Below are positions 1 through 64,000 of a stretch of DNA of 64,000 nt, one piece after another; positions within the stretch are counted from its first letter, which is position 1, and each line of letters starts with the position of its first letter. Both the position numbers and the translations under genes were made by a program. The notes below the pieces were generated by a model. That model was given only the letters and a program-made list of their open reading frames with translations, made no database searches and was not told where the DNA came from. The stretch covers positions 1 through 64,000 of the forward strand of contig JAPOHD010000064.1 in the NCBI GenBank assembly GCA_026671195.1, read 5' to 3'. The stretch is from Draconibacterium aestuarii. Its GTDB lineage: Bacteria > Bacteroidota > Bacteroidia > Bacteroidales > Prolixibacteraceae.

Positions 1-261
1 AGGGAGTGAAAAACAGGCTTGCTCAATTAACGTGGTGCTTTTTTTTCATAATAACGAATTTTATAATTACTCACCCTAAAGGTACTGGAGACTGAGCACT
101 TTAGCTACCTTTAGGTTTCGTTCAACACGGTACATATTGCAGGGCGGGGTTCGGTGGTACGCCAACTGCGGATTCTCGCATCGCAGTTCCGTGTCCTTCG
201 GACAGGAACGCTCTCCGAAATCCGCCCCGACAACATGGTGTGCCGAGAAGCGATGAATCTC

Positions 262-288
262 CGCTGGCGCGGATTTGTAATCCGTGCC
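262..288. repeat. REP-like palindrome, left copy
   Basis: This 27-nt element contains the imperfect palindrome GGATTTGTAATCC inside a GC-rich frame that starts CGCTGGCGC. It lies upstream of the transposase at 364. Its reverse complement recurs at 911-937 with one mismatch in 27 positions, so the transposase lies between inverted copies. Such palindromes are the usual partners of REP-associated tyrosine transposases. Confidence 0.8.
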
Positions 289-363
289 CTGGTCGATAAG
301 ACCAGAAATGTATTTTAATAATACAACCCCGTAGTAACCCATCGAGAATAAAACAAGCAGTAC

Positions 364-894
364 ATGAGTAGAAAATACAAGTTTCAGAATCCGGATGGTG
401 TTTATTTTGTTTCTTTCGCAACAATGGGTTGGGTTGATGTTTTTACACGAAACGAATACAAAAATCTGCTTGTTGAGAATTTAAAATATTGCCAGGAACA
501 TAAAGGTTTGGAGTTGTTTGCCTGGTGTATAATGACCAACCATTTGCATTTGATAATACGGGCAAAAGAAGGAGCTGATTTGCCCGGTATTCTACGTGAT
601 TTTAAGAAATATACCAGTAAGGCAATAAAAACGGCTATAGCTGAGAATATTCGGGAAAGTAGAAAAGAATGGTTGTTAAAACAGTTCGAAACACCGGAAG
701 GTTTTCGTTTTTGGAGAACAGATAACAAACCGATAGAATTATGGAGCAATAATGTGATTGACCAGAAGATTGACTACATTCACCAAAACCCGGTAGAAGA
801 AGGTTTGGTTTTTAAAGCCGAGGACTATGTATATAGCAGTGCTATTGATTACGCCGGAGAAAATGGGTTACTGGATGTAATTATAATAAAATAG
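364..894 (+). CDS. REP-associated tyrosine transposase (RAYT, IS200-like Y1 family)
   Basis: This 176-residue protein has the single-strand HUH/Y1 transposase fold signature. The metal-binding His-hydrophobic-His motif lies in NHLHLII at residues about 60-66, and the family motif DYIHQNPVEEGLV lies near residue 138, followed by YVYSSA. The length fits RAYTs, which are domesticated relatives of IS200/IS605 transposases that nick REP palindromes. Inverted REP-like copies at 262-288 and 911-937 flank it, as expected for a RAYT unit. The catalytic Tyr is probably in the segment around DYIHQNP; I cannot fix it without an alignment. The frame is intact, so the protein may be active. The start follows directly on a spacer with no other gene. 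Confidence 0.85.
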   Translation: MSRKYKFQNPDGVYFVSFATMGWVDVFTRNEYKNLLVENLKYCQEHKGLELFAWCIMTNHLHLIIRAKEGADLPGILRDFKKYTSKAIKTAIAENIRESRKEWLLKQFETPEGFRFWRTDNKPIELWSNNVIDQKIDYIHQNPVEEGLVFKAEDYVYSSAIDYAGENGLLDVIIIK

Positions 895-910
895 TATTGC
901 TTACAGCAAT

Positions 911-937
911 GGCACGGATTGCAAATCCGCGCCAGCG
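911..937. repeat. REP-like palindrome, right copy (inverted)
   Basis: This is an inverted copy of the element at 262-288, with 26 of 27 positions matching after reverse complementing. It starts 16 nt after the transposase stop codon. Core: GGCACGGATTGCAAATCCG. Confidence 0.8.
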
Positions 938-1032
938 GCGCATTTTGATTTTAAGCGTATTTGGAAATAAAATAATTAAAACAAAAAAGCCAGTGCACAA
1001 TAAATTGTAATATGGCAGGCGGGGGTTTTTGC

Positions 1033-1095
1033 GGTCTGACAAGTCAGACCTTTCGCTCACTTTCCTGCGGGTCTGACACTCCCGATTGCATCGGG
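1033..1095. repeat. Cluster of GC-rich hairpins
   Basis: GGTCTGAC-AA-GTCAGACC (1033-1050) is a perfect 8-bp-arm hairpin. A second GGTCTGACA half-copy lies near 1070 and CCCGATTGCATCGGG (1081-1095) is another hairpin. They sit between the RAYT unit and an orphan gene. They could be intergenic palindromic repeats or recombination scars; no T-run follows, so a terminator is unlikely. Confidence 0.5.
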
Positions 1096-1146
1096 ACCGC
1101 CCGACCACATACAAGCAACCGCTAACATGCATTTAAAACTGAAAAT

Positions 1147-1605
1147 ATGAAAGTCTGGAATTTTAAAGTAAAAAGTGATTCTCAAGAGATTATTAAAAAA
1201 TTAGACTCCGAATTTGGTTCTGTTAACGGATTTGTTTTCGATGTAGAAAATGATGTTAATTCAACAAAATTTAAAGTTCGAAAACGGATTCTTTCCGCAT
1301 TTCAAACTATACTTCGTAATCATATTATAGCAAATGGAAAGATAACACAGACGGATACGGAAAATGAGACCTATGTAGAAATCTCATTTAATCAGCACAT
1401 TTTAAATATATTGGAGGTCACTATTTTTTTGGCTTTAGGTCTGTTTTCAATAATCTTTGGAACAATAACTAGTAATGTATCTGCTACCCTATTTGGAAGC
1501 ATATTTTTAGTAGTTGGGATAACATATTTGATTTGGGTGAAAAAGGAATTTGTAAGGAATGTTCAAGAATACAAGACATTGTTTTCTGAAATATTGGAAT
1601 TATAA
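1147..1605 (+). CDS. Unknown protein with two membrane segments
   Basis: I do not recognise this 152-residue protein. The first about 95 residues are soluble and charged, with alternating Lys/Asp/Glu and beta-strand-like stretches. Two hydrophobic segments follow (about 97-115 and 118-134), and a short charged tail of about 18 residues follows. This pattern resembles small integral-membrane orphans found in accessory regions. It is alone, with palindromic repeats upstream and a truncated group II intron downstream, so it is probably a gene carried in by recombination. The start ATG is preceded by an AT-rich leader with no Shine-Dalgarno sequence, which is normal in Bacteroidota. Confidence 0.55.
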   Translation: MKVWNFKVKSDSQEIIKKLDSEFGSVNGFVFDVENDVNSTKFKVRKRILSAFQTILRNHIIANGKITQTDTENETYVEISFNQHILNILEVTIFLALGLFSIIFGTITSNVSATLFGSIFLVVGITYLIWVKKEFVRNVQEYKTLFSEILEL

Positions 1606-1624
1606 AATGAAAAAACGTTTGGTA

Positions 1625-1924
1625 GTCGAGTAGCCCGCCCCGCCAGCAGGGAGAGGCTCTCACACACCGTACGTACGCGAGCTACGCTCCTTCCTTTCGC
1701 TTTTGCTCAGGTACATATACGGCGGTTCGCAAAACCACAGGAAATAACGTTGTGTAAGGTTTAACCTGATTGTAAAGATCCAGCAAAGGAACACAACCCC
1801 GCATTTTCAAACGATCGACTGTAATAGTAGTACCCAGAATCGGACTTTGAGCAATTGCCCGGCCACCCTTCCGCGAGCGGCTCCATTGAAAGGCTTTATC
1901 TGGTTCTACAATCTCAAATCCCAC
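1625..1924 (-). pseudogene. 3' remnant of a group II intron with the C-terminus of its maturase
   Basis: On the minus strand an open frame of 80 residues (1924 to 1682) reads like the C-terminal thumb/X region of a group II intron-encoded reverse transcriptase. It has WSRSRKGGRAIAQSPILG followed by TTIT and a DRLKMRG-type stretch, then VLRTAVYVP. After its stop come the sequence CGTACGTACGGTGTGTGAGAG and a GC-rich stem ending in CTACTCGAC, resembling domains V-VI and the intron 3' end. The reverse transcriptase core and the 5' ribozyme domains are absent, so it is dead. The identification rests on motif memory, not on a search. Confidence 0.55.
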
Positions 1925-1926
1925 TA

Positions 1927-1948
1927 CCGCGATTTTGTAAACCGTGCC
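1927..1948. repeat. Degenerate third REP-like palindrome
   Basis: CCGCGATTTTGTAAACCGTGCC is a decayed version of the element at 262-288, in the same orientation (GCGGATTTGTAATCCGTGCC there). It lies 3 nt from the break point of the intron remnant, which suggests that the break occurred at or beside a REP element. Confidence 0.55.
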
Positions 1949-2203
1949 TCAGCATGCAAGGCTGAAAAAAGTTGCGACAGCGTTTTCTGTCTGTAACAAA
2001 AAGTACGGATTACCAATCGGAATCAGCGGGGTAAATTTGCAATTTGTGCCTTATCCTATAGAACAAAAGTCCGGGGCCGTATGGATTTCACTTCTTTACC
2101 CGCGCAAATCGCCAAAATCAGTGTCATCAGTGTTCACTCTCTTCACATTAAAATAACTTTCCGCGATTGGTTTATTTTCTGAGCAGGGATTAAAAAAAAG
2201 ATG
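1949..2203. other. Non-coding stretch upstream of nusB
   Basis: I see no convincing gene here. A 70-codon open frame on the plus strand (1944-2156) has no coding character and starts inside the degenerate palindrome. The stretch looks like decayed intergenic DNA between the mobile-element scars and the housekeeping block. Confidence 0.4.
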
Positions 2204-2211
2204 TACTTTTG
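2204..2211 (+). promoter_or_regulatory. -7 element of the nusB promoter
   Basis: TACTTTTG followed by CAGC fits the Bacteroidota -7 consensus TAnnTTTG. It lies 33 nt before the nusB ATG. No clear -33 TTG is visible at the ideal distance. Confidence 0.5.
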
Positions 2212-2243
2212 CAGCATAATTTATTACACGAAGTTCATTAGAA

Positions 2244-3191
2244 ATGATTAGCAGAAGGATTATCCGTACCAAGGTGTTGCAAGTACTCTACGCCTATTAC
2301 TCTTCAGAAGAGAAGTCAATTAATAACACCGAAAAAGAACTCTTTTTCTGCATCCAAAAAACATACGATTTATACCATTACCTGTTTACACTGGTGGTTG
2401 AAATTGCAGATTATGCCGAAAACAGAATTGAAATAAAACGTAACAAACATCAGCCAACATACGAAGAACTTCACCCGAATACCAAGTTTATAACGAACCA
2501 GGTAATTAATCAGTTACGTTTCAACAAACAGTTGAGTGTTTATCAGGAGCAAAAGAAATTGAGCTGGAAAGAACATCCTGAGCTGATTAAAGAATTGTAC
2601 CTTTTGATGATCGAATCGGATTCGTACAAAGAATATATGGCAAACGACAATCGCTCGTACCTCGACGATAGAAAGTTCATTGATAAACTATTCAATAAAA
2701 CCATATTGGTTTCTGAAGATTTATATATTGCCCTTGAGGAAATGAGCATATACTGGAACGACGACGTGGATTTTGTAATCTCGATGATTACCAAAACACT
2801 CAAACGTTTTAACGAACTATCAGGTTCTGACCAGAGATTGATGCCGCTGTTTAAAGATGAGGAAGACAGGGATTTCGCTAAAAATCTAATCAGAAAATCG
2901 ATTCTCAACCATAGTGAATTACGCGAATTAATTCAGTTACATTCCAAAAACTGGGATATGGAACGAATTGCGTTTATGGACATTCTGATAATGCAGCTTG
3001 CCATTTCCGAATTCCTGTATTTCCCGAGCATTCCAACCAAAGTTTCGCTGAATGAATACATCGAACTTTCGAAATTTTATAGTACCGAAAAAAGCAGAAA
3101 TTTTATAAACGGAATTCTTGACAAAACGTTGAAAGATTTAAAACAATCGGACAAAGTAACCAAAGAAGGCCGTGGTTTAATTGGAGAATAA
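2244..3191 (+). CDS. nusB: Transcription antitermination factor NusB
   Basis: NusB forms the boxA-binding part of the NusB-S10 antitermination complex on rRNA transcripts. This 315-residue protein is the long Bacteroidota version. It opens with RRIIRTKVLQVLYAYY, the classical first helix, carries a lineage-specific insertion of roughly 150 residues, and ends with the conserved NusB core. Visible motifs there are ERIAFMDILIMQLA, VSLNEYIELSKFYSTEKS and FINGILDK near residues 247-292. Its stop overlaps the start of the next gene by one base (TAATG), so it is translationally coupled to the DUF1573 lipoprotein and then yajC, a common order in this phylum. Confidence 0.93.
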   Translation: MISRRIIRTKVLQVLYAYYSSEEKSINNTEKELFFCIQKTYDLYHYLFTLVVEIADYAENRIEIKRNKHQPTYEELHPNTKFITNQVINQLRFNKQLSVYQEQKKLSWKEHPELIKELYLLMIESDSYKEYMANDNRSYLDDRKFIDKLFNKTILVSEDLYIALEEMSIYWNDDVDFVISMITKTLKRFNELSGSDQRLMPLFKDEEDRDFAKNLIRKSILNHSELRELIQLHSKNWDMERIAFMDILIMQLAISEFLYFPSIPTKVSLNEYIELSKFYSTEKSRNFINGILDKTLKDLKQSDKVTKEGRGLIGE

Positions 3192-3616
3192 TGCGTGCAA
3201 TTGGTTTATTTCTTGCTGTACTAATCCTGTTTGGTTGCGCGCAGCAACAAAAAAATGAAGCCCCAAAAGAGCTAAAGGATCGGGAAATAACAACCATTGA
3301 ATTCAAAGAAGAAATGCACAGCTTTGGAGAATTATCGGCAGGCGAGATTGTAGTATTCACCTTTGAATTTACAAATACCGGCGCCACTGATTATTGGATT
3401 GAAGAAATAAATTCGGATTGTGGTTGTGTAAAAACCAACTACAAAAAAGAGGCAGTAAAACCTGGTAAAAATGGACGAATAGAACTTGAATTTGACACTT
3501 CGGGATTGATTGGAAGAGAATTCAAAACAATTGAAATTATTGGAAATAGTAAAGAATTAAAACATTTAGCTATTTTTGCTGAAGTTAAGAACGAAATTTT
3601 AGACATTAAATATTAA
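3191..3616 (+). CDS. DUF1573 lipoprotein
   Basis: This 141-residue lipoprotein has an SPII signal ending LILFGC (Cys at about 16). It is followed by one DUF1573 domain, an immunoglobulin-like fold: FGELSAGEIVVFTFEFTNTG, then INSDCGCVKTNY, then PGKNGRIELEFDTSG. The conserved CGC pair is present. DUF1573 proteins are abundant in Bacteroidota and their role is unknown; they probably act in the periplasm or at the inner face of the outer membrane. It is coupled to nusB by a 1-bp overlap and is followed 11 nt later by yajC, so the three form one transcript ending at the terminator near 3990. Confidence 0.85.
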   Translation: MRAIGLFLAVLILFGCAQQQKNEAPKELKDREITTIEFKEEMHSFGELSAGEIVVFTFEFTNTGATDYWIEEINSDCGCVKTNYKKEAVKPGKNGRIELEFDTSGLIGREFKTIEIIGNSKELKHLAIFAEVKNEILDIKY

Positions 3617-3627
3617 AAATTATAATC

Positions 3628-3951
3628 ATGTTGAATAGTATTTTATTAATGATGCAACCCCAGGACGGAGCGGAAAGTAACCCACTAATGAGCTTTTTAC
3701 CTTTACTGCTTATTATTGTTGTTTTCTACTTTTTTATGATTCGTCCACAAATGAAACGGCAAAAAGAAACACGCCAGTTTCGCGAAAGTTTGAAAAAAGG
3801 CGATAAAGTAGTAACTACCGGTGGTATTTACGGAAAGATTTCTGAGATTAAAGAATCTATTATCCACCTTGAAATTGCTAAAGACGTAATAATTAAAGTT
3901 GACAAAAACGGTATTGTTAAAGATATGAGCGATGTGCAGCCGCAAAAATAA
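3628..3951 (+). CDS. yajC: Preprotein translocase auxiliary subunit YajC
   Basis: YajC joins SecD and SecF in the accessory complex of the Sec translocon. This 107-residue protein has one membrane helix (residues about 20-38, LPLLLIIVVFYFFMIRPQM). The cytoplasmic SH3-like domain with the family motifs RPQMKRQKE and KKGDKVVTTGGIYGKI follows. The short Met-rich N-terminus and length match the family. It is the last gene of the nusB operon, with a strong terminator 20 nt after its stop. Confidence 0.95.
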   Translation: MLNSILLMMQPQDGAESNPLMSFLPLLLIIVVFYFFMIRPQMKRQKETRQFRESLKKGDKVVTTGGIYGKISEIKESIIHLEIAKDVIIKVDKNGIVKDMSDVQPQK

Positions 3952-3971
3952 GCTGTTTACCGAGTAACGGA

Positions 3972-4008
3972 AAAGGGTTGATCAAAATTAATTGATCAAC
4001 CCTTTTTT
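3972..4008. terminator. Bidirectional terminator between yajC and ychF
   Basis: A 14-bp perfect stem (AAAGGGTTGATCAA, 3972-3985, paired with 3992-4005) with a 6-nt loop, followed by a T-run. The A-run at the other foot lets it serve the convergent ychF transcript as well. Confidence 0.9.
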
Positions 4009-4045
4009 ATATCTTCTAACTTCCTACTTCGCGCTTTCGTCTTCT

Positions 4046-5146
4046 CTACACATTAAACCTAAAATGCATAATATCGCCATCCTGAACCAGGTACTCTTTC
4101 CCTTCGATAGCCATCTTACCGGCTTCCTTACAAGCTTGCTCCGAACCTAAAGTTATAAAATCGTTGTACTTAATTACTTCGGCACGAATAAAACCTTTTT
4201 CAAAATCGGAATGAATTACACCGGCTGCCTGCGGAGCTTTAAAACCTTTCGGGTATGTCCACGCCCGAACTTCTTTTACACCAGCAGTAAAATAAGTTTC
4301 CAGGTTAAGCAATTTGTAGGCCGTTTTTATCAGTTTATTTACACCCGACTCTTCCAACCCAAGATCTTCCAAAAACATCTGACGTTCTTCATAATCCTCA
4401 AGTTCGGCAATATCGGCCTCGGTGGCAGCGGCAATCATCAACATTTCTGCATTTTCATTTTTAATGGCTTCCTTAACCGCATCAACATAGGCATTTCCTT
4501 TTAGTACTGCAGGCTCATCAACATTGCAAACATATAAAATGGGTTTGTTGGTTAACAACTGCAAACCTGCAACGGTTTTAGCATCGGCGGGATCTACCTC
4601 AATCGTACGAGCAGATTTTCCTTCCAACAAAACTTCTTTGTATCTCGATAAAATCCGGAACAATCGTTTGGCTTCGGCATCACCACCAGTACGGGCTTGC
4701 TTCTCAACTTTGGCAATACGGCTTTCAACAGTCTCCAAATCTTTAAGTTGAAGTTCAATATCGATTGTTTCTTTGTCGCGAACCGGATTTATGGTTTCAT
4801 CAACGTGGGTAATGTTTTCGTTTTCGAAACAACGCAACACATGAATTATCGCATCGGTTTCCCGAATATTTCCCAAAAACTTATTACCTAAACCTTCTCC
4901 TTTGCTGGCTCCCTTTACAAGACCCGCAATATCTACAATTTCTACTGTTGTTGGCAATACCCGCTGAGGTTTAACCAGCTCTTCCAATTTGGTTAACCGC
5001 TCGTCGGGAACAGTTATTACACCTACATTGGGTTCAATTGTACAAAAGGGAAAATTAGCCGATTGTGCTTTTGCATTCGACAAACAATTAAAAAGTGTTG
5101 ATTTTCCAACATTTGGCAAACCAACAATACCACATTTCAAAGCCAT
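4046..5146 (-). CDS. ychF: Redox-responsive ATPase/GTPase YchF (Obg family)
   Basis: YchF is a universally conserved P-loop ATPase that binds ribosomes. At 366 residues this is full length. The Walker A is GLPNVGKST at residues 7-15 and the switch II is DIAGLVKGA near 72. The usual GTP-specificity motif NKxD is replaced by NVDE near 210, which is typical of the ATP preference of this subfamily. A helical region follows, and the C-terminal TGS domain ends in GDIMHFRFNV. It stands alone and convergent to yajC. Its promoter -7 element is at 5171-5178. Confidence 0.96.
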   Translation of the reverse strand: MALKCGIVGLPNVGKSTLFNCLSNAKAQSANFPFCTIEPNVGVITVPDERLTKLEELVKPQRVLPTTVEIVDIAGLVKGASKGEGLGNKFLGNIRETDAIIHVLRCFENENITHVDETINPVRDKETIDIELQLKDLETVESRIAKVEKQARTGGDAEAKRLFRILSRYKEVLLEGKSARTIEVDPADAKTVAGLQLLTNKPILYVCNVDEPAVLKGNAYVDAVKEAIKNENAEMLMIAAATEADIAELEDYEERQMFLEDLGLEESGVNKLIKTAYKLLNLETYFTAGVKEVRAWTYPKGFKAPQAAGVIHSDFEKGFIRAEVIKYNDFITLGSEQACKEAGKMAIEGKEYLVQDGDIMHFRFNV

Positions 5147-5170
5147 CTTACATTTTTAAAAATTGCGGTG

Positions 5171-5178
5171 CAAAGGTA
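5171..5178 (-). promoter_or_regulatory. -7 element of the ychF promoter
   Basis: On the minus strand TACCTTTG followed by CACC matches TAnnTTTG, 25 nt upstream of the ychF start. No good -33 element at the ideal distance. Confidence 0.5.
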
Positions 5179-5248
5179 ATTTTTTTTGAATGTATTTCGA
5201 ATTCAAATGATTAAGAAACGAAAAACTTAACGATACACAACTAGCTTA

Positions 5249-5312
5249 TTGTACATTATACACAAATAATTCAGATTAGTTATTGAAAAATTCAGTTCTG
5301 TTTGTACATTTG
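5249..5312 (+). promoter_or_regulatory. Promoter and possible operator pair for the Nudix-type regulator
   Basis: TTG (5283-5285) and TACATTTG (5305-5312) are spaced by exactly 19 nt, an ideal Bacteroidota promoter. The 9-mer TTGTACATT occurs twice, at 5249-5257 and 5302-5310, 53 bp or about five helical turns apart, with one copy over the -7 element. Each lies in an imperfect palindrome such as TGTACATTATACACA. This suggests autoregulation of the following gene by DNA looping or paired binding. The promoter is seen directly; the operator role is inference. Confidence 0.6.
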
Positions 5313-5333
5313 TATAAACTATACTAAGGAACT

Positions 5334-6080
5334 ATGATACTTAAGAATGTTTCTGTTGACTGTGTTATCTTTGGATTTCAAAACGACAAAATTAATGTTT
5401 TACTTTGGCAGGCTCAACCCGGACTCTTAAAAAAATTTCTTACTAACACACAAGAGTACGAGGAATCAAAAGAAATTTTCGACAAAAACCCGGCCTTAAA
5501 ATCCGATCAATTTTGGGGATTAATTGGTACTCACCTTCCCACTGACGATGATTTAGATGATTACGCTAAAAAAATTCTAAAAGTAGCTACAGGTCTGAAA
5601 GATATCTTTCTAAAACAATTTCAAACCTTTGGAAGTAAAGATCGTGTTCCACACATGAGGGTATTAACGGTTGCCTATTATGCGTTAATTAATCCCGAAT
5701 ACCACAACCTGGAACTATCTTCAATTGCCAAATCAGTAAAGTGGTTTGAAATTGATAAACTCCCTGAATTAATTTTCGACTCAAAAGAGATCATTTTCAG
5801 AGCACTAAAAACGCTTAGAGAAGAAGTGCAGTATCATCCTGTTGGATTCCATTTACTCCCCGAAAAATTTACGTTAACACAGTTGCAAACCCTGTACGAA
5901 GTTATTCTCGACAAACAACTGGACACCAGAAATTTCAGAAAGAAAATTCAAAACATGGGTCTTTTAATCGACACTAACGAAAAACAAACAAATGTGGCAC
6001 ATAGGGCAGCCAAACTCTACTCGTTTGATGTTAAAATTTACAATCAACTTAAAGAAGAAGGATTAAATTTCAGAATCTGA
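5334..6080 (+). CDS. NrtR-like Nudix-fold transcriptional regulator
   Basis: This 248-residue protein has an N-terminal Nudix fold (residues about 1-150) and a C-terminal winged helix (about 155-225: FTLTQLQTLYEVILDKQLD, RNFRKKIQNMG). That is the domain order of the NrtR and AraR-type regulators. The Nudix box should read GX5EX7REUXEEXGU. Here it is GTHLPTDDDLDDYAKKILK, without the catalytic Glu residues, so it is probably a ligand sensor and not a hydrolase. Family members sense ADP-ribose or sugars. The next gene (a sigma factor) is 49 nt downstream but looks functionally separate, so the target is unknown. Confidence 0.82.
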   Translation: MILKNVSVDCVIFGFQNDKINVLLWQAQPGLLKKFLTNTQEYEESKEIFDKNPALKSDQFWGLIGTHLPTDDDLDDYAKKILKVATGLKDIFLKQFQTFGSKDRVPHMRVLTVAYYALINPEYHNLELSSIAKSVKWFEIDKLPELIFDSKEIIFRALKTLREEVQYHPVGFHLLPEKFTLTQLQTLYEVILDKQLDTRNFRKKIQNMGLLIDTNEKQTNVAHRAAKLYSFDVKIYNQLKEEGLNFRI

Positions 6081-6128
6081 AAATAAAATTAAACCTTTGT
6101 CGGCAAACAGTGTCTTACTGTAAGTTTT

Positions 6129-6677
6129 ATGCCCGATTCAGATCAAAATATCATTGCTGATTTAAAAGATGAAAACAAGAGAGACCTTGCTTTTCACATG
6201 CTGGTAACCACTTACCAGGAGCGATTATATTGGCATATTCGAAAAATTGTAATGAACCACGACGATACAGACGATGTGCTTCAAAATACCTTTTTAAAAG
6301 TATGGCGCAGTATCGATAAATTTCGCGAGGAATCAAGCCTGTATACATGGCTTTACCGCATTGCAACCAACGAATCGATAACTTTTCTGAATTCGAAGAA
6401 GAAAAAAAATATGATGCCTTTGAATGACGTAAGCGAATATCTGTTGGAGAACTTAATGTCAGATCCGTATTTCAACGGCGATGAAATTCAAATAAAACTT
6501 CAACAGGCAATTATTCGTTTACCCGAAAAACAACGCATTGTTTTTAATATGAAATATTTTGATGAAATGAAATACGACGACATGGCTGAAGTGCTTGACA
6601 CTTCGGTTGGTGCGTTAAAAGCATCCTATCATCATGCAGCAAAAAAAGTTGAAGAATATTTAAAAAACACAGATTAA
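6129..6677 (+). CDS. ECF-type RNA polymerase sigma factor
   Basis: This 182-residue protein has the two ECF sigma domains. Region 2 is at residues about 25-95, with DDTDDVLQNTFLKVWRSIDKF and SSLYTWLYRIATNESI. Region 4 is at about 125-178, with LPEKQRIVFNMKYFDEMKYDDMA. The latter ends in the recognition helix TSVGALKASYHHAAKKVEEY. Region 3 is missing, as in all ECF factors. It is followed 54 nt later by a membrane protein of anti-sigma type and then a Spy-like periplasmic protein, so the three probably form an envelope-stress module. Confidence 0.93.
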   Translation: MPDSDQNIIADLKDENKRDLAFHMLVTTYQERLYWHIRKIVMNHDDTDDVLQNTFLKVWRSIDKFREESSLYTWLYRIATNESITFLNSKKKKNMMPLNDVSEYLLENLMSDPYFNGDEIQIKLQQAIIRLPEKQRIVFNMKYFDEMKYDDMAEVLDTSVGALKASYHHAAKKVEEYLKNTD

Positions 6678-6731
6678 CTATTTGAATTTAAACCTTTTTT
6701 GTTTTAAAGAGTCAATATAAAAAATGGCAAG

Positions 6732-7193
6732 ATGGATGAATTAAAAAATATAGCACCTGAATTATCGAAACTAAAAAAGGAAGTGCCTTTTAGCACTCCC
6801 AAAAACTATTTCGATGATTTTTCTGCCCGCATGCAAACAAGAATGCAGACAGAAAAACAGGGAGAGCCGGAACATAAACCAAAAATTATTCAATTGCTTA
6901 AACCCTTTATAGGATTGGCTGCAAGTTTTGCACTCATATTTCTGTTGGTTTATGTGCCACTAAAAACATTTATTACATCGGAAATTAATGAGGTAACCGT
7001 TAACATTGATCATTCCGACACTGATTCGGAGTTTTTAAACATTCTGGAAGGAATAGATGAAAGTTCATTTTTTGCCTTACTTGATGAATCAGAATCTGAA
7101 ACAACTGATGATTTCACTAACGAAGAATTGATGTCGTATGTTAGTGCCAATTTTACAGATTACGAAATTTTTGAGTTCACAAAAAACAATTAA
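6732..7193 (+). CDS. Putative anti-sigma factor (single-pass membrane protein)
   Basis: This 153-residue protein follows the ECF sigma gene in the same direction. It has a charged cytoplasmic N-terminus of about 55 residues (KKEVPFSTPKNYFDDFSARM) and one hydrophobic segment at about 58-80. The acidic extracytoplasmic C-terminus is rich in Asp, Glu and Ser. PFSTPKNYFD near the start recurs in small Bacteroidota proteins encoded after ECF sigma factors. No zinc-binding HxxxCxxC motif is present, so it is not a classical ZAS anti-sigma factor. Function is inferred from position and topology. Confidence 0.55.
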   Translation: MDELKNIAPELSKLKKEVPFSTPKNYFDDFSARMQTRMQTEKQGEPEHKPKIIQLLKPFIGLAASFALIFLLVYVPLKTFITSEINEVTVNIDHSDTDSEFLNILEGIDESSFFALLDESESETTDDFTNEELMSYVSANFTDYEIFEFTKNN

Positions 7194-7276
7194 GTTTAAG
7201 TATAGACTGATCGATTTTACAAAAAACACTGCCGATAATTTAAATCGCGTACCATTAAATTTCAAAAATAACTGAG

Positions 7277-7765
7277 ATGAAAAATATAATAATTCTATTT
7301 ACAATTAGTCTGTTAGCTCTAAATCAAATGGTTGTTTTTGCACAACCAGGGAATCAGGGGAGAGACAAAGAACATCAGGAAAGGTGGGAAAAATACCGCT
7401 CAGAAAAAATAGCATTTCTAACCACAAATTTGGATTTAAGTCCGGAAGAAGCACAAAAATTCTGGCCGATTTACAACGAGATGGACAAAGAAAAGTCGGA
7501 AGCCCAGATGAGACGACGCGAATTGGAACAAAAAGTACACAATGCAGAGGCTTCACTATCGGATAAGCAAATTATTAAACTCACGCGCGAGTATGCAGGA
7601 AATATGGAGCAGGAAGGAGCACTAAGTACAAAGTACAACGAAAAATTCCTTTCGATTTTGCCTCCTCAAAAAGTATTAAAACTGTACCAGGTGGAAAATG
7701 ATTTCCGCATGTATATGTTTAAGAAATACCGCGATCAACGCAAAAAAGAGAACGAACATCCGTAA
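7277..7765 (+). CDS. Spy/CpxP-like periplasmic protein
   Basis: This 162-residue protein has a cleavable signal peptide (residues 1-22, ending VVFAQ) and a mature chain that is nearly all helix and highly charged. FLTTNLDLSPEEAQKFWPIY near residue 50 resembles the LTxxQ motif of Spy and CpxP periplasmic chaperones or metal sensors. It closes the ECF sigma operon and is followed by a terminator at 7782. The role in envelope stress or as a sensor is inferred from the family and position. Confidence 0.7.
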   Translation: MKNIIILFTISLLALNQMVVFAQPGNQGRDKEHQERWEKYRSEKIAFLTTNLDLSPEEAQKFWPIYNEMDKEKSEAQMRRRELEQKVHNAEASLSDKQIIKLTREYAGNMEQEGALSTKYNEKFLSILPPQKVLKLYQVENDFRMYMFKKYRDQRKKENEHP

Positions 7766-7781
7766 TAAAAAATTAACGCAT

Positions 7782-7816
7782 AAAAAAAAGACAGGCTACA
7801 TACCTGTCTTTTTTTT
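7782..7816. terminator. Terminator after the ECF sigma operon
   Basis: Stem AAAAAGACAGG / CCTGTCTTTTT with a 7-nt loop and a long T-run. The A-run at the other foot also suits the convergent gene at 7835-8125. Confidence 0.88.
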
Positions 7817-7834
7817 ATGTTGATTTTTTATCGG

Positions 7835-8125
7835 TTACAATGCTTTAAACCAATCTTGAAATAGTTTTCCTACCCAGGGTATTTCTTTCATCTCACCATT
7901 AATTGCACCTAACAAACTGATAATCCAGAATACTAAAGTTATTATCCATCCAAAGATGTTAATCACCGGAATAAAAGTGATCACAATTGAAAATAAAAAC
8001 AAGCCAAGTAGCTGGCGAATATAAAAACTTGTGATTTCATCTTTTTCACTTGAATTGAGAATCAGTGCAATTACCCAGCCAATCCAGTAAATGTGTGCAA
8101 CAATTGCTTTTGTTTTTCCATCCAT
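7835..8125 (-). CDS. DUF4870-like small membrane protein
   Basis: This 96-residue protein has three hydrophobic segments (residues about 8-24, 33-52 and 54-76) with short loops. It opens MDGKTKAIVAHIYWIGWVIA and the middle carries YIRQLLGLFLFSI, which resembles the DUF4870/Tic20-like family of small integral membrane proteins. No function is known. It stands between the ECF sigma operon and the sulfatase operon, on the same strand as the sulfatases but 73 nt downstream of them. Confidence 0.65.
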   Translation of the reverse strand: MDGKTKAIVAHIYWIGWVIALILNSSEKDEITSFYIRQLLGLFLFSIVITFIPVINIFGWIITLVFWIISLLGAINGEMKEIPWVGKLFQDWFKAL

Positions 8126-8198
8126 ATTATTTGCGTTTTTAAGTTTGTTCGAATTTACGCATTTAATCAGGTAACCAACAAAACTTTCAATGCGTTTT

Positions 8199-9737
8199 TT
8201 AATCTCCCAATTGTTTTATCCTGAATCTTTCAAGTTCGGCCGGAATGTGTTCCTGCTCAAATATCTTCTGTATTTTTTCCACCACTTCCGGGTGTTCCTC
8301 TGCAATATTATTCAACTCCTGCACATCCTCTTCAAGATTATAAAGTTCAATCTTCAGGTTTCCTTTAAAGATATTTTTTCTTATTCCTTTCCATTTTCCC
8401 ATTCGAACAGCTTGCTGTCCACCATACGAAGGAAATTCCCAATACAGAAATTCATGTTTTTCCTGTTCTTTTCCAAGTAAAGCCGGGAGAAAACTTTTAC
8501 CATCCACATCGACTGGAGCTTCAATACCAGCAATCTCACATGCGGTAGGTAATACATCGTAAAATGCCGAAATATGGTTCGTTTCGGTACCAGGCCTTAT
8601 ATTGCCGGGCCACTGGGCTATCATCGGCACCCGAATACCTCCTTCATGAACATCGCCTTTCCCCCATCCTTGCTCACTTTTAAATGGTTTTGCACTATCA
8701 AACCAAGGAGAATCTGTTCCTCCGTTATAAGTAGGCCCATTATCACTTGTAAACATGATGATCGTATTATCATACAATCCAAGTTCTTTTAATGTTGTCA
8801 CAATTTCACCCACTTGTTCATCCATGTATGAAACCATGGCTGCATAAGCCGCATGCGGGTAACGGTGAGGAAAGTAACCTTTATTTCCAAGGTAGGGTTC
8901 CTCGTCTCCAAATTTTTCGAGATAATAATCGATCCAGCGCTTTGGTGCCTGCAATGGCGCATGTGGAATAGGATTCGCATAATACATAAAAAAAGGCTTG
9001 TCCTTATTTTCTTTGATAAAATTAATCACCTCTTTCTGCATTAACTCTGCCGAATAATCGTTCAGCCAAAAATCGGCATATGACTCCTCTGCATATTTAT
9101 CGGCACCTTCCGGTATTTTAGTACCAGGTGGAACCAAACGGTTATTCAACAACACTTTTGTTGTATCCTTCCACAAATGAAACGGGAAAAAAGTATGTGC
9201 TTGCCGTTGACAATTGTATCCGTAAAAGAAATCGAAGCCTTGTTTATTTGGAATTCCTTCTGTTAACGGCGCACCCAAACCCCACTTCCCAACAATACCG
9301 GTTTTATAACCGGCCTGCTGAAGCATTCTTCCAATGGTTTTCGTTCCGGTTTTTAATGGTCTTTGGCCTTCCAGGTTCGGATCCTCTGACATGGCTTTAA
9401 AATCCCACACATTTCCACGTTCTCTCCACTCGTCGTTACCACGAATTTGTGCATGCCCCATGTGTTTTCCAGTTAACAATACGCATCTGGAAGGCGCGCA
9501 AACAGGAGCCCCGGCATAATGCTGTGTAAACCGAATGCCATTTTCTGCCAGCCGGTCAATATTTGGAGTTTCAATTTTCTCCTGACCATAACATCCCAAC
9601 TCTGCATAACCAAGATCATCGGCTAGAATGTAGATAATATTTGGTTTTTGTTGTTCATGTTTCTTCTGAATCTTTTTGCAACCACCGGCAAAAATAATTA
9701 CGGACAAGAGCACAGACAGAGTGAGCAAATTTTTCAT
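8199..9737 (-). CDS. Sulfatase 1, family S1 lipoprotein
   Basis: This 512-residue type I sulfatase hydrolyses sulfate esters with a formylglycine formed from Cys80 in the motif VCAPSRCVLLTGK. Metal site residues are seen in IIYILADDLGYAE (Asp40-Asp41) and, near residue 330, in FTSDNGP. Other typical motifs are GKWGLG and GIRVPMIAQWPG. The SPII signal ends FAGGC (Cys20), so it is probably exported and lipid-anchored. The overall pattern resembles arylsulfatases of the S1_16 type; the subfamily is not certain. It is the last gene of the operon. The maturase (anSME) that makes formylglycine is not in this window. Confidence 0.93.
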   Translation of the reverse strand: MKNLLTLSVLLSVIIFAGGCKKIQKKHEQQKPNIIYILADDLGYAELGCYGQEKIETPNIDRLAENGIRFTQHYAGAPVCAPSRCVLLTGKHMGHAQIRGNDEWRERGNVWDFKAMSEDPNLEGQRPLKTGTKTIGRMLQQAGYKTGIVGKWGLGAPLTEGIPNKQGFDFFYGYNCQRQAHTFFPFHLWKDTTKVLLNNRLVPPGTKIPEGADKYAEESYADFWLNDYSAELMQKEVINFIKENKDKPFFMYYANPIPHAPLQAPKRWIDYYLEKFGDEEPYLGNKGYFPHRYPHAAYAAMVSYMDEQVGEIVTTLKELGLYDNTIIMFTSDNGPTYNGGTDSPWFDSAKPFKSEQGWGKGDVHEGGIRVPMIAQWPGNIRPGTETNHISAFYDVLPTACEIAGIEAPVDVDGKSFLPALLGKEQEKHEFLYWEFPSYGGQQAVRMGKWKGIRKNIFKGNLKIELYNLEEDVQELNNIAEEHPEVVEKIQKIFEQEHIPAELERFRIKQLGD

Positions 9738-9767
9738 AATTCCAGGTATTTTGATTGGTTATTTTAG

Positions 9768-11354
9768 TTAGTACTGAATATTTTTCTTTTTCAAAAACCG
9801 CTCCAGATTTTCCTTATCCAACTCATCGCTATCACCATATTTTTCTCTTACTTCGATGAACTTTTTATGCATTTCTTTTTGAATATCAATATATGCCGGA
9901 TCATTATACAGATTGTTCATTTCCGTAGGATCTTCTTGAAGGTCGTATAGTTCCCAGGTATCTGAGTCGTAATAGAAATGAATTAATTTATAGCGATCGG
10001 TGCGGATACCATTATGACGTTGCACGTTATGCTCGCCCGGATATTCGTAATACGTGTAATAAATAGCGTCGCGCCAGTCCTCCGTTTCTCCACTGACCAC
10101 TTTTCGGAACGATTCGCCCTGAATATCTTCAGGAATCGGGGTATTTGCATAATCGAGGAAGGTTGGTGCAAAATCGAGATTTTGAATGAGTTCATCAACC
10201 ACAGTTCCCGGTTTAATTTCTTTTGGATAACGCATTAATATTGGGGTACGGAATGATTCCTCGTACATAAAACGTTTGTCGAACCAACCATGTTCGCCCA
10301 AATAAAACCCCTGGTCCGAAGTATAAACAACGATAGTATTCTCCGCTAAACCGGCTTCATCTAGGTAATCGAGCACTTCGCCTACCCCATCGTCAACCGA
10401 CTGTATGGTGGCAAGATAATCGCGCATGTAGCGGTTAAATTTCCACAAAGCCAAATCTTTGCCTTTCGGCTTTAAGCTCTTAAACTCTTCGATAAGTGGC
10501 TTATAATGGGCATCCCAGGCTGCACGCTGTTCATCATTCATTCTATTGTACATATTTTGAGCAGCCCCCCTGTATTTGCCTTCAATTTCTCCCTCTTCAT
10601 CCAACATTTTCAAATCATAAACCAGGTCCATGTGTTCAAATATCCCCATTTCGTGCTCTGCTGCGACCGGTCGGTTTTCGTACTCATCAAAAAAGTTAGC
10701 CGGAGGGGTGAAGGTTGTATCATCAAACAGATCGAGGTATTTCTTTTCAGGCATCCAGGTTCTGTGCGGAGCTTTCTGATGATAGAGCATAAGAAAAGGT
10801 TTATCCTGCTGCCGTTTATTTTTTAACCAGTCCAGGGCAATGTCGGTTGTAATTTGAGTACAATATCCTTCGTAGCGTTTTTTCTCCCCGTTTTCAATAA
10901 AATCGGGATTATAATATTGCCCCTGCCCCGGCAAAACATTCGAATAATCGAAACCCTGCGGCAGACCATCAATATGAATTTTGCCGATCATTGCTGTTTG
11001 GTATCCTGCTTTCTGAAGTTGCTTGGCAAAATTATCCTGGTTCCAATCAAACTCCTGAAGATTGTCAACTTTCCCGTTTACGAAGCTGTGCTTTCCGGTT
11101 AACATTACAGCCCGGCTGGGTGCACAAATTGAATTTGTTACATAACCATGGGTAAAGACAGCACCCTCATCCGCAATTCTATCGATGTTTGGCGTTTTAT
11201 TTAAACCATGTCCGTAGGCACTAATTGCCTGATAGGCATGGTCGTCGCTCATGATAAAAACAATGTTGGGCTGTTTGGCTTCCTCGCCTTGTTTCACGCA
11301 ACCAACTACAGTGAGCAATATTCCAAACAACAGCGATATTCTACTCTTCTTCAT
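9768..11354 (-). CDS. Sulfatase 2, N-acetylglucosamine-6-sulfatase-like lipoprotein
   Basis: This 528-residue sulfatase has the formylglycine Cys77 in SICAPSRAVMLTGK and the metal ligands in MSDDHAYQA and YTSDQGFYLGEHGWFDK. The phrases YVTNSIC, VLPGQGQYYNP and APHRTW, and the C-terminal WELYDLQEDPTEMNNLY, resemble proteins called mucin-desulfating or GlcNAc-6-O-sulfatases (S1_11-like). SPII signal TVVGC (Cys19). It closely resembles sulfatase 3 in design, so the two are probably old paralogues with different specificities. Spacing to the next gene is 30 nt. Confidence 0.9.
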   Translation of the reverse strand: MKKSRISLLFGILLTVVGCVKQGEEAKQPNIVFIMSDDHAYQAISAYGHGLNKTPNIDRIADEGAVFTHGYVTNSICAPSRAVMLTGKHSFVNGKVDNLQEFDWNQDNFAKQLQKAGYQTAMIGKIHIDGLPQGFDYSNVLPGQGQYYNPDFIENGEKKRYEGYCTQITTDIALDWLKNKRQQDKPFLMLYHQKAPHRTWMPEKKYLDLFDDTTFTPPANFFDEYENRPVAAEHEMGIFEHMDLVYDLKMLDEEGEIEGKYRGAAQNMYNRMNDEQRAAWDAHYKPLIEEFKSLKPKGKDLALWKFNRYMRDYLATIQSVDDGVGEVLDYLDEAGLAENTIVVYTSDQGFYLGEHGWFDKRFMYEESFRTPILMRYPKEIKPGTVVDELIQNLDFAPTFLDYANTPIPEDIQGESFRKVVSGETEDWRDAIYYTYYEYPGEHNVQRHNGIRTDRYKLIHFYYDSDTWELYDLQEDPTEMNNLYNDPAYIDIQKEMHKKFIEVREKYGDSDELDKENLERFLKKKNIQY

Positions 11355-11413
11355 TTTATAATGTATTTTTCTTTTGGTAATTTTTGGGCACTTCTCTTTA
11401 CAAGAACAGTTTA

Positions 11414-12967
11414 CTATTTATTCCAATCAGATTGCATAATTTCGCTCATCACCGGGAAAGATTCATCTGTGTCGCCAACTTCTTTCCTAAGCTGTATGAG
11501 TTCCTTTTTCATTTCTCTTATAATTTCTGCGTAACCGGGATCGTTATAGGCGTTATGATTTTCATGCGGATCTTTCTGAAGATCGTAAAATTCCCATGTC
11601 GGTTTTGTAATTTCTTGCTGGGCTCCGGACATCTCCAGTGGTTGACCATAAAAAAACGCCAACTTATACCGTTCATTTCGAATGCCAAAATGTCCGGGAC
11701 GATCTACAAGATGCAGCCAGTAACGATAATACATCGATTTGCGCCAGTTTTCAGGAGTCTCACCTTTCAGGTTGTTTCTGAAACTTCTTCCTTCAATAAA
11801 ATCGGGCTTTTCAACATTTGCATAATCAGCCAGTAAAGCCGCAAAATCAATATTCAGAATTATATCATCCATACGTTTGCCTCCATTAAATTCTTTCGGA
11901 TAACGAATTACAAAAGGCATTCGTAACGATTCCTCGTAAATCAACCGTTTATCGAAGAAACCGTGTTCTCCCAAAAAGTAGCCCTGATCGGCCGTATAGA
12001 TAACAACCGTATTGTCAGCAATTCCCTCCTCTTCAAGAAAATCAAGCAATTTGCCAATGTTGTCATCAATAGCAGCACCGCTACGAATAAAATCTTTTAC
12101 CAGTTTTTGATACGTCTTTTTACGTTGTTCCTTAGCATCCAAACCATCAACAGAGAATGGTAATTCAGGATACTCAGCCCAGTAGTTGGGATTTCGGGTA
12201 TTCTCGAGATAGCGGTCACGAAGATTTTCCAATACTTGTCCTTTAAAAGTTCGGCCTGTGGTTTCAGGACCGGAATCGTAAAGACTCTCAGGTTCCGGTA
12301 TCTCAACACCATCCAAGAGATTTTTATAGCGATCGGGAAAATCAAAAGGTTCATGTGTTGCCTTAAAATGACACATCATCATAAACGGTTTGGTTTTGTC
12401 CCTGTTTTTCATCCATTCGATGCTCAAATCAGCAATCACATCGGTTGAAAATCCTTCATACTCTTTTCCTCCGCCATATCCGTCTTTCCAGTTATCCTTT
12501 GTTTTTAATATCGGATTCCAGTATCTTCCCTGTCCAGGCAATACGTTAAAGTAGTCGAATCCGGCCGGTTGTTTCTTCAGGTGCCATTTGCCGACAATGG
12601 CTGTTTGGTAGCCATTACTTTGTAAAACTTTTGCAATATTCATACTGTCAGGATACAAAGCATCGGCAAGCGTATAAACCCCATTGTGATGACTGTACTG
12701 TCCGGTTAAAATAGCTGCCCGGCTTGGTGTACAAATCGAGTTGGTGCAAAAGCAATTATCCAACACTATCCCTTCCTCGGCCAAACGACTAATGTTAGGT
12801 GTGTGTACCACATCTTTCAGAATACCCCCGTAAATTCCCCAGGCCTGCGAAGTATGGTCATCGCTTAAAATAAAAAGGATGTTGGGTTTTTCAGCTGGTT
12901 TTTCTGTTACTGAACAAGCAGTAAAAACACCACAAAAAACAACGATTAAAGCAAATACTGTCTTCAT
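11414..12967 (-). CDS. Sulfatase 3, S1_11-like lipoprotein
   Basis: This 517-residue sulfatase has the formylglycine Cys79 in SICTPSRAAILTGQ. The metal-binding parts are ILSDDHTSQAW and YTADQGYFLGEHGFFDK. VLPGQGRYWNP and CHFKATHEP match the same regions in sulfatase 2, again pointing to the S1_11-like group. SPII signal VFTAC (Cys18). It differs from sulfatase 2 in the insert around residues 200-290, where substrate loops usually lie. It follows sulfatase 4 by 22 nt and precedes sulfatase 2 by 59 nt, so it is inside the same transcript. Confidence 0.9.
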   Translation of the reverse strand: MKTVFALIVVFCGVFTACSVTEKPAEKPNILFILSDDHTSQAWGIYGGILKDVVHTPNISRLAEEGIVLDNCFCTNSICTPSRAAILTGQYSHHNGVYTLADALYPDSMNIAKVLQSNGYQTAIVGKWHLKKQPAGFDYFNVLPGQGRYWNPILKTKDNWKDGYGGGKEYEGFSTDVIADLSIEWMKNRDKTKPFMMMCHFKATHEPFDFPDRYKNLLDGVEIPEPESLYDSGPETTGRTFKGQVLENLRDRYLENTRNPNYWAEYPELPFSVDGLDAKEQRKKTYQKLVKDFIRSGAAIDDNIGKLLDFLEEEGIADNTVVIYTADQGYFLGEHGFFDKRLIYEESLRMPFVIRYPKEFNGGKRMDDIILNIDFAALLADYANVEKPDFIEGRSFRNNLKGETPENWRKSMYYRYWLHLVDRPGHFGIRNERYKLAFFYGQPLEMSGAQQEITKPTWEFYDLQKDPHENHNAYNDPGYAEIIREMKKELIQLRKEVGDTDESFPVMSEIMQSDWNK

Positions 12968-12989
12968 GTTTTATATTTCAACTATTTAT

Positions 12990-14417
12990 TTAAAAATCTT
13001 CTCCCTTTTCTGACCGTTTGCAAGACTCTACCCATGCCAGCAGATCATCTCTCATTTTATTGGCCAGTACTTCATTCTCTTCAATAATATTATTCTGCTC
13101 TCCCGGATCATTCAGCAAATTATATAATTCGAAAGTTTCACCGTTGTCGGTACTAATCAATTTGTGGTCTTGCGTTACCCACGACAATCTTTGCAGGTAA
13201 TGGAATCCCATTGGCGATTCGCGTGTTTCAGCATTTCCGGTTAAAACTTCGGTCAGGCTGATTCCATCGATTGGCCTTTCTTCGGGGAAATCCAGATTTA
13301 ACAAGTCAACAATTGTTGGTAAATAATCGCTGGTAAAACAAGGGAAATCGGTGTTTTGCCCAGCTTCGATTCCCTTTGGCCAAACACAAAATGCCGGCAC
13401 ACGAACTCCGCCTTCGTACAAGTCGCGCTTACGCCCACGATACTGACCGGCACTTCCGGGTGTACCCACCTCCGGACCGTTGTCGCTGCAAAACCAAATC
13501 ATGGTGTTTTCTGCTTCACCCAACTCTTCCAGCTTTTTCCACAAACGCCCCATTTGTTTGTCCATTGCCGAAATGGTACCGTAATAAAGTTGTTCTTCAT
13601 ACGAATACTGACTGTATTCTTCCATCATTTTTTGGTTGGCAACCACCGGCAAATGTGGTGTATGAATCCAAATCACCGACAAGAAAGGTTTCTCCTTTTT
13701 TACTGATTTTACAATAAAAGGAATAGCTCTGTCAAGAATTAATTTAGTATCATCTCCATCCAGGTTATCAGTTTCACTGGTTTCTTCACCTATCCAGTAA
13801 AATGTTCCAAATGGTTTTGCTGTGTTTTTATCTTCAACCGCTTTCCATCCATACCGCAAACTTTCTCCTTTTTCGGTATCGAAAGTCGCCGGTTTTAACA
13901 TTGGGTCGTAGGTTGGAACTTTCGATTCGGTAACAAACCAGTCATCGTAGCCATGCATCGACGGTATGCTGTAATGCGTTGAATCACCGGGGCGCCCGCG
14001 GTTTGCATCTTTTACTTTTGTTGTAAGTGTTCCCAAATGCCATTTCCCAAAATGTCCGGTTGTATATCCTTTTTGTTTTAGCAGTTCGGGCAAGGTAATT
14101 TCCTGTTCCTTTAAATGACCTGAATTTGCGTTGGGAATTCCCAAACGATACGGATTTCTTCCAGTCAAACAACTTCCCCGGGTTGGAGAGCACACTGCCG
14201 AAGCCGAATAAAAACGATTAAAAGTAATTCCTTTAGCTGCAAGCATATCCAGGTTTGGAGTTTTTATGATCTCGTTTCCATTAAACCCGGTGTCGCCCCA
14301 TCCCAAATCGTCGCACATAACGAGAATAATATTGGGAGTTTTGGTTTCTTTTTTATTCTTTTGGCAACCGCAAAAAAGCATAGTCGCAAAAAGCAGCAGG
14401 ATTAGGTTGAGTCTCAT
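12990..14417 (-). CDS. Sulfatase 4, CSPTR-type lipoprotein
   Basis: This 475-residue sulfatase has the formylglycine Cys76 in AVCSPTRGSCLTGR. CxPTR in place of CxPSR is a less common but accepted variant of the maturase recognition motif. Metal ligands lie in LVMCDDLGWGDTG and WFCSDNGPEVG. It also has GHFGKWHLGTLT and GGVRVPAFCVWP. The SPII signal ends LFCGC (Cys18). It belongs to a different branch from sulfatases 2 and 3. A spacer of 103 nt separates it from the glycosidase-like gene upstream, the longest gap in the operon. Confidence 0.9.
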   Translation of the reverse strand: MRLNLILLLFATMLFCGCQKNKKETKTPNIILVMCDDLGWGDTGFNGNEIIKTPNLDMLAAKGITFNRFYSASAVCSPTRGSCLTGRNPYRLGIPNANSGHLKEQEITLPELLKQKGYTTGHFGKWHLGTLTTKVKDANRGRPGDSTHYSIPSMHGYDDWFVTESKVPTYDPMLKPATFDTEKGESLRYGWKAVEDKNTAKPFGTFYWIGEETSETDNLDGDDTKLILDRAIPFIVKSVKKEKPFLSVIWIHTPHLPVVANQKMMEEYSQYSYEEQLYYGTISAMDKQMGRLWKKLEELGEAENTMIWFCSDNGPEVGTPGSAGQYRGRKRDLYEGGVRVPAFCVWPKGIEAGQNTDFPCFTSDYLPTIVDLLNLDFPEERPIDGISLTEVLTGNAETRESPMGFHYLQRLSWVTQDHKLISTDNGETFELYNLLNDPGEQNNIIEENEVLANKMRDDLLAWVESCKRSEKGEDF

Positions 14418-14520
14418 TATCGTAATTCTTTCAGATTTTTTAGTCGTTAAATATTTATTCCCATCCAGCGAATGGAAACCCTAAAATTAGCTTTTATGCA
14501 AGCTATTTTCCATAGAACCA

Positions 14521-15606
14521 CTATTCAATCTTTTTTAGTGGAATATGTACATTATAGGTTGGTTTTTCAAGCCCACCTTCTTCTGTAATTTCTCTGGCAG
14601 CACAAAACAGCACAGCAGGATTTCCATCTTTATCGAACCATATTTGAGGCCGCTCCAGATTTTGCAGTTTTGTGGTATCGCCATTTTCCCATATAATTTC
14701 GGTTTTCGAAATCATGATATTTTGCGAAGGTCCCCAATTTAAACCGTCTTCTGATTCGAACAAAGCCAGCGATTTAGCCCCGGTATAATGTTTATACATA
14801 TCTTTCACCACCGAATAATATTTCCCGTTCTGATACCAAAGAAATGGATCTTCGGCCGTTGCTTCGGTTAGTAAAGTTTCATCGGCAATTGTAAACGGCC
14901 CTGTTGGAGTTGGTGCAATTGCCAGGCAATGTATCGGATCAAATTTTCCCGATGTTTCTGCTCCGGGTTTTCGGGCCTTAAACATCATTAAGTAATTACC
15001 GTCGGGAGTTTGACAAACACTTGGATTTACCATATAACCATGGGCAGGTTTTCCTTCCTGATAATCAATCAATGGCTCCGGTAAAACTGCCCAGGGCCCG
15101 GCCGGATGATCAGCCACAGCCACTCCAATTCGCTGTGTGAAAATATGGTTCATCCAGTCGCTCAATCCCAGGTCTTCCTTGCGGTGCGAAATAAAATAGA
15201 GATAGTATTTATCGCCAAATTTTTTGATGTGTGGATTGTGCGCGGCCTCATCGTTCCAATGCCCTTTCCCAAATCCGGTTAGAATTGTTTTTTGCGGCGT
15301 ATAAGGACCGGTAGGTGAATTGGAAGTTGCATAAACAATATCTGAATGTTTTAGCCATCCTCTGAATCCGGTTTCAAAAGGCCACTGGGTATAAAACAAA
15401 TGACATACGCCATCTTCGGTTTGTACCATGCTTGCTCCCCATATATTATATGCCGAATCTTTTAGTACCGCATGCGACGGAACGGGTTGAATCATCTCCC
15501 CAAGATTAAGTGGTTCGCTTGATTTGCTTTCCGTTTTTTTCTTTTCCGTACATGACGAAAAAAAAACCGAAAGGAGCACTACAATTAAAATGCTGTGTTT
15601 TTTCAT
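14521..15606 (-). CDS. Five-bladed beta-propeller glycosidase-like lipoprotein
   Basis: This 361-residue protein has an SPII signal (VFFSSC, Cys19). The propeller repeats are typical of the GH43/GH32/GH62/GH117 superfamily: NIWGASMVQTEDG, SPTGPYTPQKT, AAHNPHIKKFGDKYYLYF, VNPSVCQTPDGNYLMMFKA and AEDPFLWYQNGKYY. It probably cuts a glycosidic bond in the same sulfated polysaccharide that the neighbouring sulfatases act on. I cannot assign a CAZy family; GH117-like or an unclassified propeller family are both possible. It lies between sulfatases 4 and 5, 35 nt after the latter. Confidence 0.75.
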   Translation of the reverse strand: MKKHSILIVVLLSVFFSSCTEKKKTESKSSEPLNLGEMIQPVPSHAVLKDSAYNIWGASMVQTEDGVCHLFYTQWPFETGFRGWLKHSDIVYATSNSPTGPYTPQKTILTGFGKGHWNDEAAHNPHIKKFGDKYYLYFISHRKEDLGLSDWMNHIFTQRIGVAVADHPAGPWAVLPEPLIDYQEGKPAHGYMVNPSVCQTPDGNYLMMFKARKPGAETSGKFDPIHCLAIAPTPTGPFTIADETLLTEATAEDPFLWYQNGKYYSVVKDMYKHYTGAKSLALFESEDGLNWGPSQNIMISKTEIIWENGDTTKLQNLERPQIWFDKDGNPAVLFCAAREITEEGGLEKPTYNVHIPLKKIE

Positions 15607-15641
15607 AGATTTATCAAATTCAGGAATACTACAACTAGTTC

Positions 15642-17180
15642 TTAATCAATCCCTTTATAAATATCGAGCCATTCTTTTACCCTCTCATTTTCTGTTCGCA
15701 CATCTTCAGGAAAATTCGGACTATACAAGAGGGTTTCTTCCCGCCGAACAAGCTTTCCATTCTTAACAAATCCTTCGCCTCTTTCGCTCAAATGATCTAC
15801 CATATTTCTGCGCCACTTTACAAGCGCTGACTTATTTTTCTCTGTTAAATTGGTCATTTCTCCCGGATCGTTTTTCAGATTAAAAAGCTGTTCTTCTCCG
15901 GTTCTGAAAAACCAGATGTATTTCCAGGTTCCATCAGTTAAGGCGCACCAGTAGTTTTCCTGACTATAACAGGTTGCATGTTCAATATCAATATACGGAC
16001 GCCAGTTTGCTTTCGGATTTCTTACCAGTTTTAATAAAGAAAGCCCATCCAGTTCTTCAGGTATTTCAGCACCGGCGGCATCCAAAAAAGTTGGAAGAAA
16101 GTCTCTCAGTTCTGTTGGATTTTCAAGTTTCGAACCTCTTTTCAGTTGTGCAGCCAGATTTTCCGGCCATTTTAATAGAAACGGAATATTTGATGATCCT
16201 TCATAAGCATAGGTTTTTCGCCAATGATGATGATCGCCCAGCATATCTCCGTGATCGGATGTAAAACAAATAATTGAGTTTTCATACATTCCCTTATCCT
16301 TCAGGGCCTGAACAATTGCCCCCACCATTTCGTCGATAAAAGTAATGTTGGCATAATAATGCCGCCGGCTTTCAACAGCATGTTCATTCCCAAAATCACC
16401 GAAGGCTGCACTTTTCCCACCATCAACACCATCTAAATAATGCGCCCACTCTCCTATTACCGGTTCAGGAATTTTGGCATCTTTATACATGTCCAGAAAA
16501 CGTTGGGGAGGATCGTATGGACTATGTGGACGAGCAAACGAAACTTTCAAAAACAGTGGCTTTTTCAGATCGTAGTTTTCAATTAATTCAACCGCAGTTT
16601 TTCCGGTCCAGTAGGTTGGATGAAGTTTTTCATCCAGTTGATAAACACCTGATCCATGATCGTTCCAGCCAATTCCTGTTTTATCCGGATCTTCTCCTGG
16701 TGCATTCAATTTAAACCAGTCGCGGTAATCGCTTAGGTAGCCATCTTGTTCCGCGCGCCCGCTCTCGTCGGTAAGTGTACCATTAAAACCGTGCAATGCT
16801 TTTTGTGGGAACCAATGCATTTTTCCAATGCCGAAAGTGTAATACCCGCCTTCGCGAAGCATTTGGGGCATTTCGTATTTATATTTTCGTGCCACTTTCC
16901 CGTAGCCCAGCATTCCGTGGTGCCACGGCGACATTCCGGTTAACAACCCGGCACGGGCGGGGGTGCAACTAGGAACAGCCGAATACCCATTTACAAAAGT
17001 TACTCCTTCAGCTGCAATTTTATCAATATTGGGAGAGATAACCGCCTCGTTTCCCATACAACCCAATGCATCGGCTCGCTGTTGATCGGTCATGATAAAA
17101 ATAATATTCGGTTGATTCTGACTGACGGAAACCATCGCTAACACAAGAAAAAATCCGATTGTAAAAAGCTTCTGTCTCAT
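15642..17180 (-). CDS. Sulfatase 5, CTPAR-type
   Basis: This 512-residue sulfatase has the formylglycine Cys72 in VPSCTPARAGLLTGM. Metal ligands are in FIMTDQQRADALGC and CFTSDHGDMLGDHH. The phrases SPWHHGMLGY and GKMHWFPQKALHG mark a branch different from the other four. It has a plain signal peptide (residues 1-21), not a lipobox, so unlike its neighbours it is probably soluble in the periplasm or secreted. Its start is 1 nt after the stop of the metallophosphoesterase gene, so the two are translationally coupled. Confidence 0.92.
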   Translation of the reverse strand: MRQKLFTIGFFLVLAMVSVSQNQPNIIFIMTDQQRADALGCMGNEAVISPNIDKIAAEGVTFVNGYSAVPSCTPARAGLLTGMSPWHHGMLGYGKVARKYKYEMPQMLREGGYYTFGIGKMHWFPQKALHGFNGTLTDESGRAEQDGYLSDYRDWFKLNAPGEDPDKTGIGWNDHGSGVYQLDEKLHPTYWTGKTAVELIENYDLKKPLFLKVSFARPHSPYDPPQRFLDMYKDAKIPEPVIGEWAHYLDGVDGGKSAAFGDFGNEHAVESRRHYYANITFIDEMVGAIVQALKDKGMYENSIICFTSDHGDMLGDHHHWRKTYAYEGSSNIPFLLKWPENLAAQLKRGSKLENPTELRDFLPTFLDAAGAEIPEELDGLSLLKLVRNPKANWRPYIDIEHATCYSQENYWCALTDGTWKYIWFFRTGEEQLFNLKNDPGEMTNLTEKNKSALVKWRRNMVDHLSERGEGFVKNGKLVRREETLLYSPNFPEDVRTENERVKEWLDIYKGID

Positions 17181-17181
17181 A

Positions 17182-18132
17182 TTAAAAGATTAAAGTTCTG
17201 TTTGAAATTCCTGCAGAATAATTATGGTTTTCTGCTCCCAGTTCATCAGGCCCAGGCTTAACAAAATCGCTTTGAACACCATTAATTGTAATTGTTCCTT
17301 TAGAGTTGAGTTCGATTATTGCAAAAACCGATTTTTGATAGGGGCACGTATATTTCAGATTTGGATGTTCTTTTTCTATCTGCTCAGAAAAACGTCCGGA
17401 GTATTCTAATTTATCACCTACCCATGTATAAGATGTACTGTTTAATCCTATGTAATGAATGCCTTCTATTTCGACATAGCGATCTTCATGATCGTGCCCA
17501 CAAAAGCAAGCGATCACTTTTTTTGAAGTCATGTTTGCTTCTGCAAAAATTTTATGCACTTCTTCACGGTTTTTTATTCCGTGCTTATGTTCCAGACTCT
17601 GGTGTGAAAAAATAAGTGTGTATTTATCGGTGTCTGCTAGATCGTTGCGTAACCAATTTAACTGGCTTTCTGGAATAAATGCTCTGTTATCGGCATAATT
17701 ATAATAGTTCCCATTTTCATAGGAAACCATTTCCTCTCCATCTTTATAATAATTCGGATCAAGAACGACAAAATGGAAATCGCCCTGATCGAAAGAATAA
17801 TAAGGCTTTTCCATTCCCCAAAATTCCTGTGTTACAATTTTAGGCGAAATATCCATATCGTGATTACCAAGAACATGGTATTTGGGACCTTTAAATGAAT
17901 TCCATAGATTTAAGAAAGTTTGATTTTTTTCAAGAGGTAAACAAAAATCGCCTAATTGTAGAATGAAGTCGGCATTTTCGTTTTCGGAAGTCTTTATAAA
18001 TTCATTTAATCTGTTGGATGCATCATGAATCAAATCCTGATGAACATCGGTGCAGAGAGTAAATGTAGTAGTTTTCTCTTGTTGGCAAGAAAACACTACT
18101 ACACTTAAAAGCATAAAAATAAATTGCTTCAT
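17182..18132 (-). CDS. Calcineurin-like metallophosphoesterase lipoprotein
   Basis: This 316-residue protein is exported by an SPII signal (VVVFSC, Cys16). It has all the metal-site motifs of the superfamily in order: CTDVHQD (DxH), LQLGDFC (GD), LGNHDMD (GNHD), FSHQSLEH and CGHDHED (GHxH). The substrate is unknown; such proteins may remove phosphate from sugars or nucleotides. It is the first gene of the sulfatase operon, with a promoter just upstream and a 1-nt gap to sulfatase 5, so it probably works on the same glycan or on a liberated product. Confidence 0.88.
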   Translation of the reverse strand: MKQFIFMLLSVVVFSCQQEKTTTFTLCTDVHQDLIHDASNRLNEFIKTSENENADFILQLGDFCLPLEKNQTFLNLWNSFKGPKYHVLGNHDMDISPKIVTQEFWGMEKPYYSFDQGDFHFVVLDPNYYKDGEEMVSYENGNYYNYADNRAFIPESQLNWLRNDLADTDKYTLIFSHQSLEHKHGIKNREEVHKIFAEANMTSKKVIACFCGHDHEDRYVEIEGIHYIGLNSTSYTWVGDKLEYSGRFSEQIEKEHPNLKYTCPYQKSVFAIIELNSKGTITINGVQSDFVKPGPDELGAENHNYSAGISNRTLIF

Positions 18133-18150
18133 TGGTTTACCATTTAGCTA

Positions 18151-18183
18151 CAAAACTAATGATAAATCAAAAACAAAAATCAA
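18151..18183 (-). promoter_or_regulatory. Promoter of the sulfatase operon
   Basis: On the minus strand TAGTTTTG (18151-18158) matches the -7 consensus. A TTG at 18181-18183 lies 22 nt upstream of it. The -7 end is 18 nt before the metallophosphoesterase start. Spacing is slightly long. Confidence 0.5.
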
Positions 18184-18238
18184 TTTTCCCAGTTTCTTTT
18201 TAAAATTATTAAAAAGAAACAACCGGGAAGATAAATAT

Positions 18239-19465
18239 TTACAAGTCGTAATTAAATCCTTTCAGATGATGTCCCATCCGGTCGCGTTTGGTTTTCATGT
18301 ACCGCTGATTATGTTCGTTGGGTTCCACCTCCATCGAAATAATTTCGGTAACCTCTAAACCATAACCTTCTAAACCAACGCGTTTAACAGGATTATTGGT
18401 TAATAATTTCATTTTTGTAACACCAAGGTTCGATAGAATTTGTGCACCTACACCGTAATCCCGTTCATCGGCTTTAAAGCCTAAATGAAGATTGGCATCA
18501 ACAGTGTCCAGTCCCTGATCCTGAAGTTTGTAAGCTGCAATTTTATTCAGCAAACCAATTCCACGGCCTTCCTGCATCATATAAACAATAACACCTTTCC
18601 CGGCTTCCTCGATCATTTCCATCGATTTATGAAGCTGATCGCCGCACTCACAACGTAACGATCCAAATATATCGCCTGTCATACACGACGAATGAACGCG
18701 TGTAAGTATGGCCTCGTTGGCATCCCATTCACCTTTTATTAAAGCAACATGTTCTGCACCGTTTGATTTTTGACGAAAAGGAACAATACGGAAGTCGCCA
18801 AATTGAGTTGGAAGGTCTACTTCTTCGCCTCTGTCAATCAGGCTTTCTCCCTTAAATAAATATGAAATAAGATCTTTTATCGTAACAATTTTCAGGTTGT
18901 GCTCCAGTGCAAATTCGTACAACTGAGGCAAACGTGCCATCGTTCCGTCTTCATTCATAATTTCGACAAGCACACCCGATGGCTCCAATCCTGCCAAACG
19001 AGCTAAGTCAACAGCTGCTTCGGTATGACCGCTTCTTCGAAGTACCCCCCTGTCTTTTGCTTTTAACGGGAATATATGTCCGGGACGTCCCAATTGCTCG
19101 GGTCGTGTTTTTTTATCCACCAACATTTTTATGGTAATGGCCCTGTCGCCTGCCGAAATTCCGGTTGTAACCTCAGGATGGATGGCATCAACAGAAACCG
19201 TAAAAGCTGTTTCGTTCGACGATGTATTTTTCCCCACCATAACTTCCAAGTCCAACTCCTCACATCTTTTTTCGGTTATAGCCACGCATATTAAACCACG
19301 CGCTTTCAACGCCATAAAATTTACGATTTCAGGTGTAATTAATTCCGAAGCAATTATTAAATCTCCCTCATTTTCTCTATCTTCATCGTCTACCACTATA
19401 ACCATTTCTCCTTTTTTAATGGCTGCAATAGCTTCAGGAATAGTATTAAGCTTTATGTCTGTCAT
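18239..19465 (-). CDS. ribBA: Bifunctional riboflavin biosynthesis protein RibBA
   Basis: This 408-residue fusion makes two riboflavin precursors. The N-terminal half (about 1-205) is 3,4-dihydroxy-2-butanone 4-phosphate synthase, with [25 protein letters not shown] and RPGHIFPL. The C-terminal half (about 210-400) is GTP cyclohydrolase II, with [19 protein letters not shown] giving the zinc Cys residues, then [11 protein letters not shown] and [12 protein letters not shown]. The gene is monocistronic here. I looked for an FMN riboswitch in the leader and saw none. It shares the minus strand with the sulfatase operon, but its stop is 56 nt from the operon promoter, so it is separate. Confidence 0.96.
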
Positions 19466-19487
19466 TTTTCCCTTTTTAAATCAGGCG

Positions 19488-19495
19488 CAAAATTA
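19488..19495 (-). promoter_or_regulatory. -7 element of the ribBA promoter
   Basis: TAATTTTG on the minus strand, followed by CGCC, lies 23 nt before the ribBA start. No clear -33 partner. Confidence 0.45.
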
Positions 19496-19837
19496 CAAAC
19501 TTTTATGACTTCGTTTAAAAAATATGGAAAAAGTATCTAATTTACAGACCTTGATAAAGATGACTTTACCATACCTTTGAACAAAAGAAGCTTTGAACTG
19601 TAAAAAGAAGGTCGGGCTACAGCCAAGTTTTATACATCTTGCAAGCGTCAATTTTTAAAGTTGCATTTTTGTTTCACAAACAATTCTGCGTTATTTTCAA
19701 AATACTATTATTTTCATATCTTTTACACAATAAAAGATTGCTTCCTGGTACTCAGTTATGAAAATAAAACAATTGAAGACATTCATTTGTATGAATTAAT
19801 TATATCGCAGGAAACAATTAAGAAACAGAAAAAAACA

Positions 19838-20434
19838 ATGAAACGAATACTCATCCTTTTTGCACATCCGGCTTTTAATAAATCACGGATAAACAAAGCC
19901 TTAATACAGTCCATTCAGGATTTGGAAGGTGTCACTGTTAATAATCTGTACGAAAAATACCCCGATTTTTTCATCGACGTAAAGGCCGAACAAAAGCTTT
20001 TGCTCGAGCACGATATTATTGTTTGGCACCATCCGTTTTACTGGTACAGTGCGCCGGCAATTATTAAGGAATGGATGGATTTGGTTTTAGAACACGGTTT
20101 TGCATATGGCACAAAAGGAAGAGCACTGGAAGGGAAATGGGCCATTTCAGTAATTTCCACTGGCGGACGAAAAGAGATTTACGGTTCAACCGGAAGCAAC
20201 CAATTCTCAATCAATCAGTTTCTTGCCCCCTTTAACCAATCGGCAACATTATGCCGTATGAAATACCTGCCCCCTTTTGTGGTTCACGGCTCACATACTT
20301 TGTCGGCTGAAAAGCTGCAACAACACTGCAGCAATTACCGGAAAATGATGATCACTCTTCGCGACGAAAAATGCAACGAATCTGTCTTCCATAAAGTTGA
20401 GTATATTAACAGTATAATCGAAAACAATGTATAA
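19838..20434 (+). CDS. KefG-like NAD(P)H oxidoreductase (flavodoxin-like fold)
   Basis: This about 198-residue protein starts KRILILFAHPAFNKSRINK, the FMN-binding N-terminus of the NQO1/KefF/KefG family. It has WHHPFYWYSAPAIIKEWMD and GRALEGKWAIS, both typical of KefG. These cytoplasmic flavoproteins bind and activate Kef glutathione-gated potassium efflux systems. Its stop overlaps the start of the Kef-type antiporter by 8 bp, the arrangement of kefG-kefB. A longer open frame begins at 19661, but the extra 59 residues have no similarity to the family, so the ATG at 19838 is preferred. Confidence 0.88.
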   Translation: MKRILILFAHPAFNKSRINKALIQSIQDLEGVTVNNLYEKYPDFFIDVKAEQKLLLEHDIIVWHHPFYWYSAPAIIKEWMDLVLEHGFAYGTKGRALEGKWAISVISTGGRKEIYGSTGSNQFSINQFLAPFNQSATLCRMKYLPPFVVHGSHTLSAEKLQQHCSNYRKMMITLRDEKCNESVFHKVEYINSIIENNV

Positions 20435-22319
20435 TCAGGAGTTTTTTTTAAGCGCATTAATATATTTAGGGGCCGCCGTTATTTCGGTTCCTATTGCCAA
20501 AAAGCTGGGACTGGGCTCGGTACTGGGCTATTTGCTGGCCGGAATTTTAATTGGCCCTTTTGTTTTAAAATTGGTAGGAACCGAAGCGGGCGAAGTAATG
20601 CATTTTGCCGAGTTTGGGGTTGTTCTCATGCTCTTTATAATTGGGTTGGAACTTGAGCCCAAACTATTATGGAAAATGCGACGCTCTATTTTTGGACTAG
20701 GAGGCTTACAGGTGCTTATTACTGCCGCAATTATTACTGCAGTTGCCCTTATTCTTAATTTCCAGATTAACCGTGCAATTGCTATTGGATTGATTCTGGC
20801 GCTATCGTCAACTGCCATTGTATTACAAACTTTAAGCGAAAAAGGATTAATGCGAAACATTGCCGGGCGCTCTGCATTTTCGGTTTTACTCTTTCAGGAT
20901 ATGGCAGTGATTCCTATACTCGCATTAATTCCTATTATTGCCACTTTGGGTTCTCCGGCAAATTTATCCGACTCTGCACTAAACAATATTGGAGAGGTGG
21001 CAAAAATGCCGGGATGGTTGCAGCTGCTTATTATTATTGGCGCCATAACAGCCATAGTAATTATTGGAAGGTATGCTGCACGTCACATCTTTCGGCTGGT
21101 TGCAGAAACCGGCTTGCACGAAGTTTTTGTGGCACTGGCTCTATTATTGGTAATTGGCACTGCCCTGGCCATGGATGCCATTGGCCTCTCGCCGGCATTG
21201 GGTACTTTTATTGCCGGAGTGGTTTTGGCCGACAGCGAATACCGTCACGAACTGGAAACCACAATCGATCCGTTTAAAGGATTGCTGCTGGGCCTTTTCT
21301 TTATTTCGGTTGGAGCCAGTATAAACTTCAATTTACTGATAGAAAGCCCGCTGATGATCATTCAGTTTCTTTTTCTGCTCATCTTTTTAAAATTTGCCGT
21401 TCTCCTTTTCCTGGGCCGGATGTTCCGTCTGAAAAAAGGCTTCGAATTCCTGTTTGCCTTTCTTTTATCGCAAGCCAGCGAATTTGCATTTGTACTGATT
21501 TCCTTCTCGAAACAAAATAAATTATTCGACGATCAAACTTCCGGAATGTTGTTACTGGTGGTTACATTGTCGATGGCCATTTCGCCGCTGTTGCTTATTT
21601 TTAACGAAAAAGCCGTAAGTCCGATTCTCGAACGTTGGCAAAACAAACTGGAATACGACGAAATAGAGGAAGAGGAAAATCCGGTAATACTGGCCGGTTT
21701 CGGACGTTTTGGACTTACTGTTGGACGAATTCTTCTGGCAAATGGGTTTAAAGTAACCATTCTCGACAATAATCCTTCGAACGTTGAAACATTGCGCAAA
21801 TACGGATTTAAGCTTTATTTTGGCGATATCACCCGACCAAGAATGCTTGAAAAAGCCGGTATTGAAAAAGCACGCTTACTGATTTTAAGTATGGCCGAAC
21901 ACGAAAATGCTCTAAAAGTGGCCGAAATTGTACGAAAAAAATACCCCGATGTAAAAATATTGGCGCGTGCAAAAGATGTGTTCCATGTTTTTGAATACCT
22001 GAACATGAACATTAGCAATGTACAACGCGAAAATTTTCATTCGGCAGCCGAGTTGGGTAATAAAGCTTTGGTAGAACTGGGCCTTTCAAAATACGAAGCC
22101 TATCGTGCCACACGCACTTTTAAACACCACGAACAACAGGTAACCGAAGAGTTATATCACCACTGGCTGGAAGATAATGCTAAATTTATTAGAGAGTCCC
22201 GCCGATTTGAGGAGCAGGTAAAAGAAACTTTACAGGCCGAAAAAAATTATTCCATTCACGATACCGACTGTGCCTGGGACGTGGATTCGTTAAAAGAAGA
22301 GGCCCAGCTAAAAAAATGA
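20427..22319 (+). CDS. Kef-type cation:proton antiporter (CPA2 family)
   Basis: This 630-residue inner-membrane protein has about 12 membrane helices (residues 5-395). GSVLGYLLAGILIGP and the pore helices with LALSSTAIVLQTL and FQDMAVIP are CPA2 signatures. A cytoplasmic RCK/TrkA-N domain follows (about 412-530), with the nucleotide-binding GFGRFGLTVGRILLANG and LDNNP. The tail of about 100 residues is charged. It probably exports potassium in exchange for protons during electrophile or pH stress, controlled by the KefG-like partner encoded just upstream. Overlap of 8 bp means tight co-expression. Confidence 0.93.
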   Translation: MYNQEFFLSALIYLGAAVISVPIAKKLGLGSVLGYLLAGILIGPFVLKLVGTEAGEVMHFAEFGVVLMLFIIGLELEPKLLWKMRRSIFGLGGLQVLITAAIITAVALILNFQINRAIAIGLILALSSTAIVLQTLSEKGLMRNIAGRSAFSVLLFQDMAVIPILALIPIIATLGSPANLSDSALNNIGEVAKMPGWLQLLIIIGAITAIVIIGRYAARHIFRLVAETGLHEVFVALALLLVIGTALAMDAIGLSPALGTFIAGVVLADSEYRHELETTIDPFKGLLLGLFFISVGASINFNLLIESPLMIIQFLFLLIFLKFAVLLFLGRMFRLKKGFEFLFAFLLSQASEFAFVLISFSKQNKLFDDQTSGMLLLVVTLSMAISPLLLIFNEKAVSPILERWQNKLEYDEIEEEENPVILAGFGRFGLTVGRILLANGFKVTILDNNPSNVETLRKYGFKLYFGDITRPRMLEKAGIEKARLLILSMAEHENALKVAEIVRKKYPDVKILARAKDVFHVFEYLNMNISNVQRENFHSAAELGNKALVELGLSKYEAYRATRTFKHHEQQVTEELYHHWLEDNAKFIRESRRFEEQVKETLQAEKNYSIHDTDCAWDVDSLKEEAQLKK

Positions 22320-22323
22320 GACG

Positions 22324-22358
22324 TAGCCCTTGAAGGTTTCGGAAAGCTTCAAGGGCTA
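22324..22358. terminator. Hairpin after the antiporter gene (dispersed palindrome family)
   Basis: TAGCCCTTGAAG pairs perfectly with CTTCAAGGGCTA (12-bp arms) around a GTTTCGGAAAG loop. There is no T-run, so it may be a dispersed palindromic repeat that also ends transcription. The same core, CCTTGAAGGTTTCGGAAA, recurs at 24436-24468. Confidence 0.6.
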
Positions 22359-22644
22359 AAACACACATCTGACTCAGCCCCATACAACAGGTGTATAAAG
22401 AGCAAAATACCTTATATGTTAAATAACATATGCTTACTTAAAAAGTATGCAAAAAGGATTTTATAGTTTTAAAAGCAAATCCTGTAATTAACAAATACAC
22501 AGGCCACAAAAACGATTAACAACCATGATAATCAGTTTCACACTCTACCAAATTAAAACAGGCAACAGGTAAGCGCTCGGCAAGCGTGGGGAATCCTTTT
22601 TTAATTAAAAAAAATTCACACTTTAAAACCAAACAAGAAACACA
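22359..22644. other. Gene-free stretch before the broken CHU_C gene
   Basis: No gene is seen. It contains a short palindrome ATATGTTA-AA-TAACATAT (22414-22431) that could be an operator or a weak cruciform, and AT-rich DNA. Confidence 0.4.
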
Positions 22645-23091
22645 ATGAAAAATATCAAAATAGTACTAATCAGTTCTTTAATATTACTATCAGTAGAGGA
22701 TATGAAGACGATAATATTTATGTAATAAACCCAGCCGATGGTTATCATGTCTATACATATGATTGGGTGGTTGAACAAGGTACCGATTCGCAAGTTTGGG
22801 ACTATTTCCGGCAATTATATTATTTTAAATAATGGATTTTCGCCAAATAGTGATGGAATAAACGATGAGTTCATTCTTTATGTCAATAATGCAGACTCAT
22901 GGGAATTTGAAGCTTTCGATCTGGAAGGTCGTCCTGTATTCCAAAGTGCCGGAACTATTTCAGGCAATTCAGCAACTTTATGGGACGGTACCGGAAAGTA
23001 CTATTCAGGAACATATGCCTGTATCGTACGTTTCAAAAATAGCTTTGGCCGGTTTATAGATAAAGCTTATATGGTAGGAGTTATATATTAG
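22645..23091 (+). pseudogene. Broken gene for a CHU_C (gliding-motility-type) domain protein
   Basis: A signal peptide start (KNIKIVLISSLILLS, 22645) runs into a stop after 26 codons. The sequence continues in another frame as NIYVINPADGYHVYTYDWVV and then in a third frame as NNGFSPNSDGINDEF. The last is the opening of a CHU_C domain, which ends at 23091 with IDKAYMVGVIY. CHU_C domains are type B sorting signals for type IX secretion in Bacteroidota. The middle of the original protein is missing and at least two frame changes are visible, so it is a remnant. Confidence 0.7.
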
Positions 23092-23119
23092 TTTACAGCC
23101 TAAATTATATATTCATATT

Positions 23120-23614
23120 ATGAAAGAAAATAAGTATTGTTTAAAATTGTTGACTTTAGCCTTAATATCTTTGATTTTAAGCTCCTGTTTTTTATTCAAT
23201 TTCGATAGCCCGGATGATCTAATTGAAATCCACAAATTTAAGGGGCAGGATTATTCCAATTATGTTCCTGTTAGCCTTACCGATGATAAAACAAAAATCC
23301 ATTCTGCTCCGGGCCTCTGGCCCACCCAGTGGCCTGTCAAACTTGTTAACGGATATTACTTAAACGGAGCATTGGGGGAAAACTCGGGATATGTTTCTAT
23401 AACCATCGAAGATTATAATGAAAATTATACAAAAATAGGGATAGACAGTTTAAATAAATTAGTTATTGAAAGAGACCCTTACCTGGAATTTTACCGCGGG
23501 GATTTAGATGATTTTTGGGTTGAAGAAGGTGGATATTACGGAATAGATACCGCTGCAATTAACAACCTGATAAGAAACGGAAACCTGGAAAAATATTTTA
23601 ACAGGTTAAAATAA
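23120..23614 (+). CDS. Unknown lipoprotein
   Basis: I do not recognise this 164-residue protein. It has an SPII signal with SLILSSCFLFNF, and the acylated Cys is at about residue 22. The remainder is acidic and aromatic-rich (Tyr, Trp) with beta-strand character; no catalytic motif stands out. It lies 28 nt after the CHU_C remnant, on the same strand and within the hairpin-bracketed block, and is followed by its own hairpin at 23639. It may have been a partner of the protein now broken upstream. Confidence 0.6.
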   Translation: MKENKYCLKLLTLALISLILSSCFLFNFDSPDDLIEIHKFKGQDYSNYVPVSLTDDKTKIHSAPGLWPTQWPVKLVNGYYLNGALGENSGYVSITIEDYNENYTKIGIDSLNKLVIERDPYLEFYRGDLDDFWVEEGGYYGIDTAAINNLIRNGNLEKYFNRLK

Positions 23615-23638
23615 CAAATAAAGACTTATCAACAATTA

Positions 23639-23665
23639 AAGAACCGGCTAAAGCTGCCGGTTCTT
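23639..23665 (+). terminator. Hairpin after the unknown lipoprotein gene
   Basis: AAGAACCGGC pairs with GCCGGTTCTT (10-bp perfect arms) around a TAAAGCT loop, 24 nt after the stop codon. The T-run is short, so it may be a weak terminator. Confidence 0.65.
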
Positions 23666-23699
23666 ATATCAATAATCAATAACCTAAAATTTTTCAACC

Positions 23700-24422
23700 A
23701 TGACACAAACAAGAGTTTACTCATGCAAAGACACCGACATGTTAATGGCAAGTAAAGTAATTGCCACATCGTTAACCAATCAACTGGCCGACCTTTCGAT
23801 GGTGCGCAGCAACTGGACACCCGAATATGCCCAGGCGCTTCACACCAAAATCGACAACGCCATGGAAGATTTCCTGGGCCTCGACAAAAAGAAAGCCCTG
23901 CGCGATGCTACCGCTGCCCTTACCGAAATTCAGGCTCCGGCCTTTCGTGCCCTGCAGTTTCTGAAAACACAGATTGAAGTGGACTTTGGCAACGATGCCA
24001 AAGAAATTGTAAAAACACTGGGCTACGACAAATACCTGAAAGCTGCACGTGCCAACGATCAGGAAGCTCTTATTCAACTGCTGTTTGCCTTTAAAAAAGG
24101 AATGACCAACCAACTAAAAGACGATATTGTAGCCAAAGGAACCAATCCGGCACTTATCGATAGTATTATAGGGTATGCCACCCAACTTAGCGAGGCCAAC
24201 CTTACGCAGGAAACACTAAAATCGACTACAAAAGTCGTTTCCGAAACAGCATTAAATGCCTTTAACGATATTTACAACGAAATTATAGGAATCTGCAAAA
24301 TTGCATCATCGTACTACCTGCACGACGAGATTTTAAAAGCTCAGTTTACCTTTAGCCGGGTAATCGCCAATATGAATGCGGCCGGCAAAAAAGCTGAAAC
24401 ACCCGAAGAATCCGTGGAATAA
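23700..24422 (+). CDS. Unknown all-helical protein
   Basis: This 240-residue protein has no signal peptide and no membrane segment. It appears almost wholly alpha-helical with regular hydrophobic spacing, for example LTNQLADLSMVRSNWTPEY, FGNDAKEIVKTLGYDKYLKA and TQETLKSTTKVVSETALNAF. It looks like a cytoplasmic helical bundle; I know no function for it. It ends with EESVE before a hairpin and the 21-nt repeat array, so it may belong to a lineage-specific module with these. The start ATG is well placed, with the same AT-rich leader as its neighbours. Confidence 0.6.
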   Translation: MTQTRVYSCKDTDMLMASKVIATSLTNQLADLSMVRSNWTPEYAQALHTKIDNAMEDFLGLDKKKALRDATAALTEIQAPAFRALQFLKTQIEVDFGNDAKEIVKTLGYDKYLKAARANDQEALIQLLFAFKKGMTNQLKDDIVAKGTNPALIDSIIGYATQLSEANLTQETLKSTTKVVSETALNAFNDIYNEIIGICKIASSYYLHDEILKAQFTFSRVIANMNAAGKKAETPEESVE

Positions 24423-24435
24423 ACCCATATTTAAC

Positions 24436-24468
24436 AGACCTTGAAGGTTTCGGAAACCTTCAAGGTCT
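24436..24468. repeat. Perfect 15-bp hairpin, second copy of the palindrome family
   Basis: AGACCTTGAAGGTTT pairs perfectly with AAACCTTCAAGGTCT around a CGG loop. The core is shared with the hairpin at 22324-22358. It has no T-run. It closes the block of genes that begins after the antiporter. Confidence 0.7.
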
Positions 24469-24482
24469 AAACCCAATCTGCC

Positions 24483-24818
24483 AACTTAGAAAGTAAACCT
24501 TCCAACATCGAAAACAATTTTATCTTCATAGAAGATAATTCTATCAACCTCGTAACCGTTTCTATCATCATCGAATTTCGTTTTATCTTCTTCGAAATCA
24601 ATTTTATATACATCGAAGCTAATTTTATCTTCATCGACGGCAATTTTATCTTCATAGTTACTCGTTATATCCTCTTAGATATATCTTCTATCTACATCGA
24701 AAGATCTGCCACCATCTTCGACGCTTTAACCCACAACATAGAAACACCTGCTATCAGCTTCGAAGCTTTTGCCCACAAGTTCGATGGACTAACCTTCTAC
24801 CCGGATACTCGCTACTCG
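24483..24818. repeat. Array of sixteen degenerate 21-nt units
   Basis: The stretch divides without any insertion or deletion into 16 units of 21 nt. In the plus frame each unit reads as a heptad x-(I/L/F)-(E/D)-x-x-x-(I), for example YIEANFI, FIDGNFI, NIETPAI and SFEAFAH. This frame has no stop from 24471 to 24854 but also has no ATG, GTG or TTG start. The unit consensus is near TTCATCGAAGGCAATTTTAT. Identity between units is highest near 24600-24655 and decays outward. It could be a relic of a coding repeat or a structured DNA or RNA element. There is no spacer pattern, so it is not CRISPR. Confidence 0.75.
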
Positions 24819-24972
24819 CTGTCCCCCAAACTCCCCACTCTAAACACTGAACCCTAAACTCTAAACACATCCAAAGAAAACAAAGGTTCAATAAACTAAA
24901 TTAGACTATTTCTAAATTGATCGTTTTTCACAAAAACTGATTTTCTGACACATACGGATTCGAATATTTATC

Positions 24973-24980
24973 TAGTTTTG
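24973..24980 (+). promoter_or_regulatory. -7 element of the rseC-rnf promoter
   Basis: TAGTTTTG followed by CAAT matches TAnnTTTG. It overlaps the TTG that would be the first codon of rseC, so transcription probably begins near 24985-24990 and translation begins further down. Confidence 0.6.
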
Positions 24981-25427
24981 CAATCTCGAAATAGCAAAAA
25001 ACAGATAATTACGGAATCAGACATTCGACATAGGGGATTTGTAACTAAAATTAAAGGCACTTCATTACTTGTGAACATTGTGAGCCAATCGGCTTGTTCT
25101 ACTTGTCATGCCAAGGGTGCATGTACCGTTGCCGACTATCAGGACAAGGAAATTGAGGTCACAGAATTCCACGGAAACTATAAAACTGGCGATGAAGTAA
25201 CCATTCTTTTTAAGCAATCGAAAGGATTTACCGCTGTTATTTGGGGCTATGTAGTTCCCTTTTTTCTGGTACTGCTTACACTAATCGCTACCTTAGAAAT
25301 CACCGGAAACGAACTCCACGCGGGACTTCTGTCTCTTGCAATACTAATTCCATATTATATAACACTATATTTTTTTCGTGATCATTTAAAAAAAGTACTG
25401 AAATTCGAAGTCGAAGAAAACGTTTAA
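24978..25427 (+). CDS. rseC: RseC/MucC-type redox protein
   Basis: This protein of up to 149 residues has the RseC fold: an N-terminal soluble domain with four Cys in QSACSTCHAKGAC and the DYQDKEIEV motif, then two membrane helices (about 85-105 and 110-128). In Rnf-bearing bacteria it is encoded with rnf and helps the complex, possibly in cofactor or redox maintenance. The rnfB gene starts 3 nt after its stop. The TTG at 24978 lies on the -7 box, so it cannot be in the mRNA of that promoter; the real start may be ATT at 25008, just before TESDIRHRG, where homologues begin. Confidence 0.85.
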   Translation: MQSRNSKKQIITESDIRHRGFVTKIKGTSLLVNIVSQSACSTCHAKGACTVADYQDKEIEVTEFHGNYKTGDEVTILFKQSKGFTAVIWGYVVPFFLVLLTLIATLEITGNELHAGLLSLAILIPYYITLYFFRDHLKKVLKFEVEENV

Positions 25428-25430
25428 CAA

Positions 25431-26297
25431 ATGAGTATCACCGTTGTATATACCATTGTCACTCTAGCAGTTATTGGAGCAGTCGCGGCTGTTATCCTTT
25501 ACTTTGTGGCACAGAAATTCAAAGTTCATGAAGATCCGCGTATCGACGAGGTAGACGAAGCACTTCCGGGTGCCAATTGCGGAGGTTGCGGATTTGCCGG
25601 CTGCCGGGCTTTTGCCGAAGCCTGTGTAAAAGCCAGCAACCTTAGCGACTTAAACTGCCCCGTGGGCGGCAACGACACCATGAACAGTGTTGCTTCCCTT
25701 CTGGGATTGGAGGCTGTTAAAAAAGATCCGCGCGTAGCATACATCCGTTGTAACGGAACCTGCGACAACCGGCCAAAAACCAGCAGTTTTGATGGAGCAA
25801 CAACCTGCGCCATTGCATCGTCGGTTTACAGTGGCGAAAGCGATTGTCAGTTTGGTTGCCTGGGATATGGCGATTGTGTTGACGCCTGCGATTTCGACGC
25901 CATCGACCTGCGTTCTGAACTGGGAGTGCCGCAAATTATCGACGACAAATGTGTGGCTTGCGGCGCCTGTGTGGATGCTTGTCCGAAAAGCCTTATTGAA
26001 CTGCGTAAAAAAATGCCTAAAAACCGAAAAGTGGTGGTTTCGTGCCGCAACCAGGACAAAGGTGGTGTAGCGCGTAAAGCTTGCAGCGTGGCATGTATTG
26101 GTTGCGGAAAATGTATGAAGGAATGTCCGTTTGATGCCATTACGGTTGAAAACAACCTGGCATTTATCGACTCCGACAAATGTAAATTGTGCCGCAAATG
26201 TGTTGCAGTTTGCCCTACAAACGCCATTATTGAGGAAAACTTTCCCCCCAGGAAAGTAAAACCTGAAGTAAAAACAGAAATTGAACCAGCAAAATAA
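25431..26297 (+). CDS. rnfB: Rnf complex subunit B (ferredoxin-type)
   Basis: RnfB takes electrons from ferredoxin into the Rnf complex, which pumps Na+ or H+ while reducing NAD+. This 288-residue protein has an N-terminal membrane helix (about 5-27). A Fe-S domain follows, with ALPGANCGGCGFAGCRAFA near residues 44-62, and then a Cys-rich C-terminal region with several 4Fe-4S motifs: CLGYGDCVDAC, CVACGACVDACP, CIGCGKCMKECP and CKLCRKCVAVCP. A large number of clusters is characteristic of Bacteroidota and Clostridia Rnf. Order in the operon is rseC-rnfB-C-D-G-E-A. Confidence 0.96.
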   Translation: MSITVVYTIVTLAVIGAVAAVILYFVAQKFKVHEDPRIDEVDEALPGANCGGCGFAGCRAFAEACVKASNLSDLNCPVGGNDTMNSVASLLGLEAVKKDPRVAYIRCNGTCDNRPKTSSFDGATTCAIASSVYSGESDCQFGCLGYGDCVDACDFDAIDLRSELGVPQIIDDKCVACGACVDACPKSLIELRKKMPKNRKVVVSCRNQDKGGVARKACSVACIGCGKCMKECPFDAITVENNLAFIDSDKCKLCRKCVAVCPTNAIIEENFPPRKVKPEVKTEIEPAK

Positions 26298-26303
26298 TTC
26301 AGG

Positions 26304-27635
26304 ATGTTAAAAACGTTCAAAATTGGCGGAGTACATCCTCCCGAAAATAAATTATCGAAAGATAAAAAGATAGAAGTACTGCCACTTCCAAAAACTGTAT
26401 TTATTCCGGTAGCTCAGCACATTGGTGCCCCTGCTACTCCGGTTGTAAAACGTGGCGACGAGGTTAAAGTGGGCCAGGTAATTGCCCAAAGCAGTAGTTT
26501 TGTTTCAACCAACATTCACTCCTCCGTATCGGGGAAAGTGAAAAAAGTTGATTTTGCAGCCGACAGCTCGGGCTACCCGAAACAAGGTATTTTTATTGAT
26601 GTGGAAGGCGACGAGTGGGTGGAACAAATCGATCGTTCGAATGATCTGGTAAAAGAAATTTCAATCGACGGTCCTGAAATTATTAAAAAGATTCAGGAAG
26701 CCGGTATTGTAGGTTTGGGCGGAGCAACTTTCCCAACCCATGTAAAACTGGTTCCGCCTAAAGGGATGAAAGCCGAAGTGCTTTTAATAAACGGTGTGGA
26801 ATGCGAACCTTACCTCACTTCCGATCATCGTTTGATGCTGGAAAAAACCGAAGAAATTCTGGTTGGAATTCAGCTTTTAATGAAGGCCATGAATGTTGAC
26901 AAAGCCGTAATTGGTATTGAAAACAACAAACCCGATGCCATTAAACTTCTTATCCAGAAGTGTAAAAGCTACAATGGAATTCGTGTTCAGGCATTAAAAG
27001 TGCAATATCCGCAGGGTGGTGAAAAACAATTGATCAACGCGGTTACCGGCAAAGAAGTTCCGTCGGGCGGTTTGCCCATTGCTGTTGGAGCAGTGGTAAG
27101 CAACGTAGGTACAGCTTTTGCGGTGTACGAAGCCATTCAGAAAAACAAACCCCTGATTGAGCGCGTGGTAACCATTACCGGGAAAGGCGTTGAAAAACCT
27201 TCGAATTTTATGGTTCGTATCGGTACAGCAACTTCCGAATTGGTTGAGGCAGCAGGCGGTGTACCCGAAAATACGGGTAAAATTATCAGCGGTGGCCCAA
27301 TGATGGGACGTGCCATCCGTACTTTGGATGTTCCGGTCACAAAAGGTACTTCCGGTATTCTTCTGATGAAAAATGAAGAAGCCAATCGTGGAGAATGTAT
27401 CAGCTGTATTCGCTGCTCGCGCTGTACTGCGGTTTGTCCGATGGGACTGGAACCCTACTTGCTGATGACCTTGGGCGAAAAACAAATTTTCGACCGTGCC
27501 GAAAACGAACGAATTATGGATTGTATTGAATGTGGCTCGTGCAGTTACACCTGTCCATCAAACCGTCCCCTACTCGATTATATTCGTTTTGGGAAAGGAA
27601 AAGTTGGAGCAATAATGCGTTCTAGAAAAAAATAA
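26304..27635 (+). CDS. rnfC: Rnf complex subunit C (NADH-binding)
   Basis: RnfC is the peripheral subunit that carries FMN and contacts NAD(H). This 443-residue protein has the N-terminal RnfC barrel sandwich (GGVHPPENKLSK, then HIGAPATPVVKRGDEVKVGQ). The nucleotide-binding fold contains GIVGLGGATFPTHVKL and INGVECEPYLTSDHRLML. Near the C-terminus two 4Fe-4S motifs are seen: CISCIRCSRCTAVCP and CIECGSCSYTCPS. It begins 6 nt after rnfB. After its stop a repeat element of 82 bp separates it from rnfD. Confidence 0.96.
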   Translation: MLKTFKIGGVHPPENKLSKDKKIEVLPLPKTVFIPVAQHIGAPATPVVKRGDEVKVGQVIAQSSSFVSTNIHSSVSGKVKKVDFAADSSGYPKQGIFIDVEGDEWVEQIDRSNDLVKEISIDGPEIIKKIQEAGIVGLGGATFPTHVKLVPPKGMKAEVLLINGVECEPYLTSDHRLMLEKTEEILVGIQLLMKAMNVDKAVIGIENNKPDAIKLLIQKCKSYNGIRVQALKVQYPQGGEKQLINAVTGKEVPSGGLPIAVGAVVSNVGTAFAVYEAIQKNKPLIERVVTITGKGVEKPSNFMVRIGTATSELVEAAGGVPENTGKIISGGPMMGRAIRTLDVPVTKGTSGILLMKNEEANRGECISCIRCSRCTAVCPMGLEPYLLMTLGEKQIFDRAENERIMDCIECGSCSYTCPSNRPLLDYIRFGKGKVGAIMRSRKK

Positions 27636-27649
27636 ACAATCAAATTACC

Positions 27650-27731
27650 TGTCATTTCGAAGACGCAAGAGGAGAAATATCTACCATTTTGTTACAGATT
27701 TCTCTCCGTCAGCCGACGGATCGAAATGACA
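27650..27731. repeat. TGTCATTTCGA-type palindromic repeat inside the rnf operon
   Basis: The element starts TGTCATTTCGA and ends with the inverted TCGAAATGACA, 82 bp apart, with a partly paired interior (GGAGAAATATCT against AGATTTCTC). Other copies in this window lie at 48692-48773, 50146-50216 and 53472-53605. The interior piece GTTACAGATTTCTCTCCGTC is closely shared with 53472-53513. These are dispersed mini-palindromes in the phylum, probably transcribed here as part of the rnf mRNA. Confidence 0.8.
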
Positions 27732-27763
27732 AGAAAGTAAAGAATAAAACAAACAACTGCATA

Positions 27764-28741
27764 ATGAGTAATTTATTAACAGTTTCGCCGTCGCCGCATG
27801 TTCATTCAAGCGACTCAACCCAGAAAATTATGTACAGGGTTGTATACGCGATGATTCCTGCAATGGCCTGGGGAATTTTCATGTTCGGTTTCGACGCCAT
27901 ACGCGTGGGATTAATAGCAATAATTTCATGCCTTGCTTTTGAATACCTTATTCAAAAATACCTGATGAAGGTAAAACCAACGGTAACCGATGGTTCTGCA
28001 TTAATTACCGGAATACTTCTGGCATTTAACGTTCCGTCAAACATTCCGTGGTGGATAATTGTAATTGGAGCGATGGCTGCCATGGGAATTGGCAAACTTT
28101 CGTTTGGCGGATTGGGAGCAAACATTTTTAATCCGGCATTGGTTGGAAGGGTTTTCCTTTTGATCTCTTTCCCGGTACAAATGACATCGTGGCCCGTTAA
28201 CCGGCTTGCCGAAGTTGACACCGTAACATCGGCAACTCCGCTTGGTTTAATTAAAGAAGGAATTTCCAACGGTATTCCGGTTTCACAAATTCAGGGCCTG
28301 CCACAAATAAGTGATATGTTCCTGGGAATAGGCGGTGGTTCGTTGGGTGAGATTTCAGCCTTATTACTGATCCTTGGCGGACTTTACATGATTTGGAAAA
28401 AAGTAATTACCTGGCAAATTCCGGTTTCGATACTTTTAACAGTACTTGTAGTTTCCGGTGCATTCTGGATGGTAAATCCCGAAATTTATGTAAACCCGGT
28501 TATCCATTTGTTTACCGGAGGTTTAATGCTGGGGGCAATATTTATGGCAACCGATATGGTTACATCACCCATGTCGCCCAAAGGACAAATCATTTACGGA
28601 ATCGGTATTGGATTGATTACCATCAGCATTCGTATGTTTGGCGCTTACCCCGAAGGAATATCGTTTGCAATACTGATTATGAACGCAGCAACTCCTTTGC
28701 TGAACATGTATATTAAACCTAAACGATTCGGAGGAAAATAG
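27764..28741 (+). CDS. rnfD: Rnf complex subunit D
   Basis: RnfD is a membrane subunit of the ion-pumping core with a covalently bound FMN. With the ATG at 27764 the protein has about 325 residues and starts SNLLTVSPSPHVHS, the classical N-terminus; an upstream in-frame extension from 27689 lies in repeat DNA and is rejected. Several membrane helices are seen, including NRLAEVDTVTSATPLGLIK in a loop. Thr158 in SATP is the expected flavinylation site. FTGGLMLGAIFMATDMVTSP is another conserved segment. The protein ends 2 nt before rnfG. Confidence 0.95.
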   Translation: MSNLLTVSPSPHVHSSDSTQKIMYRVVYAMIPAMAWGIFMFGFDAIRVGLIAIISCLAFEYLIQKYLMKVKPTVTDGSALITGILLAFNVPSNIPWWIIVIGAMAAMGIGKLSFGGLGANIFNPALVGRVFLLISFPVQMTSWPVNRLAEVDTVTSATPLGLIKEGISNGIPVSQIQGLPQISDMFLGIGGGSLGEISALLLILGGLYMIWKKVITWQIPVSILLTVLVVSGAFWMVNPEIYVNPVIHLFTGGLMLGAIFMATDMVTSPMSPKGQIIYGIGIGLITISIRMFGAYPEGISFAILIMNAATPLLNMYIKPKRFGGK

Positions 28742-28743
28742 AG

Positions 28744-29334
28744 ATGGCAAAAAGAGAATCGAATTTTATAAATATGGTGCTTACTCTGGTACTGGTTACC
28801 GGAATTGCAGCTGCAGTGCTTGGCTTTGTTTACGATGCCACAAAAGGACCAATCGAAGCTGCAAAACTGAAAGCACAAACAGAAGCAATCACCCAGGTTC
28901 TTCCTGAATTTGAAGAACTGGGCGAATCATTCAAAACCCTAGCTGAGGCAGGTGGAGACAGTTTGGAGTTTTTCCCTGCGTACAAAGGCGGCGAGCTGGT
29001 TGGAACGGCTATAAAAACCTACACAAAAAAAGGATTTAGCGGTTTTATTTCAATTATGGCCGGTATCGATAAAAACGGGAATTTTTCAGGCTACTCGGTT
29101 TTAGAACATGCCGAGACACCGGGTTTAGGATCGAAAATGGCAGAATGGTTTAAAAACACCGATCCGGCAAAAAGCAAGCAGAATGTAATTGGCAAAAATC
29201 CGGGATCAACAAAATTTGCCGTATCAAAAGATGGAGGCGATATTGATGCAATAACTGCTTCAACCATTACATCGCGCGCTTTTCTGGATGCGCTGAACCG
29301 TGCATATGATTCGTATAAAAACAACAGTAAATAA
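28744..29334 (+). CDS. rnfG: Rnf complex subunit G
   Basis: RnfG is a single-helix subunit whose periplasmic domain carries a covalent FMN. The protein has 196 residues with one membrane helix (about 10-30) and an FMN-binding domain. The flavinylation motif is DAITASTITSRA, in which Thr174 takes the place of the usual Thr of SGATxTS. ISIMAGIDKNGNFSGYSV and EHAETPGLG are the other family signatures. It is tightly packed with rnfD (2 nt) and rnfE (6 nt). Confidence 0.95.
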   Translation: MAKRESNFINMVLTLVLVTGIAAAVLGFVYDATKGPIEAAKLKAQTEAITQVLPEFEELGESFKTLAEAGGDSLEFFPAYKGGELVGTAIKTYTKKGFSGFISIMAGIDKNGNFSGYSVLEHAETPGLGSKMAEWFKNTDPAKSKQNVIGKNPGSTKFAVSKDGGDIDAITASTITSRAFLDALNRAYDSYKNNSK

Positions 29335-29340
29335 GAGGTC

Positions 29341-29925
29341 ATGAATCAACTAAATAATTTTACAAAAGGATTTCTTAAAGAGAACCCTGTATTTGTTCTG
29401 CTTTTAGGAATGTGTCCTACTTTAGGCGTTACCTCATCGGCAATTAACGGCCTCGGAATGGGTTTGGCAACAACCTTTGTTTTGTTCATGTCGAATATCG
29501 TAATCTCTATCGTAAAAGGATTTATCCCCGATAAAGTACGTATCCCAAGTTTTATTGTAATTATTGCGGCTTTTGTAACTGTAGTTCAGTTGGCTATGCA
29601 AGCCTACCTGCCATCGCTGTATAAAAGTCTCGGACTATTTATTCCGTTGATTGTTGTTAACTGTATTGTTTTGGGCCGTGCCGAAGCATTTGCATCGAAA
29701 AACAATGTGGTTTCATCGGCTATCGATGGTTTAGGCATTGGACTTGGATTTAGTTTTGCCCTGGTTCTGCTCGGTGGAATTCGTGAAATTCTGGGAAGTG
29801 GTAAAATTTTCGACATCACCATTTATCACGAAAATTACGTGACACTGCTGTTTGTTCTTTCACCCGGTGCATTTATCGTTTTGGGTTATTTAATAGCTAT
29901 AATTAACCGCATTCAAAAAAAATAG
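29341..29925 (+). CDS. rnfE: Rnf complex subunit E
   Basis: RnfE is a membrane core subunit that pairs with RnfA. The 194-residue protein has about six hydrophobic helices. [21 protein letters not shown] near the start and [21 protein letters not shown] in the middle are diagnostic, as is [20 protein letters not shown]. The conserved Cys of CPTLGVT and NCIVLGRA probably ligate an Fe-S cluster shared with RnfA. The RBS AGGAGG lies before the next gene. Confidence 0.95.
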
Positions 29926-29936
29926 GAGGAGTTTAA

Positions 29937-30509
29937 ATGAACTATCTTGTAATTGTAATAGGTGCCATATTAGTCAACAACATTGTTTTAATGCAATTCC
30001 TTGGAATCTGCCCGTTTTTGGGAGTTTCCAAAAAGGTTTCTACCGGGATTGGTATGACAGGTGCCGTTGCCTTTGTAATGATTTTGGCAACCATTGTGAC
30101 CTACCTTATTCAGAATTATATTCTCGATAAATTTGGTTTGGGGTATTTACAAACCATTGTATTTATCCTGATCATTGCCGCCCTGGTGCAAATGGTTGAA
30201 ATTATACTCAAAAAAGTAAGTCCTCCGCTGTATCAGGCTTTGGGTATATTTTTACCGCTTATTACTACCAACTGCGCCATTTTAGGTGTAGCAATTCTTA
30301 CCATTCAAAAAGAATTTAATCTTTTGGAAGGTGTGGTTTTTGCAACCTCAAATGCCATTGGTTTTGGGCTGGCATTAATCATCTTTTCAGGAATTCGCGA
30401 ACACCTCGATTTGCAGGATGTGCCAAAAGGATTAAAAGGTACGCCAATTGCTTTAATTGCTGCCGGAATTCTGGCAATGGCATTTATGGGATTCTCGGGT
30501 TTAGTTTAA
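29937..30509 (+). CDS. rnfA: Rnf complex subunit A
   Basis: RnfA is the partner of RnfE in the membrane core. This 190-residue protein has about six helices. NNIVLMQFLGICPFLGVSKK at residues 14-33 and GIFLPLITTNCAILGVAI are diagnostic, with Cys in ICPFLG and NCAILG mirroring RnfE. It ends with GTPIALIAAGILAMAFMGFSGLV. Its start follows an unusually clear Shine-Dalgarno sequence, AGGAGG at 29924-29929, rare in this phylum. It is the last rnf gene; no strong terminator follows. Confidence 0.95.
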   Translation: MNYLVIVIGAILVNNIVLMQFLGICPFLGVSKKVSTGIGMTGAVAFVMILATIVTYLIQNYILDKFGLGYLQTIVFILIIAALVQMVEIILKKVSPPLYQALGIFLPLITTNCAILGVAILTIQKEFNLLEGVVFATSNAIGFGLALIIFSGIREHLDLQDVPKGLKGTPIALIAAGILAMAFMGFSGLV

Positions 30510-30585
30510 AATTAAGCCTACATTAATGATTTGACATTTTTCAAACATCTTTAAAATCAATCAACTATAACTAGCAATTAATTTA

Positions 30586-30593
30586 TAAATTTG
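30586..30593 (+). promoter_or_regulatory. Possible -7 element for the AAA ATPase gene
   Basis: TAAATTTG, followed by CTAT, matches TAnnTTTG. It lies 62 nt before the TTG start. No -33 element at the ideal distance, so confidence is low. Confidence 0.35.
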
Positions 30594-30654
30594 CTATGTG
30601 TACTTAGCAAACAAAAGAATACGCCCGATTCAACAATCTAAAAATAAGTAAGTA

Positions 30655-31836
30655 TTGGAATTTTTTCAGCAGAACCATAGATCACTTTTAAAAAGTCAGA
30701 AAGATACTATCAAACGTGAGTTGATGAATAGTGTCGACTGGAATCAACGAATGATTTGTATCAAAGGATTTCGTGGAGTTGGGAAAACTACATTTTTACT
30801 CGATTTTATTAAAGAAAAGTATTCTGACAGCAACGATGCACTTTATTTAAACCTCAATAATTTTTATTTCACCAAACGGAAAATCAGTTCGTTTGCCGAT
30901 GAATTTGTAAAACGAGGTGGAAAAATACTGATACTCGACCAGATACAAAAATATCCGGATTGGTCGGAAGACCTGCGCAAATGTTACGACGAGCTGCCGG
31001 AATTAAAAATAATATTCACGTCGTCGCCAGTGCTGCGAATTGGCGAAGGAAATCCCGATTTAGAAGGTATTGCCAGTATTAAACACCTCGAAGGTTTATC
31101 GTTCAGAGAATACCTGAACCACCAGACTGGAAGCAATTTCAAAGCCTACTCCTTCGGGGAAATAGTTAAAAACCATGTGGCAATTGCCAAAGAAATAATA
31201 GCGGAAGTACGTCCGCTGGCCTATTTCGACGATTACCTGAAACACGGGTATTTTCCGTATTATATGGACGACCCGAATTTCTACATTAACAAATTGCTGA
31301 AGAATGTAAATCTGGCATTGGAAATAGATGTTCCATACATTAACCAGATTGAATTTAAATATCTTACAAAACTTAGAAAACTGTTGCACATTATTGCATC
31401 GGAAACGCCTTTTACACCAAATGTTAGTAAATTAGCAAGTTCGGTAGAAACATCGCGTGCAACAATTATGAATTACCTGAAATACCTGAAGAATGCCAGA
31501 CTGATAAACCTGCTTTATGAGAATGGTGACGGAGATGACGACCAGATGAAAAAACCGGATAAAGTGTACATGCAAAATACAAATTTTCTGCATGCTATTG
31601 CTCCGAATAATAACGACAAAAGTACGATTCGTCAAACGTTTTTTTATAACCAGGTAGGTTATGTATGTAAACTGGCCAAATCACCAATTGCAGATTTTTG
31701 TATTGATGGAAAATACAGATTTAATGTTGGCGGAAGAAAACTGGAGCCGGTAAAAGATATTTATGCAGCATCAGATGTTATCGAAGTTGGAGAAGGAAAT
31801 AAAATTCCACTCTGGCTTTTTGGATTTTTGTATTAG
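30655..31836 (+). CDS. AAA-family ATPase with DUF4143-like C-terminus
   Basis: This 393-residue protein is a P-loop ATPase of the kind annotated as AAA_14/DUF4143. Walker A is GFRGVGKTTFLLDF (residues about 39-52), Walker B is KILILDQIQKYP (about 90-101). The region SSVETSRATIMNYLKYLKNA at about 263-282 is a winged helix, and the rest is a nuclease-like or DUF4143 fold. Their function is not settled; some act in defence or conflict. The start is TTG (30655); the next Met (30724) would remove conserved sequence. It sits between rnf and por as an unrelated insertion. Confidence 0.85.
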   Translation: MEFFQQNHRSLLKSQKDTIKRELMNSVDWNQRMICIKGFRGVGKTTFLLDFIKEKYSDSNDALYLNLNNFYFTKRKISSFADEFVKRGGKILILDQIQKYPDWSEDLRKCYDELPELKIIFTSSPVLRIGEGNPDLEGIASIKHLEGLSFREYLNHQTGSNFKAYSFGEIVKNHVAIAKEIIAEVRPLAYFDDYLKHGYFPYYMDDPNFYINKLLKNVNLALEIDVPYINQIEFKYLTKLRKLLHIIASETPFTPNVSKLASSVETSRATIMNYLKYLKNARLINLLYENGDGDDDQMKKPDKVYMQNTNFLHAIAPNNNDKSTIRQTFFYNQVGYVCKLAKSPIADFCIDGKYRFNVGGRKLEPVKDIYAASDVIEVGEGNKIPLWLFGFLY

Positions 31837-31875
31837 AAAAATCAAGAATAAAATCAATACTAAAAAAGAATAGAG

Positions 31876-34800
31876 ATGGCAAAAGAAAAAAAATTCATCA
31901 CATGTGACGGTAATTATGCGGCAGCGCATATGAGTTACATGTTTAGTGAAGTGGCCTGTATCTACCCAATTACTCCTTCATCTACAATGGCGGAATATGT
32001 TGACGAGTGGGCGGCTTTTGGAAAGAAAAACATGTTTGGACGCCCAGTGCGTTTGGCAGAAATGCAAAGTGAAGGTGGTGCTGCTGGTGCAGTTCACGGT
32101 GCTTTGCAGGCAGGTGCTTTAACTTCAACATACACTGCATCGCAGGGATTGTTGTTAATGATTCCTAACATGTACAAAATTGCTGGGGAGTTACTTCCAA
32201 CTGTTTTCCATGTAAGTGCACGTGCACTGGCAGGACACGCACTATCAATTTTTGGCGACCACAGTGATATTTATGCTGCACGCCAAACTGGTTTTGCAAT
32301 GTTGGGTGCAGGTTCTGTTCAGGAAGAAATGGATTTAGCAGGTGTTGCTCATTTGGCAACACTTAAATCAAGAGTTCCATTCTTAGCATTCTTCGATGGA
32401 TTCCGTACTTCGCACGAGGTACAAAAAATCGAATCAATCGAATTGGAAGATATGCTGCCATTGATAGACCAGGATGCCATCCAGGATTTCCGTAACAGGG
32501 CATTAAACCCTGAGAATCCTGTAACTCGCGGTACTGCTCAGAACCCTGATATTTTCTTCCAGGCCAAAGAGTCAGCCAATAAATTTTACGATGCAGTTCC
32601 TGATATCGTAGCCGATTACATGGATCAAATCAGCGAATTAACCGGTAGAAAATACCGCCCGTTCACTTATTATGGTGCACCCGATGCTGAAAATATTATT
32701 ATTGCCATGGGTTCGGTAACCGAAACCATTAAAGAAACCATTGATTACTTAACTTCTCAAGGTAAAAAAGTAGGGTTAATATCGGTTCACTTGTTCCGTC
32801 CATTCTCTGCAAAACACTTTGTTGAAGCACTTCCTGATACAGTAAAACGTATTGCTGTTCTTGACCGTGCTGCCGAGCCGGGATCAACCGGGGAGCCACT
32901 GTTCCTTGACATCCAGTCGCAATTCTACGGAAAAGAAAATGCACCCGTTATTGTTGGTGGTCGCTACGGTTTAGGTTCGAAAGACACTACTCCATCACAA
33001 ATTATGTCGGTATACGAAAACCTTGAAATGAACGAGCCAAAAGGTAACTTCACAATTGGTATCGTTGACGATGTAACTTTCAAATCGCTTCCGTTAAAAG
33101 AAGAAATCGACATGACTCCAAAAGGAACTTACCAGGCTAAATTCTACGGTTTGGGTTCTGATGGTACTGTTGGTGCAAACAAAAACTCAATCAAGATTAT
33201 TGGTGATGCAACCGATAAATCTTGCCAGGGATATTTCGAATACGACTCGAAAAAATCGGGTGGTTTCACTTGTTCACACCTTCGTTTTGGTGATAAACAA
33301 ATTCGCTCAACTTACCTGGTAACTACACCCGACTTTGTAGCTTGCCACGTTCCTGCCTATCTGAACATGTACGATGTTCTGAAAGGATTGAAAAAAGGAG
33401 GTTCTTTCTTGCTCAACTCTATATGGGATGAAGAAGAAACCAAAAACCACTTGCCTGATTCAATGAAAAAATATTTGGCTGAAAACGAAATTAATTTCTA
33501 CATCATTAACGGTACTAAGTTGGGTGAAGAGATTGGTTTGGGAACCCGGACGAATACAATCATGCAGTCGGCTTTCTTTAAAATTACTGAAGTAATTCCT
33601 TACGAAATGGCCGTTGACCAGATGAAAACTGCCATTGTAAAATCGTATGGTAAAAAAGGGGAACACATTGTAAACATGAACTACGCTGCTGTTGACGCAG
33701 GTGGTAAAAATGTGGTAAAAGTTGAAGTACCTGCAGAATGGAAAGACATTGTTGTTACCAAAGCAGATACTGACGCTGACCGTCCTGAATACATTAAAAA
33801 CGTTGTTGACGTAATTAACGGCCAACGCGGTAACGATCTTCCTGTTTCTACTTTCGTTGGATCAGAAAATGGTGAGTTTCCACTAGGAACTGCTGCTTTC
33901 GAAAAACGTGGTATTGCGGTAAACGTTCCTGAATGGCAAGCAGACAACTGTATCCAGTGTAACCAATGTGCATATGTTTGTCCTCACGCTGCTATTCGTC
34001 CGTTCTTAATGACTGAAGAAGAAGTTGAAGCTGCTCCGGCCGGAACAGAAGTAAAAACAGCAACTCCTTCAAAAGTATTTGGCGGATTAAACTTCAGAAT
34101 GCAGGTATCAGTACTTGACTGTACAGGATGCGGTAACTGTGCCGATGTATGTCCTTCGAAAGAGAAATCATTAATAATGAAACCTCTTGGAACGCAGCAA
34201 GCTGAAGTGGACCGTTGGAACTACATGGACAAAAAAGTTTCTGTAAAAGAAACTATTGTTGACAAAACCAAATCGGTTAAAAACTCACAGTTTGCTCAAC
34301 CACTTTTCGAATTCTCAGGAGCTTGTGCAGGTTGTGGCGAAACTCCATATATTAAATTAATTACTCAGCTTTTCGGTGAGCGTATGATGGTGGCTAATGC
34401 TACAGGTTGTTCTTCAATCTATGGTGGTTCAGCTCCTTCAACTCCTTACTGTAAACACAAAGAGTCAGGTCACGGTCCGGCATGGGCCAACTCACTGTTC
34501 GAAGACAACGCCGAATACGGTTTTGGTTTCTCTGAAGGTGTTTCTGCTCATCGTGCACGTATTGCTGATATTATGACTACTGCCCTTTCAAACGGTGCTT
34601 CTGATGCAGAAAAAGAAGTATTTTCTGAATGGCTGGAGAAAAAAGACAATGCCGACGGTTCAGTTGTTGCTTCGAAAAAAGTACTTGACGTTATCGAAGG
34701 TAGCGACAGCCAGTACGCAACAGACATCCTATCGTTGAAACAATACCTGATTAAAAAATCGATTTGGGTATTTGGTGGCGACGGATGGGCTTATGATATC

Positions 34801-35427
34801 GGTTACGGTGGTTTAGACCACGTAATGGCCAGCGGCGAAGATGTAAACATTTTGGTAATGGATACCGAGGTTTACTCAAACACAGGTGGTCAGGCGTCGA
34901 AATCAACACCAGTTGGAGCTGTTGCTAAATTTGCGGCCTCAGGTAAAAAAATCCGTAAAAAAGACCTCGGAGCTATGATGATGAGCTACGGTTACGTTTA
35001 TGTTGCACAAGTTGCAATGGGAGCCAACCAGTCGCAGTACTTCAAAGCAATTAAGGAAGCTGAAGCTTACCCGGGTCCATCAATTGTTATTGCTTACTCT
35101 CCATGTATTAACCACGGCTTACGTGCCAGTATGGGACGTACACAGGAAGAGGAGAAAAAAGCAGTAGAAGCAGGATACTGGCAAATGTTCCGCTACAATC
35201 CGCTATTGGAAGACGAAGGTAAAAACCCATTCCAGTTGGATTCGAAAGCACCGGATTGGAGCAAATTCCAGGAATTCCTAAATGGTGAGGTTCGTTACAC
35301 GTCATTGAAAAAATCGTTCCCTGCAGCAGCTGACGAATTATTCTCAGCCGCCGAGGACAACGCAAAATGGCGTTATGCTTCGTACCAACGTATGGCAGCA
35401 ATGGACTACTCGAAAACTGAAGAATAG
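31876..35427 (+). CDS. nifJ: Pyruvate:ferredoxin (flavodoxin) oxidoreductase, single chain
   Basis: This 1183-residue enzyme oxidises pyruvate plus CoA to acetyl-CoA and CO2 with reduction of ferredoxin or flavodoxin, or runs the reverse. All domains are in one chain. The alpha-type domain starts [20 protein letters not shown]. Two 4Fe-4S motifs follow, [15 protein letters not shown] near residue 692 and [13 protein letters not shown] near 750. The proximal cluster motif is [10 protein letters not shown] near 817, and TPP binding lies at about 967, [20 protein letters not shown]. It is full length and highly expressed by its codon use. Together with rnf upstream it balances the ferredoxin pool. 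Confidence 0.97.
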   Translation: [1183 protein letters not shown]

Positions 35428-35449
35428 ATTATTTTTCTGAGATATATTA

Positions 35450-35480
35450 AAAAGCCGCTTCGTTTGAAGCGGCTTTTTTT
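35450..35480 (+). terminator. Terminator of the pyruvate oxidoreductase gene
   Basis: Stem AAAGCCGCTTC / GAAGCGGCTTT with a 4-nt loop, followed by a T-run, 23 nt after the stop codon. Confidence 0.93.
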
Positions 35481-35527
35481 GTTCTACTGCTCCCGGGTTC
35501 AATCAAACAATACAAATCACCAATAAA

Positions 35528-35872
35528 TTAAGGGTGTTCAATAAATTTTTCTTCGCCTTCTCCAACCGGCTCGTCCGTTGTTGAAATTCTTGAGTTGTTC
35601 AGGTGATTTTCATCGTTAAAAAAAACGTAGATGGGTGATTCGTTTCTCAGCATATCGACAATAGTATCAAGCTGATAATGATGGTAATAAAACGCATAGT
35701 AGTTTTCGGCTACCTTGCAGGCTGTGGGCAAATTATGGGTTGGATCTTCAATAAACCAAACAGAGCAGGTTTCTCCCCCGGTACCTTTTAAAATCAGGTT
35801 TGTTTTTCCTGTCGATCGCGATGACCAGTTGTAATACCGATAAGTTTTCACTTCGAATGATGCTTGTGCCAT
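35528..35872 (-). CDS. Unknown small protein, strong Shine-Dalgarno
   Basis: I do not recognise this 114-residue protein. It has beta-strand character with many aromatic residues, for example FEVKTYRYYNWSSRS, TGKTNLILKGTGGETCSV and AFYYHHYQLDTIVDML. No signal peptide or catalytic motif is seen. The ATG at 35872 is chosen because AAAGGAGAG lies just ahead of it, an unusually clear ribosome-binding site for this phylum; an in-frame upstream Met would lack one. The fold may be a small beta-barrel. It diverges from the next plus-strand gene. Confidence 0.6.
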   Translation of the reverse strand: MAQASFEVKTYRYYNWSSRSTGKTNLILKGTGGETCSVWFIEDPTHNLPTACKVAENYYAFYYHHYQLDTIVDMLRNESPIYVFFNDENHLNNSRISTTDEPVGEGEEKFIEHP

Positions 35873-35931
35873 AATAATCTCTCCTTTCTGTACATTTAAT
35901 TTATACACTTCAACATTGCTGTTATTGCCTC

Positions 35932-36069
35932 ATGCAGAAAGGCTTTGATTTATCGCGACCTAATCCGAAACCATTACAAAATTACGGCATTTCGCCTCTA
36001 AAATCAATTGAAGCTAAAGGCAATTACGCACTTGCCCCCAATAAGCAGCGCAATAAAGAACCGTTTTAA
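35932..36069 (+). CDS. Possible small open frame of 45 codons
   Basis: A short frame starts MQKGFDLSRPNPKPLQNYGI and ends RNKEPF. Codon choice is normal for this genome and the product is basic with no hydrophobic segment. It lies in the divergent gap between two unknown genes. No promoter or ribosome-binding site distinguishes it, so it may be chance or a degraded C-terminus of a larger gene. Confidence 0.22.
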   Translation: MQKGFDLSRPNPKPLQNYGISPLKSIEAKGNYALAPNKQRNKEPF

Positions 36070-36144
36070 ATTTTACCGGATAAAAGTGACAACTTTTATG
36101 CATAAGAAGCAGTAAAAACCAATACAGTATAAAAGAAGAAACAG

Positions 36145-37164
36145 GTGGATTACGTTATACTCATAAGCCTGCTAACAATCCTCAATTGGGGCACTTGTTT
36201 CTGCACTGGTTACAGCGAAACCAATAATTACAAATTACCTCAGAAACATTTAACAGCTAAAAAACAGGAACAGCCTCTCATCCTTACCGACACCATTGGC
36301 TATCGACAAAAACTTACAGTTCTTGCCAATGGAGACACATCCGGGCGATGGCCTGTTCCGCAGCCTTGCCCGCTAAAAGGAGCCATTCTGCCCTTTAAAC
36401 GAATTGTTGCCTATTACGGAAATCTCTATTCAAAACAAATGGGGGCGCTGGGCCAATACCCTCCCCAACAAATGTGGCAACTTTTAAGCAAGGAAGTGCA
36501 GGCCTGGAAAGAAGCAGATTCAACTACAGAAGTGCAGCCTGCCCTTCATTATATTGCTCTAGTGGCACAAAATGACACCACCATTTTTAAAGACTGTTGT
36601 TTTCGTATGCCCGAAAGCCAGATCGATTCTGTTTTATCCATTGCTAAAATGGGAAATGCAATTGTGTTTTTAGATCTGCAGCCGGGCAGAAGCCGGTTAA
36701 CATCGGAGGTGCCTCGCCTGGAGAAATACCTGAAAATGCCCGGGGTGCATTTGGCCCTCGACCCGGAGTTTTCGATGAAGGATGGTTGCCTGCCTGGACA
36801 GAGAATAGGGAGCCTCGATGCAAGCGATGTCAATTACTGTTCAGCCTACCTTGCCAGGCTGGTGAAGGCATACAACCTGCCTCCAAAGATCCTGATTGTT
36901 CACCGGTTTACCCAAAATATGCTGCAAAACTACCACGACATTGTACTTCGTCCCGAGGTGCAGATTGTGATCAACATGGATGGCTGGGGCCCACCAACTT
37001 TAAAATTCAGTTCGTACCACCATTACATTTACCGGGAACCGATTCAGTTTACGGGCATCAAACTTTTTTATAAAAACGACCTGAAAAAACCTCCTTACCG
37101 AATGCTGACCCCGCAGGAAATACTTCAGCTTAAACCTCAACCGGTTTATATCCAATACCAGTAA
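36145..37164 (+). CDS. Conserved protein of unknown function, TIM-barrel-like
   Basis: This 339-residue protein starts GTG and has a hydrophobic N-terminus (VILISLLTILNWGTCFC) that may be a signal peptide. The body has acidic motifs in a barrel-like order: AIVFLDLQPGRSRLTSEVP, GVHLALDPEF, GSLDASDVNYCSAYLARL, KILIVHRFT and VIVINMDGWGPP-like VQIVINMDGWGPP. The order and the phrases LDLQPGR and ALDPEF recall a family best known from Actinobacteria lipoproteins of unknown function. The Asp and Glu residues at strand ends suggest an enzyme, perhaps a hydrolase. No substrate can be named. Confidence 0.65.
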   Translation: MDYVILISLLTILNWGTCFCTGYSETNNYKLPQKHLTAKKQEQPLILTDTIGYRQKLTVLANGDTSGRWPVPQPCPLKGAILPFKRIVAYYGNLYSKQMGALGQYPPQQMWQLLSKEVQAWKEADSTTEVQPALHYIALVAQNDTTIFKDCCFRMPESQIDSVLSIAKMGNAIVFLDLQPGRSRLTSEVPRLEKYLKMPGVHLALDPEFSMKDGCLPGQRIGSLDASDVNYCSAYLARLVKAYNLPPKILIVHRFTQNMLQNYHDIVLRPEVQIVINMDGWGPPTLKFSSYHHYIYREPIQFTGIKLFYKNDLKKPPYRMLTPQEILQLKPQPVYIQYQ

Positions 37165-37178
37165 AGCTGCAGATAATT

Positions 37179-38462
37179 CTACCCCTCGTTTCCGTACACA
37201 GGCATCTGGGTTCCTAAATAATTAGTTATAAATCTTGCACAGGCAATTTCATTCGATTTCGGATCATCAAGCAGGTATCTGTCAAGGGTGAATAAATCGG
37301 CACAATGGGCTTTACTAAACAATTCCTTTAACCTTGCATCGTTTTTAATGTCTGAGTTTATAAAAGTACTGAGCTTATCAATCCCCAAATAGGCTTTATC
37401 GGCCTTTACAACACCCAGTAAATCGTGTAATATTTTCCCCTCAGGCGTTCCGTTGTTGGTGAGAAACAGAAAGGTGCGTATTACCAGTTTGTCGCCAATA
37501 ATATCGGCTTTTAAATAGCCCAACTTTACTTTGCCATGACTAAGTGGGAAAAGAAAACTTTTATTATTATTTAAAGGAATGGCATTGGTAAGTATTGCAT
37601 AAACCACATCTAAATAACAAATTAATTCATACTGCTCGCTTATCCGTTCTTTTATGCGGTTAATGGCATGTTGCTGAATAAAAACCTGAAGACGGAAATC
37701 CTGCATAATTCCGGTTAAACCAAGCTGTTGAGGTGTAACACATAATGGTTCAAACGCTTTTCCGCTATTAAAATACAACCGGTAGTTGGCACGTTTATGC
37801 CCATTGATTTCGAGTAATTCGTTTTCACCTCTTTTATTTTCAATAATCCAGTTATTATATAACGAACGTTTTTGGTAATCCGCCTCGTGCTTTTGTGGCT
37901 GATCCCGGTCGAAACGCACCACACTTTTTTTAAAATCGGAAAACATCCAACCTAACACTTGCAGGAATTTATCTATTTTATCTTCAACAACTGCATAATG
38001 ATCGTCAAAGCCGTGATTAAAAACCGGAAAGCAATTTTTAAACCTATCGGCAATTTTTGGAAAGTTTTTATGAACATCAACCCAAAAGATATAGAGCGTT
38101 ATAGCATAAACCGAAAAATCGGAATAGGTTAACCGGGCATTTGCGTATTCGATATCCACATACGAATGGTGTAAAAAGTGGCTGAAGTACTGGTTTAACA
38201 CCCGCAGGTTATTCGCCGTGGTTTTCGTTTCATCTTGTGTTGAATTGATGAGGTTATGTGGGCGCAACCGACAGATATACATTAATTTCCTTTCTCTTTC
38301 TCCCAGCAAATCAATAACCGAGGCATCTCCCAAAAGAGAAGCTACCTGTTTTATCTTTTTAAAAAATTCGTTTCGCCTGTGTCGAAATTCCTGTTTTTGT
38401 TGTTGCGATGTGTTTTTCTTTTTTCTGCGATTCATGGCAACTATAGTTTGGTATTCATTCAT
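37179..38462 (-). CDS. Unknown protein, 427 residues
   Basis: I do not recognise this protein. It opens with a very basic stretch (MNRRKKKNTSQQQKQEFRHRRNEFFKKIKQ), then is mainly helical, with LYNNWIIENKRGENELLEING and AINRIKERISEQYELICYLD in the middle. A beta-rich stretch near residues 315-350 follows. The basic N-terminus may bind nucleic acid. The first ATG at 38462 or the one at 38435 (MNRRKKK) could be the start. It is convergent with the gene at 36145, the stops being only 15 bp apart. Confidence 0.55.
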   Translation of the reverse strand: MNEYQTIVAMNRRKKKNTSQQQKQEFRHRRNEFFKKIKQVASLLGDASVIDLLGERERKLMYICRLRPHNLINSTQDETKTTANNLRVLNQYFSHFLHHSYVDIEYANARLTYSDFSVYAITLYIFWVDVHKNFPKIADRFKNCFPVFNHGFDDHYAVVEDKIDKFLQVLGWMFSDFKKSVVRFDRDQPQKHEADYQKRSLYNNWIIENKRGENELLEINGHKRANYRLYFNSGKAFEPLCVTPQQLGLTGIMQDFRLQVFIQQHAINRIKERISEQYELICYLDVVYAILTNAIPLNNNKSFLFPLSHGKVKLGYLKADIIGDKLVIRTFLFLTNNGTPEGKILHDLLGVVKADKAYLGIDKLSTFINSDIKNDARLKELFSKAHCADLFTLDRYLLDDPKSNEIACARFITNYLGTQMPVYGNEG

Positions 38463-38491
38463 TGGGCTGGCTACTCCTCCACCCCAATGAA

Positions 38492-38593
38492 CTAAGTATT
38501 AATGGTTTGTTTCTTTACATCGTTGAATGTATTGCTGCATCCAAACATTAGTAAGCAAAATAGTAAGTATAATAGTTTGTTTTTCTTATTCAA
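38492..38593 (-). CDS. Possible very small lipoprotein (33 residues)
   Basis: Read from a TTG at 38593, the frame gives NKKNKLLYLLFCLLMFGCSN and stops after 33 residues. Lys-rich start, hydrophobic core and LMFGC lipobox form a textbook SPII signal. The mature part would be only about 15 residues (FNDVKKQTINT). It lies 30 nt upstream of the 427-residue gene on the same strand, so it may be a short lysis- or entericidin-like lipoprotein, or the stump of a truncated gene. Confidence 0.35.
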   Translation of the reverse strand: MNKKNKLLYLLFCLLMFGCSNTFNDVKKQTINT

Positions 38594-38724
38594 TTCATTT
38601 ATTAAATTCTCATCTCGTCCCGGAATTACAGCCAAGGCCTGTGCAACCCACAAATGCAAATTATCCTCTTTGTTGTAAGCTTGGGTTATACATCTGTGTG
38701 GCACGGGGACCTCAACTTTACTTA

Positions 38725-38825
38725 CAATACAATTCTAAGGATTTCAATAGTTTCTGTTTCCATATTTCGTGTTTCTTATTCATATCGGTCATACTTGTTC
38801 CAAATTCGAATCAAAAAAAGATGTG
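38725..38825. repeat. Dispersed repeat, copy 1
   Basis: The stretch shares several blocks in the same order with 40294-40385: AATACAA-TCTAAGGAT, ATTTCGTGTTT and CAAATTCGAATCAAAA. It is noncoding and AT-rich. The nature of the element is unknown. Confidence 0.6.
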
Positions 38826-38861
38826 TGGAAAGCATAGCCGCAGGAGCAGGGTCGTATGCTG

Positions 38862-39155
38862 TTAGTATTCCATTGCCATTAACCGGGCAAAACCGGTATA
38901 CGGTCGTAATTCCATTAGTTCGAAATCTATTATTCCCTTGCTGACCAATGGCAATCTACTCAATAGTTTATTGGCTGCTAATTTGTCTTCGCATTCAAGA
39001 ACAAGAACAGCATTCTTTTTTTCATTAAAGTAGATTTCGCGTAAATTACCTGAAAGCAACATTTTATAAGCTGATTTTGCTTCTTCAATAAGTGTTTGGG
39101 ATTCATTTTCCCAATCAACCGCTTTTAATTCTTTTTCGATGGCTAATATTTTCAT
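38862..39155 (-). CDS. Small YciI/muconolactone isomerase-like protein
   Basis: This 97-residue protein has the pattern of a dimeric alpha-beta barrel: a first strand KILAIEKEL, a helix, REIYFNEKKNAVLVLECED, then a helix with ANKLLSRLPLVSKGIIDFEL and a final strand leading to PYTGFARL. Proteins of this type are called muconolactone isomerase-like or YciI-like and their role is generally unknown. No catalytic His-Asp pair is evident. It lies in a repeat-rich region, upstream of the small lipoprotein frame, on the minus strand. Confidence 0.6.
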   Translation of the reverse strand: MKILAIEKELKAVDWENESQTLIEEAKSAYKMLLSGNLREIYFNEKKNAVLVLECEDKLAANKLLSRLPLVSKGIIDFELMELRPYTGFARLMAMEY

Positions 39156-39272
39156 TTTTTTCTGAATGATTTCTTGCTTTTACCCCTCGTTGTTGTCCAA
39201 TTTTATCGTGTCACCTTTTTTTCATGCGATTCACTCGCGCAATAGCGGAGACCGCGTATTATACCATGCGTT

Positions 39273-39809
39273 TTATTCTTTAACTTTTGCATACCTAATC
39301 TCGTCAAAAATCTCATTGTTTTTACAAATCGATTTCCTGAAAATCGCCTCTTTATTGTATCCACATTTTTCTAATACTCGCCGTGATGCTTTATTAAATT
39401 CAAAAATACCCGTATGAATCCTTAGAATATCCAGGTTACAAAATCCCCAGTGTGTTATCAAGTTAACGGCCTTTGTCATAATCCCTTTGTTCCAAAATGG
39501 CTCGCCGATAAAATAGCCAATCTCTGCACTTTTTCGATACACATCGCCGCCTGGCAACAGGCTTATATTGCCAACATACCTATCTTGATACTCTATTGCA
39601 AAAATTGTCTTCGGATTTTGAGAATCAATCATAGTTTTGAAATTCTCAGCATCGTTATGTGTATAGGGTTGTGGGAATGCATCTCTCAAATTAATTGCGA
39701 CCTTTCCATTATTGGCATACTTAACAAGCCATTCTAAATCGGAATCCATCAGTTCTCTTAGCTTTACATTGCCACTTTCGGCTATTACTACTTTCTTATT
39801 CTTGCTCAT
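39273..39809 (-). CDS. GNAT-family N-acetyltransferase (RimJ/RimL type)
   Basis: This 178-residue protein has the GNAT fold: VKLRELMDSDLEWLVKYANN at the start, YVGNISLLPGGDVYRKSAEIGYFI in the middle, then EPFWNKGIMTKAVNLI (the acetyl-CoA pyrophosphate loop) and NKASRRVLEKCGYNKEAIF at residues about 143-161. The latter is a hallmark of the Acetyltransf_3 (ribosomal protein or aminoglycoside-like) group. It probably transfers acetyl from acetyl-CoA to an amine; the substrate is unknown. It is surrounded by repeats and may be an accessory gene. Confidence 0.85.
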   Translation of the reverse strand: MSKNKKVVIAESGNVKLRELMDSDLEWLVKYANNGKVAINLRDAFPQPYTHNDAENFKTMIDSQNPKTIFAIEYQDRYVGNISLLPGGDVYRKSAEIGYFIGEPFWNKGIMTKAVNLITHWGFCNLDILRIHTGIFEFNKASRRVLEKCGYNKEAIFRKSICKNNEIFDEIRYAKVKE

Positions 39810-40293
39810 TTATCCAATAAATTTTGCACCAGCAATTGCGATAACTGTCCATAAAATCACGAGTAAAATCGCGCGGAAGCAGGGCCCCCAACTTTAGTTA
39901 CAAATGCTTGATTATTGTTTATTTGCCGGTGCGTATTCAACGGTTTAATATTTGCTTTTTAAAAGTAAACAAAAATTTTATTAATCGGACTTTTGTTCTG
40001 ATTATCCGGATTATTATGCGATGCAACTGCGCGGAAGCAGGTGTCAATAAAACTATGATTTAAAGTTCGGAAGGAATTTTGCTGACAACGTATCATTACT
40101 CCTCAAAAATCGGTCTTAACGCCTGTAATGACAAGGCTTTCGAAGGTGCGAAGATTGCCGTTTTTTCAAAGCAATACGGTCCTCCGTACTTAAAGGGGGC
40201 CATTTTTTAAAAAAAGTACTGTCTACTGCATTTAAAGAGTACCATTTTTGGGAAAAAATGCAGCCCTTTATCTGCAGCAACATACATTTCTGA
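39810..40293. other. Gene-free repeat-rich stretch
   Basis: No gene is seen. The word GCGCGGAAGCAGG occurs at 39871-39883 and 40028-40040. The phrase CAACTTTAGTTACAA near 39889 resembles CAACTTTACTTACAA near 38713. Two inverted or repeated lines with AAAAATGCAG and GGCCATTTTT lie at 40195-40265. These look like fragments of a decayed mobile element. Confidence 0.5.
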
Positions 40294-40385
40294 AATACAA
40301 CTCTAAGGATCTTGATATTTCCTGATTTCGTGTTTGTGTTTCATAGCATTTATACTTTTTCAAATTCGAATCAAAATAAAGTGTT
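40294..40385. repeat. Dispersed repeat, copy 2
   Basis: It matches the element at 38725-38825 in three blocks, in the same orientation, with indels between them. It precedes the tricorn gene by about 230 bp. The remaining 40386-40615 shows only an AT-rich leader. Confidence 0.6.
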
Positions 40386-40615
40386 GTATAAGAATCGTGT
40401 TCCCAAAAGGACAGATGAGCGTATTCCAAAGAGTCAAACACTTTTTATCCTCTCACGATCATTCATTTTTGTAGCAGTGAAAAGTTACATAATAGTTTAA
40501 AAGTTTTAATGAGATTGTAATTTATCTTATCTTACAAACACTAAACTACTGGTAAATAGTTTGTTTATTAAAATTTCTGCTATTTGCATTTAATTACCTA
40601 CTTAAAATATCGATT

Positions 40616-43600
40616 ATGAAAAAACTGCTCGTACTGTTTATTTCACTCCTTCCAATTTTCAGTGTACAGGCGCAGATTAGTGCCAAGCTAATGCGTTATA
40701 TGGATGTTTCCGAAACGCAAATTACCTTTGTTTTTGGTGGAGATATTTGGCTGGTGCCTAAAACCGGAGGTACTGCTCTTCAGTTAACCAATTCTCCGGG
40801 TGAAGAATCGTGGCCTAAGTTTTCGCCCGATGGAATGGAGATTGCTTATACCGCCAGCTACAACGGCAATTCCGATGTTTTTGTAGTGTCGGTAACCGGA
40901 GGCATTCCAATCCGCGTTACCTACAATTCGTTTTCCGATCGCTTAATCGACTGGCATCCCGATGGACAGAAGTTGTTATTTGCCTCGGCACGCGAACATG
41001 GTGTTGGTCGTTTAAACCAGTTTTTTATGGTGGACAAAAATGGCGGCTTACCCGAAAAGCTGGCCATTCCTTATGGCGAATTGGCTAGCTTCTCTCCTAA
41101 TGGAAAGCAACTGGCCTATATCACAAAAATTACCGAGAACTACCCGTTTAAACGTTACCGCGGCGGACTAACATCCGATATTATTATTTACGATTTTGAA
41201 ACAGGTACATCCAAACGCATAACCGACAATGAAGTAAACGACGGAAAACCGGCGTGGGCAGGCGACAAAGTTTACTTTTTGTCCGACCGAAGTGAAAATA
41301 TGCGTTTGAACATTTGGGAATACGATACCCAATCAGAAGAAATAAGTCAGGTCACCGATTACAACGACTTCGATATATCTTTTCTGTCGGCCGGACCTGA
41401 AGAACTTGTATACGAAATGGGCGGCGATCTGTATTTAATGGACCTGACAACACAGGAATCGCGAAAGATTGAAATTAATGTAATCAGTGATTTATCGGTG
41501 GAAATGCCCACAAAGAAAGATGTAAAAGGACAGATAACAAACATGACCGCATCGCCAGAAGGTAAACGCATTGTTTTTGAAGCCCGTGGCGAACTGTTCA
41601 ATGTTCCGGTAAAAGAGGGGTACTCCATAAACCTTACACGCTCGAGCGGAGCCTTTGATCAAAGCCCTGCCTGGTCGCCCGACGGGAAAACCATTGCCTA
41701 CTGGAGCGACCGTTCGGGTGAATATGAAATATGGCTGCAAGACAGTGAATCGAAAGAATCTCCAAAACAACTTACCAATCGTGGTAAAGGATTTGGCTAT
41801 AGTTTGTTCTGGTCGCCCAACAGTAAAAAAATTGCTTTTATAGATGAAACCAATACCATTTCGGTTATCGACATGGAAAGCGGAGAAACGATAAAAGCCG
41901 GAAACTACAACTGGAATGTGGGTCATGGAAGCCGCTTTGGATTCCCCATTTCGTGGGCACCCGATTCAAAATGGATTGCCTTTAGCGAGGGCCTTGATAA
42001 TGCGCAGTCGGCTATTTTTGTTTTCAATATAGACACCAAAGAACACACCCAAATCACCAGTGGTTTTTACAGCGATGAGTACCCGGTGTTCAGCACCGAC
42101 GGGAAATACCTGTTCTACCTTACCCAACGAAAGTTTCAGGCAGCTTATTCTTCACTGGGAGACGGCACCTGGATTTACCCCAATTCCACCAACATTGCCT
42201 CCATTGGTTTAAAGGCCGACACTCCCTCTCTTCTCGCACCAAAAAACGACAAAGTGGAGCTAAAGGAGGAGAAAGTTGAAGAAAAAAAAGACAGCGACAA
42301 AGAAAATGGGAAGGGTAAAAAGGATAAGGAAAAAGCGGATAAAAAAGACGAAGCAGTTAAGGTGGAAATTGATTTTGAAAATATAGAAACACGTTTAACA
42401 CTGCTTCCTCCCAAAGCCGGAAATATTTCAGCACTGCTTCCTTTCGAAGATAAACTGGTTTATTTACGCCGTCCCAACACCGGATCCGGTGAACGTTCTT
42501 CTTCTCTTCATTATTACGATTTAAAAGAGCGGGAAGAAAAGAAAATTATGGACGACGTAAGCCGCGTAGTTGCCACGGCCGATGCAAAACAAATGTTGGT
42601 CAGCTCAAGCGGAAAATATGGTATTATAAAAGCTGCTGCCGATCAGAAAATTGAAAAACCCATTTCTACCGACGGATTGGTAATGGATTTGATACCAAAA
42701 GAAGAATGGAAACAGATATTTATGGATACCTGGCGGCGTCACCGCGACTTTTTTTACGATCCGAATATGCAGGGAGTAGATTGGGAAGGCTTACGCAACC
42801 AGTATGCCAAACTGGTGAACGATGCCCGTACCCGCTGGGATATCATCAATATTCAACTCAACCTGGTGGCAGAACTTAGTGCAGGTCATACTTATGCAGG
42901 AGGTGGCGATGTTGAAAGAGCGCCATCACGAGGAACAGGCTTTTTAGGGATTAACTGGGAGATTGACAATTCGGGTTATAAAATTAAAGAGATTGTAAAA
43001 CCTGCAACGTGGGACACTGAAATACGTTCGCCTTTTGATAAACCGGGAGTGGAAGTAAAAGAAGGTGATTATATTTTATCAGTTAACGGAATAAAACTCG
43101 ATACGAAGAAAGATCCGTATGCCGCTTTTGAAGGATTATCAGGTAAAACAGTGGCATTACAAGTATCTTCCACCGGAAAAAGTGATGAAACAAAAGAAGT
43201 GATCGTAAAATTGTTGAGCGCCGGCGAGGAACGAAATCTGAGGTATTTAAATCACCTGGAATATAATCGAAAGCTGGTTGATAAATTGTCGGATGGTCAG
43301 CTAGGCTATATTTATATGTCGAATACTGCAGGCCAGGGCCAGTTGGAACTGGTTAAAATGTTTTACGGACAACTGGATAAAAAGGGCTTTATTCTGGACG
43401 AACGCTTTAACGGAGGAGGTCAATTGGCCGATCGTTTTCTGGAACTAATTCAACGCCCGGTAACTTATAACCTGCACTGGCGTCATGGGAAAGATCATAC
43501 CAATCCTATAAAAACCAATACAGGCCCGGTGGGAATGTTGATTAACGGCTGGGCCGGTTCAGGCGGCGATGGATTGCCGTGGGCTTTTAAAGAATTGAAA

Positions 43601-43918
43601 GCGGGCCCTATTGTTGGAGAAAGAACGCTTGGGATTCTGGTTGGTCCGGCAACAGGACATCGGTTGATTGACGGCGGATCAATTACAGTTCCGGGAGCCC
43701 GGTTGTACGACAATGCCGGACACTGGTTTTGGGAAGGCGAAGGAGTTCGACCCGATTTTAAAGTTTGGGACGACCCGAATATGTTGATGCAGGGCCGCGA
43801 TCCGCAAATGGAAAAAGTGGTAGAGGAAGTACTGAAACGGGTAAAGGAAAACAAACACCAGATGACTCCGGCTCCGCAATTGGAAGACCGATCGGCAAAG
43901 GGATTACAAAAAATGTAG
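40616..43918 (+). CDS. Tricorn-type protease with N-terminal propellers
   Basis: This 1100-residue enzyme has a signal peptide (residues 1-20, FSVQAQ) and two beta-propellers with TolB-like and WD-like repeats (about 25-580), for example FSPDGMEIAYT, WHPDGQKLLFA and WSPDGKTIAYWSDRSGEYE. A very Lys/Glu-rich stretch lies near residues 545-585. The C-terminal half has a core helical domain, a PDZ domain (about 805-890) and an S41 peptidase fold. Catalytic residues are seen in LSAGHTYAGGGD (Ser/His) and GWAGSGGDGLPW (Ser, Asp). It is exported, so it probably digests peptides in the periplasm or at the surface. Confidence 0.92.
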   Translation: MKKLLVLFISLLPIFSVQAQISAKLMRYMDVSETQITFVFGGDIWLVPKTGGTALQLTNSPGEESWPKFSPDGMEIAYTASYNGNSDVFVVSVTGGIPIRVTYNSFSDRLIDWHPDGQKLLFASAREHGVGRLNQFFMVDKNGGLPEKLAIPYGELASFSPNGKQLAYITKITENYPFKRYRGGLTSDIIIYDFETGTSKRITDNEVNDGKPAWAGDKVYFLSDRSENMRLNIWEYDTQSEEISQVTDYNDFDISFLSAGPEELVYEMGGDLYLMDLTTQESRKIEINVISDLSVEMPTKKDVKGQITNMTASPEGKRIVFEARGELFNVPVKEGYSINLTRSSGAFDQSPAWSPDGKTIAYWSDRSGEYEIWLQDSESKESPKQLTNRGKGFGYSLFWSPNSKKIAFIDETNTISVIDMESGETIKAGNYNWNVGHGSRFGFPISWAPDSKWIAFSEGLDNAQSAIFVFNIDTKEHTQITSGFYSDEYPVFSTDGKYLFYLTQRKFQAAYSSLGDGTWIYPNSTNIASIGLKADTPSLLAPKNDKVELKEEKVEEKKDSDKENGKGKKDKEKADKKDEAVKVEIDFENIETRLTLLPPKAGNISALLPFEDKLVYLRRPNTGSGERSSSLHYYDLKEREEKKIMDDVSRVVATADAKQMLVSSSGKYGIIKAAADQKIEKPISTDGLVMDLIPKEEWKQIFMDTWRRHRDFFYDPNMQGVDWEGLRNQYAKLVNDARTRWDIINIQLNLVAELSAGHTYAGGGDVERAPSRGTGFLGINWEIDNSGYKIKEIVKPATWDTEIRSPFDKPGVEVKEGDYILSVNGIKLDTKKDPYAAFEGLSGKTVALQVSSTGKSDETKEVIVKLLSAGEERNLRYLNHLEYNRKLVDKLSDGQLGYIYMSNTAGQGQLELVKMFYGQLDKKGFILDERFNGGGQLADRFLELIQRPVTYNLHWRHGKDHTNPIKTNTGPVGMLINGWAGSGGDGLPWAFKELKAGPIVGERTLGILVGPATGHRLIDGGSITVPGARLYDNAGHWFWEGEGVRPDFKVWDDPNMLMQGRDPQMEKVVEEVLKRVKENKHQMTPAPQLEDRSAKGLQKM

Positions 43919-43937
43919 TTAACGAATACTTTAGAAG

Positions 43938-43972
43938 AAAAAAAGTCTCAACATTGTGCTGAGACTTTTTTT
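43938..43972. terminator. Convergent terminator
   Basis: AAAAAAAGTCTCA pairs with TGAGACTTTTTTT. The hairpin serves both the tricorn gene and the convergent OmpA-like gene. Confidence 0.92.
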
Positions 43973-43993
43973 ATAATTCAGATTACATATCTT

Positions 43994-44686
43994 TTATTCC
44001 AGTGTTCCTTGTTCAGCTTGTTCGATCATTGTTTCGTTCGCTGTGATAAACACTTCAACGCGACGGTTTTGCTGACGGCCCGCTGCTGTTGAGTTATCAG
44101 CAATCGGCTGGTCGAAAGCCATTCCCGTTGCCGACATACGACTGGTTGGAATACCATTCTGCGTTAAAAAATAAACCACTGATTGTGCTCTTTCCAACGA
44201 TAAACGTTCGTTTACCTCACGCGAACCGGTGTTATCGGTATGTCCGTTAATGGTAACATCGGTTTCCGGGTTGTTCTTTAACGAATTGGCAAAATCAGTC
44301 AGCGCTATTTTTGAAGCGGTACTCAAATCGGCTTTTCCTGTGGCAAATAAAATACCACTGTCGAAGGTTACCTTAATGGCCTGTAAATTATTTACGTCGG
44401 TAACTGTTTCCACTTTTGCGCCTTCAATTCTCTCGAGTTCAGCTTGCTGTTTGTCCATTTTCTTACCAATAACCACACCTGCCGATGCACCAACAGCTGT
44501 ACCCACAGCGGCACCAATGGCAGCACCTTTGCCTTTTCCGAACAATGCACCCACACCGGCACCAACTGCGGCACCACCACCTGCTCCCAGTAATCCTCCT
44601 TTGGTTGTGTTATTCATGCTGGCACATCCGCCAAATAAAACAGCCGTGCTCAAAAAAATCGCAACATAAACATTGTACCTCTTCAT
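43994..44686 (-). CDS. OmpA-family lipoprotein with glycine zipper
   Basis: This 230-residue protein has an SPII signal (VLFGGC, Cys21). A glycine-zipper segment follows (about 33-76: GGLLGAGGGAAVGAGVGALF, GAAIGAAVGTAVGASAGVVI). The C-terminal OmpA domain (about 105-215) has the peptidoglycan-binding motif VTINGHTDNTGSREVNERLS and ARAQS-like ERAQSVVYFL, then GRQQNRRVEVFI. It probably links the outer membrane to the cell wall. The protein is monocistronic and is expressed from the opposite strand to tricorn. Confidence 0.93.
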   Translation of the reverse strand: MKRYNVYVAIFLSTAVLFGGCASMNNTTKGGLLGAGGGAAVGAGVGALFGKGKGAAIGAAVGTAVGASAGVVIGKKMDKQQAELERIEGAKVETVTDVNNLQAIKVTFDSGILFATGKADLSTASKIALTDFANSLKNNPETDVTINGHTDNTGSREVNERLSLERAQSVVYFLTQNGIPTSRMSATGMAFDQPIADNSTAAGRQQNRRVEVFITANETMIEQAEQGTLE

Positions 44687-44870
44687 TCTTGTTTCCTTTT
44701 TAATTATTACTTACTAATTCTTACTACAATTCTTACTCTACTTTGTTCTTTCCGATTGAAATTTCAATGCTGTTTCAGTTAATTATAAAGTTTGATTTTG
44801 TGCATTTAAATCAGAAACCGGGACAAAAGATCAACACCTTACAAAAGTAACCTTTTTACTAATCGGATGT

Positions 44871-44910
44871 AAAAAAAAATAACCTCTCATCCACAAACGG
44901 ACAAGAGGTT
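44871..44910 (-). terminator. Terminator of the vor/kor operon
   Basis: On the minus strand AACCTCTT pairs with GAGAGGTT, followed by a long T-run (the A-run at 44871-44879 on the plus strand). It lies 30 nt after the last gene of the operon. Confidence 0.85.
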
Positions 44911-44939
44911 GATATCGTATATAGTTTGAAACGATTTTT

Positions 44940-45491
44940 CTATACCAATTGAACGTCTTCCACTATTTCCTGGCCTTTTTTAATGGCGTCAAGGTTTAGC
45001 GGAATCAATTTATGGTAACGCTCGGGTAACGATTTTTCCAGTCCTTTTTCTACGTTATCGAGCGAAAGGATAGGACGTACTTTCAGGTAGCTGCCAAAAA
45101 CTATCATATTGAAAACTTTAGGATTACCCATTTCAACAGCAGTTTTTGTCCCCTCTACTTTGTAGATATTTATATCCGTACGTGTGGGAGGATTTACAAT
45201 TCCGTTGGGATCGTACAGCAGCGTTCCTCCGGGTTTAACCGCTTCCTCAAATTTATCCATACTTTGCTGGTTCAGAATAATGGCCGTATCGAATTCCTGC
45301 AAAATAGGCGAGCTGATACGTGTATCGCTGATTATAACCGTTACATTGGCGGTACCGCCGCGCATTTCGGGGCCGTACGATGGGAACCAGGTTACTTCTT
45401 TGTCTTCCATAATGCCCGAATAAGCCAAAATCTTACCCATCGAAAGTACACCTTGTCCACCAAATCCGGCAATTATCATTTCTTCAGTCAT
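44940..45491 (-). CDS. vorC: 2-oxoacid:ferredoxin oxidoreductase, gamma subunit
   Basis: This 183-residue protein is the gamma domain of a four-subunit 2-oxoacid oxidoreductase (VOR/KOR type). MIIAGFGGQGVLSMGKILAY at the start is the hallmark CoA-binding fold. TWFPSYGPEMRGGTANVTV matches the conserved segment that follows. The complex splits a 2-oxoacid and CoA to an acyl-CoA, CO2 and reduced ferredoxin. It is the last gene of vorD-vorB-vorA-vorC, 20 nt after the beta subunit gene. The substrate, branched-chain oxoacids or 2-oxoglutarate, cannot be told from sequence alone. Confidence 0.9.
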   Translation of the reverse strand: MTEEMIIAGFGGQGVLSMGKILAYSGIMEDKEVTWFPSYGPEMRGGTANVTVIISDTRISSPILQEFDTAIILNQQSMDKFEEAVKPGGTLLYDPNGIVNPPTRTDINIYKVEGTKTAVEMGNPKVFNMIVFGSYLKVRPILSLDNVEKGLEKSLPERYHKLIPLNLDAIKKGQEIVEDVQLV

Positions 45492-45511
45492 AGTTTCAAT
45501 TTTTTAGCGGG

Positions 45512-46297
45512 TTAATTTTCCGAATGTTCACCTTTCTCACTGTCTTTCATATCGCCAAGGGGGTAATACGGAAGCATGTTCTCGGTCATCCAGTTATTAG
45601 CAGCAACAGGCGTCATTTTCCAGCCCGAGTTACAGGTAGAAACCACTTCAACAAACGAAGTTCCTTTTTTATCCAATACATTCTGAATGGCTTTTTTTAA
45701 CGAACGTTTTAGTTTGCGAGCTGCATTTGCAGTGTGAGCTGCCTGGCGTGTTACATAGGAAGTTCCGGGAAGTTGAGCAATCAGGTTGGTAATCTTCATG
45801 GGATACCCGTTCAAATCAACATTACGTCCGTTTGGCGTAGTTGAAGTAACCATTCCTTCCAAAGTAGTTGGGGCCATTTGCCCACCGGTCATTCCGTAAA
45901 TTCCGTTATTAATAAAAATCACCAGTATATTCTCGCCACGGTTACAGGCATGCATAATTTCGGCAGTCCCAATGGAAGCCAAATCACCGTCGCCCTGGTA
46001 AGTAAACACAAAGTTGTCGGGATGTAAACGGGCCACTCCTGTAGCTACTGCAGGTGCTCGTCCGTGAGCTGCTTCCTGCCAGTCGATATCGATATAATTA
46101 TAGGCGAACACAGCACAACCAACCGGAGCAATACCAACGGTTTTTTCCTGCAGGCCCATTTCTTCAATCAGTTCGGCCATAATTTTGTGCACCACCCCGT
46201 GTGTACATCCGGGGCAGTAATGCATTACATCGTCGTTTAATACAGCCGACTTATCGTAAACCAGGTTTTCCGGTTTTATAATTTCATTTATATCCAT
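45512..46297 (-). CDS. vorA: 2-oxoacid:ferredoxin oxidoreductase, beta (TPP) subunit
   Basis: This 261-residue protein is the thiamine diphosphate-binding subunit. It has MHYCPGCTHGVVHKI near residue 26 (a Fe-S Cys pair) and GCAVFAYNYIDIDWQEAAHG near 60. The TPP motif is TYQGDGDLASIGTAEIMHA near 100, with INNGIYGMTGGQMAPTT as the rest of the cofactor site. The phrase YIDIDWQEAAHGRAPA is typical of Bacteroidota VOR/KOR. It works with the alpha, gamma and ferredoxin subunits encoded in the same operon. Confidence 0.93.
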   Translation of the reverse strand: MDINEIIKPENLVYDKSAVLNDDVMHYCPGCTHGVVHKIMAELIEEMGLQEKTVGIAPVGCAVFAYNYIDIDWQEAAHGRAPAVATGVARLHPDNFVFTYQGDGDLASIGTAEIMHACNRGENILVIFINNGIYGMTGGQMAPTTLEGMVTSTTPNGRNVDLNGYPMKITNLIAQLPGTSYVTRQAAHTANAARKLKRSLKKAIQNVLDKKGTSFVEVVSTCNSGWKMTPVAANNWMTENMLPYYPLGDMKDSEKGEHSEN

Positions 46298-46308
46298 AAT
46301 ATCCGGTT

Positions 46309-47430
46309 TTAGTAACTTCTTTTAACTCCATAACTTAGCTCCCACGAAAACTTATCTTCCAGTGCCTCAACCACCTCGTTTGGCGAAGGAATAATACCTC
46401 CCATTCGTCCAAAGTAATCCACTCGTGCATTGCTGCCTGCTTCGTAAACCGACAGTTTTATGTCTTCCACCATCTGCCCGGCGCTCATCTCAACAGATAA
46501 GAATCCCTGTGCTTTGCGTGCCAGTTCTTTAATTATTTTTTTAGGAAAAGGATAAAGTGTAATGGGACGTAACAAACCCACTTTTAGGCCTTTGGCCCTG
46601 GCTATTTCAACAGCCTTTTGGCACACACGCGACGAGGTTCCAAAAGCTACCAATACAAAGTCAGCATCGTCGCACTGGATGGCTTCGTAGCGTACTTCCT
46701 CCTCTTCCAGCTTTTTGTATTTTTCCTGAAACCTCAAATTATTGGCTTCCATTATATCAGAATCCATTTCGAGAGAGGTTACAATATTTTTTTTACGCGA
46801 TTTAGGTTTCCCAAGCGTCGCCCAATCACCACATTCTGCTTCAATTTCTTCGTTTGTGCGGCGTGGTTTAAAATCGGCCAGTTCAACTTTTTCCATCATC
46901 TGGCCAATGGCACCATCGGCAAGAATCATGGCCGGATTGCGGTATTTAAAGGCCAACTCGAAACCAAGGTTAACAAAATCATTCATTTCCTGTACTGATG
47001 AGGGAGCCAAAACAATTAATTTATAATCGCCATGTCCGCCACCTTTTACCGATTGAAAATAGTCGGCCTGCGATGGTTGGATGGTTCCCAAACCAGGGCC
47101 CCCCCGCTGCACATTTACAAGCAAACAGGGTAACTCGGCTCCGGCAATATATGAAATGCCTTCAGCCATAAGACTCACTCCCGGACTTGAAGACGATGTC
47201 ATTACCTTTTTTCCACTACCGGCAGCACCGTAAACCATGTTAATGGAAGCCACTTCGCTTTCAGCCTGCAACACTACCATACCGGTTTCGTTCCATGGCT
47301 GACGTGCCATTAAAGTCTCCATCACTTCCGACTGAGGTGTAATGGGATAGCCAAAATAACCATCGCATCCGCAGCGAATGGCAGCCTCGGCCAGCACCTC
47401 ATTTCCTTTCATTAATCTTACTTCTCCCAT
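46309..47430 (-). CDS. vorB: 2-oxoacid:ferredoxin oxidoreductase, alpha subunit (VorB)
   Basis: This 373-residue protein is the alpha subunit, with LMKGNEVLAEAAIRCGCDGY and FGYPITPQSEVMETL at the start. SSSPGVSLMAEGISYIAGAE and VNVQRGGPGLGTIQPSQADY (conserved phosphate contact) follow, and VAFGTSSRVCQKAVEIARAK lies in the second domain. Automatic annotation usually calls it 3-methyl-2-oxobutanoate dehydrogenase VorB. In a fermenting or arylacetate-using organism it would oxidise branched-chain oxoacids or carboxylate the matching acyl-CoA. Confidence 0.92.
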   Translation of the reverse strand: MGEVRLMKGNEVLAEAAIRCGCDGYFGYPITPQSEVMETLMARQPWNETGMVVLQAESEVASINMVYGAAGSGKKVMTSSSSPGVSLMAEGISYIAGAELPCLLVNVQRGGPGLGTIQPSQADYFQSVKGGGHGDYKLIVLAPSSVQEMNDFVNLGFELAFKYRNPAMILADGAIGQMMEKVELADFKPRRTNEEIEAECGDWATLGKPKSRKKNIVTSLEMDSDIMEANNLRFQEKYKKLEEEEVRYEAIQCDDADFVLVAFGTSSRVCQKAVEIARAKGLKVGLLRPITLYPFPKKIIKELARKAQGFLSVEMSAGQMVEDIKLSVYEAGSNARVDYFGRMGGIIPSPNEVVEALEDKFSWELSYGVKRSY

Positions 47431-47528
47431 ATTTTAATTTTTTATTGTCGATTGATTAATCATTATTGATATCCCTCTCGCTCTTGTCTCACCTTACGAG
47501 ACAAACAGTCGCGCAGCGAAAACAGGGT

Positions 47529-47756
47529 TCAGCTTACCTTTACACGATAAATTGTAATACACGTATCCGGACAAACCACGCCGCAGTTTGCACAACCTAT
47601 GCACTCGTCCGGGTTTTCCATAAACGAATAATGATATCCTTTGCTGTTAACCTCCTTATGAAGCGCTAAAACATCGTGCGGACAGGCTTCTACACACAAG
47701 CTGCAACCTTTGCAACCTTCCTTATCAACAACAACTGCTCCTTTTACCTTTGCCAT
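47529..47756 (-). CDS. vorD: 2-oxoacid:ferredoxin oxidoreductase, delta (ferredoxin) subunit
   Basis: This 75-residue protein is a two-cluster ferredoxin. The motifs are CKGCSLCVEACPHDV and CIGCANCGVVCPDTC. The ATG at 47756 (AKVKGAVVVDKEGC) is preferred over the longer frame from 47804, because the -7 element at 47775-47782 lies in the extra part. It is the first gene of the vor operon and passes electrons from the catalytic subunits to the free ferredoxin pool. A gap of 98 nt separates it from vorB. Confidence 0.92.
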   Translation of the reverse strand: MAKVKGAVVVDKEGCKGCSLCVEACPHDVLALHKEVNSKGYHYSFMENPDECIGCANCGVVCPDTCITIYRVKVS

Positions 47757-47774
47757 ATTCAGTAGATTTTCTAA

Positions 47775-47804
47775 CAAAATTAACAATCTGAACCAAGCAA
47801 ACAA
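47775..47804 (-). promoter_or_regulatory. Promoter of the vor operon
   Basis: TAATTTTG (47775-47782, minus strand) with TTG (47802-47804) at exactly 19 nt, the ideal Bacteroidota arrangement. It lies 19 nt before the vorD start. Confidence 0.75.
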
Positions 47805-47956
47805 CCTATAAAAATCAGGTTCTAATACTTTTATTATAAGCGGTTTGAGTTCCTAACAGAAACAGGCTTTTTACTTTCAGATTGGAATTTTATCACAATA
47901 AATATTTTGAGATTTTTCTCTGAAAGCAAATATATTTTTTACAACATATAATGTGT

Positions 47957-47970
47957 GCAACTATTGTTGC
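47957..47970. promoter_or_regulatory. Small dyad between crp-type regulator and vor operon
   Basis: GCAAC-TATT-GTTGC is a perfect 5-bp dyad with a 4-nt centre in a 349-nt gene-free stretch (47757-48105). It lies about 150 nt upstream of the vor promoter. It could be a regulator site; the arms are short, so chance is possible. The rest of the stretch is AT-rich without a gene. Confidence 0.3.
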
Positions 47971-48105
47971 GTATTGTAGACTATTTATTCGGGTTAGTTG
48001 AAAGGTCGAGAATTTGATATCTCCATGGGAAAAACAGGAGGTAGCAAATAAGTGATGATTGAGTTATTGACTTCGGGGGATTTGAAAGTTAGTAGCAGGA
48101 GAAAC

Positions 48106-48672
48106 TTACAATTTGTACAAAATCCGAGTAAGAATGTTTCGGTGGATTCCGAGGTAGGAAGCAATGTGTTGGCGTTGTAATTTTTGCGCCAAATCGGGGT
48201 ATTCTTCAAAAAATTTACGAATGCGTTGTTCGGCATTTAACGATTGAAACGAATGAATTCGATCCATGGCCTGGATATAACTTTCTTCTGCCAGAATCCG
48301 TACGGTTCGCTCGAACTTGTGATTGGTATCGAGCAACGTTTTAAATTCATCTTTTTCGATATAAATCAACTTTGAATCTTCGTAGGCACGAATGGCTTCC
48401 GAAGAGTTTTTACCCAATACAAATCCGCGATGGTTGCTTACAATAAAATTATTGGGCGGGAAAAAGAAGCGCGAAACCCACTCCGTTCCGCTGTCGGATA
48501 AATAAGAAGCATACATAAGACCATCCATAAGCAAGCCAATCTTATTGTTCTTCTCACCATAGTCGATAAATAACTCCCCTTTCGACAATACCACAGGTTC
48601 ATTCTTCAAATTAAAATCATCAATTAAATCAATGGTATGTTCAAAGCGGGAAATTATCTTGTTCTTATCCAT
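48106..48672 (-). CDS. Crp/Fnr-family transcriptional regulator
   Basis: This 188-residue protein has a cyclic-nucleotide-binding-like domain at residues 1-120 (VLSKGELFIDYGEKNNKIGLLMDGLMYAS, split). A short HTH tail contains LAQKLQRQHIASYLGIHRNILTRILY. There are no Cys residues for an Fe-S cluster and the cAMP phosphate-binding Arg-Ser pair is not evident. It lies between the aminotransferase gene and the vor operon, both of which it could control; a site like TTGTAAC-N4-GTTACAA upstream of nrfH is of the kind this family binds. Confidence 0.85.
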   Translation of the reverse strand: MDKNKIISRFEHTIDLIDDFNLKNEPVVLSKGELFIDYGEKNNKIGLLMDGLMYASYLSDSGTEWVSRFFFPPNNFIVSNHRGFVLGKNSSEAIRAYEDSKLIYIEKDEFKTLLDTNHKFERTVRILAEESYIQAMDRIHSFQSLNAEQRIRKFFEEYPDLAQKLQRQHIASYLGIHRNILTRILYKL

Positions 48673-48691
48673 AAATAATCTATTCTACTCT

Positions 48692-48773
48692 TGACATTTC
48701 GAGGTGTAACGACGAGAAATCTTCAGTTTGGCACCTAAAATTTCTCTCTCGTTACTCTCGTTAGAAATGACAC
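48692..48773. repeat. TGACATTTCGA-type palindromic repeat
   Basis: This 82-bp element is of the same length as that in the rnf operon. It starts TTGACATTTCGA and ends with GAAATGACA. It lies between the aminotransferase and the Crp-type regulator. Confidence 0.75.
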
Positions 48774-48778
48774 TGTAT

Positions 48779-50092
48779 TTATTTTCTAAAATTTTCGTGA
48801 AACAACCTCAACCTTTCATCGAGCGCTGCAAACTGATTGTGTTGAACAAAGGAAACACAAGCCCTGATTCCTTCTTCATCGCTGCCAGTATTGTCTAAAG
48901 CGATAGCACTTACACCGTAAAATAACAAATTGGCAACCAGTTCATTTCCTGTCATTCCCGGATAACCGATGGTAAAATAAAAACCATCGGCAATGGGCAC
49001 GTCAAGATCTTTTTTGTACACAATGTCAAAACCATTCTTTAAAAACAGAGCCTTCATTTTTTTAGCTCTTTCGCCATAATCTTTTACGCCTTCAACAAAA
49101 TTATACGAACCTTCGTTAACTGCTTTTAACATGCCAGCCAACGCATACTGTGCCGAATGACTGGTTCCTGAAGAAAGTGAATACAACAAGCGTAAAGTAA
49201 TTGTGGCTCCAAACGTAGTTCCTTTAAAACGTTCCTGCAAATCGGGATAATCGCGTTGAAACAGTTTATCTGAAATGGCCATTATTCCTATTCGCTGCCC
49301 CGCATACGAGAAAATTTTGGAACTGGAAATAAACAACACGTAATTATCGGTATAATTGGCAACAGATGGTTGATAGGGAGCTTCACCCGGCTTTGAAAAA
49401 TCGGTACGGAAATCCATGCCGAAATATGCCAGATCTTCCATTACAATTACATCGTATTTGTTAGCCAGCTCCCCAATAATTTTTAATTCCTCATCGTTAA
49501 AACAAATCCACGACGGATTGTTTGGGTTGGAATAAACAATTGAGTTAATATTTCCTCCTGACAGAATACTTTCCAGTTTTGCTCTTAATTTTTCACCTCT
49601 GAAATTGAAGACATCAAAGGTGTCATATTTCAGGCCAAGCACCATCATTTGTTGCTTTTGCACTGGAAACCCGGGATCAATAAACAACAAAGTATCTTTC
49701 TTTTTATCCACATGTCCGGCAGCCATAAACGCAGCATAGGTTCCCTGCATCGATCCGGTAGTTGGAATACAACCAGCTGCTGAGAGATCAATATTCAAAA
49801 AGTTTTTTATGAACTTTGATGCCTCAGCTTTTAGAGGTTTAATACCGTCGACCATCGGATATACGGCAGCCACGCCTTTGTCGAGTGCTTCTTTCTCGGC
49901 TTCCACGCCCACTTTGGCAGGCGGCAACCCGGGAACCCCCATTTCCATGCGGATGTATTTAAAATCGGTTGCTTCTTCAACAGCATTTACCAGCGCCACA
50001 ATTTCACGAATAGATGCTTTGCCCACATCGGGAATGCGCAATTCCTGTATTTTTTTTTCTACAAGAGATTTATCAAGAGGAGAATTATTCAT
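48779..50092 (-). CDS. PLP-dependent aminotransferase, class I/II
   Basis: This 437-residue enzyme has the aminotransferase fold type I. The Schiff-base Lys is in ISSSKIFSYAGQRIGIM near residue 260, with the Asp-x-Ala-Tyr motif in VIVMEDLAYFGMDFR, the PNNPSW site near 190 and the Arg in the C-terminal domain. In Bacteroidota such enzymes are often encoded with prephenate dehydratase and act on phenylpyruvate and hydroxyphenylpyruvate. Here it ends the pheA-flavodoxin-aminotransferase run, so aromatic amino acids are the likely substrates. The 147-nt gap to the flavodoxin gene holds a palindromic repeat. Confidence 0.88.
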   Translation of the reverse strand: MNNSPLDKSLVEKKIQELRIPDVGKASIREIVALVNAVEEATDFKYIRMEMGVPGLPPAKVGVEAEKEALDKGVAAVYPMVDGIKPLKAEASKFIKNFLNIDLSAAGCIPTTGSMQGTYAAFMAAGHVDKKKDTLLFIDPGFPVQKQQMMVLGLKYDTFDVFNFRGEKLRAKLESILSGGNINSIVYSNPNNPSWICFNDEELKIIGELANKYDVIVMEDLAYFGMDFRTDFSKPGEAPYQPSVANYTDNYVLFISSSKIFSYAGQRIGIMAISDKLFQRDYPDLQERFKGTTFGATITLRLLYSLSSGTSHSAQYALAGMLKAVNEGSYNFVEGVKDYGERAKKMKALFLKNGFDIVYKKDLDVPIADGFYFTIGYPGMTGNELVANLLFYGVSAIALDNTGSDEEGIRACVSFVQHNQFAALDERLRLFHENFRK

Positions 50093-50145
50093 TTTTAATA
50101 AGTTCTGAGTTTAAAGTTCAGAGTTCAAAGGACCTCTAAACCACT

Positions 50146-50216
50146 TGTCATTTCTACGAAATATGAGGAAAAATCTTTTTCTGAAAAGCAGATTTTTCCT
50201 CATAAAAACGTCAGGT
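50146..50216. repeat. TGTCATTTC-type palindromic repeat
   Basis: It starts TGTCATTTCTACGA and contains AAAATCT / AGATTTT inverted parts, with a final CGTCAGGT that is a poor inverted match. It lies between the flavodoxin and aminotransferase genes. Confidence 0.6.
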
Positions 50217-50239
50217 AATAAAAATCGTAAAGAATATTA

Positions 50240-50764
50240 TTAAAATCCGAAATCGGGTCTGATTTGCTCAACCCATGCGGCAATTCGTTCTTCAGTCATT
50301 TCCGGTTCAAAGTCTTCATCAATAGGCAGACCAATAAATTTACCGTCAACCACAGCTTCCGACTCATCAAATTCGTAACCTTCTGCATCAACCGGCCCCA
50401 CCAAAACAGCACCGTTTTTCATTAATTCTTTTCCAAGCAAACCTATGTGATCGACAAAAGCATGCGCATAAGTTACATGGTCGCCCAACCCAAAAACAGC
50501 CACTGTTTTTTCGCTGTAATCCACCTTCGAAATTTCGGGCATAAATTTTCCCCAGTCGTTGGTTGAATATTCCGAATCCCAGGTGTCTTTTCCAACGGTT
50601 GAAAGACCAAATATAATTTTGTCGTATTTTTCTATATCTGCTACTGTAGCATCTTTTACTGCTACCAAATCTACTTTATCTTCGCCTATGGCAGCTTTTA
50701 TCGAATCGGCTACACGGTTTACAGAACCACCTACCGGGCCATAAAAAATTGCTATTTTGCTCAT
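50240..50764 (-). CDS. Flavodoxin
   Basis: This 174-residue protein has the FMN-binding flavodoxin fold. It starts KIAIFYGPVGGSVNRVADSI, where the phosphate loop differs from the usual T/SxTGxT, having GPVGGSV. FGLSTVGKDTWDSEYSTNDWG holds the Trp that stacks on FMN and VAVFGLGDHVTYAHAFVDH the second loop. Flavodoxin can replace ferredoxin as partner of POR, VOR and IOR. Its position between pheA and the aminotransferase suggests that it delivers electrons to reductive carboxylation in the arylacetate island. Confidence 0.92.
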   Translation of the reverse strand: MSKIAIFYGPVGGSVNRVADSIKAAIGEDKVDLVAVKDATVADIEKYDKIIFGLSTVGKDTWDSEYSTNDWGKFMPEISKVDYSEKTVAVFGLGDHVTYAHAFVDHIGLLGKELMKNGAVLVGPVDAEGYEFDESEAVVDGKFIGLPIDEDFEPEMTEERIAAWVEQIRPDFGF

Positions 50765-50782
50765 ATAACTGTATTTTAATTA

Positions 50783-51613
50783 TTACTGATTATGTAAGTT
50801 TCCTTTTGTATACTCACCTAAAATTGAAAGGCTCGAAGCACTTTTCAGTACCTGATGAATCGCCCTATCGTAATTTTCACCTTTTTCCCATTCAATATCA
50901 ACATGGAACGTATATTCATTTGGCTTTCCAATTTTTGGCACCGACTGAATTTTGGTGAGGTTAATTTCATTCTCAGCAAAAGTATTTAACACCCTTGCCA
51001 GAGCTCCGTAAAAGTGCCCAACTTCAAAACACACAGAAGCTTTATTTGTTCCAGTAGTTGGATTTCCGTGTTTCGAGAGAATAAGAAAACGTGTATAATT
51101 CTTTTTATTGGTTTCAATTCCGGTATCTAATACCGATAAACCATACAATTCGGCGGAACGCAGATTAGCTATCGAAGCAGCATTCCTGAGTTTTTCCTTC
51201 GCAACCAATTTTGATGAAGCTGCAGTATCCAGTTTTTCGTGTAATTGTGCATTTGGATAAAACTGCTCGATGTATTCCATACATTGCTGCAAGGCAATTG
51301 GATGCGAGTGAATATGCTCAATATCTGACGATTGCACACCTTCATTTACCAATAAATTCATTGAAATATGAATATAAATTTCACCGATTATTCGAAGATG
51401 GTAGTCGCGGATTAACTGATAATTATTCAGTAAACTTCCGGCAATTGAGTTTTCGATAGCCATTACGGCAAAATCAACTTCATCGTTATCGATCTTTTCA
51501 CAAACGGTTGTAAAAGTCTTGCATTCAACAACCTCAACCTCATCTTCAAAATATTTCCTGGCTGCATCTTCGTGAAAAGAGCCTGCGATTCCCTGTATTG
51601 CTATCCGTTTCAT
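50783..51613 (-). CDS. pheA: Prephenate dehydratase
   Basis: This 276-residue enzyme converts prephenate to phenylpyruvate for phenylalanine synthesis. The catalytic domain (about 1-180) has MAIENSIAGSLLNNYQLI and KKNYTRFLILS (the TRF motif). The ACT domain follows (about 190-270), with FYGALARVLNTFAENEINLT. The Phe-binding motif ESRP is QSVP here (KIQSVPKIGKPNEYTFHVD), which is common in Bacteroidota. There is no chorismate mutase fusion. It follows the third ACT protein gene and precedes flavodoxin by 18 nt, so aromatic synthesis shares a transcript with arylacetate activation. Confidence 0.94.
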   Translation of the reverse strand: MKRIAIQGIAGSFHEDAARKYFEDEVEVVECKTFTTVCEKIDNDEVDFAVMAIENSIAGSLLNNYQLIRDYHLRIIGEIYIHISMNLLVNEGVQSSDIEHIHSHPIALQQCMEYIEQFYPNAQLHEKLDTAASSKLVAKEKLRNAASIANLRSAELYGLSVLDTGIETNKKNYTRFLILSKHGNPTTGTNKASVCFEVGHFYGALARVLNTFAENEINLTKIQSVPKIGKPNEYTFHVDIEWEKGENYDRAIHQVLKSASSLSILGEYTKGNLHNQ

Positions 51614-51694
51614 ATAAATAATTAACTAAACCCAAAGATACAAATTATGAGTTTAGAACATGGATTTTGGGTACGATTGCCGATAAATTTAAAA

Positions 51695-52123
51695 TTACAG
51701 GCGATAAAGTTCATCTGCCCGCATCAACTCTGTTTGGTGCTTTTGTAACATTTCAACACAATATTCAACCCTTGTTGGGCGAATTACAGTTACCGCTCCC
51801 TCATCAGCCATCGAAAATGCATACATGTATTCTATAAATACTTCCTCTTGTTGAAGAATTGCCAAAAGCTTTGATAAGCTACCTGCTTTATTCGGTGTTT
51901 TCGCCAAAACCACATCGGTTGTTTGTACCGAAAAACCATTTTGTTTTAAGGTAGCGCAAGCTTTGTCAGGAGCGGAAACGATCATCCTTAATATTCCAAA
52001 ATCAGATGTATCGGCAATGGTAAAAGCCGAAATGTTAACACCGGCTTCGCCCAATATTTTGGTTACTTCGTTTAATCTTCCCGATTTATTCTCAAGAAAT
52101 ACAGATACCTGTTTTATGATCAT
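51695..52123 (-). CDS. Tandem ACT-domain protein (ACT-3)
   Basis: This 142-residue protein consists of two ACT-like halves. The first starts KQVSVFLENKSGRLNEVTKI with NISAFTIADTSDFGILRM, and the second starts LAKTPNKAGSLSKLLAI. Such small proteins are encoded with phenylacetate-CoA ligase and appear to sense aromatic amino acids. The ATG at 52123 is 4 nt after the PaaK stop and fits homologues; the earlier in-frame Met at 52147 would overlap the ligase gene. It is more distant from ACT-1 and ACT-2 than they are from each other. Confidence 0.88.
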   Translation of the reverse strand: MIIKQVSVFLENKSGRLNEVTKILGEAGVNISAFTIADTSDFGILRMIVSAPDKACATLKQNGFSVQTTDVVLAKTPNKAGSLSKLLAILQQEEVFIEYMYAFSMADEGAVTVIRPTRVEYCVEMLQKHQTELMRADELYRL

Positions 52124-52127
52124 AGCC

Positions 52128-53426
52128 TTAAATTTTACGGTTATCAATTACACGTTTTGCTTTTCCGGCAGTGCGTTCAATTGTTTTGGGTTCAACCAGT
52201 TTTACATCCACCGAAATTCCCAATAAACTTTGAATATTGTGTTTGATCTTTTTCTTCAATCCCTCCAACTGACGGATTTCATCCGAGAAAAACTGCTCCT
52301 GCACCTCTACCATCAACTTTAATACATCCAAAGTTCCTTCGCGCTCTACCATTAACAAGTAGTGCGGCTCGGTTTCACTCATTTCGAGCAGTACTGTTTC
52401 TATTTGCGATGGAAATACATTTACACCACGAATAATCAACATATCGTCAGAACGTCCTTTGCATTTTTCCATTCGAACCAAAGTACGACCGCATTCGCAT
52501 TTGTCGTAAATCAAACGGGTTAAATCGCGGGTGCGGTATCGTAAAATCGGAATACCTTCTTTGGTTACAGTTGAAAATACCAATTCTCCCACTTCTCCCG
52601 GTTCAACGGCTTCAAACGTATCGGGATTAATAATTTCAGGCACAAAATGGTCTTCGTTAATGTGCATTCCAACCTGGTGTTCGCATTCGCACGAAACACC
52701 GGGGCCAATTACTTCACTTAAACCATAAATATCAATTGCCTTCAGTTTGAGTTTGGCTTCAATTTCCTTTCGCATACTTTCGCTCCAGGGCTCGGCACCA
52801 AAAATTCCAACACGTAAATTCAAATCTGCCGGATCAATTCCCATGTCGCTCATTACTTCGGATAAAAAAAGCGCATACGAAGGCGTACAGGCAATTACAG
52901 AAGTTCCGAAATCCTGCATCAGTTGAATTTGTTTCTGTGTATTACCGCCTGAAATAGGAATTACGGTAGCTCCCAGGTTTTCAGTTCCGTAATGCATTCC
53001 CAAACCTCCGGTAAACAAACCGTAACCATAAGCTACCTGTACAATATCGTTGCGACTTACGCCGGCCATACACAAAGTACGCGTTACCACATCGGCCCAC
53101 ATATTCAGGTCGTTTCGGGTATAGCCAACCACAGTAGGTTTTCCGGTAGTACCCGAACTGGCATGCACACGTACAATTTCGCTCATCGGAACGGTAAACA
53201 TTCCAAAAGGATAATTGTCGCGTAAATCGGTTTTATTTGTAAATGGTAATTTCTTTAAATCGTCGATTGAACGCACATCGCCCGGCAACATCCCAATTTC
53301 CTGCATTTTTGCACGGTAGCTTGGAATATTGTGGTAAATACGCTGAACAGTTTGTTTTAATCTTTCGCCTTGAATGGCTGCCATTTCATCACGCGAGGCA
53401 CATTCAATTTTTTCGTTCCAAATCAT
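52128..53426 (-). CDS. paaK: Phenylacetate-CoA ligase (PaaK-2)
   Basis: This 432-residue enzyme activates arylacetates with ATP and CoA. The AMP-binding core has [20 protein letters not shown] near residue 88. [32 protein letters not shown] and REVRTRD-like [20 protein letters not shown] follow, and the C-terminal hinge has [17 protein letters not shown]. The C-terminal Lys-containing segment [12 protein letters not shown] is conserved. A second, diverged copy is encoded at 56437. Different arylacetates (phenyl, hydroxyphenyl, indole) may be the reason for two enzymes. Confidence 0.96.
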
Positions 53427-53471
53427 AAATATGTGTTGATTTTATTTCTTATTTATATTTCTCAAATAATC

Positions 53472-53605
53472 TTGTAACAGATTCCTCTCCGTCAGCCGAC
53501 GGATCGGGATGACAATAGTTAGAGACTACTTATTTCATAAAACCTATCCTACCAAGCCTGCCTGTCATTCTGAACATAATGCAATGAAGTGAAGAATCTG
53601 TTCCA
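53472..53605. repeat. Half-copies of the palindromic repeat family
   Basis: TGTAACAGATTCCTCTCCGT with TCAGCCGACGGATCGGGATG matches the inner half of the rnf-operon element (27691-27730). CTGTCATTCTGAACATAATG at 53562 with GAAGTGAAGAATCTGTTCC is the related inverted half. They fill the gap between PaaK-2 and ACT-2. Confidence 0.7.
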
Positions 53606-53610
53606 TAAAA

Positions 53611-54042
53611 CTATTTTCCGTAAACGGTTTTATCATCTAAAATATGTACATGATTTACTTCCAGTCTTCGTTTTGCTTCAAGTACATCAGGTACTTCAAG
53701 TAATAAAATTGCCATGTTTGTTTCCGAAATCAATCGCGTATAAGCGCTGTCGATGTGAATTCCGGAACGTGCAATTTTTACCAGCAATTCGTCCAGGCCT
53801 CCGGTTTCATCTTTCATTTCGAGCGCAATTACTTCGTGCATAGTTACCGAATTTCCCTTGTCTGCAAGTACTTTGTATGCTTTCTCGGGTTGATCGACAA
53901 GAAGGTTTAAAACTCCCCACCCGTGCGCCATATTGTTTAAGGTTAATGAGCGGATATTAATTAATTCCTTTTTCAACAGGCTGGTAACCGATTCGAAATG
54001 GGATATTTTGTTTTCGAGAAAAATGGAAATTTCAAATGCCAT
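53611..54042 (-). CDS. Tandem ACT-domain protein (ACT-2)
   Basis: This 143-residue protein starts AFEISIFLENKISHFESVTS and carries NIRSLTLNNMAHGWGVLNLL. Its second half contains VIALEMKDETGGLDELLVKI. It is a clear paralogue of ACT-1 (55926-56360), with the shared core LNLLVD, VIALEMKDE and VYG at the end. They probably form homo- or heterodimers that bind an aromatic amino acid or arylacetate and control the adjacent ligase or transporter. It lies upstream of PaaK-2 in the transcript. Confidence 0.9.
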   Translation of the reverse strand: MAFEISIFLENKISHFESVTSLLKKELINIRSLTLNNMAHGWGVLNLLVDQPEKAYKVLADKGNSVTMHEVIALEMKDETGGLDELLVKIARSGIHIDSAYTRLISETNMAILLLEVPDVLEAKRRLEVNHVHILDDKTVYGK

Positions 54043-54134
54043 AATTTTAGTTTTACTGATGAGAAATAAATGCCATAGGTAAATTTAAAAGTATTCTTTT
54101 AAAAAAGGCATAACAGAACTCATATTATAAATTG

Positions 54135-55721
54135 CTATTTTATTCCCTTGTAACAAGCTGCCAGATGTTCGTCGGACGTTTTTTGAGTTGCCAACGAAAC
54201 AACGATCAAAACAACAATTGAAATAGGCATTGCAATTAAAATCGGATCGACAATCATCCATGGAAATTCGCTTGCCAAAGTTGGTTTGCCAAAAATAGCC
54301 TGACAAATTCCGAGTGGTTCCGATTCTTTTACATGCATAAATCCGAGCGAAAAAACACTTGCAATCAATCCGGTAAGAATACTCCAAAGCGCTGCAGTTT
54401 TTGTTACCCTTTTCCAATACAAGGCACCAAAATAAACCGGTAAAAATGTTGCTGCACAAATGCCAAAAAAAATGGCTGTTCCGCGGGCAATAATACTTCC
54501 GGGCAATTTGTAACCAATAATTATACTGATGAGAATGGCCACGATAATTCCTATTTTCGAGATCATCATGGAATCGATCTTTTTATTCGGGAATACATTT
54601 TCGATAAAGTCGCGCCCCAGCGAGGTTCCCATGGTATGAAATTGCGAACTTAAAGTTGACATTCCGGCCGAAAGCAGGGCCAGCATAAACAGGTACACAA
54701 ACCACTCGGGCATGGCTGCACTTATGTATTCAGGAATAATTAAATCGACATTTCCTTTTGCTACCTGAATGGCCAGCTGACCGGATTCGTTGTAGAAATA
54801 AAGGTTGGTTAAAGCACCTACAGTGAACACAAATCCGGTGGCTACAAAAATAAATATACCTCCGATTAGAACCGCCCGGTTTAGTTCGCGGTTACTTTTA
54901 ACGGTCATAAAACGTACCACCAACTGGGGCTGCGCCAATACTCCAATTCCAACACCTAAAATAATATTGGTAGTTAAAGCCCACCACCAGGCCGAATTCA
55001 TTTTTGGGAAAACCGTCCAGCCTTCGTGTCCTTTAGATGTTAAACTTTCAGGTACCAGGTTCACCATGTTGGTAAGCGCCTCGTGCGCAGCAGAAACACC
55101 GCCCAGTTTTACATAGGTTACAATCAGTAAAAAGAACAGACTTAAAAACATAATGGATCCTTGCAAAGCATCGGTGTACATTACGCCTTTTAAACCTCCG
55201 GCAATTACATAAGCTGCAATAATTATCGAGAAAAAGGTGAGTGCCAGCGAAAAATCGATCTCAAAAATACTTTCGATAAAACGTGCCCCGCCGATTAAAA
55301 CAACGGCAGCATAAAGTGGCATCGAAATAAAAATTACTGCACCGCTGATTATTTGTATTTTCTTGGATTGAAAGCGATTTCCCAAAAACTCAGGAAAGGT
55401 GTGTGCATCCAGATTATGCCCCATCTTCCGGGTTACACGCCCAAAAAAGATAAAAGCTATAAAAACCCCTACTATAATATTTAAAGCAGTCAGCCAGATA
55501 AGTCCCATTCCATAAACTCCGGCAATTCCTCCAAATCCAATAATTGCTGAAGTTGAAATAAAAGTGGCACCATACGACATTGCCATAACAAAGGGGTGAA
55601 TATCGCGACCTGCCAGTAAATAATCCTTGGCACTTTTGGTTTGCTTGTACCCCCGGTATCCAAGAAATGCGATTGCCAGTAAATAAATAACAACTACCAA
55701 TCCTAAAACAAATGTATTCAT
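54135..55721 (-). CDS. Sodium:solute symporter (SSS family), probably for arylacetate
   Basis: This 528-residue inner-membrane protein has about 13 membrane helices of the SSS/ActP family. The N-terminal YGATFISTSAIIGFGGIAG is the Na+ site. AYVIAGGLKGVMYTDALQGS is the signature of helix 5, and LLSAGMSTLSSQFHTMG marks the core. Acetate and phenylacetate permeases belong to this group. The context, between two ligase-ACT modules, points to phenylacetate or a relative. It is preceded by a 59-residue accessory gene typical of this family (12 nt gap). Confidence 0.9.
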   Translation of the reverse strand: MNTFVLGLVVVIYLLAIAFLGYRGYKQTKSAKDYLLAGRDIHPFVMAMSYGATFISTSAIIGFGGIAGVYGMGLIWLTALNIIVGVFIAFIFFGRVTRKMGHNLDAHTFPEFLGNRFQSKKIQIISGAVIFISMPLYAAVVLIGGARFIESIFEIDFSLALTFFSIIIAAYVIAGGLKGVMYTDALQGSIMFLSLFFLLIVTYVKLGGVSAAHEALTNMVNLVPESLTSKGHEGWTVFPKMNSAWWWALTTNIILGVGIGVLAQPQLVVRFMTVKSNRELNRAVLIGGIFIFVATGFVFTVGALTNLYFYNESGQLAIQVAKGNVDLIIPEYISAAMPEWFVYLFMLALLSAGMSTLSSQFHTMGTSLGRDFIENVFPNKKIDSMMISKIGIIVAILISIIIGYKLPGSIIARGTAIFFGICAATFLPVYFGALYWKRVTKTAALWSILTGLIASVFSLGFMHVKESEPLGICQAIFGKPTLASEFPWMIVDPILIAMPISIVVLIVVSLATQKTSDEHLAACYKGIK

Positions 55722-55733
55722 AATCGTTATTTA

Positions 55734-55913
55734 TTAAATTTCACCTTTAGTTAGTTCATCTTTACTTTCCCATTCCAGGTCTTTCTGAATTTCTTCAATA
55801 TCAGTTTCTCTACCTTTATTCCAGTTCAGTATTCCGTAAACAATACAGGCAATTAAGCCAAGTATCGAAAAAAGGTATCCGAGATAGATCCCGGGATCGT
55901 TTATTCCAAGCAT
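55734..55913 (-). CDS. Symporter small accessory protein
   Basis: This 59-residue protein is too short for most gene callers but convincing. It starts MLGINDPGIYLGYLFSILG, has one membrane helix (about 9-28) and then an NWNKG motif and an acidic tail (EEIQKDLEWESKDELTKGE). Small proteins with this pattern are encoded immediately before SSS-family symporters and are thought to be a small subunit or assembly factor. Here the gene ends 12 nt before the symporter start and begins 12 nt after ACT-1. Confidence 0.85.
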   Translation of the reverse strand: MLGINDPGIYLGYLFSILGLIACIVYGILNWNKGRETDIEEIQKDLEWESKDELTKGEI

Positions 55914-55925
55914 ATTATATCGTTT

Positions 55926-56360
55926 TTATTGGTTTCCGTAAACTTTCTGATCTTCCAGAATTTTTATTCCTTTTGCATTTAACTTAGCGATGGATTCTTC
56001 ATAATCATCCACATTTAGTACAAGAATTGCAGTTTGGGTTTCCTGAATTGTTCTCCCCAGCGCATTATTGAAATTAACATCTGCCTGTGCAACCTGCAGC
56101 AGCAAATCGTCTAAACCACCGGCTTCATCTTTCATTTCCAGGGCTATTACTTTGCGAAGCGCCACCGAAATACCTTTCTCTGAAAGTGCCTCGTAAGCTT
56201 TATCAGGATCATCGACCAACAAATTGAGAATTCCCCAACCGTTCACCGTGTCGTTGATTGCCATAGACCGAATGTTGATTTTGGTCTCTTTTAAAACATT
56301 GGTTATTCGCTCGAAATGACCAATTTTATTTTCAAGAAATATGGATACTTCGTATGCCAT
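55926..56360 (-). CDS. Tandem ACT-domain protein (ACT-1)
   Basis: This 144-residue protein starts AYEVSIFLENKIGHFERITN with NIRSMAINDTVNGWGILNLL. The second half has VIALEMKDEAGGLDDLLLQV and ends ILEDQKVYGNQ. It is the first of the two close paralogues; the gene follows PaaK-1 by 76 nt. A regulatory role by binding aromatic amino acids is inferred from the ACT family and from the position. Confidence 0.9.
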   Translation of the reverse strand: MAYEVSIFLENKIGHFERITNVLKETKINIRSMAINDTVNGWGILNLLVDDPDKAYEALSEKGISVALRKVIALEMKDEAGGLDDLLLQVAQADVNFNNALGRTIQETQTAILVLNVDDYEESIAKLNAKGIKILEDQKVYGNQ

Positions 56361-56436
56361 TTTAGTTCTAAGTTTTAAGTTCAGTATTTAACGTTGCAGT
56401 CCTCATTCAAAAACATTACAATCTTTGTTTTTATAT

Positions 56437-57774
56437 TCAACTGCAACTTATATTTTCTTTTGTCACTCCATTTACACGGTTATCCACAACACGCACTGCC
56501 TTCCCTTCCGATTTGGGAATGTAACCCGGTTCAACCAGTTTTACAATGGGCTTTGCCAGCACCTCGTCGCGAATTTGAGCCGTTATCATTTTCGTTAAGT
56601 TATCCAGACGACGGATATCTCCTTTAAACCACTCTTTTTTCACTTCAACTTCCACCACCATTTCATCAGTGCCGTTTAATGTTACAAGCGTAATTAAGTA
56701 GTCGGAACCCACCTCCGGAATTTTCATCAAAACACCTTCAATTTGCATGGGGAACACGTTACAGCCTTTTATAATAAACATGTCGTCCGAACGGCCCGTT
56801 ATCCGGTCTATGCGGCGATGCGTTCTGCCACATTCGCATTTCCCGGGAATAATTCGGGTAATATCTCGTGTACGGTAGCGAATCAGCGGCATCGACTGGC
56901 GGTCGAGGGTTGTCATTACCAACTCTCCATATTCTCCGTCAGGAACCGGTTCCAGCGTATCAGGATTTACTATTTCAACCACATAGGCATCTTCCCAAAT
57001 GTGCAAACCGTTCTGGTATTCACATTCAAAAGCCACCCCCGGTCCATTCATTTCCGACAAGCCGAACGAATTAAATGCACGCACGCCAAACATTTCTTCA
57101 ATACGTTTGCGCTGTTCATCGGTGTGAGGTTCGGCTCCGATCACCAGGGTTTTTAACTTTGTGTCTTTCTTTGGATCGAGTCCTGCTGATTGAAAAACTT
57201 CGTACAAACGCCCCAGGTAACTTGGGATAGCATGTGCAGCAGTAGTCCCGTAGTCCTGCATCAATTTAATCTGCCGCAAACTGTTACCTGCTCCGGCCGG
57301 AATACTTAAAGCTCCCAGGGTTTCAATTCCATACTGAAAGCCCAAACCTCCGGTAAAAAGGCCATAACCGCAAATATTCTGAAAAACATCGGTATCGCGA
57401 ATTCCGGCACAAAATAGCGAGCGTGCCATTAAATTGGCCCACGAATTTAAATCGTGTCGATTGTGAAAAATCACTGTCGGATTACCGGTGGTTCCGCTGG
57501 AACTGTGCAATCGAATAATTTCCTTTTTGGGCAGCGTTAAAAAACCGTAGGGAAAATTCTCACGCAAATCCTGTTTTGTTGTGAAGGGTAAATCACGAAT
57601 CTGAGCAATATCTTTTATATCGCCTTTGTGTATATTTTTTTGTTGAAAAAGTGTTTTATAATAAGGCGAACGAGCAGCATGCTCAATTGTAGCATTTAAT
57701 CGTTCTACCTGTAATTTTTTAAGATCATTCTTTCCTAAAACCTCAAAATCCTCCTGCCAAAATTCTTTCCTCAT
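56437..57774 (-). CDS. paaK: Phenylacetate-CoA ligase (PaaK-1)
   Basis: This 445-residue enzyme has all PaaK motifs: LHSSSGTTGNPTVIFHNRHD near residue 92, VIGAEPHTDEQRKRIEEM, FGLSEMNGPGVAFECE and IRYRTRDITRIIPGKCECGR. IKGCNVFPMQIEGVLMKI marks the C-terminal hinge. SEGKAVRVVDNRVNG follows near the end. Its start is 3 nt after the stop of the outer-membrane protein gene. It differs throughout from PaaK-2 and is not a recent duplicate. Confidence 0.96.
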   Translation of the reverse strand: MRKEFWQEDFEVLGKNDLKKLQVERLNATIEHAARSPYYKTLFQQKNIHKGDIKDIAQIRDLPFTTKQDLRENFPYGFLTLPKKEIIRLHSSSGTTGNPTVIFHNRHDLNSWANLMARSLFCAGIRDTDVFQNICGYGLFTGGLGFQYGIETLGALSIPAGAGNSLRQIKLMQDYGTTAAHAIPSYLGRLYEVFQSAGLDPKKDTKLKTLVIGAEPHTDEQRKRIEEMFGVRAFNSFGLSEMNGPGVAFECEYQNGLHIWEDAYVVEIVNPDTLEPVPDGEYGELVMTTLDRQSMPLIRYRTRDITRIIPGKCECGRTHRRIDRITGRSDDMFIIKGCNVFPMQIEGVLMKIPEVGSDYLITLVTLNGTDEMVVEVEVKKEWFKGDIRRLDNLTKMITAQIRDEVLAKPIVKLVEPGYIPKSEGKAVRVVDNRVNGVTKENISCS

Positions 57775-57777
57775 CCT

Positions 57778-59067
57778 CTAAAAATTGTACGTCAACATCA
57801 ATAAAATTCGGTGGTTGGTTGCGTTTACGGTATCGTCGTATAAACCATCTGTAAAGTTAAAATTACCTGTTCCATAATCGGCAGAATCCATTTCATACTC
57901 AGCAACAAAACGTAGGTTTTTATAGTTGTAAGCAAAATAAGGTGCTATACGATACACCTGCTTCATAGTAGGCATTAATCCCAGTGTTTTTGCTGCCCCA
58001 TCAAAATCATACAACTCATCCGATATCCCAAAATTATTGGAAATACCGGCAAAAAGTCCGATTTGGTGTTTAGTTCCGTAAACAATATTAAGCAATGTTG
58101 ATGCGGTTGTATAGTTGGTATATGTCATGCCTCCCGTAGCTTCATCATACGTTTTTACTCCATAGCCACCAATCATAAGCATATTGGCTAAATTTTGACC
58201 AACCATTTCCTTTACCAGGAAAAACCATTTGTCTTTTTTGTAGCCGGCATACGACATAACCGCATAGCTGGTATTTAATTCATTTGTTTTGAATTTCCCA
58301 TTGGTTCCTTCAGTAATATCAATCGGCTGAATGGCATTAAACTGGCCGGCTAAACCCAAACTTACACCATCCGAGTTATAATAAAGCCCTGCCACCAATT
58401 CAGGAATTCCGGCATTTCGTTTTGCCAAATTTGAACTGTTTGTATTGGGTACTGCGTAAAATCCTTTCGAGGCGTATTGTTGCTCGTACAAGGCTGTCAA
58501 AGACAATGTCAATGTTTTGCTTATCCGATAATCGAAATCGATTTGAGGCGAACGGTTGAAAGGGTTATACGGACTCCCCGTATTTAAACCGCCTACTTGC
58601 GGAAAAAATGCACCGCTACCGTTCCACAACGGATGCCAGGTTTGCCCCACTAAAAGAGATGAATTCTCCCAGTCGAGTTTTACGTAGGCTTTTCGTAAGC
58701 GGAGCACTTCGGGATACGAGGTTACAATTCCGGCAAAATCGGTTTCGATATTGGCCGACGTTTTTGCACCTAAAATCTCAGGTCCTTTAATGTTCATGCC
58801 AAAACGTGTGGCCATGGCAGTAAAACCATGAATACCTTGCTGGTTAATATCATCGCCATTGGCATCCTGTCCTTTGTAAAGCGGAAACAAATAGAAATTA
58901 TCCTGGGCCGCATTTAATCCTTTATAGGAATCAAAATAATATTCGCTTCGAACAAAACCATAAAACTGGATTGTCGATTGTTTGGCTGTAACTTTGTTAT
59001 CTTCCTGTGCAAAAGCAATACCTGTCAAGACAAAGAATATCCATGATATTGTAAATATTTTTTTCAT
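57778..59067 (-). CDS. Outer-membrane porin-like beta-barrel protein
   Basis: This about 429-residue protein starts KKIFTISWIFFVLTGIAFAQ, a signal peptide cut after residue about 20. The mature chain is all alternating beta-strands ending in HRILLMLTYNF, an outer-membrane insertion signature with C-terminal Phe. The opening STIQFYGFVRSEYYFDSYKG and FGMNIKGPEILGAKTSANIE resemble porin or DcaP-like proteins. A 27-codon longer frame (to 59148) would hide the signal peptide. It is the first gene of the arylacetate island and probably admits the aromatic acid. Confidence 0.85.
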   Translation of the reverse strand: MKKIFTISWIFFVLTGIAFAQEDNKVTAKQSTIQFYGFVRSEYYFDSYKGLNAAQDNFYLFPLYKGQDANGDDINQQGIHGFTAMATRFGMNIKGPEILGAKTSANIETDFAGIVTSYPEVLRLRKAYVKLDWENSSLLVGQTWHPLWNGSGAFFPQVGGLNTGSPYNPFNRSPQIDFDYRISKTLTLSLTALYEQQYASKGFYAVPNTNSSNLAKRNAGIPELVAGLYYNSDGVSLGLAGQFNAIQPIDITEGTNGKFKTNELNTSYAVMSYAGYKKDKWFFLVKEMVGQNLANMLMIGGYGVKTYDEATGGMTYTNYTTASTLLNIVYGTKHQIGLFAGISNNFGISDELYDFDGAAKTLGLMPTMKQVYRIAPYFAYNYKNLRFVAEYEMDSADYGTGNFNFTDGLYDDTVNATNHRILLMLTYNF

Positions 59068-59191
59068 ACGATAAATTGGTTTTTTTTTGATTGAATAAAA
59101 TTGATTGCCCCGAAATGCAGAATTAACACTCCGGGCAAATAAAGACATAATCTAAAAGGTTATAATATGTTGCTGTCTGTAACACGAAGAC

Positions 59192-59221
59192 CAAAAATAG
59201 CAAAATATGAAGCCTAATCAA
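59192..59221 (-). promoter_or_regulatory. Promoter of the arylacetate island
   Basis: On the minus strand TATTTTTG (59192-59199) with TTG (59219-59221) at exactly 19 nt. It lies about 125 nt before the outer-membrane protein start, so the leader is long. Confidence 0.7.
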
Positions 59222-59222
59222 T

Positions 59223-59249
59223 TCTGAACTTACAATTTGTAAGTTCAGA
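59223..59249. promoter_or_regulatory. Perfect 27-bp palindrome beside the promoter
   Basis: TCTGAACTTACAA (59223-59235), one centre T, then TTGTAAGTTCAGA (59237-59249): 13-bp perfect arms. It lies 1 nt upstream of the -33 element of the island promoter, the position of an activator site. There is no T-run on the minus strand. The binding protein is unknown; the Crp-type regulator is a candidate. Confidence 0.75.
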
Positions 59250-59401
59250 TATCTTATTTATTTTGATTTCAAACAAGAAATAGTTCGTGAAACATTTTTG
59301 ACCAGAATACTGGCAGGAATTTAATTCAATAACCAACAATGAGGGGCAGCAGAGAATTTTATTTGAACAGGCAGAAAAGCTAAAAATGTATCGCTTTTCG
59401 C
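59250..59401. other. Gene-free spacer before the MFS gene stop
   Basis: AT-rich, with no gene or clear terminator. Together with the promoter region it makes a 334-nt gap (59068-59401). Confidence 0.4.
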
Positions 59402-60595
59402 TTAATCATTAGCAAGTGCTTTTACTTTTGCAACCATTAGCGTAATTCCAATTCCAAATACTCCAATTACCGCAAACGAATAACGTAATCCGAAAGCCTC
59501 CGAAATGAAACCAATTAGCGGCGGGCCCATTAAAAATCCAAGGAAACTTACACTGGAAACAATGGCTAATGCAATTCCGGTTGGAATACTGGGATGCCGG
59601 CCTGCACTGCTGTAAACCAATGGTACAATACTCGATACGCCCACACCAACCATCATAAATCCAAGCGTACAACTGATCAAACCCGGGAACAAAACAGCAG
59701 TAAAAAGTCCTCCTGAAATCAAGGCACCAGAAATTTGCATCAATAGTTTTCTACCCATTTTTAAAATCAGAATATCTGCTAAAAACCTTCCTGTTGCCAT
59801 CATTATCATAAACGAAGTATAGCCCACAATTACCAACGACGATGGTGCACCAACCACATCTTTAAAATAAACACCGCTCCAGTCGAACATGGCCCCTTCG
59901 CTGGCCATACTGAAAAAACCTATAATTCCGAGTTGTAAAAGTATTCTGTCGGGTTTCATAAAAAACTTACGACGTGGCTGATCTTTTCTTTTTTCAAGTT
60001 CACTGTGCACCAGAAATGGATAATTGATTCGTACAATCATCCAGACAAGCCCAATAATAATTACAAAATGCCAGAACGGATTTACTTTTAAGTTAATCAG
60101 AATCAATCCGATAAAAGCTCCAGTAAATCCGGCTAAACTCCATCCTCCATGAAACGAAGCCATAATTGGCCGCCCATACAATTGTTCAGCAGCAACACCT
60201 TGTGTATTTACCGAAATATTACACATGTTTCCGAAAACCCCAAAAAGAAATAACGCGAAGCCCAGTTGCCATCCGTGTTGCACCAATCCAATTGTGCTTA
60301 AAGCGATGGTGTAAGCCGGCAGCGAAAATTTCAAAACATTATGACTGCCAAAACGATTAACCAGTTTTCCTGAAAAAGGCATCATAAGAAATTGACCAAC
60401 CGGAAGTGCAAAAAGGATACTCCCAAACATGGCATCGTTTAAAAAAAGAGCTGTTTTAATATCGGGAATACGACTCGCCCATGATGAAAAACCCAGCCCC
60501 ATACTAAAATAGACCATTGAAACGGCCATTCGTGTACGTTTCTTTTCAGTGGTAATTTTATGCTTTTCCTTTTTTTGTAGTACAATTTCCGACAT
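59402..60595 (-). CDS. Major facilitator superfamily transporter
   Basis: This 397-residue inner-membrane protein has 12 hydrophobic helices. FSMGLGFSSWASRIPDIKTA at the start is typical of an MFS branch related to YbjJ. MPFSGKLVNRFGSHNVLKF is the cytoplasmic loop 2-3 motif, and SFHGGWSLAGFTGAFIGLIL lies in helix 5. GRFLADILILKMGRKLLMQ is the matching motif of the second half. The substrate is unknown. It lies downstream of iorB but beyond a terminator, so it is probably transcribed separately or by read-through. Confidence 0.88.
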   Translation of the reverse strand: MSEIVLQKKEKHKITTEKKRTRMAVSMVYFSMGLGFSSWASRIPDIKTALFLNDAMFGSILFALPVGQFLMMPFSGKLVNRFGSHNVLKFSLPAYTIALSTIGLVQHGWQLGFALFLFGVFGNMCNISVNTQGVAAEQLYGRPIMASFHGGWSLAGFTGAFIGLILINLKVNPFWHFVIIIGLVWMIVRINYPFLVHSELEKRKDQPRRKFFMKPDRILLQLGIIGFFSMASEGAMFDWSGVYFKDVVGAPSSLVIVGYTSFMIMMATGRFLADILILKMGRKLLMQISGALISGGLFTAVLFPGLISCTLGFMMVGVGVSSIVPLVYSSAGRHPSIPTGIALAIVSSVSFLGFLMGPPLIGFISEAFGLRYSFAVIGVFGIGITLMVAKVKALAND

Positions 60596-60720
60596 AATGT
60601 TTTTACTTGGACGCGCAAAATTATGAAAACATCGGCAAGAAAGCTTTTATCGTTGAAAATAAAGGACTTTCGTTAATTTATTGAAAAATCAGTCAAGCTC
60701 AATCCGCTCATAAAGCATAT

Positions 60721-60760
60721 AAAAAAAACCGTTTCCCAGTCTTAAACTGAAAAACGGTTT
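60721..60760 (-). terminator. Terminator after iorB
   Basis: On the minus strand GAAACCGTTT pairs with AAACGGTTT through a 17-nt loop, and an eight-T run follows. It lies 25 nt after the iorB stop. Confidence 0.8.
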
Positions 60761-60784
60761 CTATACCTCCATTTCGTTTACTTC

Positions 60785-61366
60785 CTATTTATTGGCCAAA
60801 GCAAAGTTTCGTCCGGCTCTGAAGGCTTCAAGATTCAAGTTCACAACGTCCTCTCCTTTTTTGCTAAAAACACGCTGAATACCCGCTTCAATCTTTTCAG
60901 GTGTGATTTGAATAAAAGGTGTTGCCGCCCCCAACATTACCATGTTCGAAGCACGGCGATTACCTATTTCGCTTGCAATGGCATCGGCATCGATAGCAAT
61001 ACAACGCGGCTGTTTTTTTAATTCGGCCAAAATTTCCTCTTCGTTCGGATAGTTTGGAATATTCTTAAACGGAGTGGTATTGGTTACGATGTAACCATCT
61101 TCCTTTAAGAATGGCAGGTAACGTAAAGCCTCCATTGGTTCCACCGACAAAATAATATCGGCCGTACCTACCGGAATTAAATCTGAAGCAACCGCATCAT
61201 CCGAAATACGAACGTGCGATACAACCGCCCCTCCCCGCTGGCTCATACCATGGGTTTCAGCTTGTTTTAAGTATAAATTATCGCGCAATGCTGCTTCACC
61301 TAAAATCGATGCAATGGATAAAATTCCTTGTCCGCCAACACCGGCTAATACTATATCTGTTTTCAT
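60785..61366 (-). CDS. iorB: Indolepyruvate:ferredoxin oxidoreductase, beta subunit
   Basis: This 193-residue protein starts KTDIVLAGVGGQGILSIASI, the fold shared with the gamma subunits of POR and VOR. LKQAETHGMSQRGGAVVSHV and ILSVEPMEALRYLPFL are the other IorB signatures. IorAB interconverts aryl-pyruvates and aryl-acetyl-CoA (plus CO2 and ferredoxin). The ATG at 61366 is preferred; a longer frame from 61402 adds 12 unrelated residues. It follows iorA by 89 nt. Confidence 0.94.
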   Translation of the reverse strand: MKTDIVLAGVGGQGILSIASILGEAALRDNLYLKQAETHGMSQRGGAVVSHVRISDDAVASDLIPVGTADIILSVEPMEALRYLPFLKEDGYIVTNTTPFKNIPNYPNEEEILAELKKQPRCIAIDADAIASEIGNRRASNMVMLGAATPFIQITPEKIEAGIQRVFSKKGEDVVNLNLEAFRAGRNFALANK

Positions 61367-61455
61367 TTTATTAAAATTAATAGGAAGACCAAAACCGGAC
61401 ATTTTTCTGTCTGTCGACTTTAATTGCCTTCCGCAGTCAATAATTTGGTTACGGT

Positions 61456-63084
61456 TTAGCTATATTGTTTTTTCGGATTGTCCTTTATTTTTTTTGCCTT
61501 GCGCATACGTTTTGCAGCGGCCTGAATACATTCGCGGCGGAATACAATTACAGAAACACCATCGAAGGCCAATTCTTCGTTAAAGGTTTCCACCATTTGC
61601 TCGTGGTACTTTTTAAGCGGAACAAGCACCCGAATATGAGCAGGATCCACTCCCACTCCCTGGCAAATACTTTCCACTTTTCCCAGAGCAGAAGAATCCT
61701 GTCCACCGGTCATCGATACTGATTCATTATCCGATATCACCACAACAATGTTTGAACCGTCATTTACTGCATCCAATAAACCAGTGATTCCCGAGTGTGT
61801 AAAAGTAGAGTCGCCGATTACAGCTATGGCCGGAATTAAACCGGCATCGGAAGCTCCTTTTGCCATGGTAATAGATGCCCCCATGTCAACACACGAATAA
61901 ATACTTTTGTATGGTGGTAGAGCACCCAGTGTGTAACATCCAATATCAGAAAAAACACGGCCTTTCGAAAATGTATCCAAAGCTTCATTAAGGGCTTTGT
62001 ACATATCCTGGTGTCCGCATCCCTGACACAAAGCCGGCGGGCGATTAACTATTATATCCGGAATTTCTGCTCCTTTCAAAACTTCTTTCCCCAAGGCTTT
62101 GGCAACCAAATCAGCATTTAGTTCTCCGTCACGAGGAAGTGCACCACTCAATCGTCCCGATACTTTTATATCTTTTTTGAAAGCTGCCTTTACTGCTTCT
62201 TCCACAACAGGTGCTCCTTCTTCCAATACCAAAACCTCTTCGCAATGTTTCTCCATTTTGGACAACATCTTTTCCGGAATCGGGTATTGTGTTAATTTCA
62301 TTACCGTGTAAGGACAATCGTCAATTGGATAATTTTCCTGCAGATAATTGTATGCAATTCCACAGGCAATAATTCCAAAGCTCCGGTCCGAACTTTTAGT
62401 AATTGAGTTGTATTTCGATTTTTTTGCTGCTTTCTCAAAGTCCTTTTGTTTCTCCAGCAATCCTTTATAACGACGACGGGCAATGGCGGGCAGCAATACA
62501 AACTGACTTGGATCGGATGGCAACTGTAATTCATTCGAACTTAAAACTTCGCTGCGTTCAACTCCTGCACGCGAGTGTGCCAAACGAGTTGTGATACGAA
62601 CCATTACAGGCACTCCCAGCTCTTCGGAAAGGGCAAAACCTTCGCGAACCATATCATATGCTTCCTGCTGATTACTTGGTTCTAAAACCGGAATCATGGC
62701 AAACTTGGCATAAAAACGCGAGTCCTGTTCGTTTTGTGATGAGTGCATCGACGGGTCGTCGGCAACGGTCAAAATCATTCCTCCGTTAATACCTGTTATT
62801 GCAGAATTTACAAATGCGTCGGCAGCCACGTTTAATCCCACGTGTTTCATACAAACCATGGTACGTTTGCCTGCGTACGACATTCCCAAAGCAGCCTCAT
62901 AGGCTGTTTTTTCGTTCGACGACCATTTGCTGCGAATGCCCAATTCTGCTGCCAATTCGCTTTCCTGTATAAATTCGGTTATTTCGGTTGAAGGTGTTCC
63001 TGGATACGCATAAACGCCTGAGATGCCACCATCGATAGCTCCCTGCCCAATGGCTTCAACACCTAAAAATAGATTTTTTTGCAT
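61456..63084 (-). CDS. iorA: Indolepyruvate:ferredoxin oxidoreductase, alpha subunit
   Basis: This 542-residue subunit holds the TPP site. It has GISGVYAYPGTPSTEITEFI near residue 22, MVCMKHVGLNVAADAFVNSA near 76 and CQGCGHQDMYKAL near 355. IGDSTFTHSGITGLLDAVND with VVISDNESVSMTGGQDSS is the TPP domain. Archaeal IorA has a C-terminal domain with two 4Fe-4S clusters; here the chain ends RRECIQAAAKRMRKAKKIKD without any CxxC motif, so that domain is absent. Another ferredoxin must take the electrons. The gene has an ideal promoter upstream. Confidence 0.95.
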   Translation of the reverse strand: MQKNLFLGVEAIGQGAIDGGISGVYAYPGTPSTEITEFIQESELAAELGIRSKWSSNEKTAYEAALGMSYAGKRTMVCMKHVGLNVAADAFVNSAITGINGGMILTVADDPSMHSSQNEQDSRFYAKFAMIPVLEPSNQQEAYDMVREGFALSEELGVPVMVRITTRLAHSRAGVERSEVLSSNELQLPSDPSQFVLLPAIARRRYKGLLEKQKDFEKAAKKSKYNSITKSSDRSFGIIACGIAYNYLQENYPIDDCPYTVMKLTQYPIPEKMLSKMEKHCEEVLVLEEGAPVVEEAVKAAFKKDIKVSGRLSGALPRDGELNADLVAKALGKEVLKGAEIPDIIVNRPPALCQGCGHQDMYKALNEALDTFSKGRVFSDIGCYTLGALPPYKSIYSCVDMGASITMAKGASDAGLIPAIAVIGDSTFTHSGITGLLDAVNDGSNIVVVISDNESVSMTGGQDSSALGKVESICQGVGVDPAHIRVLVPLKKYHEQMVETFNEELAFDGVSVIVFRRECIQAAAKRMRKAKKIKDNPKKQYS

Positions 63085-63107
63085 TTTGGTTCAATTTTCA
63101 AAGCGAA

Positions 63108-63137
63108 CAAAAGTATTAAAATGAAAAGAAGATGCAA
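63108..63137 (-). promoter_or_regulatory. Promoter of iorAB
   Basis: TACTTTTG (63108-63115, minus strand) with TTG (63135-63137) spaced 19 nt. It lies 24 nt before the iorA start. Confidence 0.78.
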
Positions 63138-63285
63138 TTAGAATTGTCATGTTTTACTATTTTTCGATATTTTCGAAAAAACATACTCTCGGACAATAAC
63201 TGGCTAATAAGGATCAACTTACAGCTACACATCTCTCTTATTTAAACTCATTACAAACAATATTACACAATATCTGAAACATATC

Positions 63286-63309
63286 ATTTTGTAACATCTG
63301 TTACAAAAT
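63286..63309. promoter_or_regulatory. Crp/Fnr-type dyad upstream of nrfH
   Basis: ATTTTGTAAC-ATCT-GTTACAAAAT is a perfect dyad with 10-bp arms and a 4-nt centre, 64 nt before the nrfH start. TTGTAAC-N4-GTTACAA is of the general form bound by Crp/Fnr-family regulators such as those for nitrosative stress. It probably controls nrfHA and perhaps iorAB on the other side. Confidence 0.75.
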
Positions 63310-63373
63310 AATGATGTAAATTGAATGTTCTTTAGGGTAGAATTTTACTACAGAACAAAAACCGATTTTAATT

Positions 63374-63949
63374 ATGCTGAACAAACTACTTCCTCCTGTA
63401 AAATGGAGATTTCCGGTGTTAATTATTACGAGTATTCTTGTCGGACTCATCCTTTTCATTTTATACATCTCAAAAGCGCATTCCTATTTGTCCGATAATC
63501 CGGAAACCTGCACGAATTGTCACATTATGGCTCCTCAATATGCCACATGGCAACACAGTTCACACCGCGAAGTGGCTCACTGCAACGATTGTCATGTTCC
63601 ACATAACAATGTTTTTAACAAATATTATTTTAAAGCAAAAGATGGTATGCGACACGCCACCATGTTTACACTTCGTTTGGAGCCACAGGTAATATTTATT
63701 CACGAAGCCGGACAGAAAGTAGTACATGATAATTGTATTCGATGTCATAACAAACAGATTACCGATCCCAAACTGGCCTCATCAGTTGAATCGCACCAGG
63801 CACACATGCAAGACCGCCCTTGCTGGGAGTGTCATCGCGAAATTCCTCATGGCCGTGTTAACAGTCTTTCAAGTGTGCCTCATGCTCAAGTGCCACTGCC
63901 TTCAAGTCCTGTTCCCGACTGGATAAAACAATATGTAAATAAGAACTAA
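63374..63949 (+). CDS. nrfH: Cytochrome c nitrite reductase small subunit NrfH
   Basis: NrfH is the membrane quinol dehydrogenase that feeds electrons to NrfA for nitrite reduction to ammonia. This 191-residue protein has one membrane helix (about 13-33). Four heme-binding motifs follow: CTNCH (from Cys46), CNDCH, CIRCH and CWECH. YLSDNPETCTNCHIMAPQYA and HREVAHCNDCHVPHN match the family. The tail after the last heme (VPLPSSPVPDWIKQYV) is as expected. It is followed 13 nt later by the first codons of the next gene, probably nrfA. Confidence 0.95.
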   Translation: MLNKLLPPVKWRFPVLIITSILVGLILFILYISKAHSYLSDNPETCTNCHIMAPQYATWQHSSHREVAHCNDCHVPHNNVFNKYYFKAKDGMRHATMFTLRLEPQVIFIHEAGQKVVHDNCIRCHNKQITDPKLASSVESHQAHMQDRPCWECHREIPHGRVNSLSSVPHAQVPLPSSPVPDWIKQYVNKN

Positions 63950-63962
63950 ATATCGTATATCT

Positions 63963-64000
63963 ATGACCACAAAATCAAAATCAGGAAAAAGCCCCTTGTT
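63963..64000 (+). CDS. nrfA: Start of the next gene, probably NrfA (partial)
   Basis: Only the first 12 complete codons are in the window (TTKSKSGKSPL after the Met). The Lys/Ser-rich start could be the head of an export signal, as NrfA has. The assignment rests on position after nrfH, not on the residues seen. Confidence 0.45.
   Translation, partial: MTTKSKSGKSPL

Follow-up and report, generated by a model that had tools for sequence, protein, structure and literature searches.

The locus analysed here raises the question of why genes for arylacetate activation and the gene for de novo synthesis of phenylpyruvate should stand together. The window, a 64,000-nt stretch of Draconibacterium aestuarii DNA, carries the gene block on one (minus) strand at 48,779–63,084 (Table 1). 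All genes that a first-pass annotation had named there were recovered on this strand, and family searches support IorA/IorB, MFS, two PaaK-like ligases, three ACT_8 proteins (PF19571), SSS, PheA, flavodoxin and aminotransferase (AT). The "small subunit" ascribed to the symporter is a 59-aa ORF scoring above the NF045580 cut-off. The edge that had been set at 48,779 is too narrow, as the block runs on through a Crp/Fnr-like gene to korDABC, which had been overlooked. According to genome-wide searches the single pheA match of the genome, both of its PF14535 ligases and all three of its ACT_8 genes sit in the block. Co-location of pheA, PaaK and ACT_8 therefore exceeds chance. The start codons of OMP (probably at 59,067) and ACT3 (52,123) were chosen by us.

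Table 1. Features of the gene block and its flank in the D. aestuarii window.
Feature	Position	Strand	Evidence
korDABC, four-subunit 2-oxoacid:ferredoxin oxidoreductase, VorB type	44940..47759	minus	NF005507 VorB 541.2 bits
Crp/Fnr-like gene, candidate local regulator	48106..48672	minus	PF00027 22.1 bits, under cut-off 27.5
Aminotransferase (AT), proposed aromatic	48779..50092	minus	PF00155; 3g0t E 6.1e-162
Flavodoxin, long-chain	50240..50764	minus	TIGR01752 161.4 bits, cut-off 146.75
pheA, prephenate dehydratase, only copy found	50783..51613	minus	PF00800 191.7 bits (cut-off 25.2); TRF motif
ACT3, ACT_8, directly after PaaK2, 4-base gap	51695..52123	minus	PF19571 101.4 bits; 2f06 E 1.5e-41
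PaaK2, phenylacetate-CoA ligase, closest to 2y27 type	52128..53426	minus	2y27 E 7.4e-147; TIGR02155 620.4 bits
ACT2, ACT_8, upstream of PaaK2	53611..54042	minus	PF19571 55.4 bits; 53.5% identical to ACT1
SSS sodium:solute symporter, proposed arylacetate uptake	54135..55721	minus	PF00474 206.8 bits
Symporter small accessory protein, 59 aa	55734..55913	minus	NF045580 61.5 bits, cut-off 35
ACT1, ACT_8, proposed PaaK1 partner	55926..56360	minus	PF19571 67.7 bits; tree
PaaK1, arylacetate-CoA ligase, 4r1l type	56437..57774	minus	closest solved structure 4r1l, E 1.1e-184; SSGTTGNPT and GKAVRVVD motifs
Outer-membrane beta-barrel (OMP), DcaP-like channel	57778..59067	minus	predicted model; best PDB match 6eus DcaP, E 1.4e-14
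MFS transporter, local insertion	59402..60595	minus	PF07690; among loci compared, only window and L038
Terminator-like hairpin after iorB	60724..60762	minus	18-pair stem, then T run
iorB, oxidoreductase beta	60785..61402	minus	NF005324 302.4 bits, cut-off 222
iorA, indolepyruvate:ferredoxin oxidoreductase alpha, without C-terminal ferredoxin domain	61456..63084	minus	TIGR03336 529.7 bits

The two ligases are placed in PaaK by their closest solved relatives and by motifs which we take to be those of the P-loop and the catalytic lysine; the structure 4r1l is presumably that of BT_0428. Both stay under the TIGR02155 cut-off of 646.3 bits (PaaK1 with 448.9 bits), and still TIGR02155 is the best match in the library for either of them. 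They had been described as duplicated activation. Since PaaK1 and PaaK2 are 47% identical, are closest to different solved structures and both have counterparts of their type in other families, a recent duplication is rejected, and the two are old distinct subfamilies.

Each ACT protein passes the PF19571 gathering cut-off (23.5 bits), and their genes keep close to the ligases. Of the 34 ACT_8 genes of the order sample, 31 have a PaaK at most 2 kb away, and ACT_8 is present in 24 of the 25 genomes with a PaaK of at least 60 bits. Within the loci studied an ACT gene stands within 700 bases of 72 of the 76 PaaK ORFs and directly downstream of 64, with a median gap of 12 bases (the genome-repeating loci L079 and L080 were left out of these counts, and L155 also out of the downstream-gap/motif count). 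In the ACT tree the proteins group according to PaaK type, with 4 changes where shuffling gave a mean of 18.7 and 0 of 200 shuffles gave as few. From this linkage and tree pairing ACT_8 proteins are proposed to be PaaK regulators that would bind an aromatic amino acid. ACT_8 is not a general requirement of PaaK, because among the 14 control genomes PF14535 occurs in 8, only 2 of which have ACT_8. Prephenate dehydratase (PDT) is found in 23 of 24 genomes with ACT_8 versus 25 of 85 others (p 2.3e-9). Joint loss in reduced genomes may account for part of this co-occurrence.

The membership of PheA follows from PF00800; its NF008865 score is slightly below the cut-off (208.6 against 219), and its C-terminus gives a weak ACT match (23.6 bits, cut-off 27). 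The pheA loci were read in 28 of 35 other genomes of the genus with a pheA match and in 31 family genomes of other genera, hand-picked for spread, and neighbours were counted only in loci with enough contig on the relevant side. In the window's family all 56 loci read, of 56, have the aminotransferase gene after pheA; in other families this gene also adjoins PaaK. An ACT_8 gene lies within 12 kb of pheA on the same strand in 59 of the 74 family genomes holding both genes, and in all 59 it is upstream (one pheA was taken per genome, and the weak or partial secondary matches of G192, G153, G233, G184 and G195 were left out). PheA is encoded without any ACT_8 in 19 of 93 family genomes. In the window's genus ACT_8 is far from pheA in 8 of 14 genomes, at a distance of between 94 kb and 1.25 Mb in six and on another contig in two. 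PaaK is linked to pheA in 17 of the 22 genera seen. The gene-order comparison that the first-pass annotation had suggested thus finds the PaaK-ACT/pheA linkage conserved in the window's family. Other Bacteroidales have the same PheA enzyme, but keep pheA with DAHP synthase-chorismate mutase (DAHPS-CM), its neighbour in 11 of 12 other families, and with tyrA. A search with positive control found neither tyrA nor DAHPS-CM near pheA in the window and 34 family loci; in the D. aestuarii genome these two stand together on contig C20. The conserved ACT_8-pheA-AT linkage within the family, set against the DAHPS-CM neighbour elsewhere, indicates that pheA has been joined to the arylacetate-activation unit in this lineage.

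Two oxidoreductases are available to this unit. KorA exceeds the VOR alpha cut-off of NF005507 (399 bits). IorA falls short of TIGR03336 (cut-off 650.9), the match stopping at position 548 of 595; no Fer4 domain was detected in it by family search, and CxxCxxCxxxC is present in 0 of 21 such IorA ORFs of the loci studied (two from one genome). In score and in the C-terminal ferredoxin domain it thus departs from the IOR alpha subunit. The second IorA of the genome has this domain, yet with 481.3 bits it is also below the cut-off. In pheA-anchored loci of other genera korA follows AT in 24 of 25 cases and a same-strand iorA precedes pheA in 0 of 25; for loci of the genus the figures are 12 of 24 for korA and 5 of 23 for iorA, which rules out iorAB as a steady neighbour of pheA. 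The pair adjoins the PaaK module in all four Draconibacterium-genus loci where the module is away from pheA (L155–L158), as well as in L081 and, divergently, in L149; among order-level ACT_8 loci it does so in 6 of 30. Of the two oxidoreductases korDABC keeps more steadily to pheA, and within the genus iorAB goes with the PaaK module. Linkage of AT, PaaK and Kor is seen again in two other families, f44 and f62 (L103, L104). The terminator-like hairpin after iorB suggests that iorAB is probably transcribed on its own and ends there; terminator-like sites are about as many as in shuffled sequence (21 found, 18.3 expected), and this one has the longest stem.

The likeness of the outer-membrane protein to DcaP is one of fold only: no Pfam or NCBIfam family matches it over cut-off, and the model is a beta-barrel with pTM 0.66 and mean pLDDT 64.8. 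PaaK1 is nearby in all 5 pheA-anchored loci with an SSS gene and accompanies it in L096 and L097 of other families; 4 of the 9 pheA-anchored loci with PaaK1 have no SSS gene nearby. No arylacetate transporter (permease, porin, symporter, uptake) is mentioned in the available part of the review PMC9493321. The MFS gene, counted as part of the block before, is present, although its distribution marks it as a local gene.

Signals for common regulation were sought in the window. A 27-bp perfect palindrome before OMP (59,223–59,249) was rejected as a conserved operator, being absent upstream of 35 other OMP ORFs, a number that includes one-genome repeats. No RNA regulator matched Rfam at gathering thresholds in the window, and a sigma-70 scan gave no excess (42 sites, 49.7 expected). 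The Bacteroidota-type promoter motif, in the form we presume for it, has two strict matches, both inside genes, and three loose ones outside genes, one of them before OMP (59,221–59,192), which is weak evidence. The Crp/Fnr-like gene follows AT in genera g1, g114, g116, g117, g120, g121, g125, g129, g132 and g134 and is absent in about as many others.

Taken together, the block probably unites enzymes that meet at phenylpyruvate and serve mainly the assimilation of arylacetates, with PaaK under feedback from the ACT proteins as its partners. This reading rests directly on gene content, copy numbers in the genome, linkage, ACT-PaaK pairing and the pheA neighbours in and outside the family, from which we infer the direction of the route and its substrates. 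Phenylpyruvate would be formed de novo from prephenate by PheA. External arylacetates would pass the outer membrane through the DcaP-like channel; the SSS symporter, aided by the small accessory protein, would carry them over the inner membrane, and PaaK1 and PaaK2 would convert them with ATP to CoA esters. Reductive carboxylation of these esters by IorAB and/or KorDABC, with electrons from flavodoxin or ferredoxin, would then yield the substrate that the aminotransferase converts to the amino acid. Each PaaK may be in direct contact with an ACT protein of its own that would sense the amino acid product and stop activation, and synthesis may be under the same feedback through the ACT-like end of PheA. 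Of a reductive carboxylation route to aromatic amino acids the linkage of ligase, oxidoreductase and aminotransferase is found, as gene linkage only. Aminotransferase and oxidoreductases are reversible. The presence of putative uptake and activation genes and sensor-like proteins beside the only pheA suggests joint control of phenylalanine salvage and synthesis by the cell. The earlier interpretation thus stands where it combined ligases, 2-oxoacid:ferredoxin oxidoreductases, a transporter set and PheA, and where the PaaK-ACT/pheA link is kept in the family; it has been corrected as to the duplication, korDABC, the place of iorAB and the MFS gene. The two roles it proposed, a choice between salvage and synthesis or the release of arylacetates, would each depend on the direction of the route, which sequence does not give. 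It is possible, and here we are more tentative, that pheA was taken from a chorismate operon so that both entries to phenylpyruvate form one valve, PaaK being an acyl-CoA ligase under feedback inhibition, the ACT_8 proteins its dedicated allosteric subunits that have each evolved together with one type of ligase, and the ACT-like end of PheA the guard of the other entry.

The same genes could run oxidatively: aromatic amino acids would be transaminated, the arylpyruvates oxidized to arylacetyl-CoA by Ior or Kor and the arylacetates excreted, with PaaK reversed or recapturing the acid and SSS and OMP acting as exporters. In Bacteroides thetaiotaomicron, as the available text of PMC10746243 reports, deletion of BT0430 (iorA cluster) lowers the output of 4-hydroxyphenylacetate and IOR is therefore oxidative there; phenylacetate is made by B. 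fragilis (PMC11304471, in part). We nevertheless consider this direction unlikely for the block, since PaaK is AMP-forming and no phosphotransacylase, kinase or ADP-forming ligase is present among the block genes, although four PF13607 matches mean that ADP-forming ligases may exist elsewhere in the genome. The ACT partners and the pheA link better fit biosynthesis, and ACT_8 is nearly absent without PDT (1 of 61 genomes). As to indoleacetate, the excerpted PMC13290082 gives a quantifiable amount for none of 66 Bacteroidota strains.

A lower probability still is given to a branched-chain core, in which KorDABC would be a VOR enzyme that supplies the synthesis of branched fatty acids, with the aromatic genes as mere neighbours. 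It would agree with the 541-bit match of korA to the VorB subfamily and with the rescue of a B. fragilis kor2 mutant by phospholipids or Tween 80 (oleic acid), described in the accessible text of PMC11304471; we infer that the kor2 operon is the korDABC counterpart and that primers for branched fatty acids account for the rescue. PheA and aminotransferase are, however, specifically linked to korDABC in the family, the AT-PaaK-Kor linkage of f44 and f62 points the same way, and VOR-type enzymes accept arylpyruvates also (PMC13285125, in part). A chance neighbourhood of common genes with no functional coupling would be in line with the separation of pheA and ACT_8 units in 8 of 14 genomes of the genus and with the MFS insertion. 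It is very improbable given the conservation found: in 59 of 74 genomes ACT_8 keeps to one side of pheA and to its strand, and PaaK is linked to pheA in 17 of 22 genera.

Assimilation towards phenylpyruvate has partial precedents. The Bacteroides IorAB (BT0430-0429) stands, like that of the block, beside an AMP-forming ligase, and PaaK1 is closest to 4r1l. According to the part of PMC13285125 available, its authors regard this ligase as an arylacetate-CoA ligase and, since ligases of this kind favour the formation of acyl-CoA, propose that it acts in biosynthesis, so that the IOR-ligase biosynthetic idea is already published; that part describes no pheA, flavodoxin, korDABC or porin/SSS there, whereas the block has ACT proteins and pheA. 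The same text relates a proposal that IOR/VOR of the arylacetate route of methanogens (Methanothermobacter) run in reverse for amino acid synthesis, there in archaea, unlike the present case. It also contains the tyrosine oxidation system HpdDEFG-HpdJ-HpdK of Clostridium scatologenes, which resembles the block in a VOR-like four-subunit enzyme acting on arylpyruvates; this system makes ATP via phosphotransferase and kinase, whereas the AMP-forming ligases of the block consume it. No report of the pheA junction or of the ACT-PaaK pairing was found in the open literature searched.

Phenylacetate of gut-bacterial origin is found in human plasma (PMC12176623, in part), and 4-hydroxyphenylacetate is made by Bacteroides, whose IOR has been assigned an oxidative role (PMC10746243) and proposed to have a biosynthetic one (PMC13285125), both in the portions available. 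A family with a ligase unit linked to pheA and an ACT partner for each ligase offers a clean genetic system for direction and control. From the pairing of ACT_8 with PaaK across the order sample, regulation of an acyl-CoA ligase is predicted for other Bacteroidales too, and the AT-PaaK-Kor linkage may bear on the second function of B. fragilis Kor2.

All the genes that the first-pass annotation had placed together, from iorA to the aminotransferase gene (AT), were located on one strand of the window. The minus-strand order is iorA, iorB, MFS, the outer-membrane protein gene (OMP), paaK1, ACT1, the gene of a 59-aa symporter accessory protein, the SSS symporter gene, ACT2, paaK2, ACT3, pheA, flavodoxin, AT, a Crp/Fnr-like gene and korDABC. 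The intergenic gaps between OMP and AT are 3 to 184 bases long, the MFS gene is flanked by gaps of 189 and 334 bases, and a hairpin with a T run lies directly 3' of iorB; on the basis of these gap sizes and the hairpin, iorAB, MFS and OMP onward are likely to form three transcripts. About half of the genera compared have the Crp/Fnr-like gene after AT, and it may regulate the block. Between iorA and the divergent nrfH, 62–91 bases ahead of the latter, there is a near-perfect palindrome (core TTGTAACnnnTGTTACAA) that resembles a Crp/Fnr-type site. Among 20 other iorA upstream stretches examined, those of L038 and L048 have a similar palindrome and that of L062 a shorter one. Stretches with TGTCAT and short inverted repeats in the ACT2-paaK2 and AT-Crp gaps resemble dispersed repeats.

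Positions of features (in the window unless another locus is named)
Feature	Position	Strand
1187-aa open frame with POR_N match	from 31945	plus
korDABC	44940-47759	minus
Crp/Fnr-like gene	48106-48672	minus
AT-Crp gap	48673-48778	
ACT2-paaK2 gap	53427-53610	
Block iorA	61456-63084	minus
Palindrome between iorA and nrfH	63283-63312	
Second iorA (contig C59)	L142:6352-8154	

The neighbourhood of pheA was compared in 59 genomes of the family from 22 genera, excluding the window and picked for spread rather than at random. AT comes after pheA in all 56 loci with room, and a PaaK is present within 6 kb upstream of pheA in 28/54 loci (17 of the 22 genera). A same-strand iorA no more than 13 kb upstream was present in 5/48 loci, all of the window's genus; L149 from another genus, where iorAB is divergent, was left out of this count. 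Flavodoxin follows pheA in 49/56 loci and korA in 36/49 (24/25 outside the genus, 12/24 inside). In a draw of 100 family genomes pheA was found in 93 and ACT_8 (PF19571) in 77, with both in 74, pheA alone in 19 and ACT_8 alone in 3; in 59 of the 74 the ACT_8 gene lies within 12 kb of pheA, always upstream and on the same strand. Within the window's genus the two are linked in 6/14 genomes, 94 kb to 1.25 Mb apart in 6 and on separate contigs in 2. The four distant modules of this genus that were compared (L155–L158) retain the order iorAB-OMP-(PaaK1 cassette)-ACT2-PaaK2-ACT3, iorAB adjoining the PaaK module in 4/4. The block thus consists of two units: pheA-(flavodoxin)-AT-(Crp)-korDABC, and a PaaK-ACT unit attached upstream of it in many but not all cases. 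In L145 (genome G173), PaaK2 and ACT3 matches at ~11.2–12.0 kb in the pheA direction are fragmented beside a full-length pheA, and the salvage unit is apparently being lost there.

Outside the family, a draw of 109 Bacteroidales genomes was searched for ACT_8 and prephenate dehydratase (PDT) at the same settings, and the listed handles agree. ACT_8 was detected in 24 genomes and PDT in 48, PDT being present in 23/24 ACT_8 genomes vs 25/85 others (Fisher p 2.3e-9; the family codes differ save two, and joint loss is possible). Among the 23 genomes with both, only the 2 of the window's family have pheA on the same contig as ACT_8. DAHP synthase-chorismate mutase (DAHPS-CM) lies within ~3 kb of pheA in 11/12 other families found, often with tyrA, whereas neither was found near pheA in the window and 34 family loci in a search that included a positive control; thus, the partners of pheA inside the family differ from those outside. 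In the window's genome tyrA (prephenate dehydrogenase) and the DAHPS-CM gene adjoin each other on contig C20. In other families PaaK-ACT occurs beside AT and iorAB (L089, L092, L094, L112, L114), beside AT and korDABC (L103, L104) or, as PaaK1-ACT, beside the accessory protein and SSS (L096, L097). The simplest reading of these gene orders is that pheA joined a putatively older AT-PaaK-Kor group.

In the order sample a PaaK lies within 2 kb of 31/34 ACT_8 genes; of the remaining three, two are in G126 and one in G141, and their contigs showed no ligase. ACT_8 is present in 24/25 genomes of this sample with PaaK at ≥60 bits (the exception is G054), a fairer count than the 72/76 PaaK ORFs with a same-strand ACT within 700 bases in the compared loci, which were partly fetched for holding ACT. 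The pairing is not general outside Bacteroidales, since PF14535 occurs in 8 of 14 control genomes and ACT_8 in 2 (Bacteroides ihuae and Methanosarcina acetivorans, both with PF14535). ACT proteins (49) group by the type of adjoining PaaK in a quick tree, where near relatives inflate clustering and 10/46 branches are starred and 23 open; ACT1 and ACT2 make up a separate clade, whose 10 rows all come from the window's family, and ACT3 falls in the wider one. According to profile searches, the window's genome has one pheA, two PF14535 ligases and three ACT_8 genes, all inside the block.

L157 and L158 lack PaaK1, ACT1, the accessory protein and SSS and keep OMP-ACT2-PaaK2-ACT3. SSS near pheA is always accompanied by PaaK1 (5/5 loci) and is missing nearby in 4/9 PaaK1 loci, so SSS is tied to PaaK1 and not PaaK1 to SSS. 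The SSS gene is tandem-doubled in L039 and L040 (~6.8–10.2 kb in the pheA direction; 88% and 78% identical to that of the window). The nearest named records are from Draconibacterium (L078–L080; Prolixibacteraceae, Marinilabiliales in NCBI taxonomy), and their OMP is 78–80% identical to that of the window. The structure model of the window's OMP, of modest confidence (mean pLDDT 64.8), is a barrel. DcaP is its best match (E 1.4e-14, TM 0.70 by target), followed by general porins. The modelled OMP is a plausible route for small organic acids, its probable substrate being suggested by the neighbouring genes.

The core pathway put forward by the first-pass annotation, arylacetate salvage by PaaK and IorAB, is known, since the IOR-ligase idea is already in print. 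In the open-access literature searched, no report was found of pheA with PaaK-ACT, AT and Kor across a family, of a correspondence between ligase type and the paired ACT_8, or of a link between SSS and PaaK1. PMC13285125 describes the IOR-linked ligase of Bacteroides as an arylacetate-CoA ligase and proposes biosynthesis. A purely oxidative role of the block would agree with the decrease of 4-HPA on deletion of BT0430 (iorA cluster) in B. thetaiotaomicron, as given in PMC10746243, but the block contains neither kinase nor ADP-forming ligase, and its ligases are AMP-forming, have ACT partners and are linked to pheA, which argues against this role. Oxidative and biosynthetic running may coexist because both the aminotransferase and the oxidoreductase can work in either direction, with the ligase setting the net one; assimilation would come first, with overflow possible.

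KorDABC is a VorB-type enzyme. Phospholipids or oleic acid compensate for the loss of Kor2 in B. fragilis (PMC11304471). If KorDABC is the Kor2 counterpart, the second function of Kor2 may be to provide branched-chain acyl-CoA primers from which membrane fatty acids are made. The genome encodes five POR_N proteins: block IorA, block KorA, a KorAB-type pair on contig C1 (L143), a second IorA on C59 and an 1187-aa protein in the window. The second IorA retains the C-terminal ferredoxin domain; block IorA lacks it, the cysteine motif being found in 0/21 IorA ORFs of the loci, and the nearby flavodoxin may be its electron partner. The 1187-aa open frame has a strong POR_N match (264 bits), and its predicted size is as in one-piece pyruvate:ferredoxin oxidoreductase.
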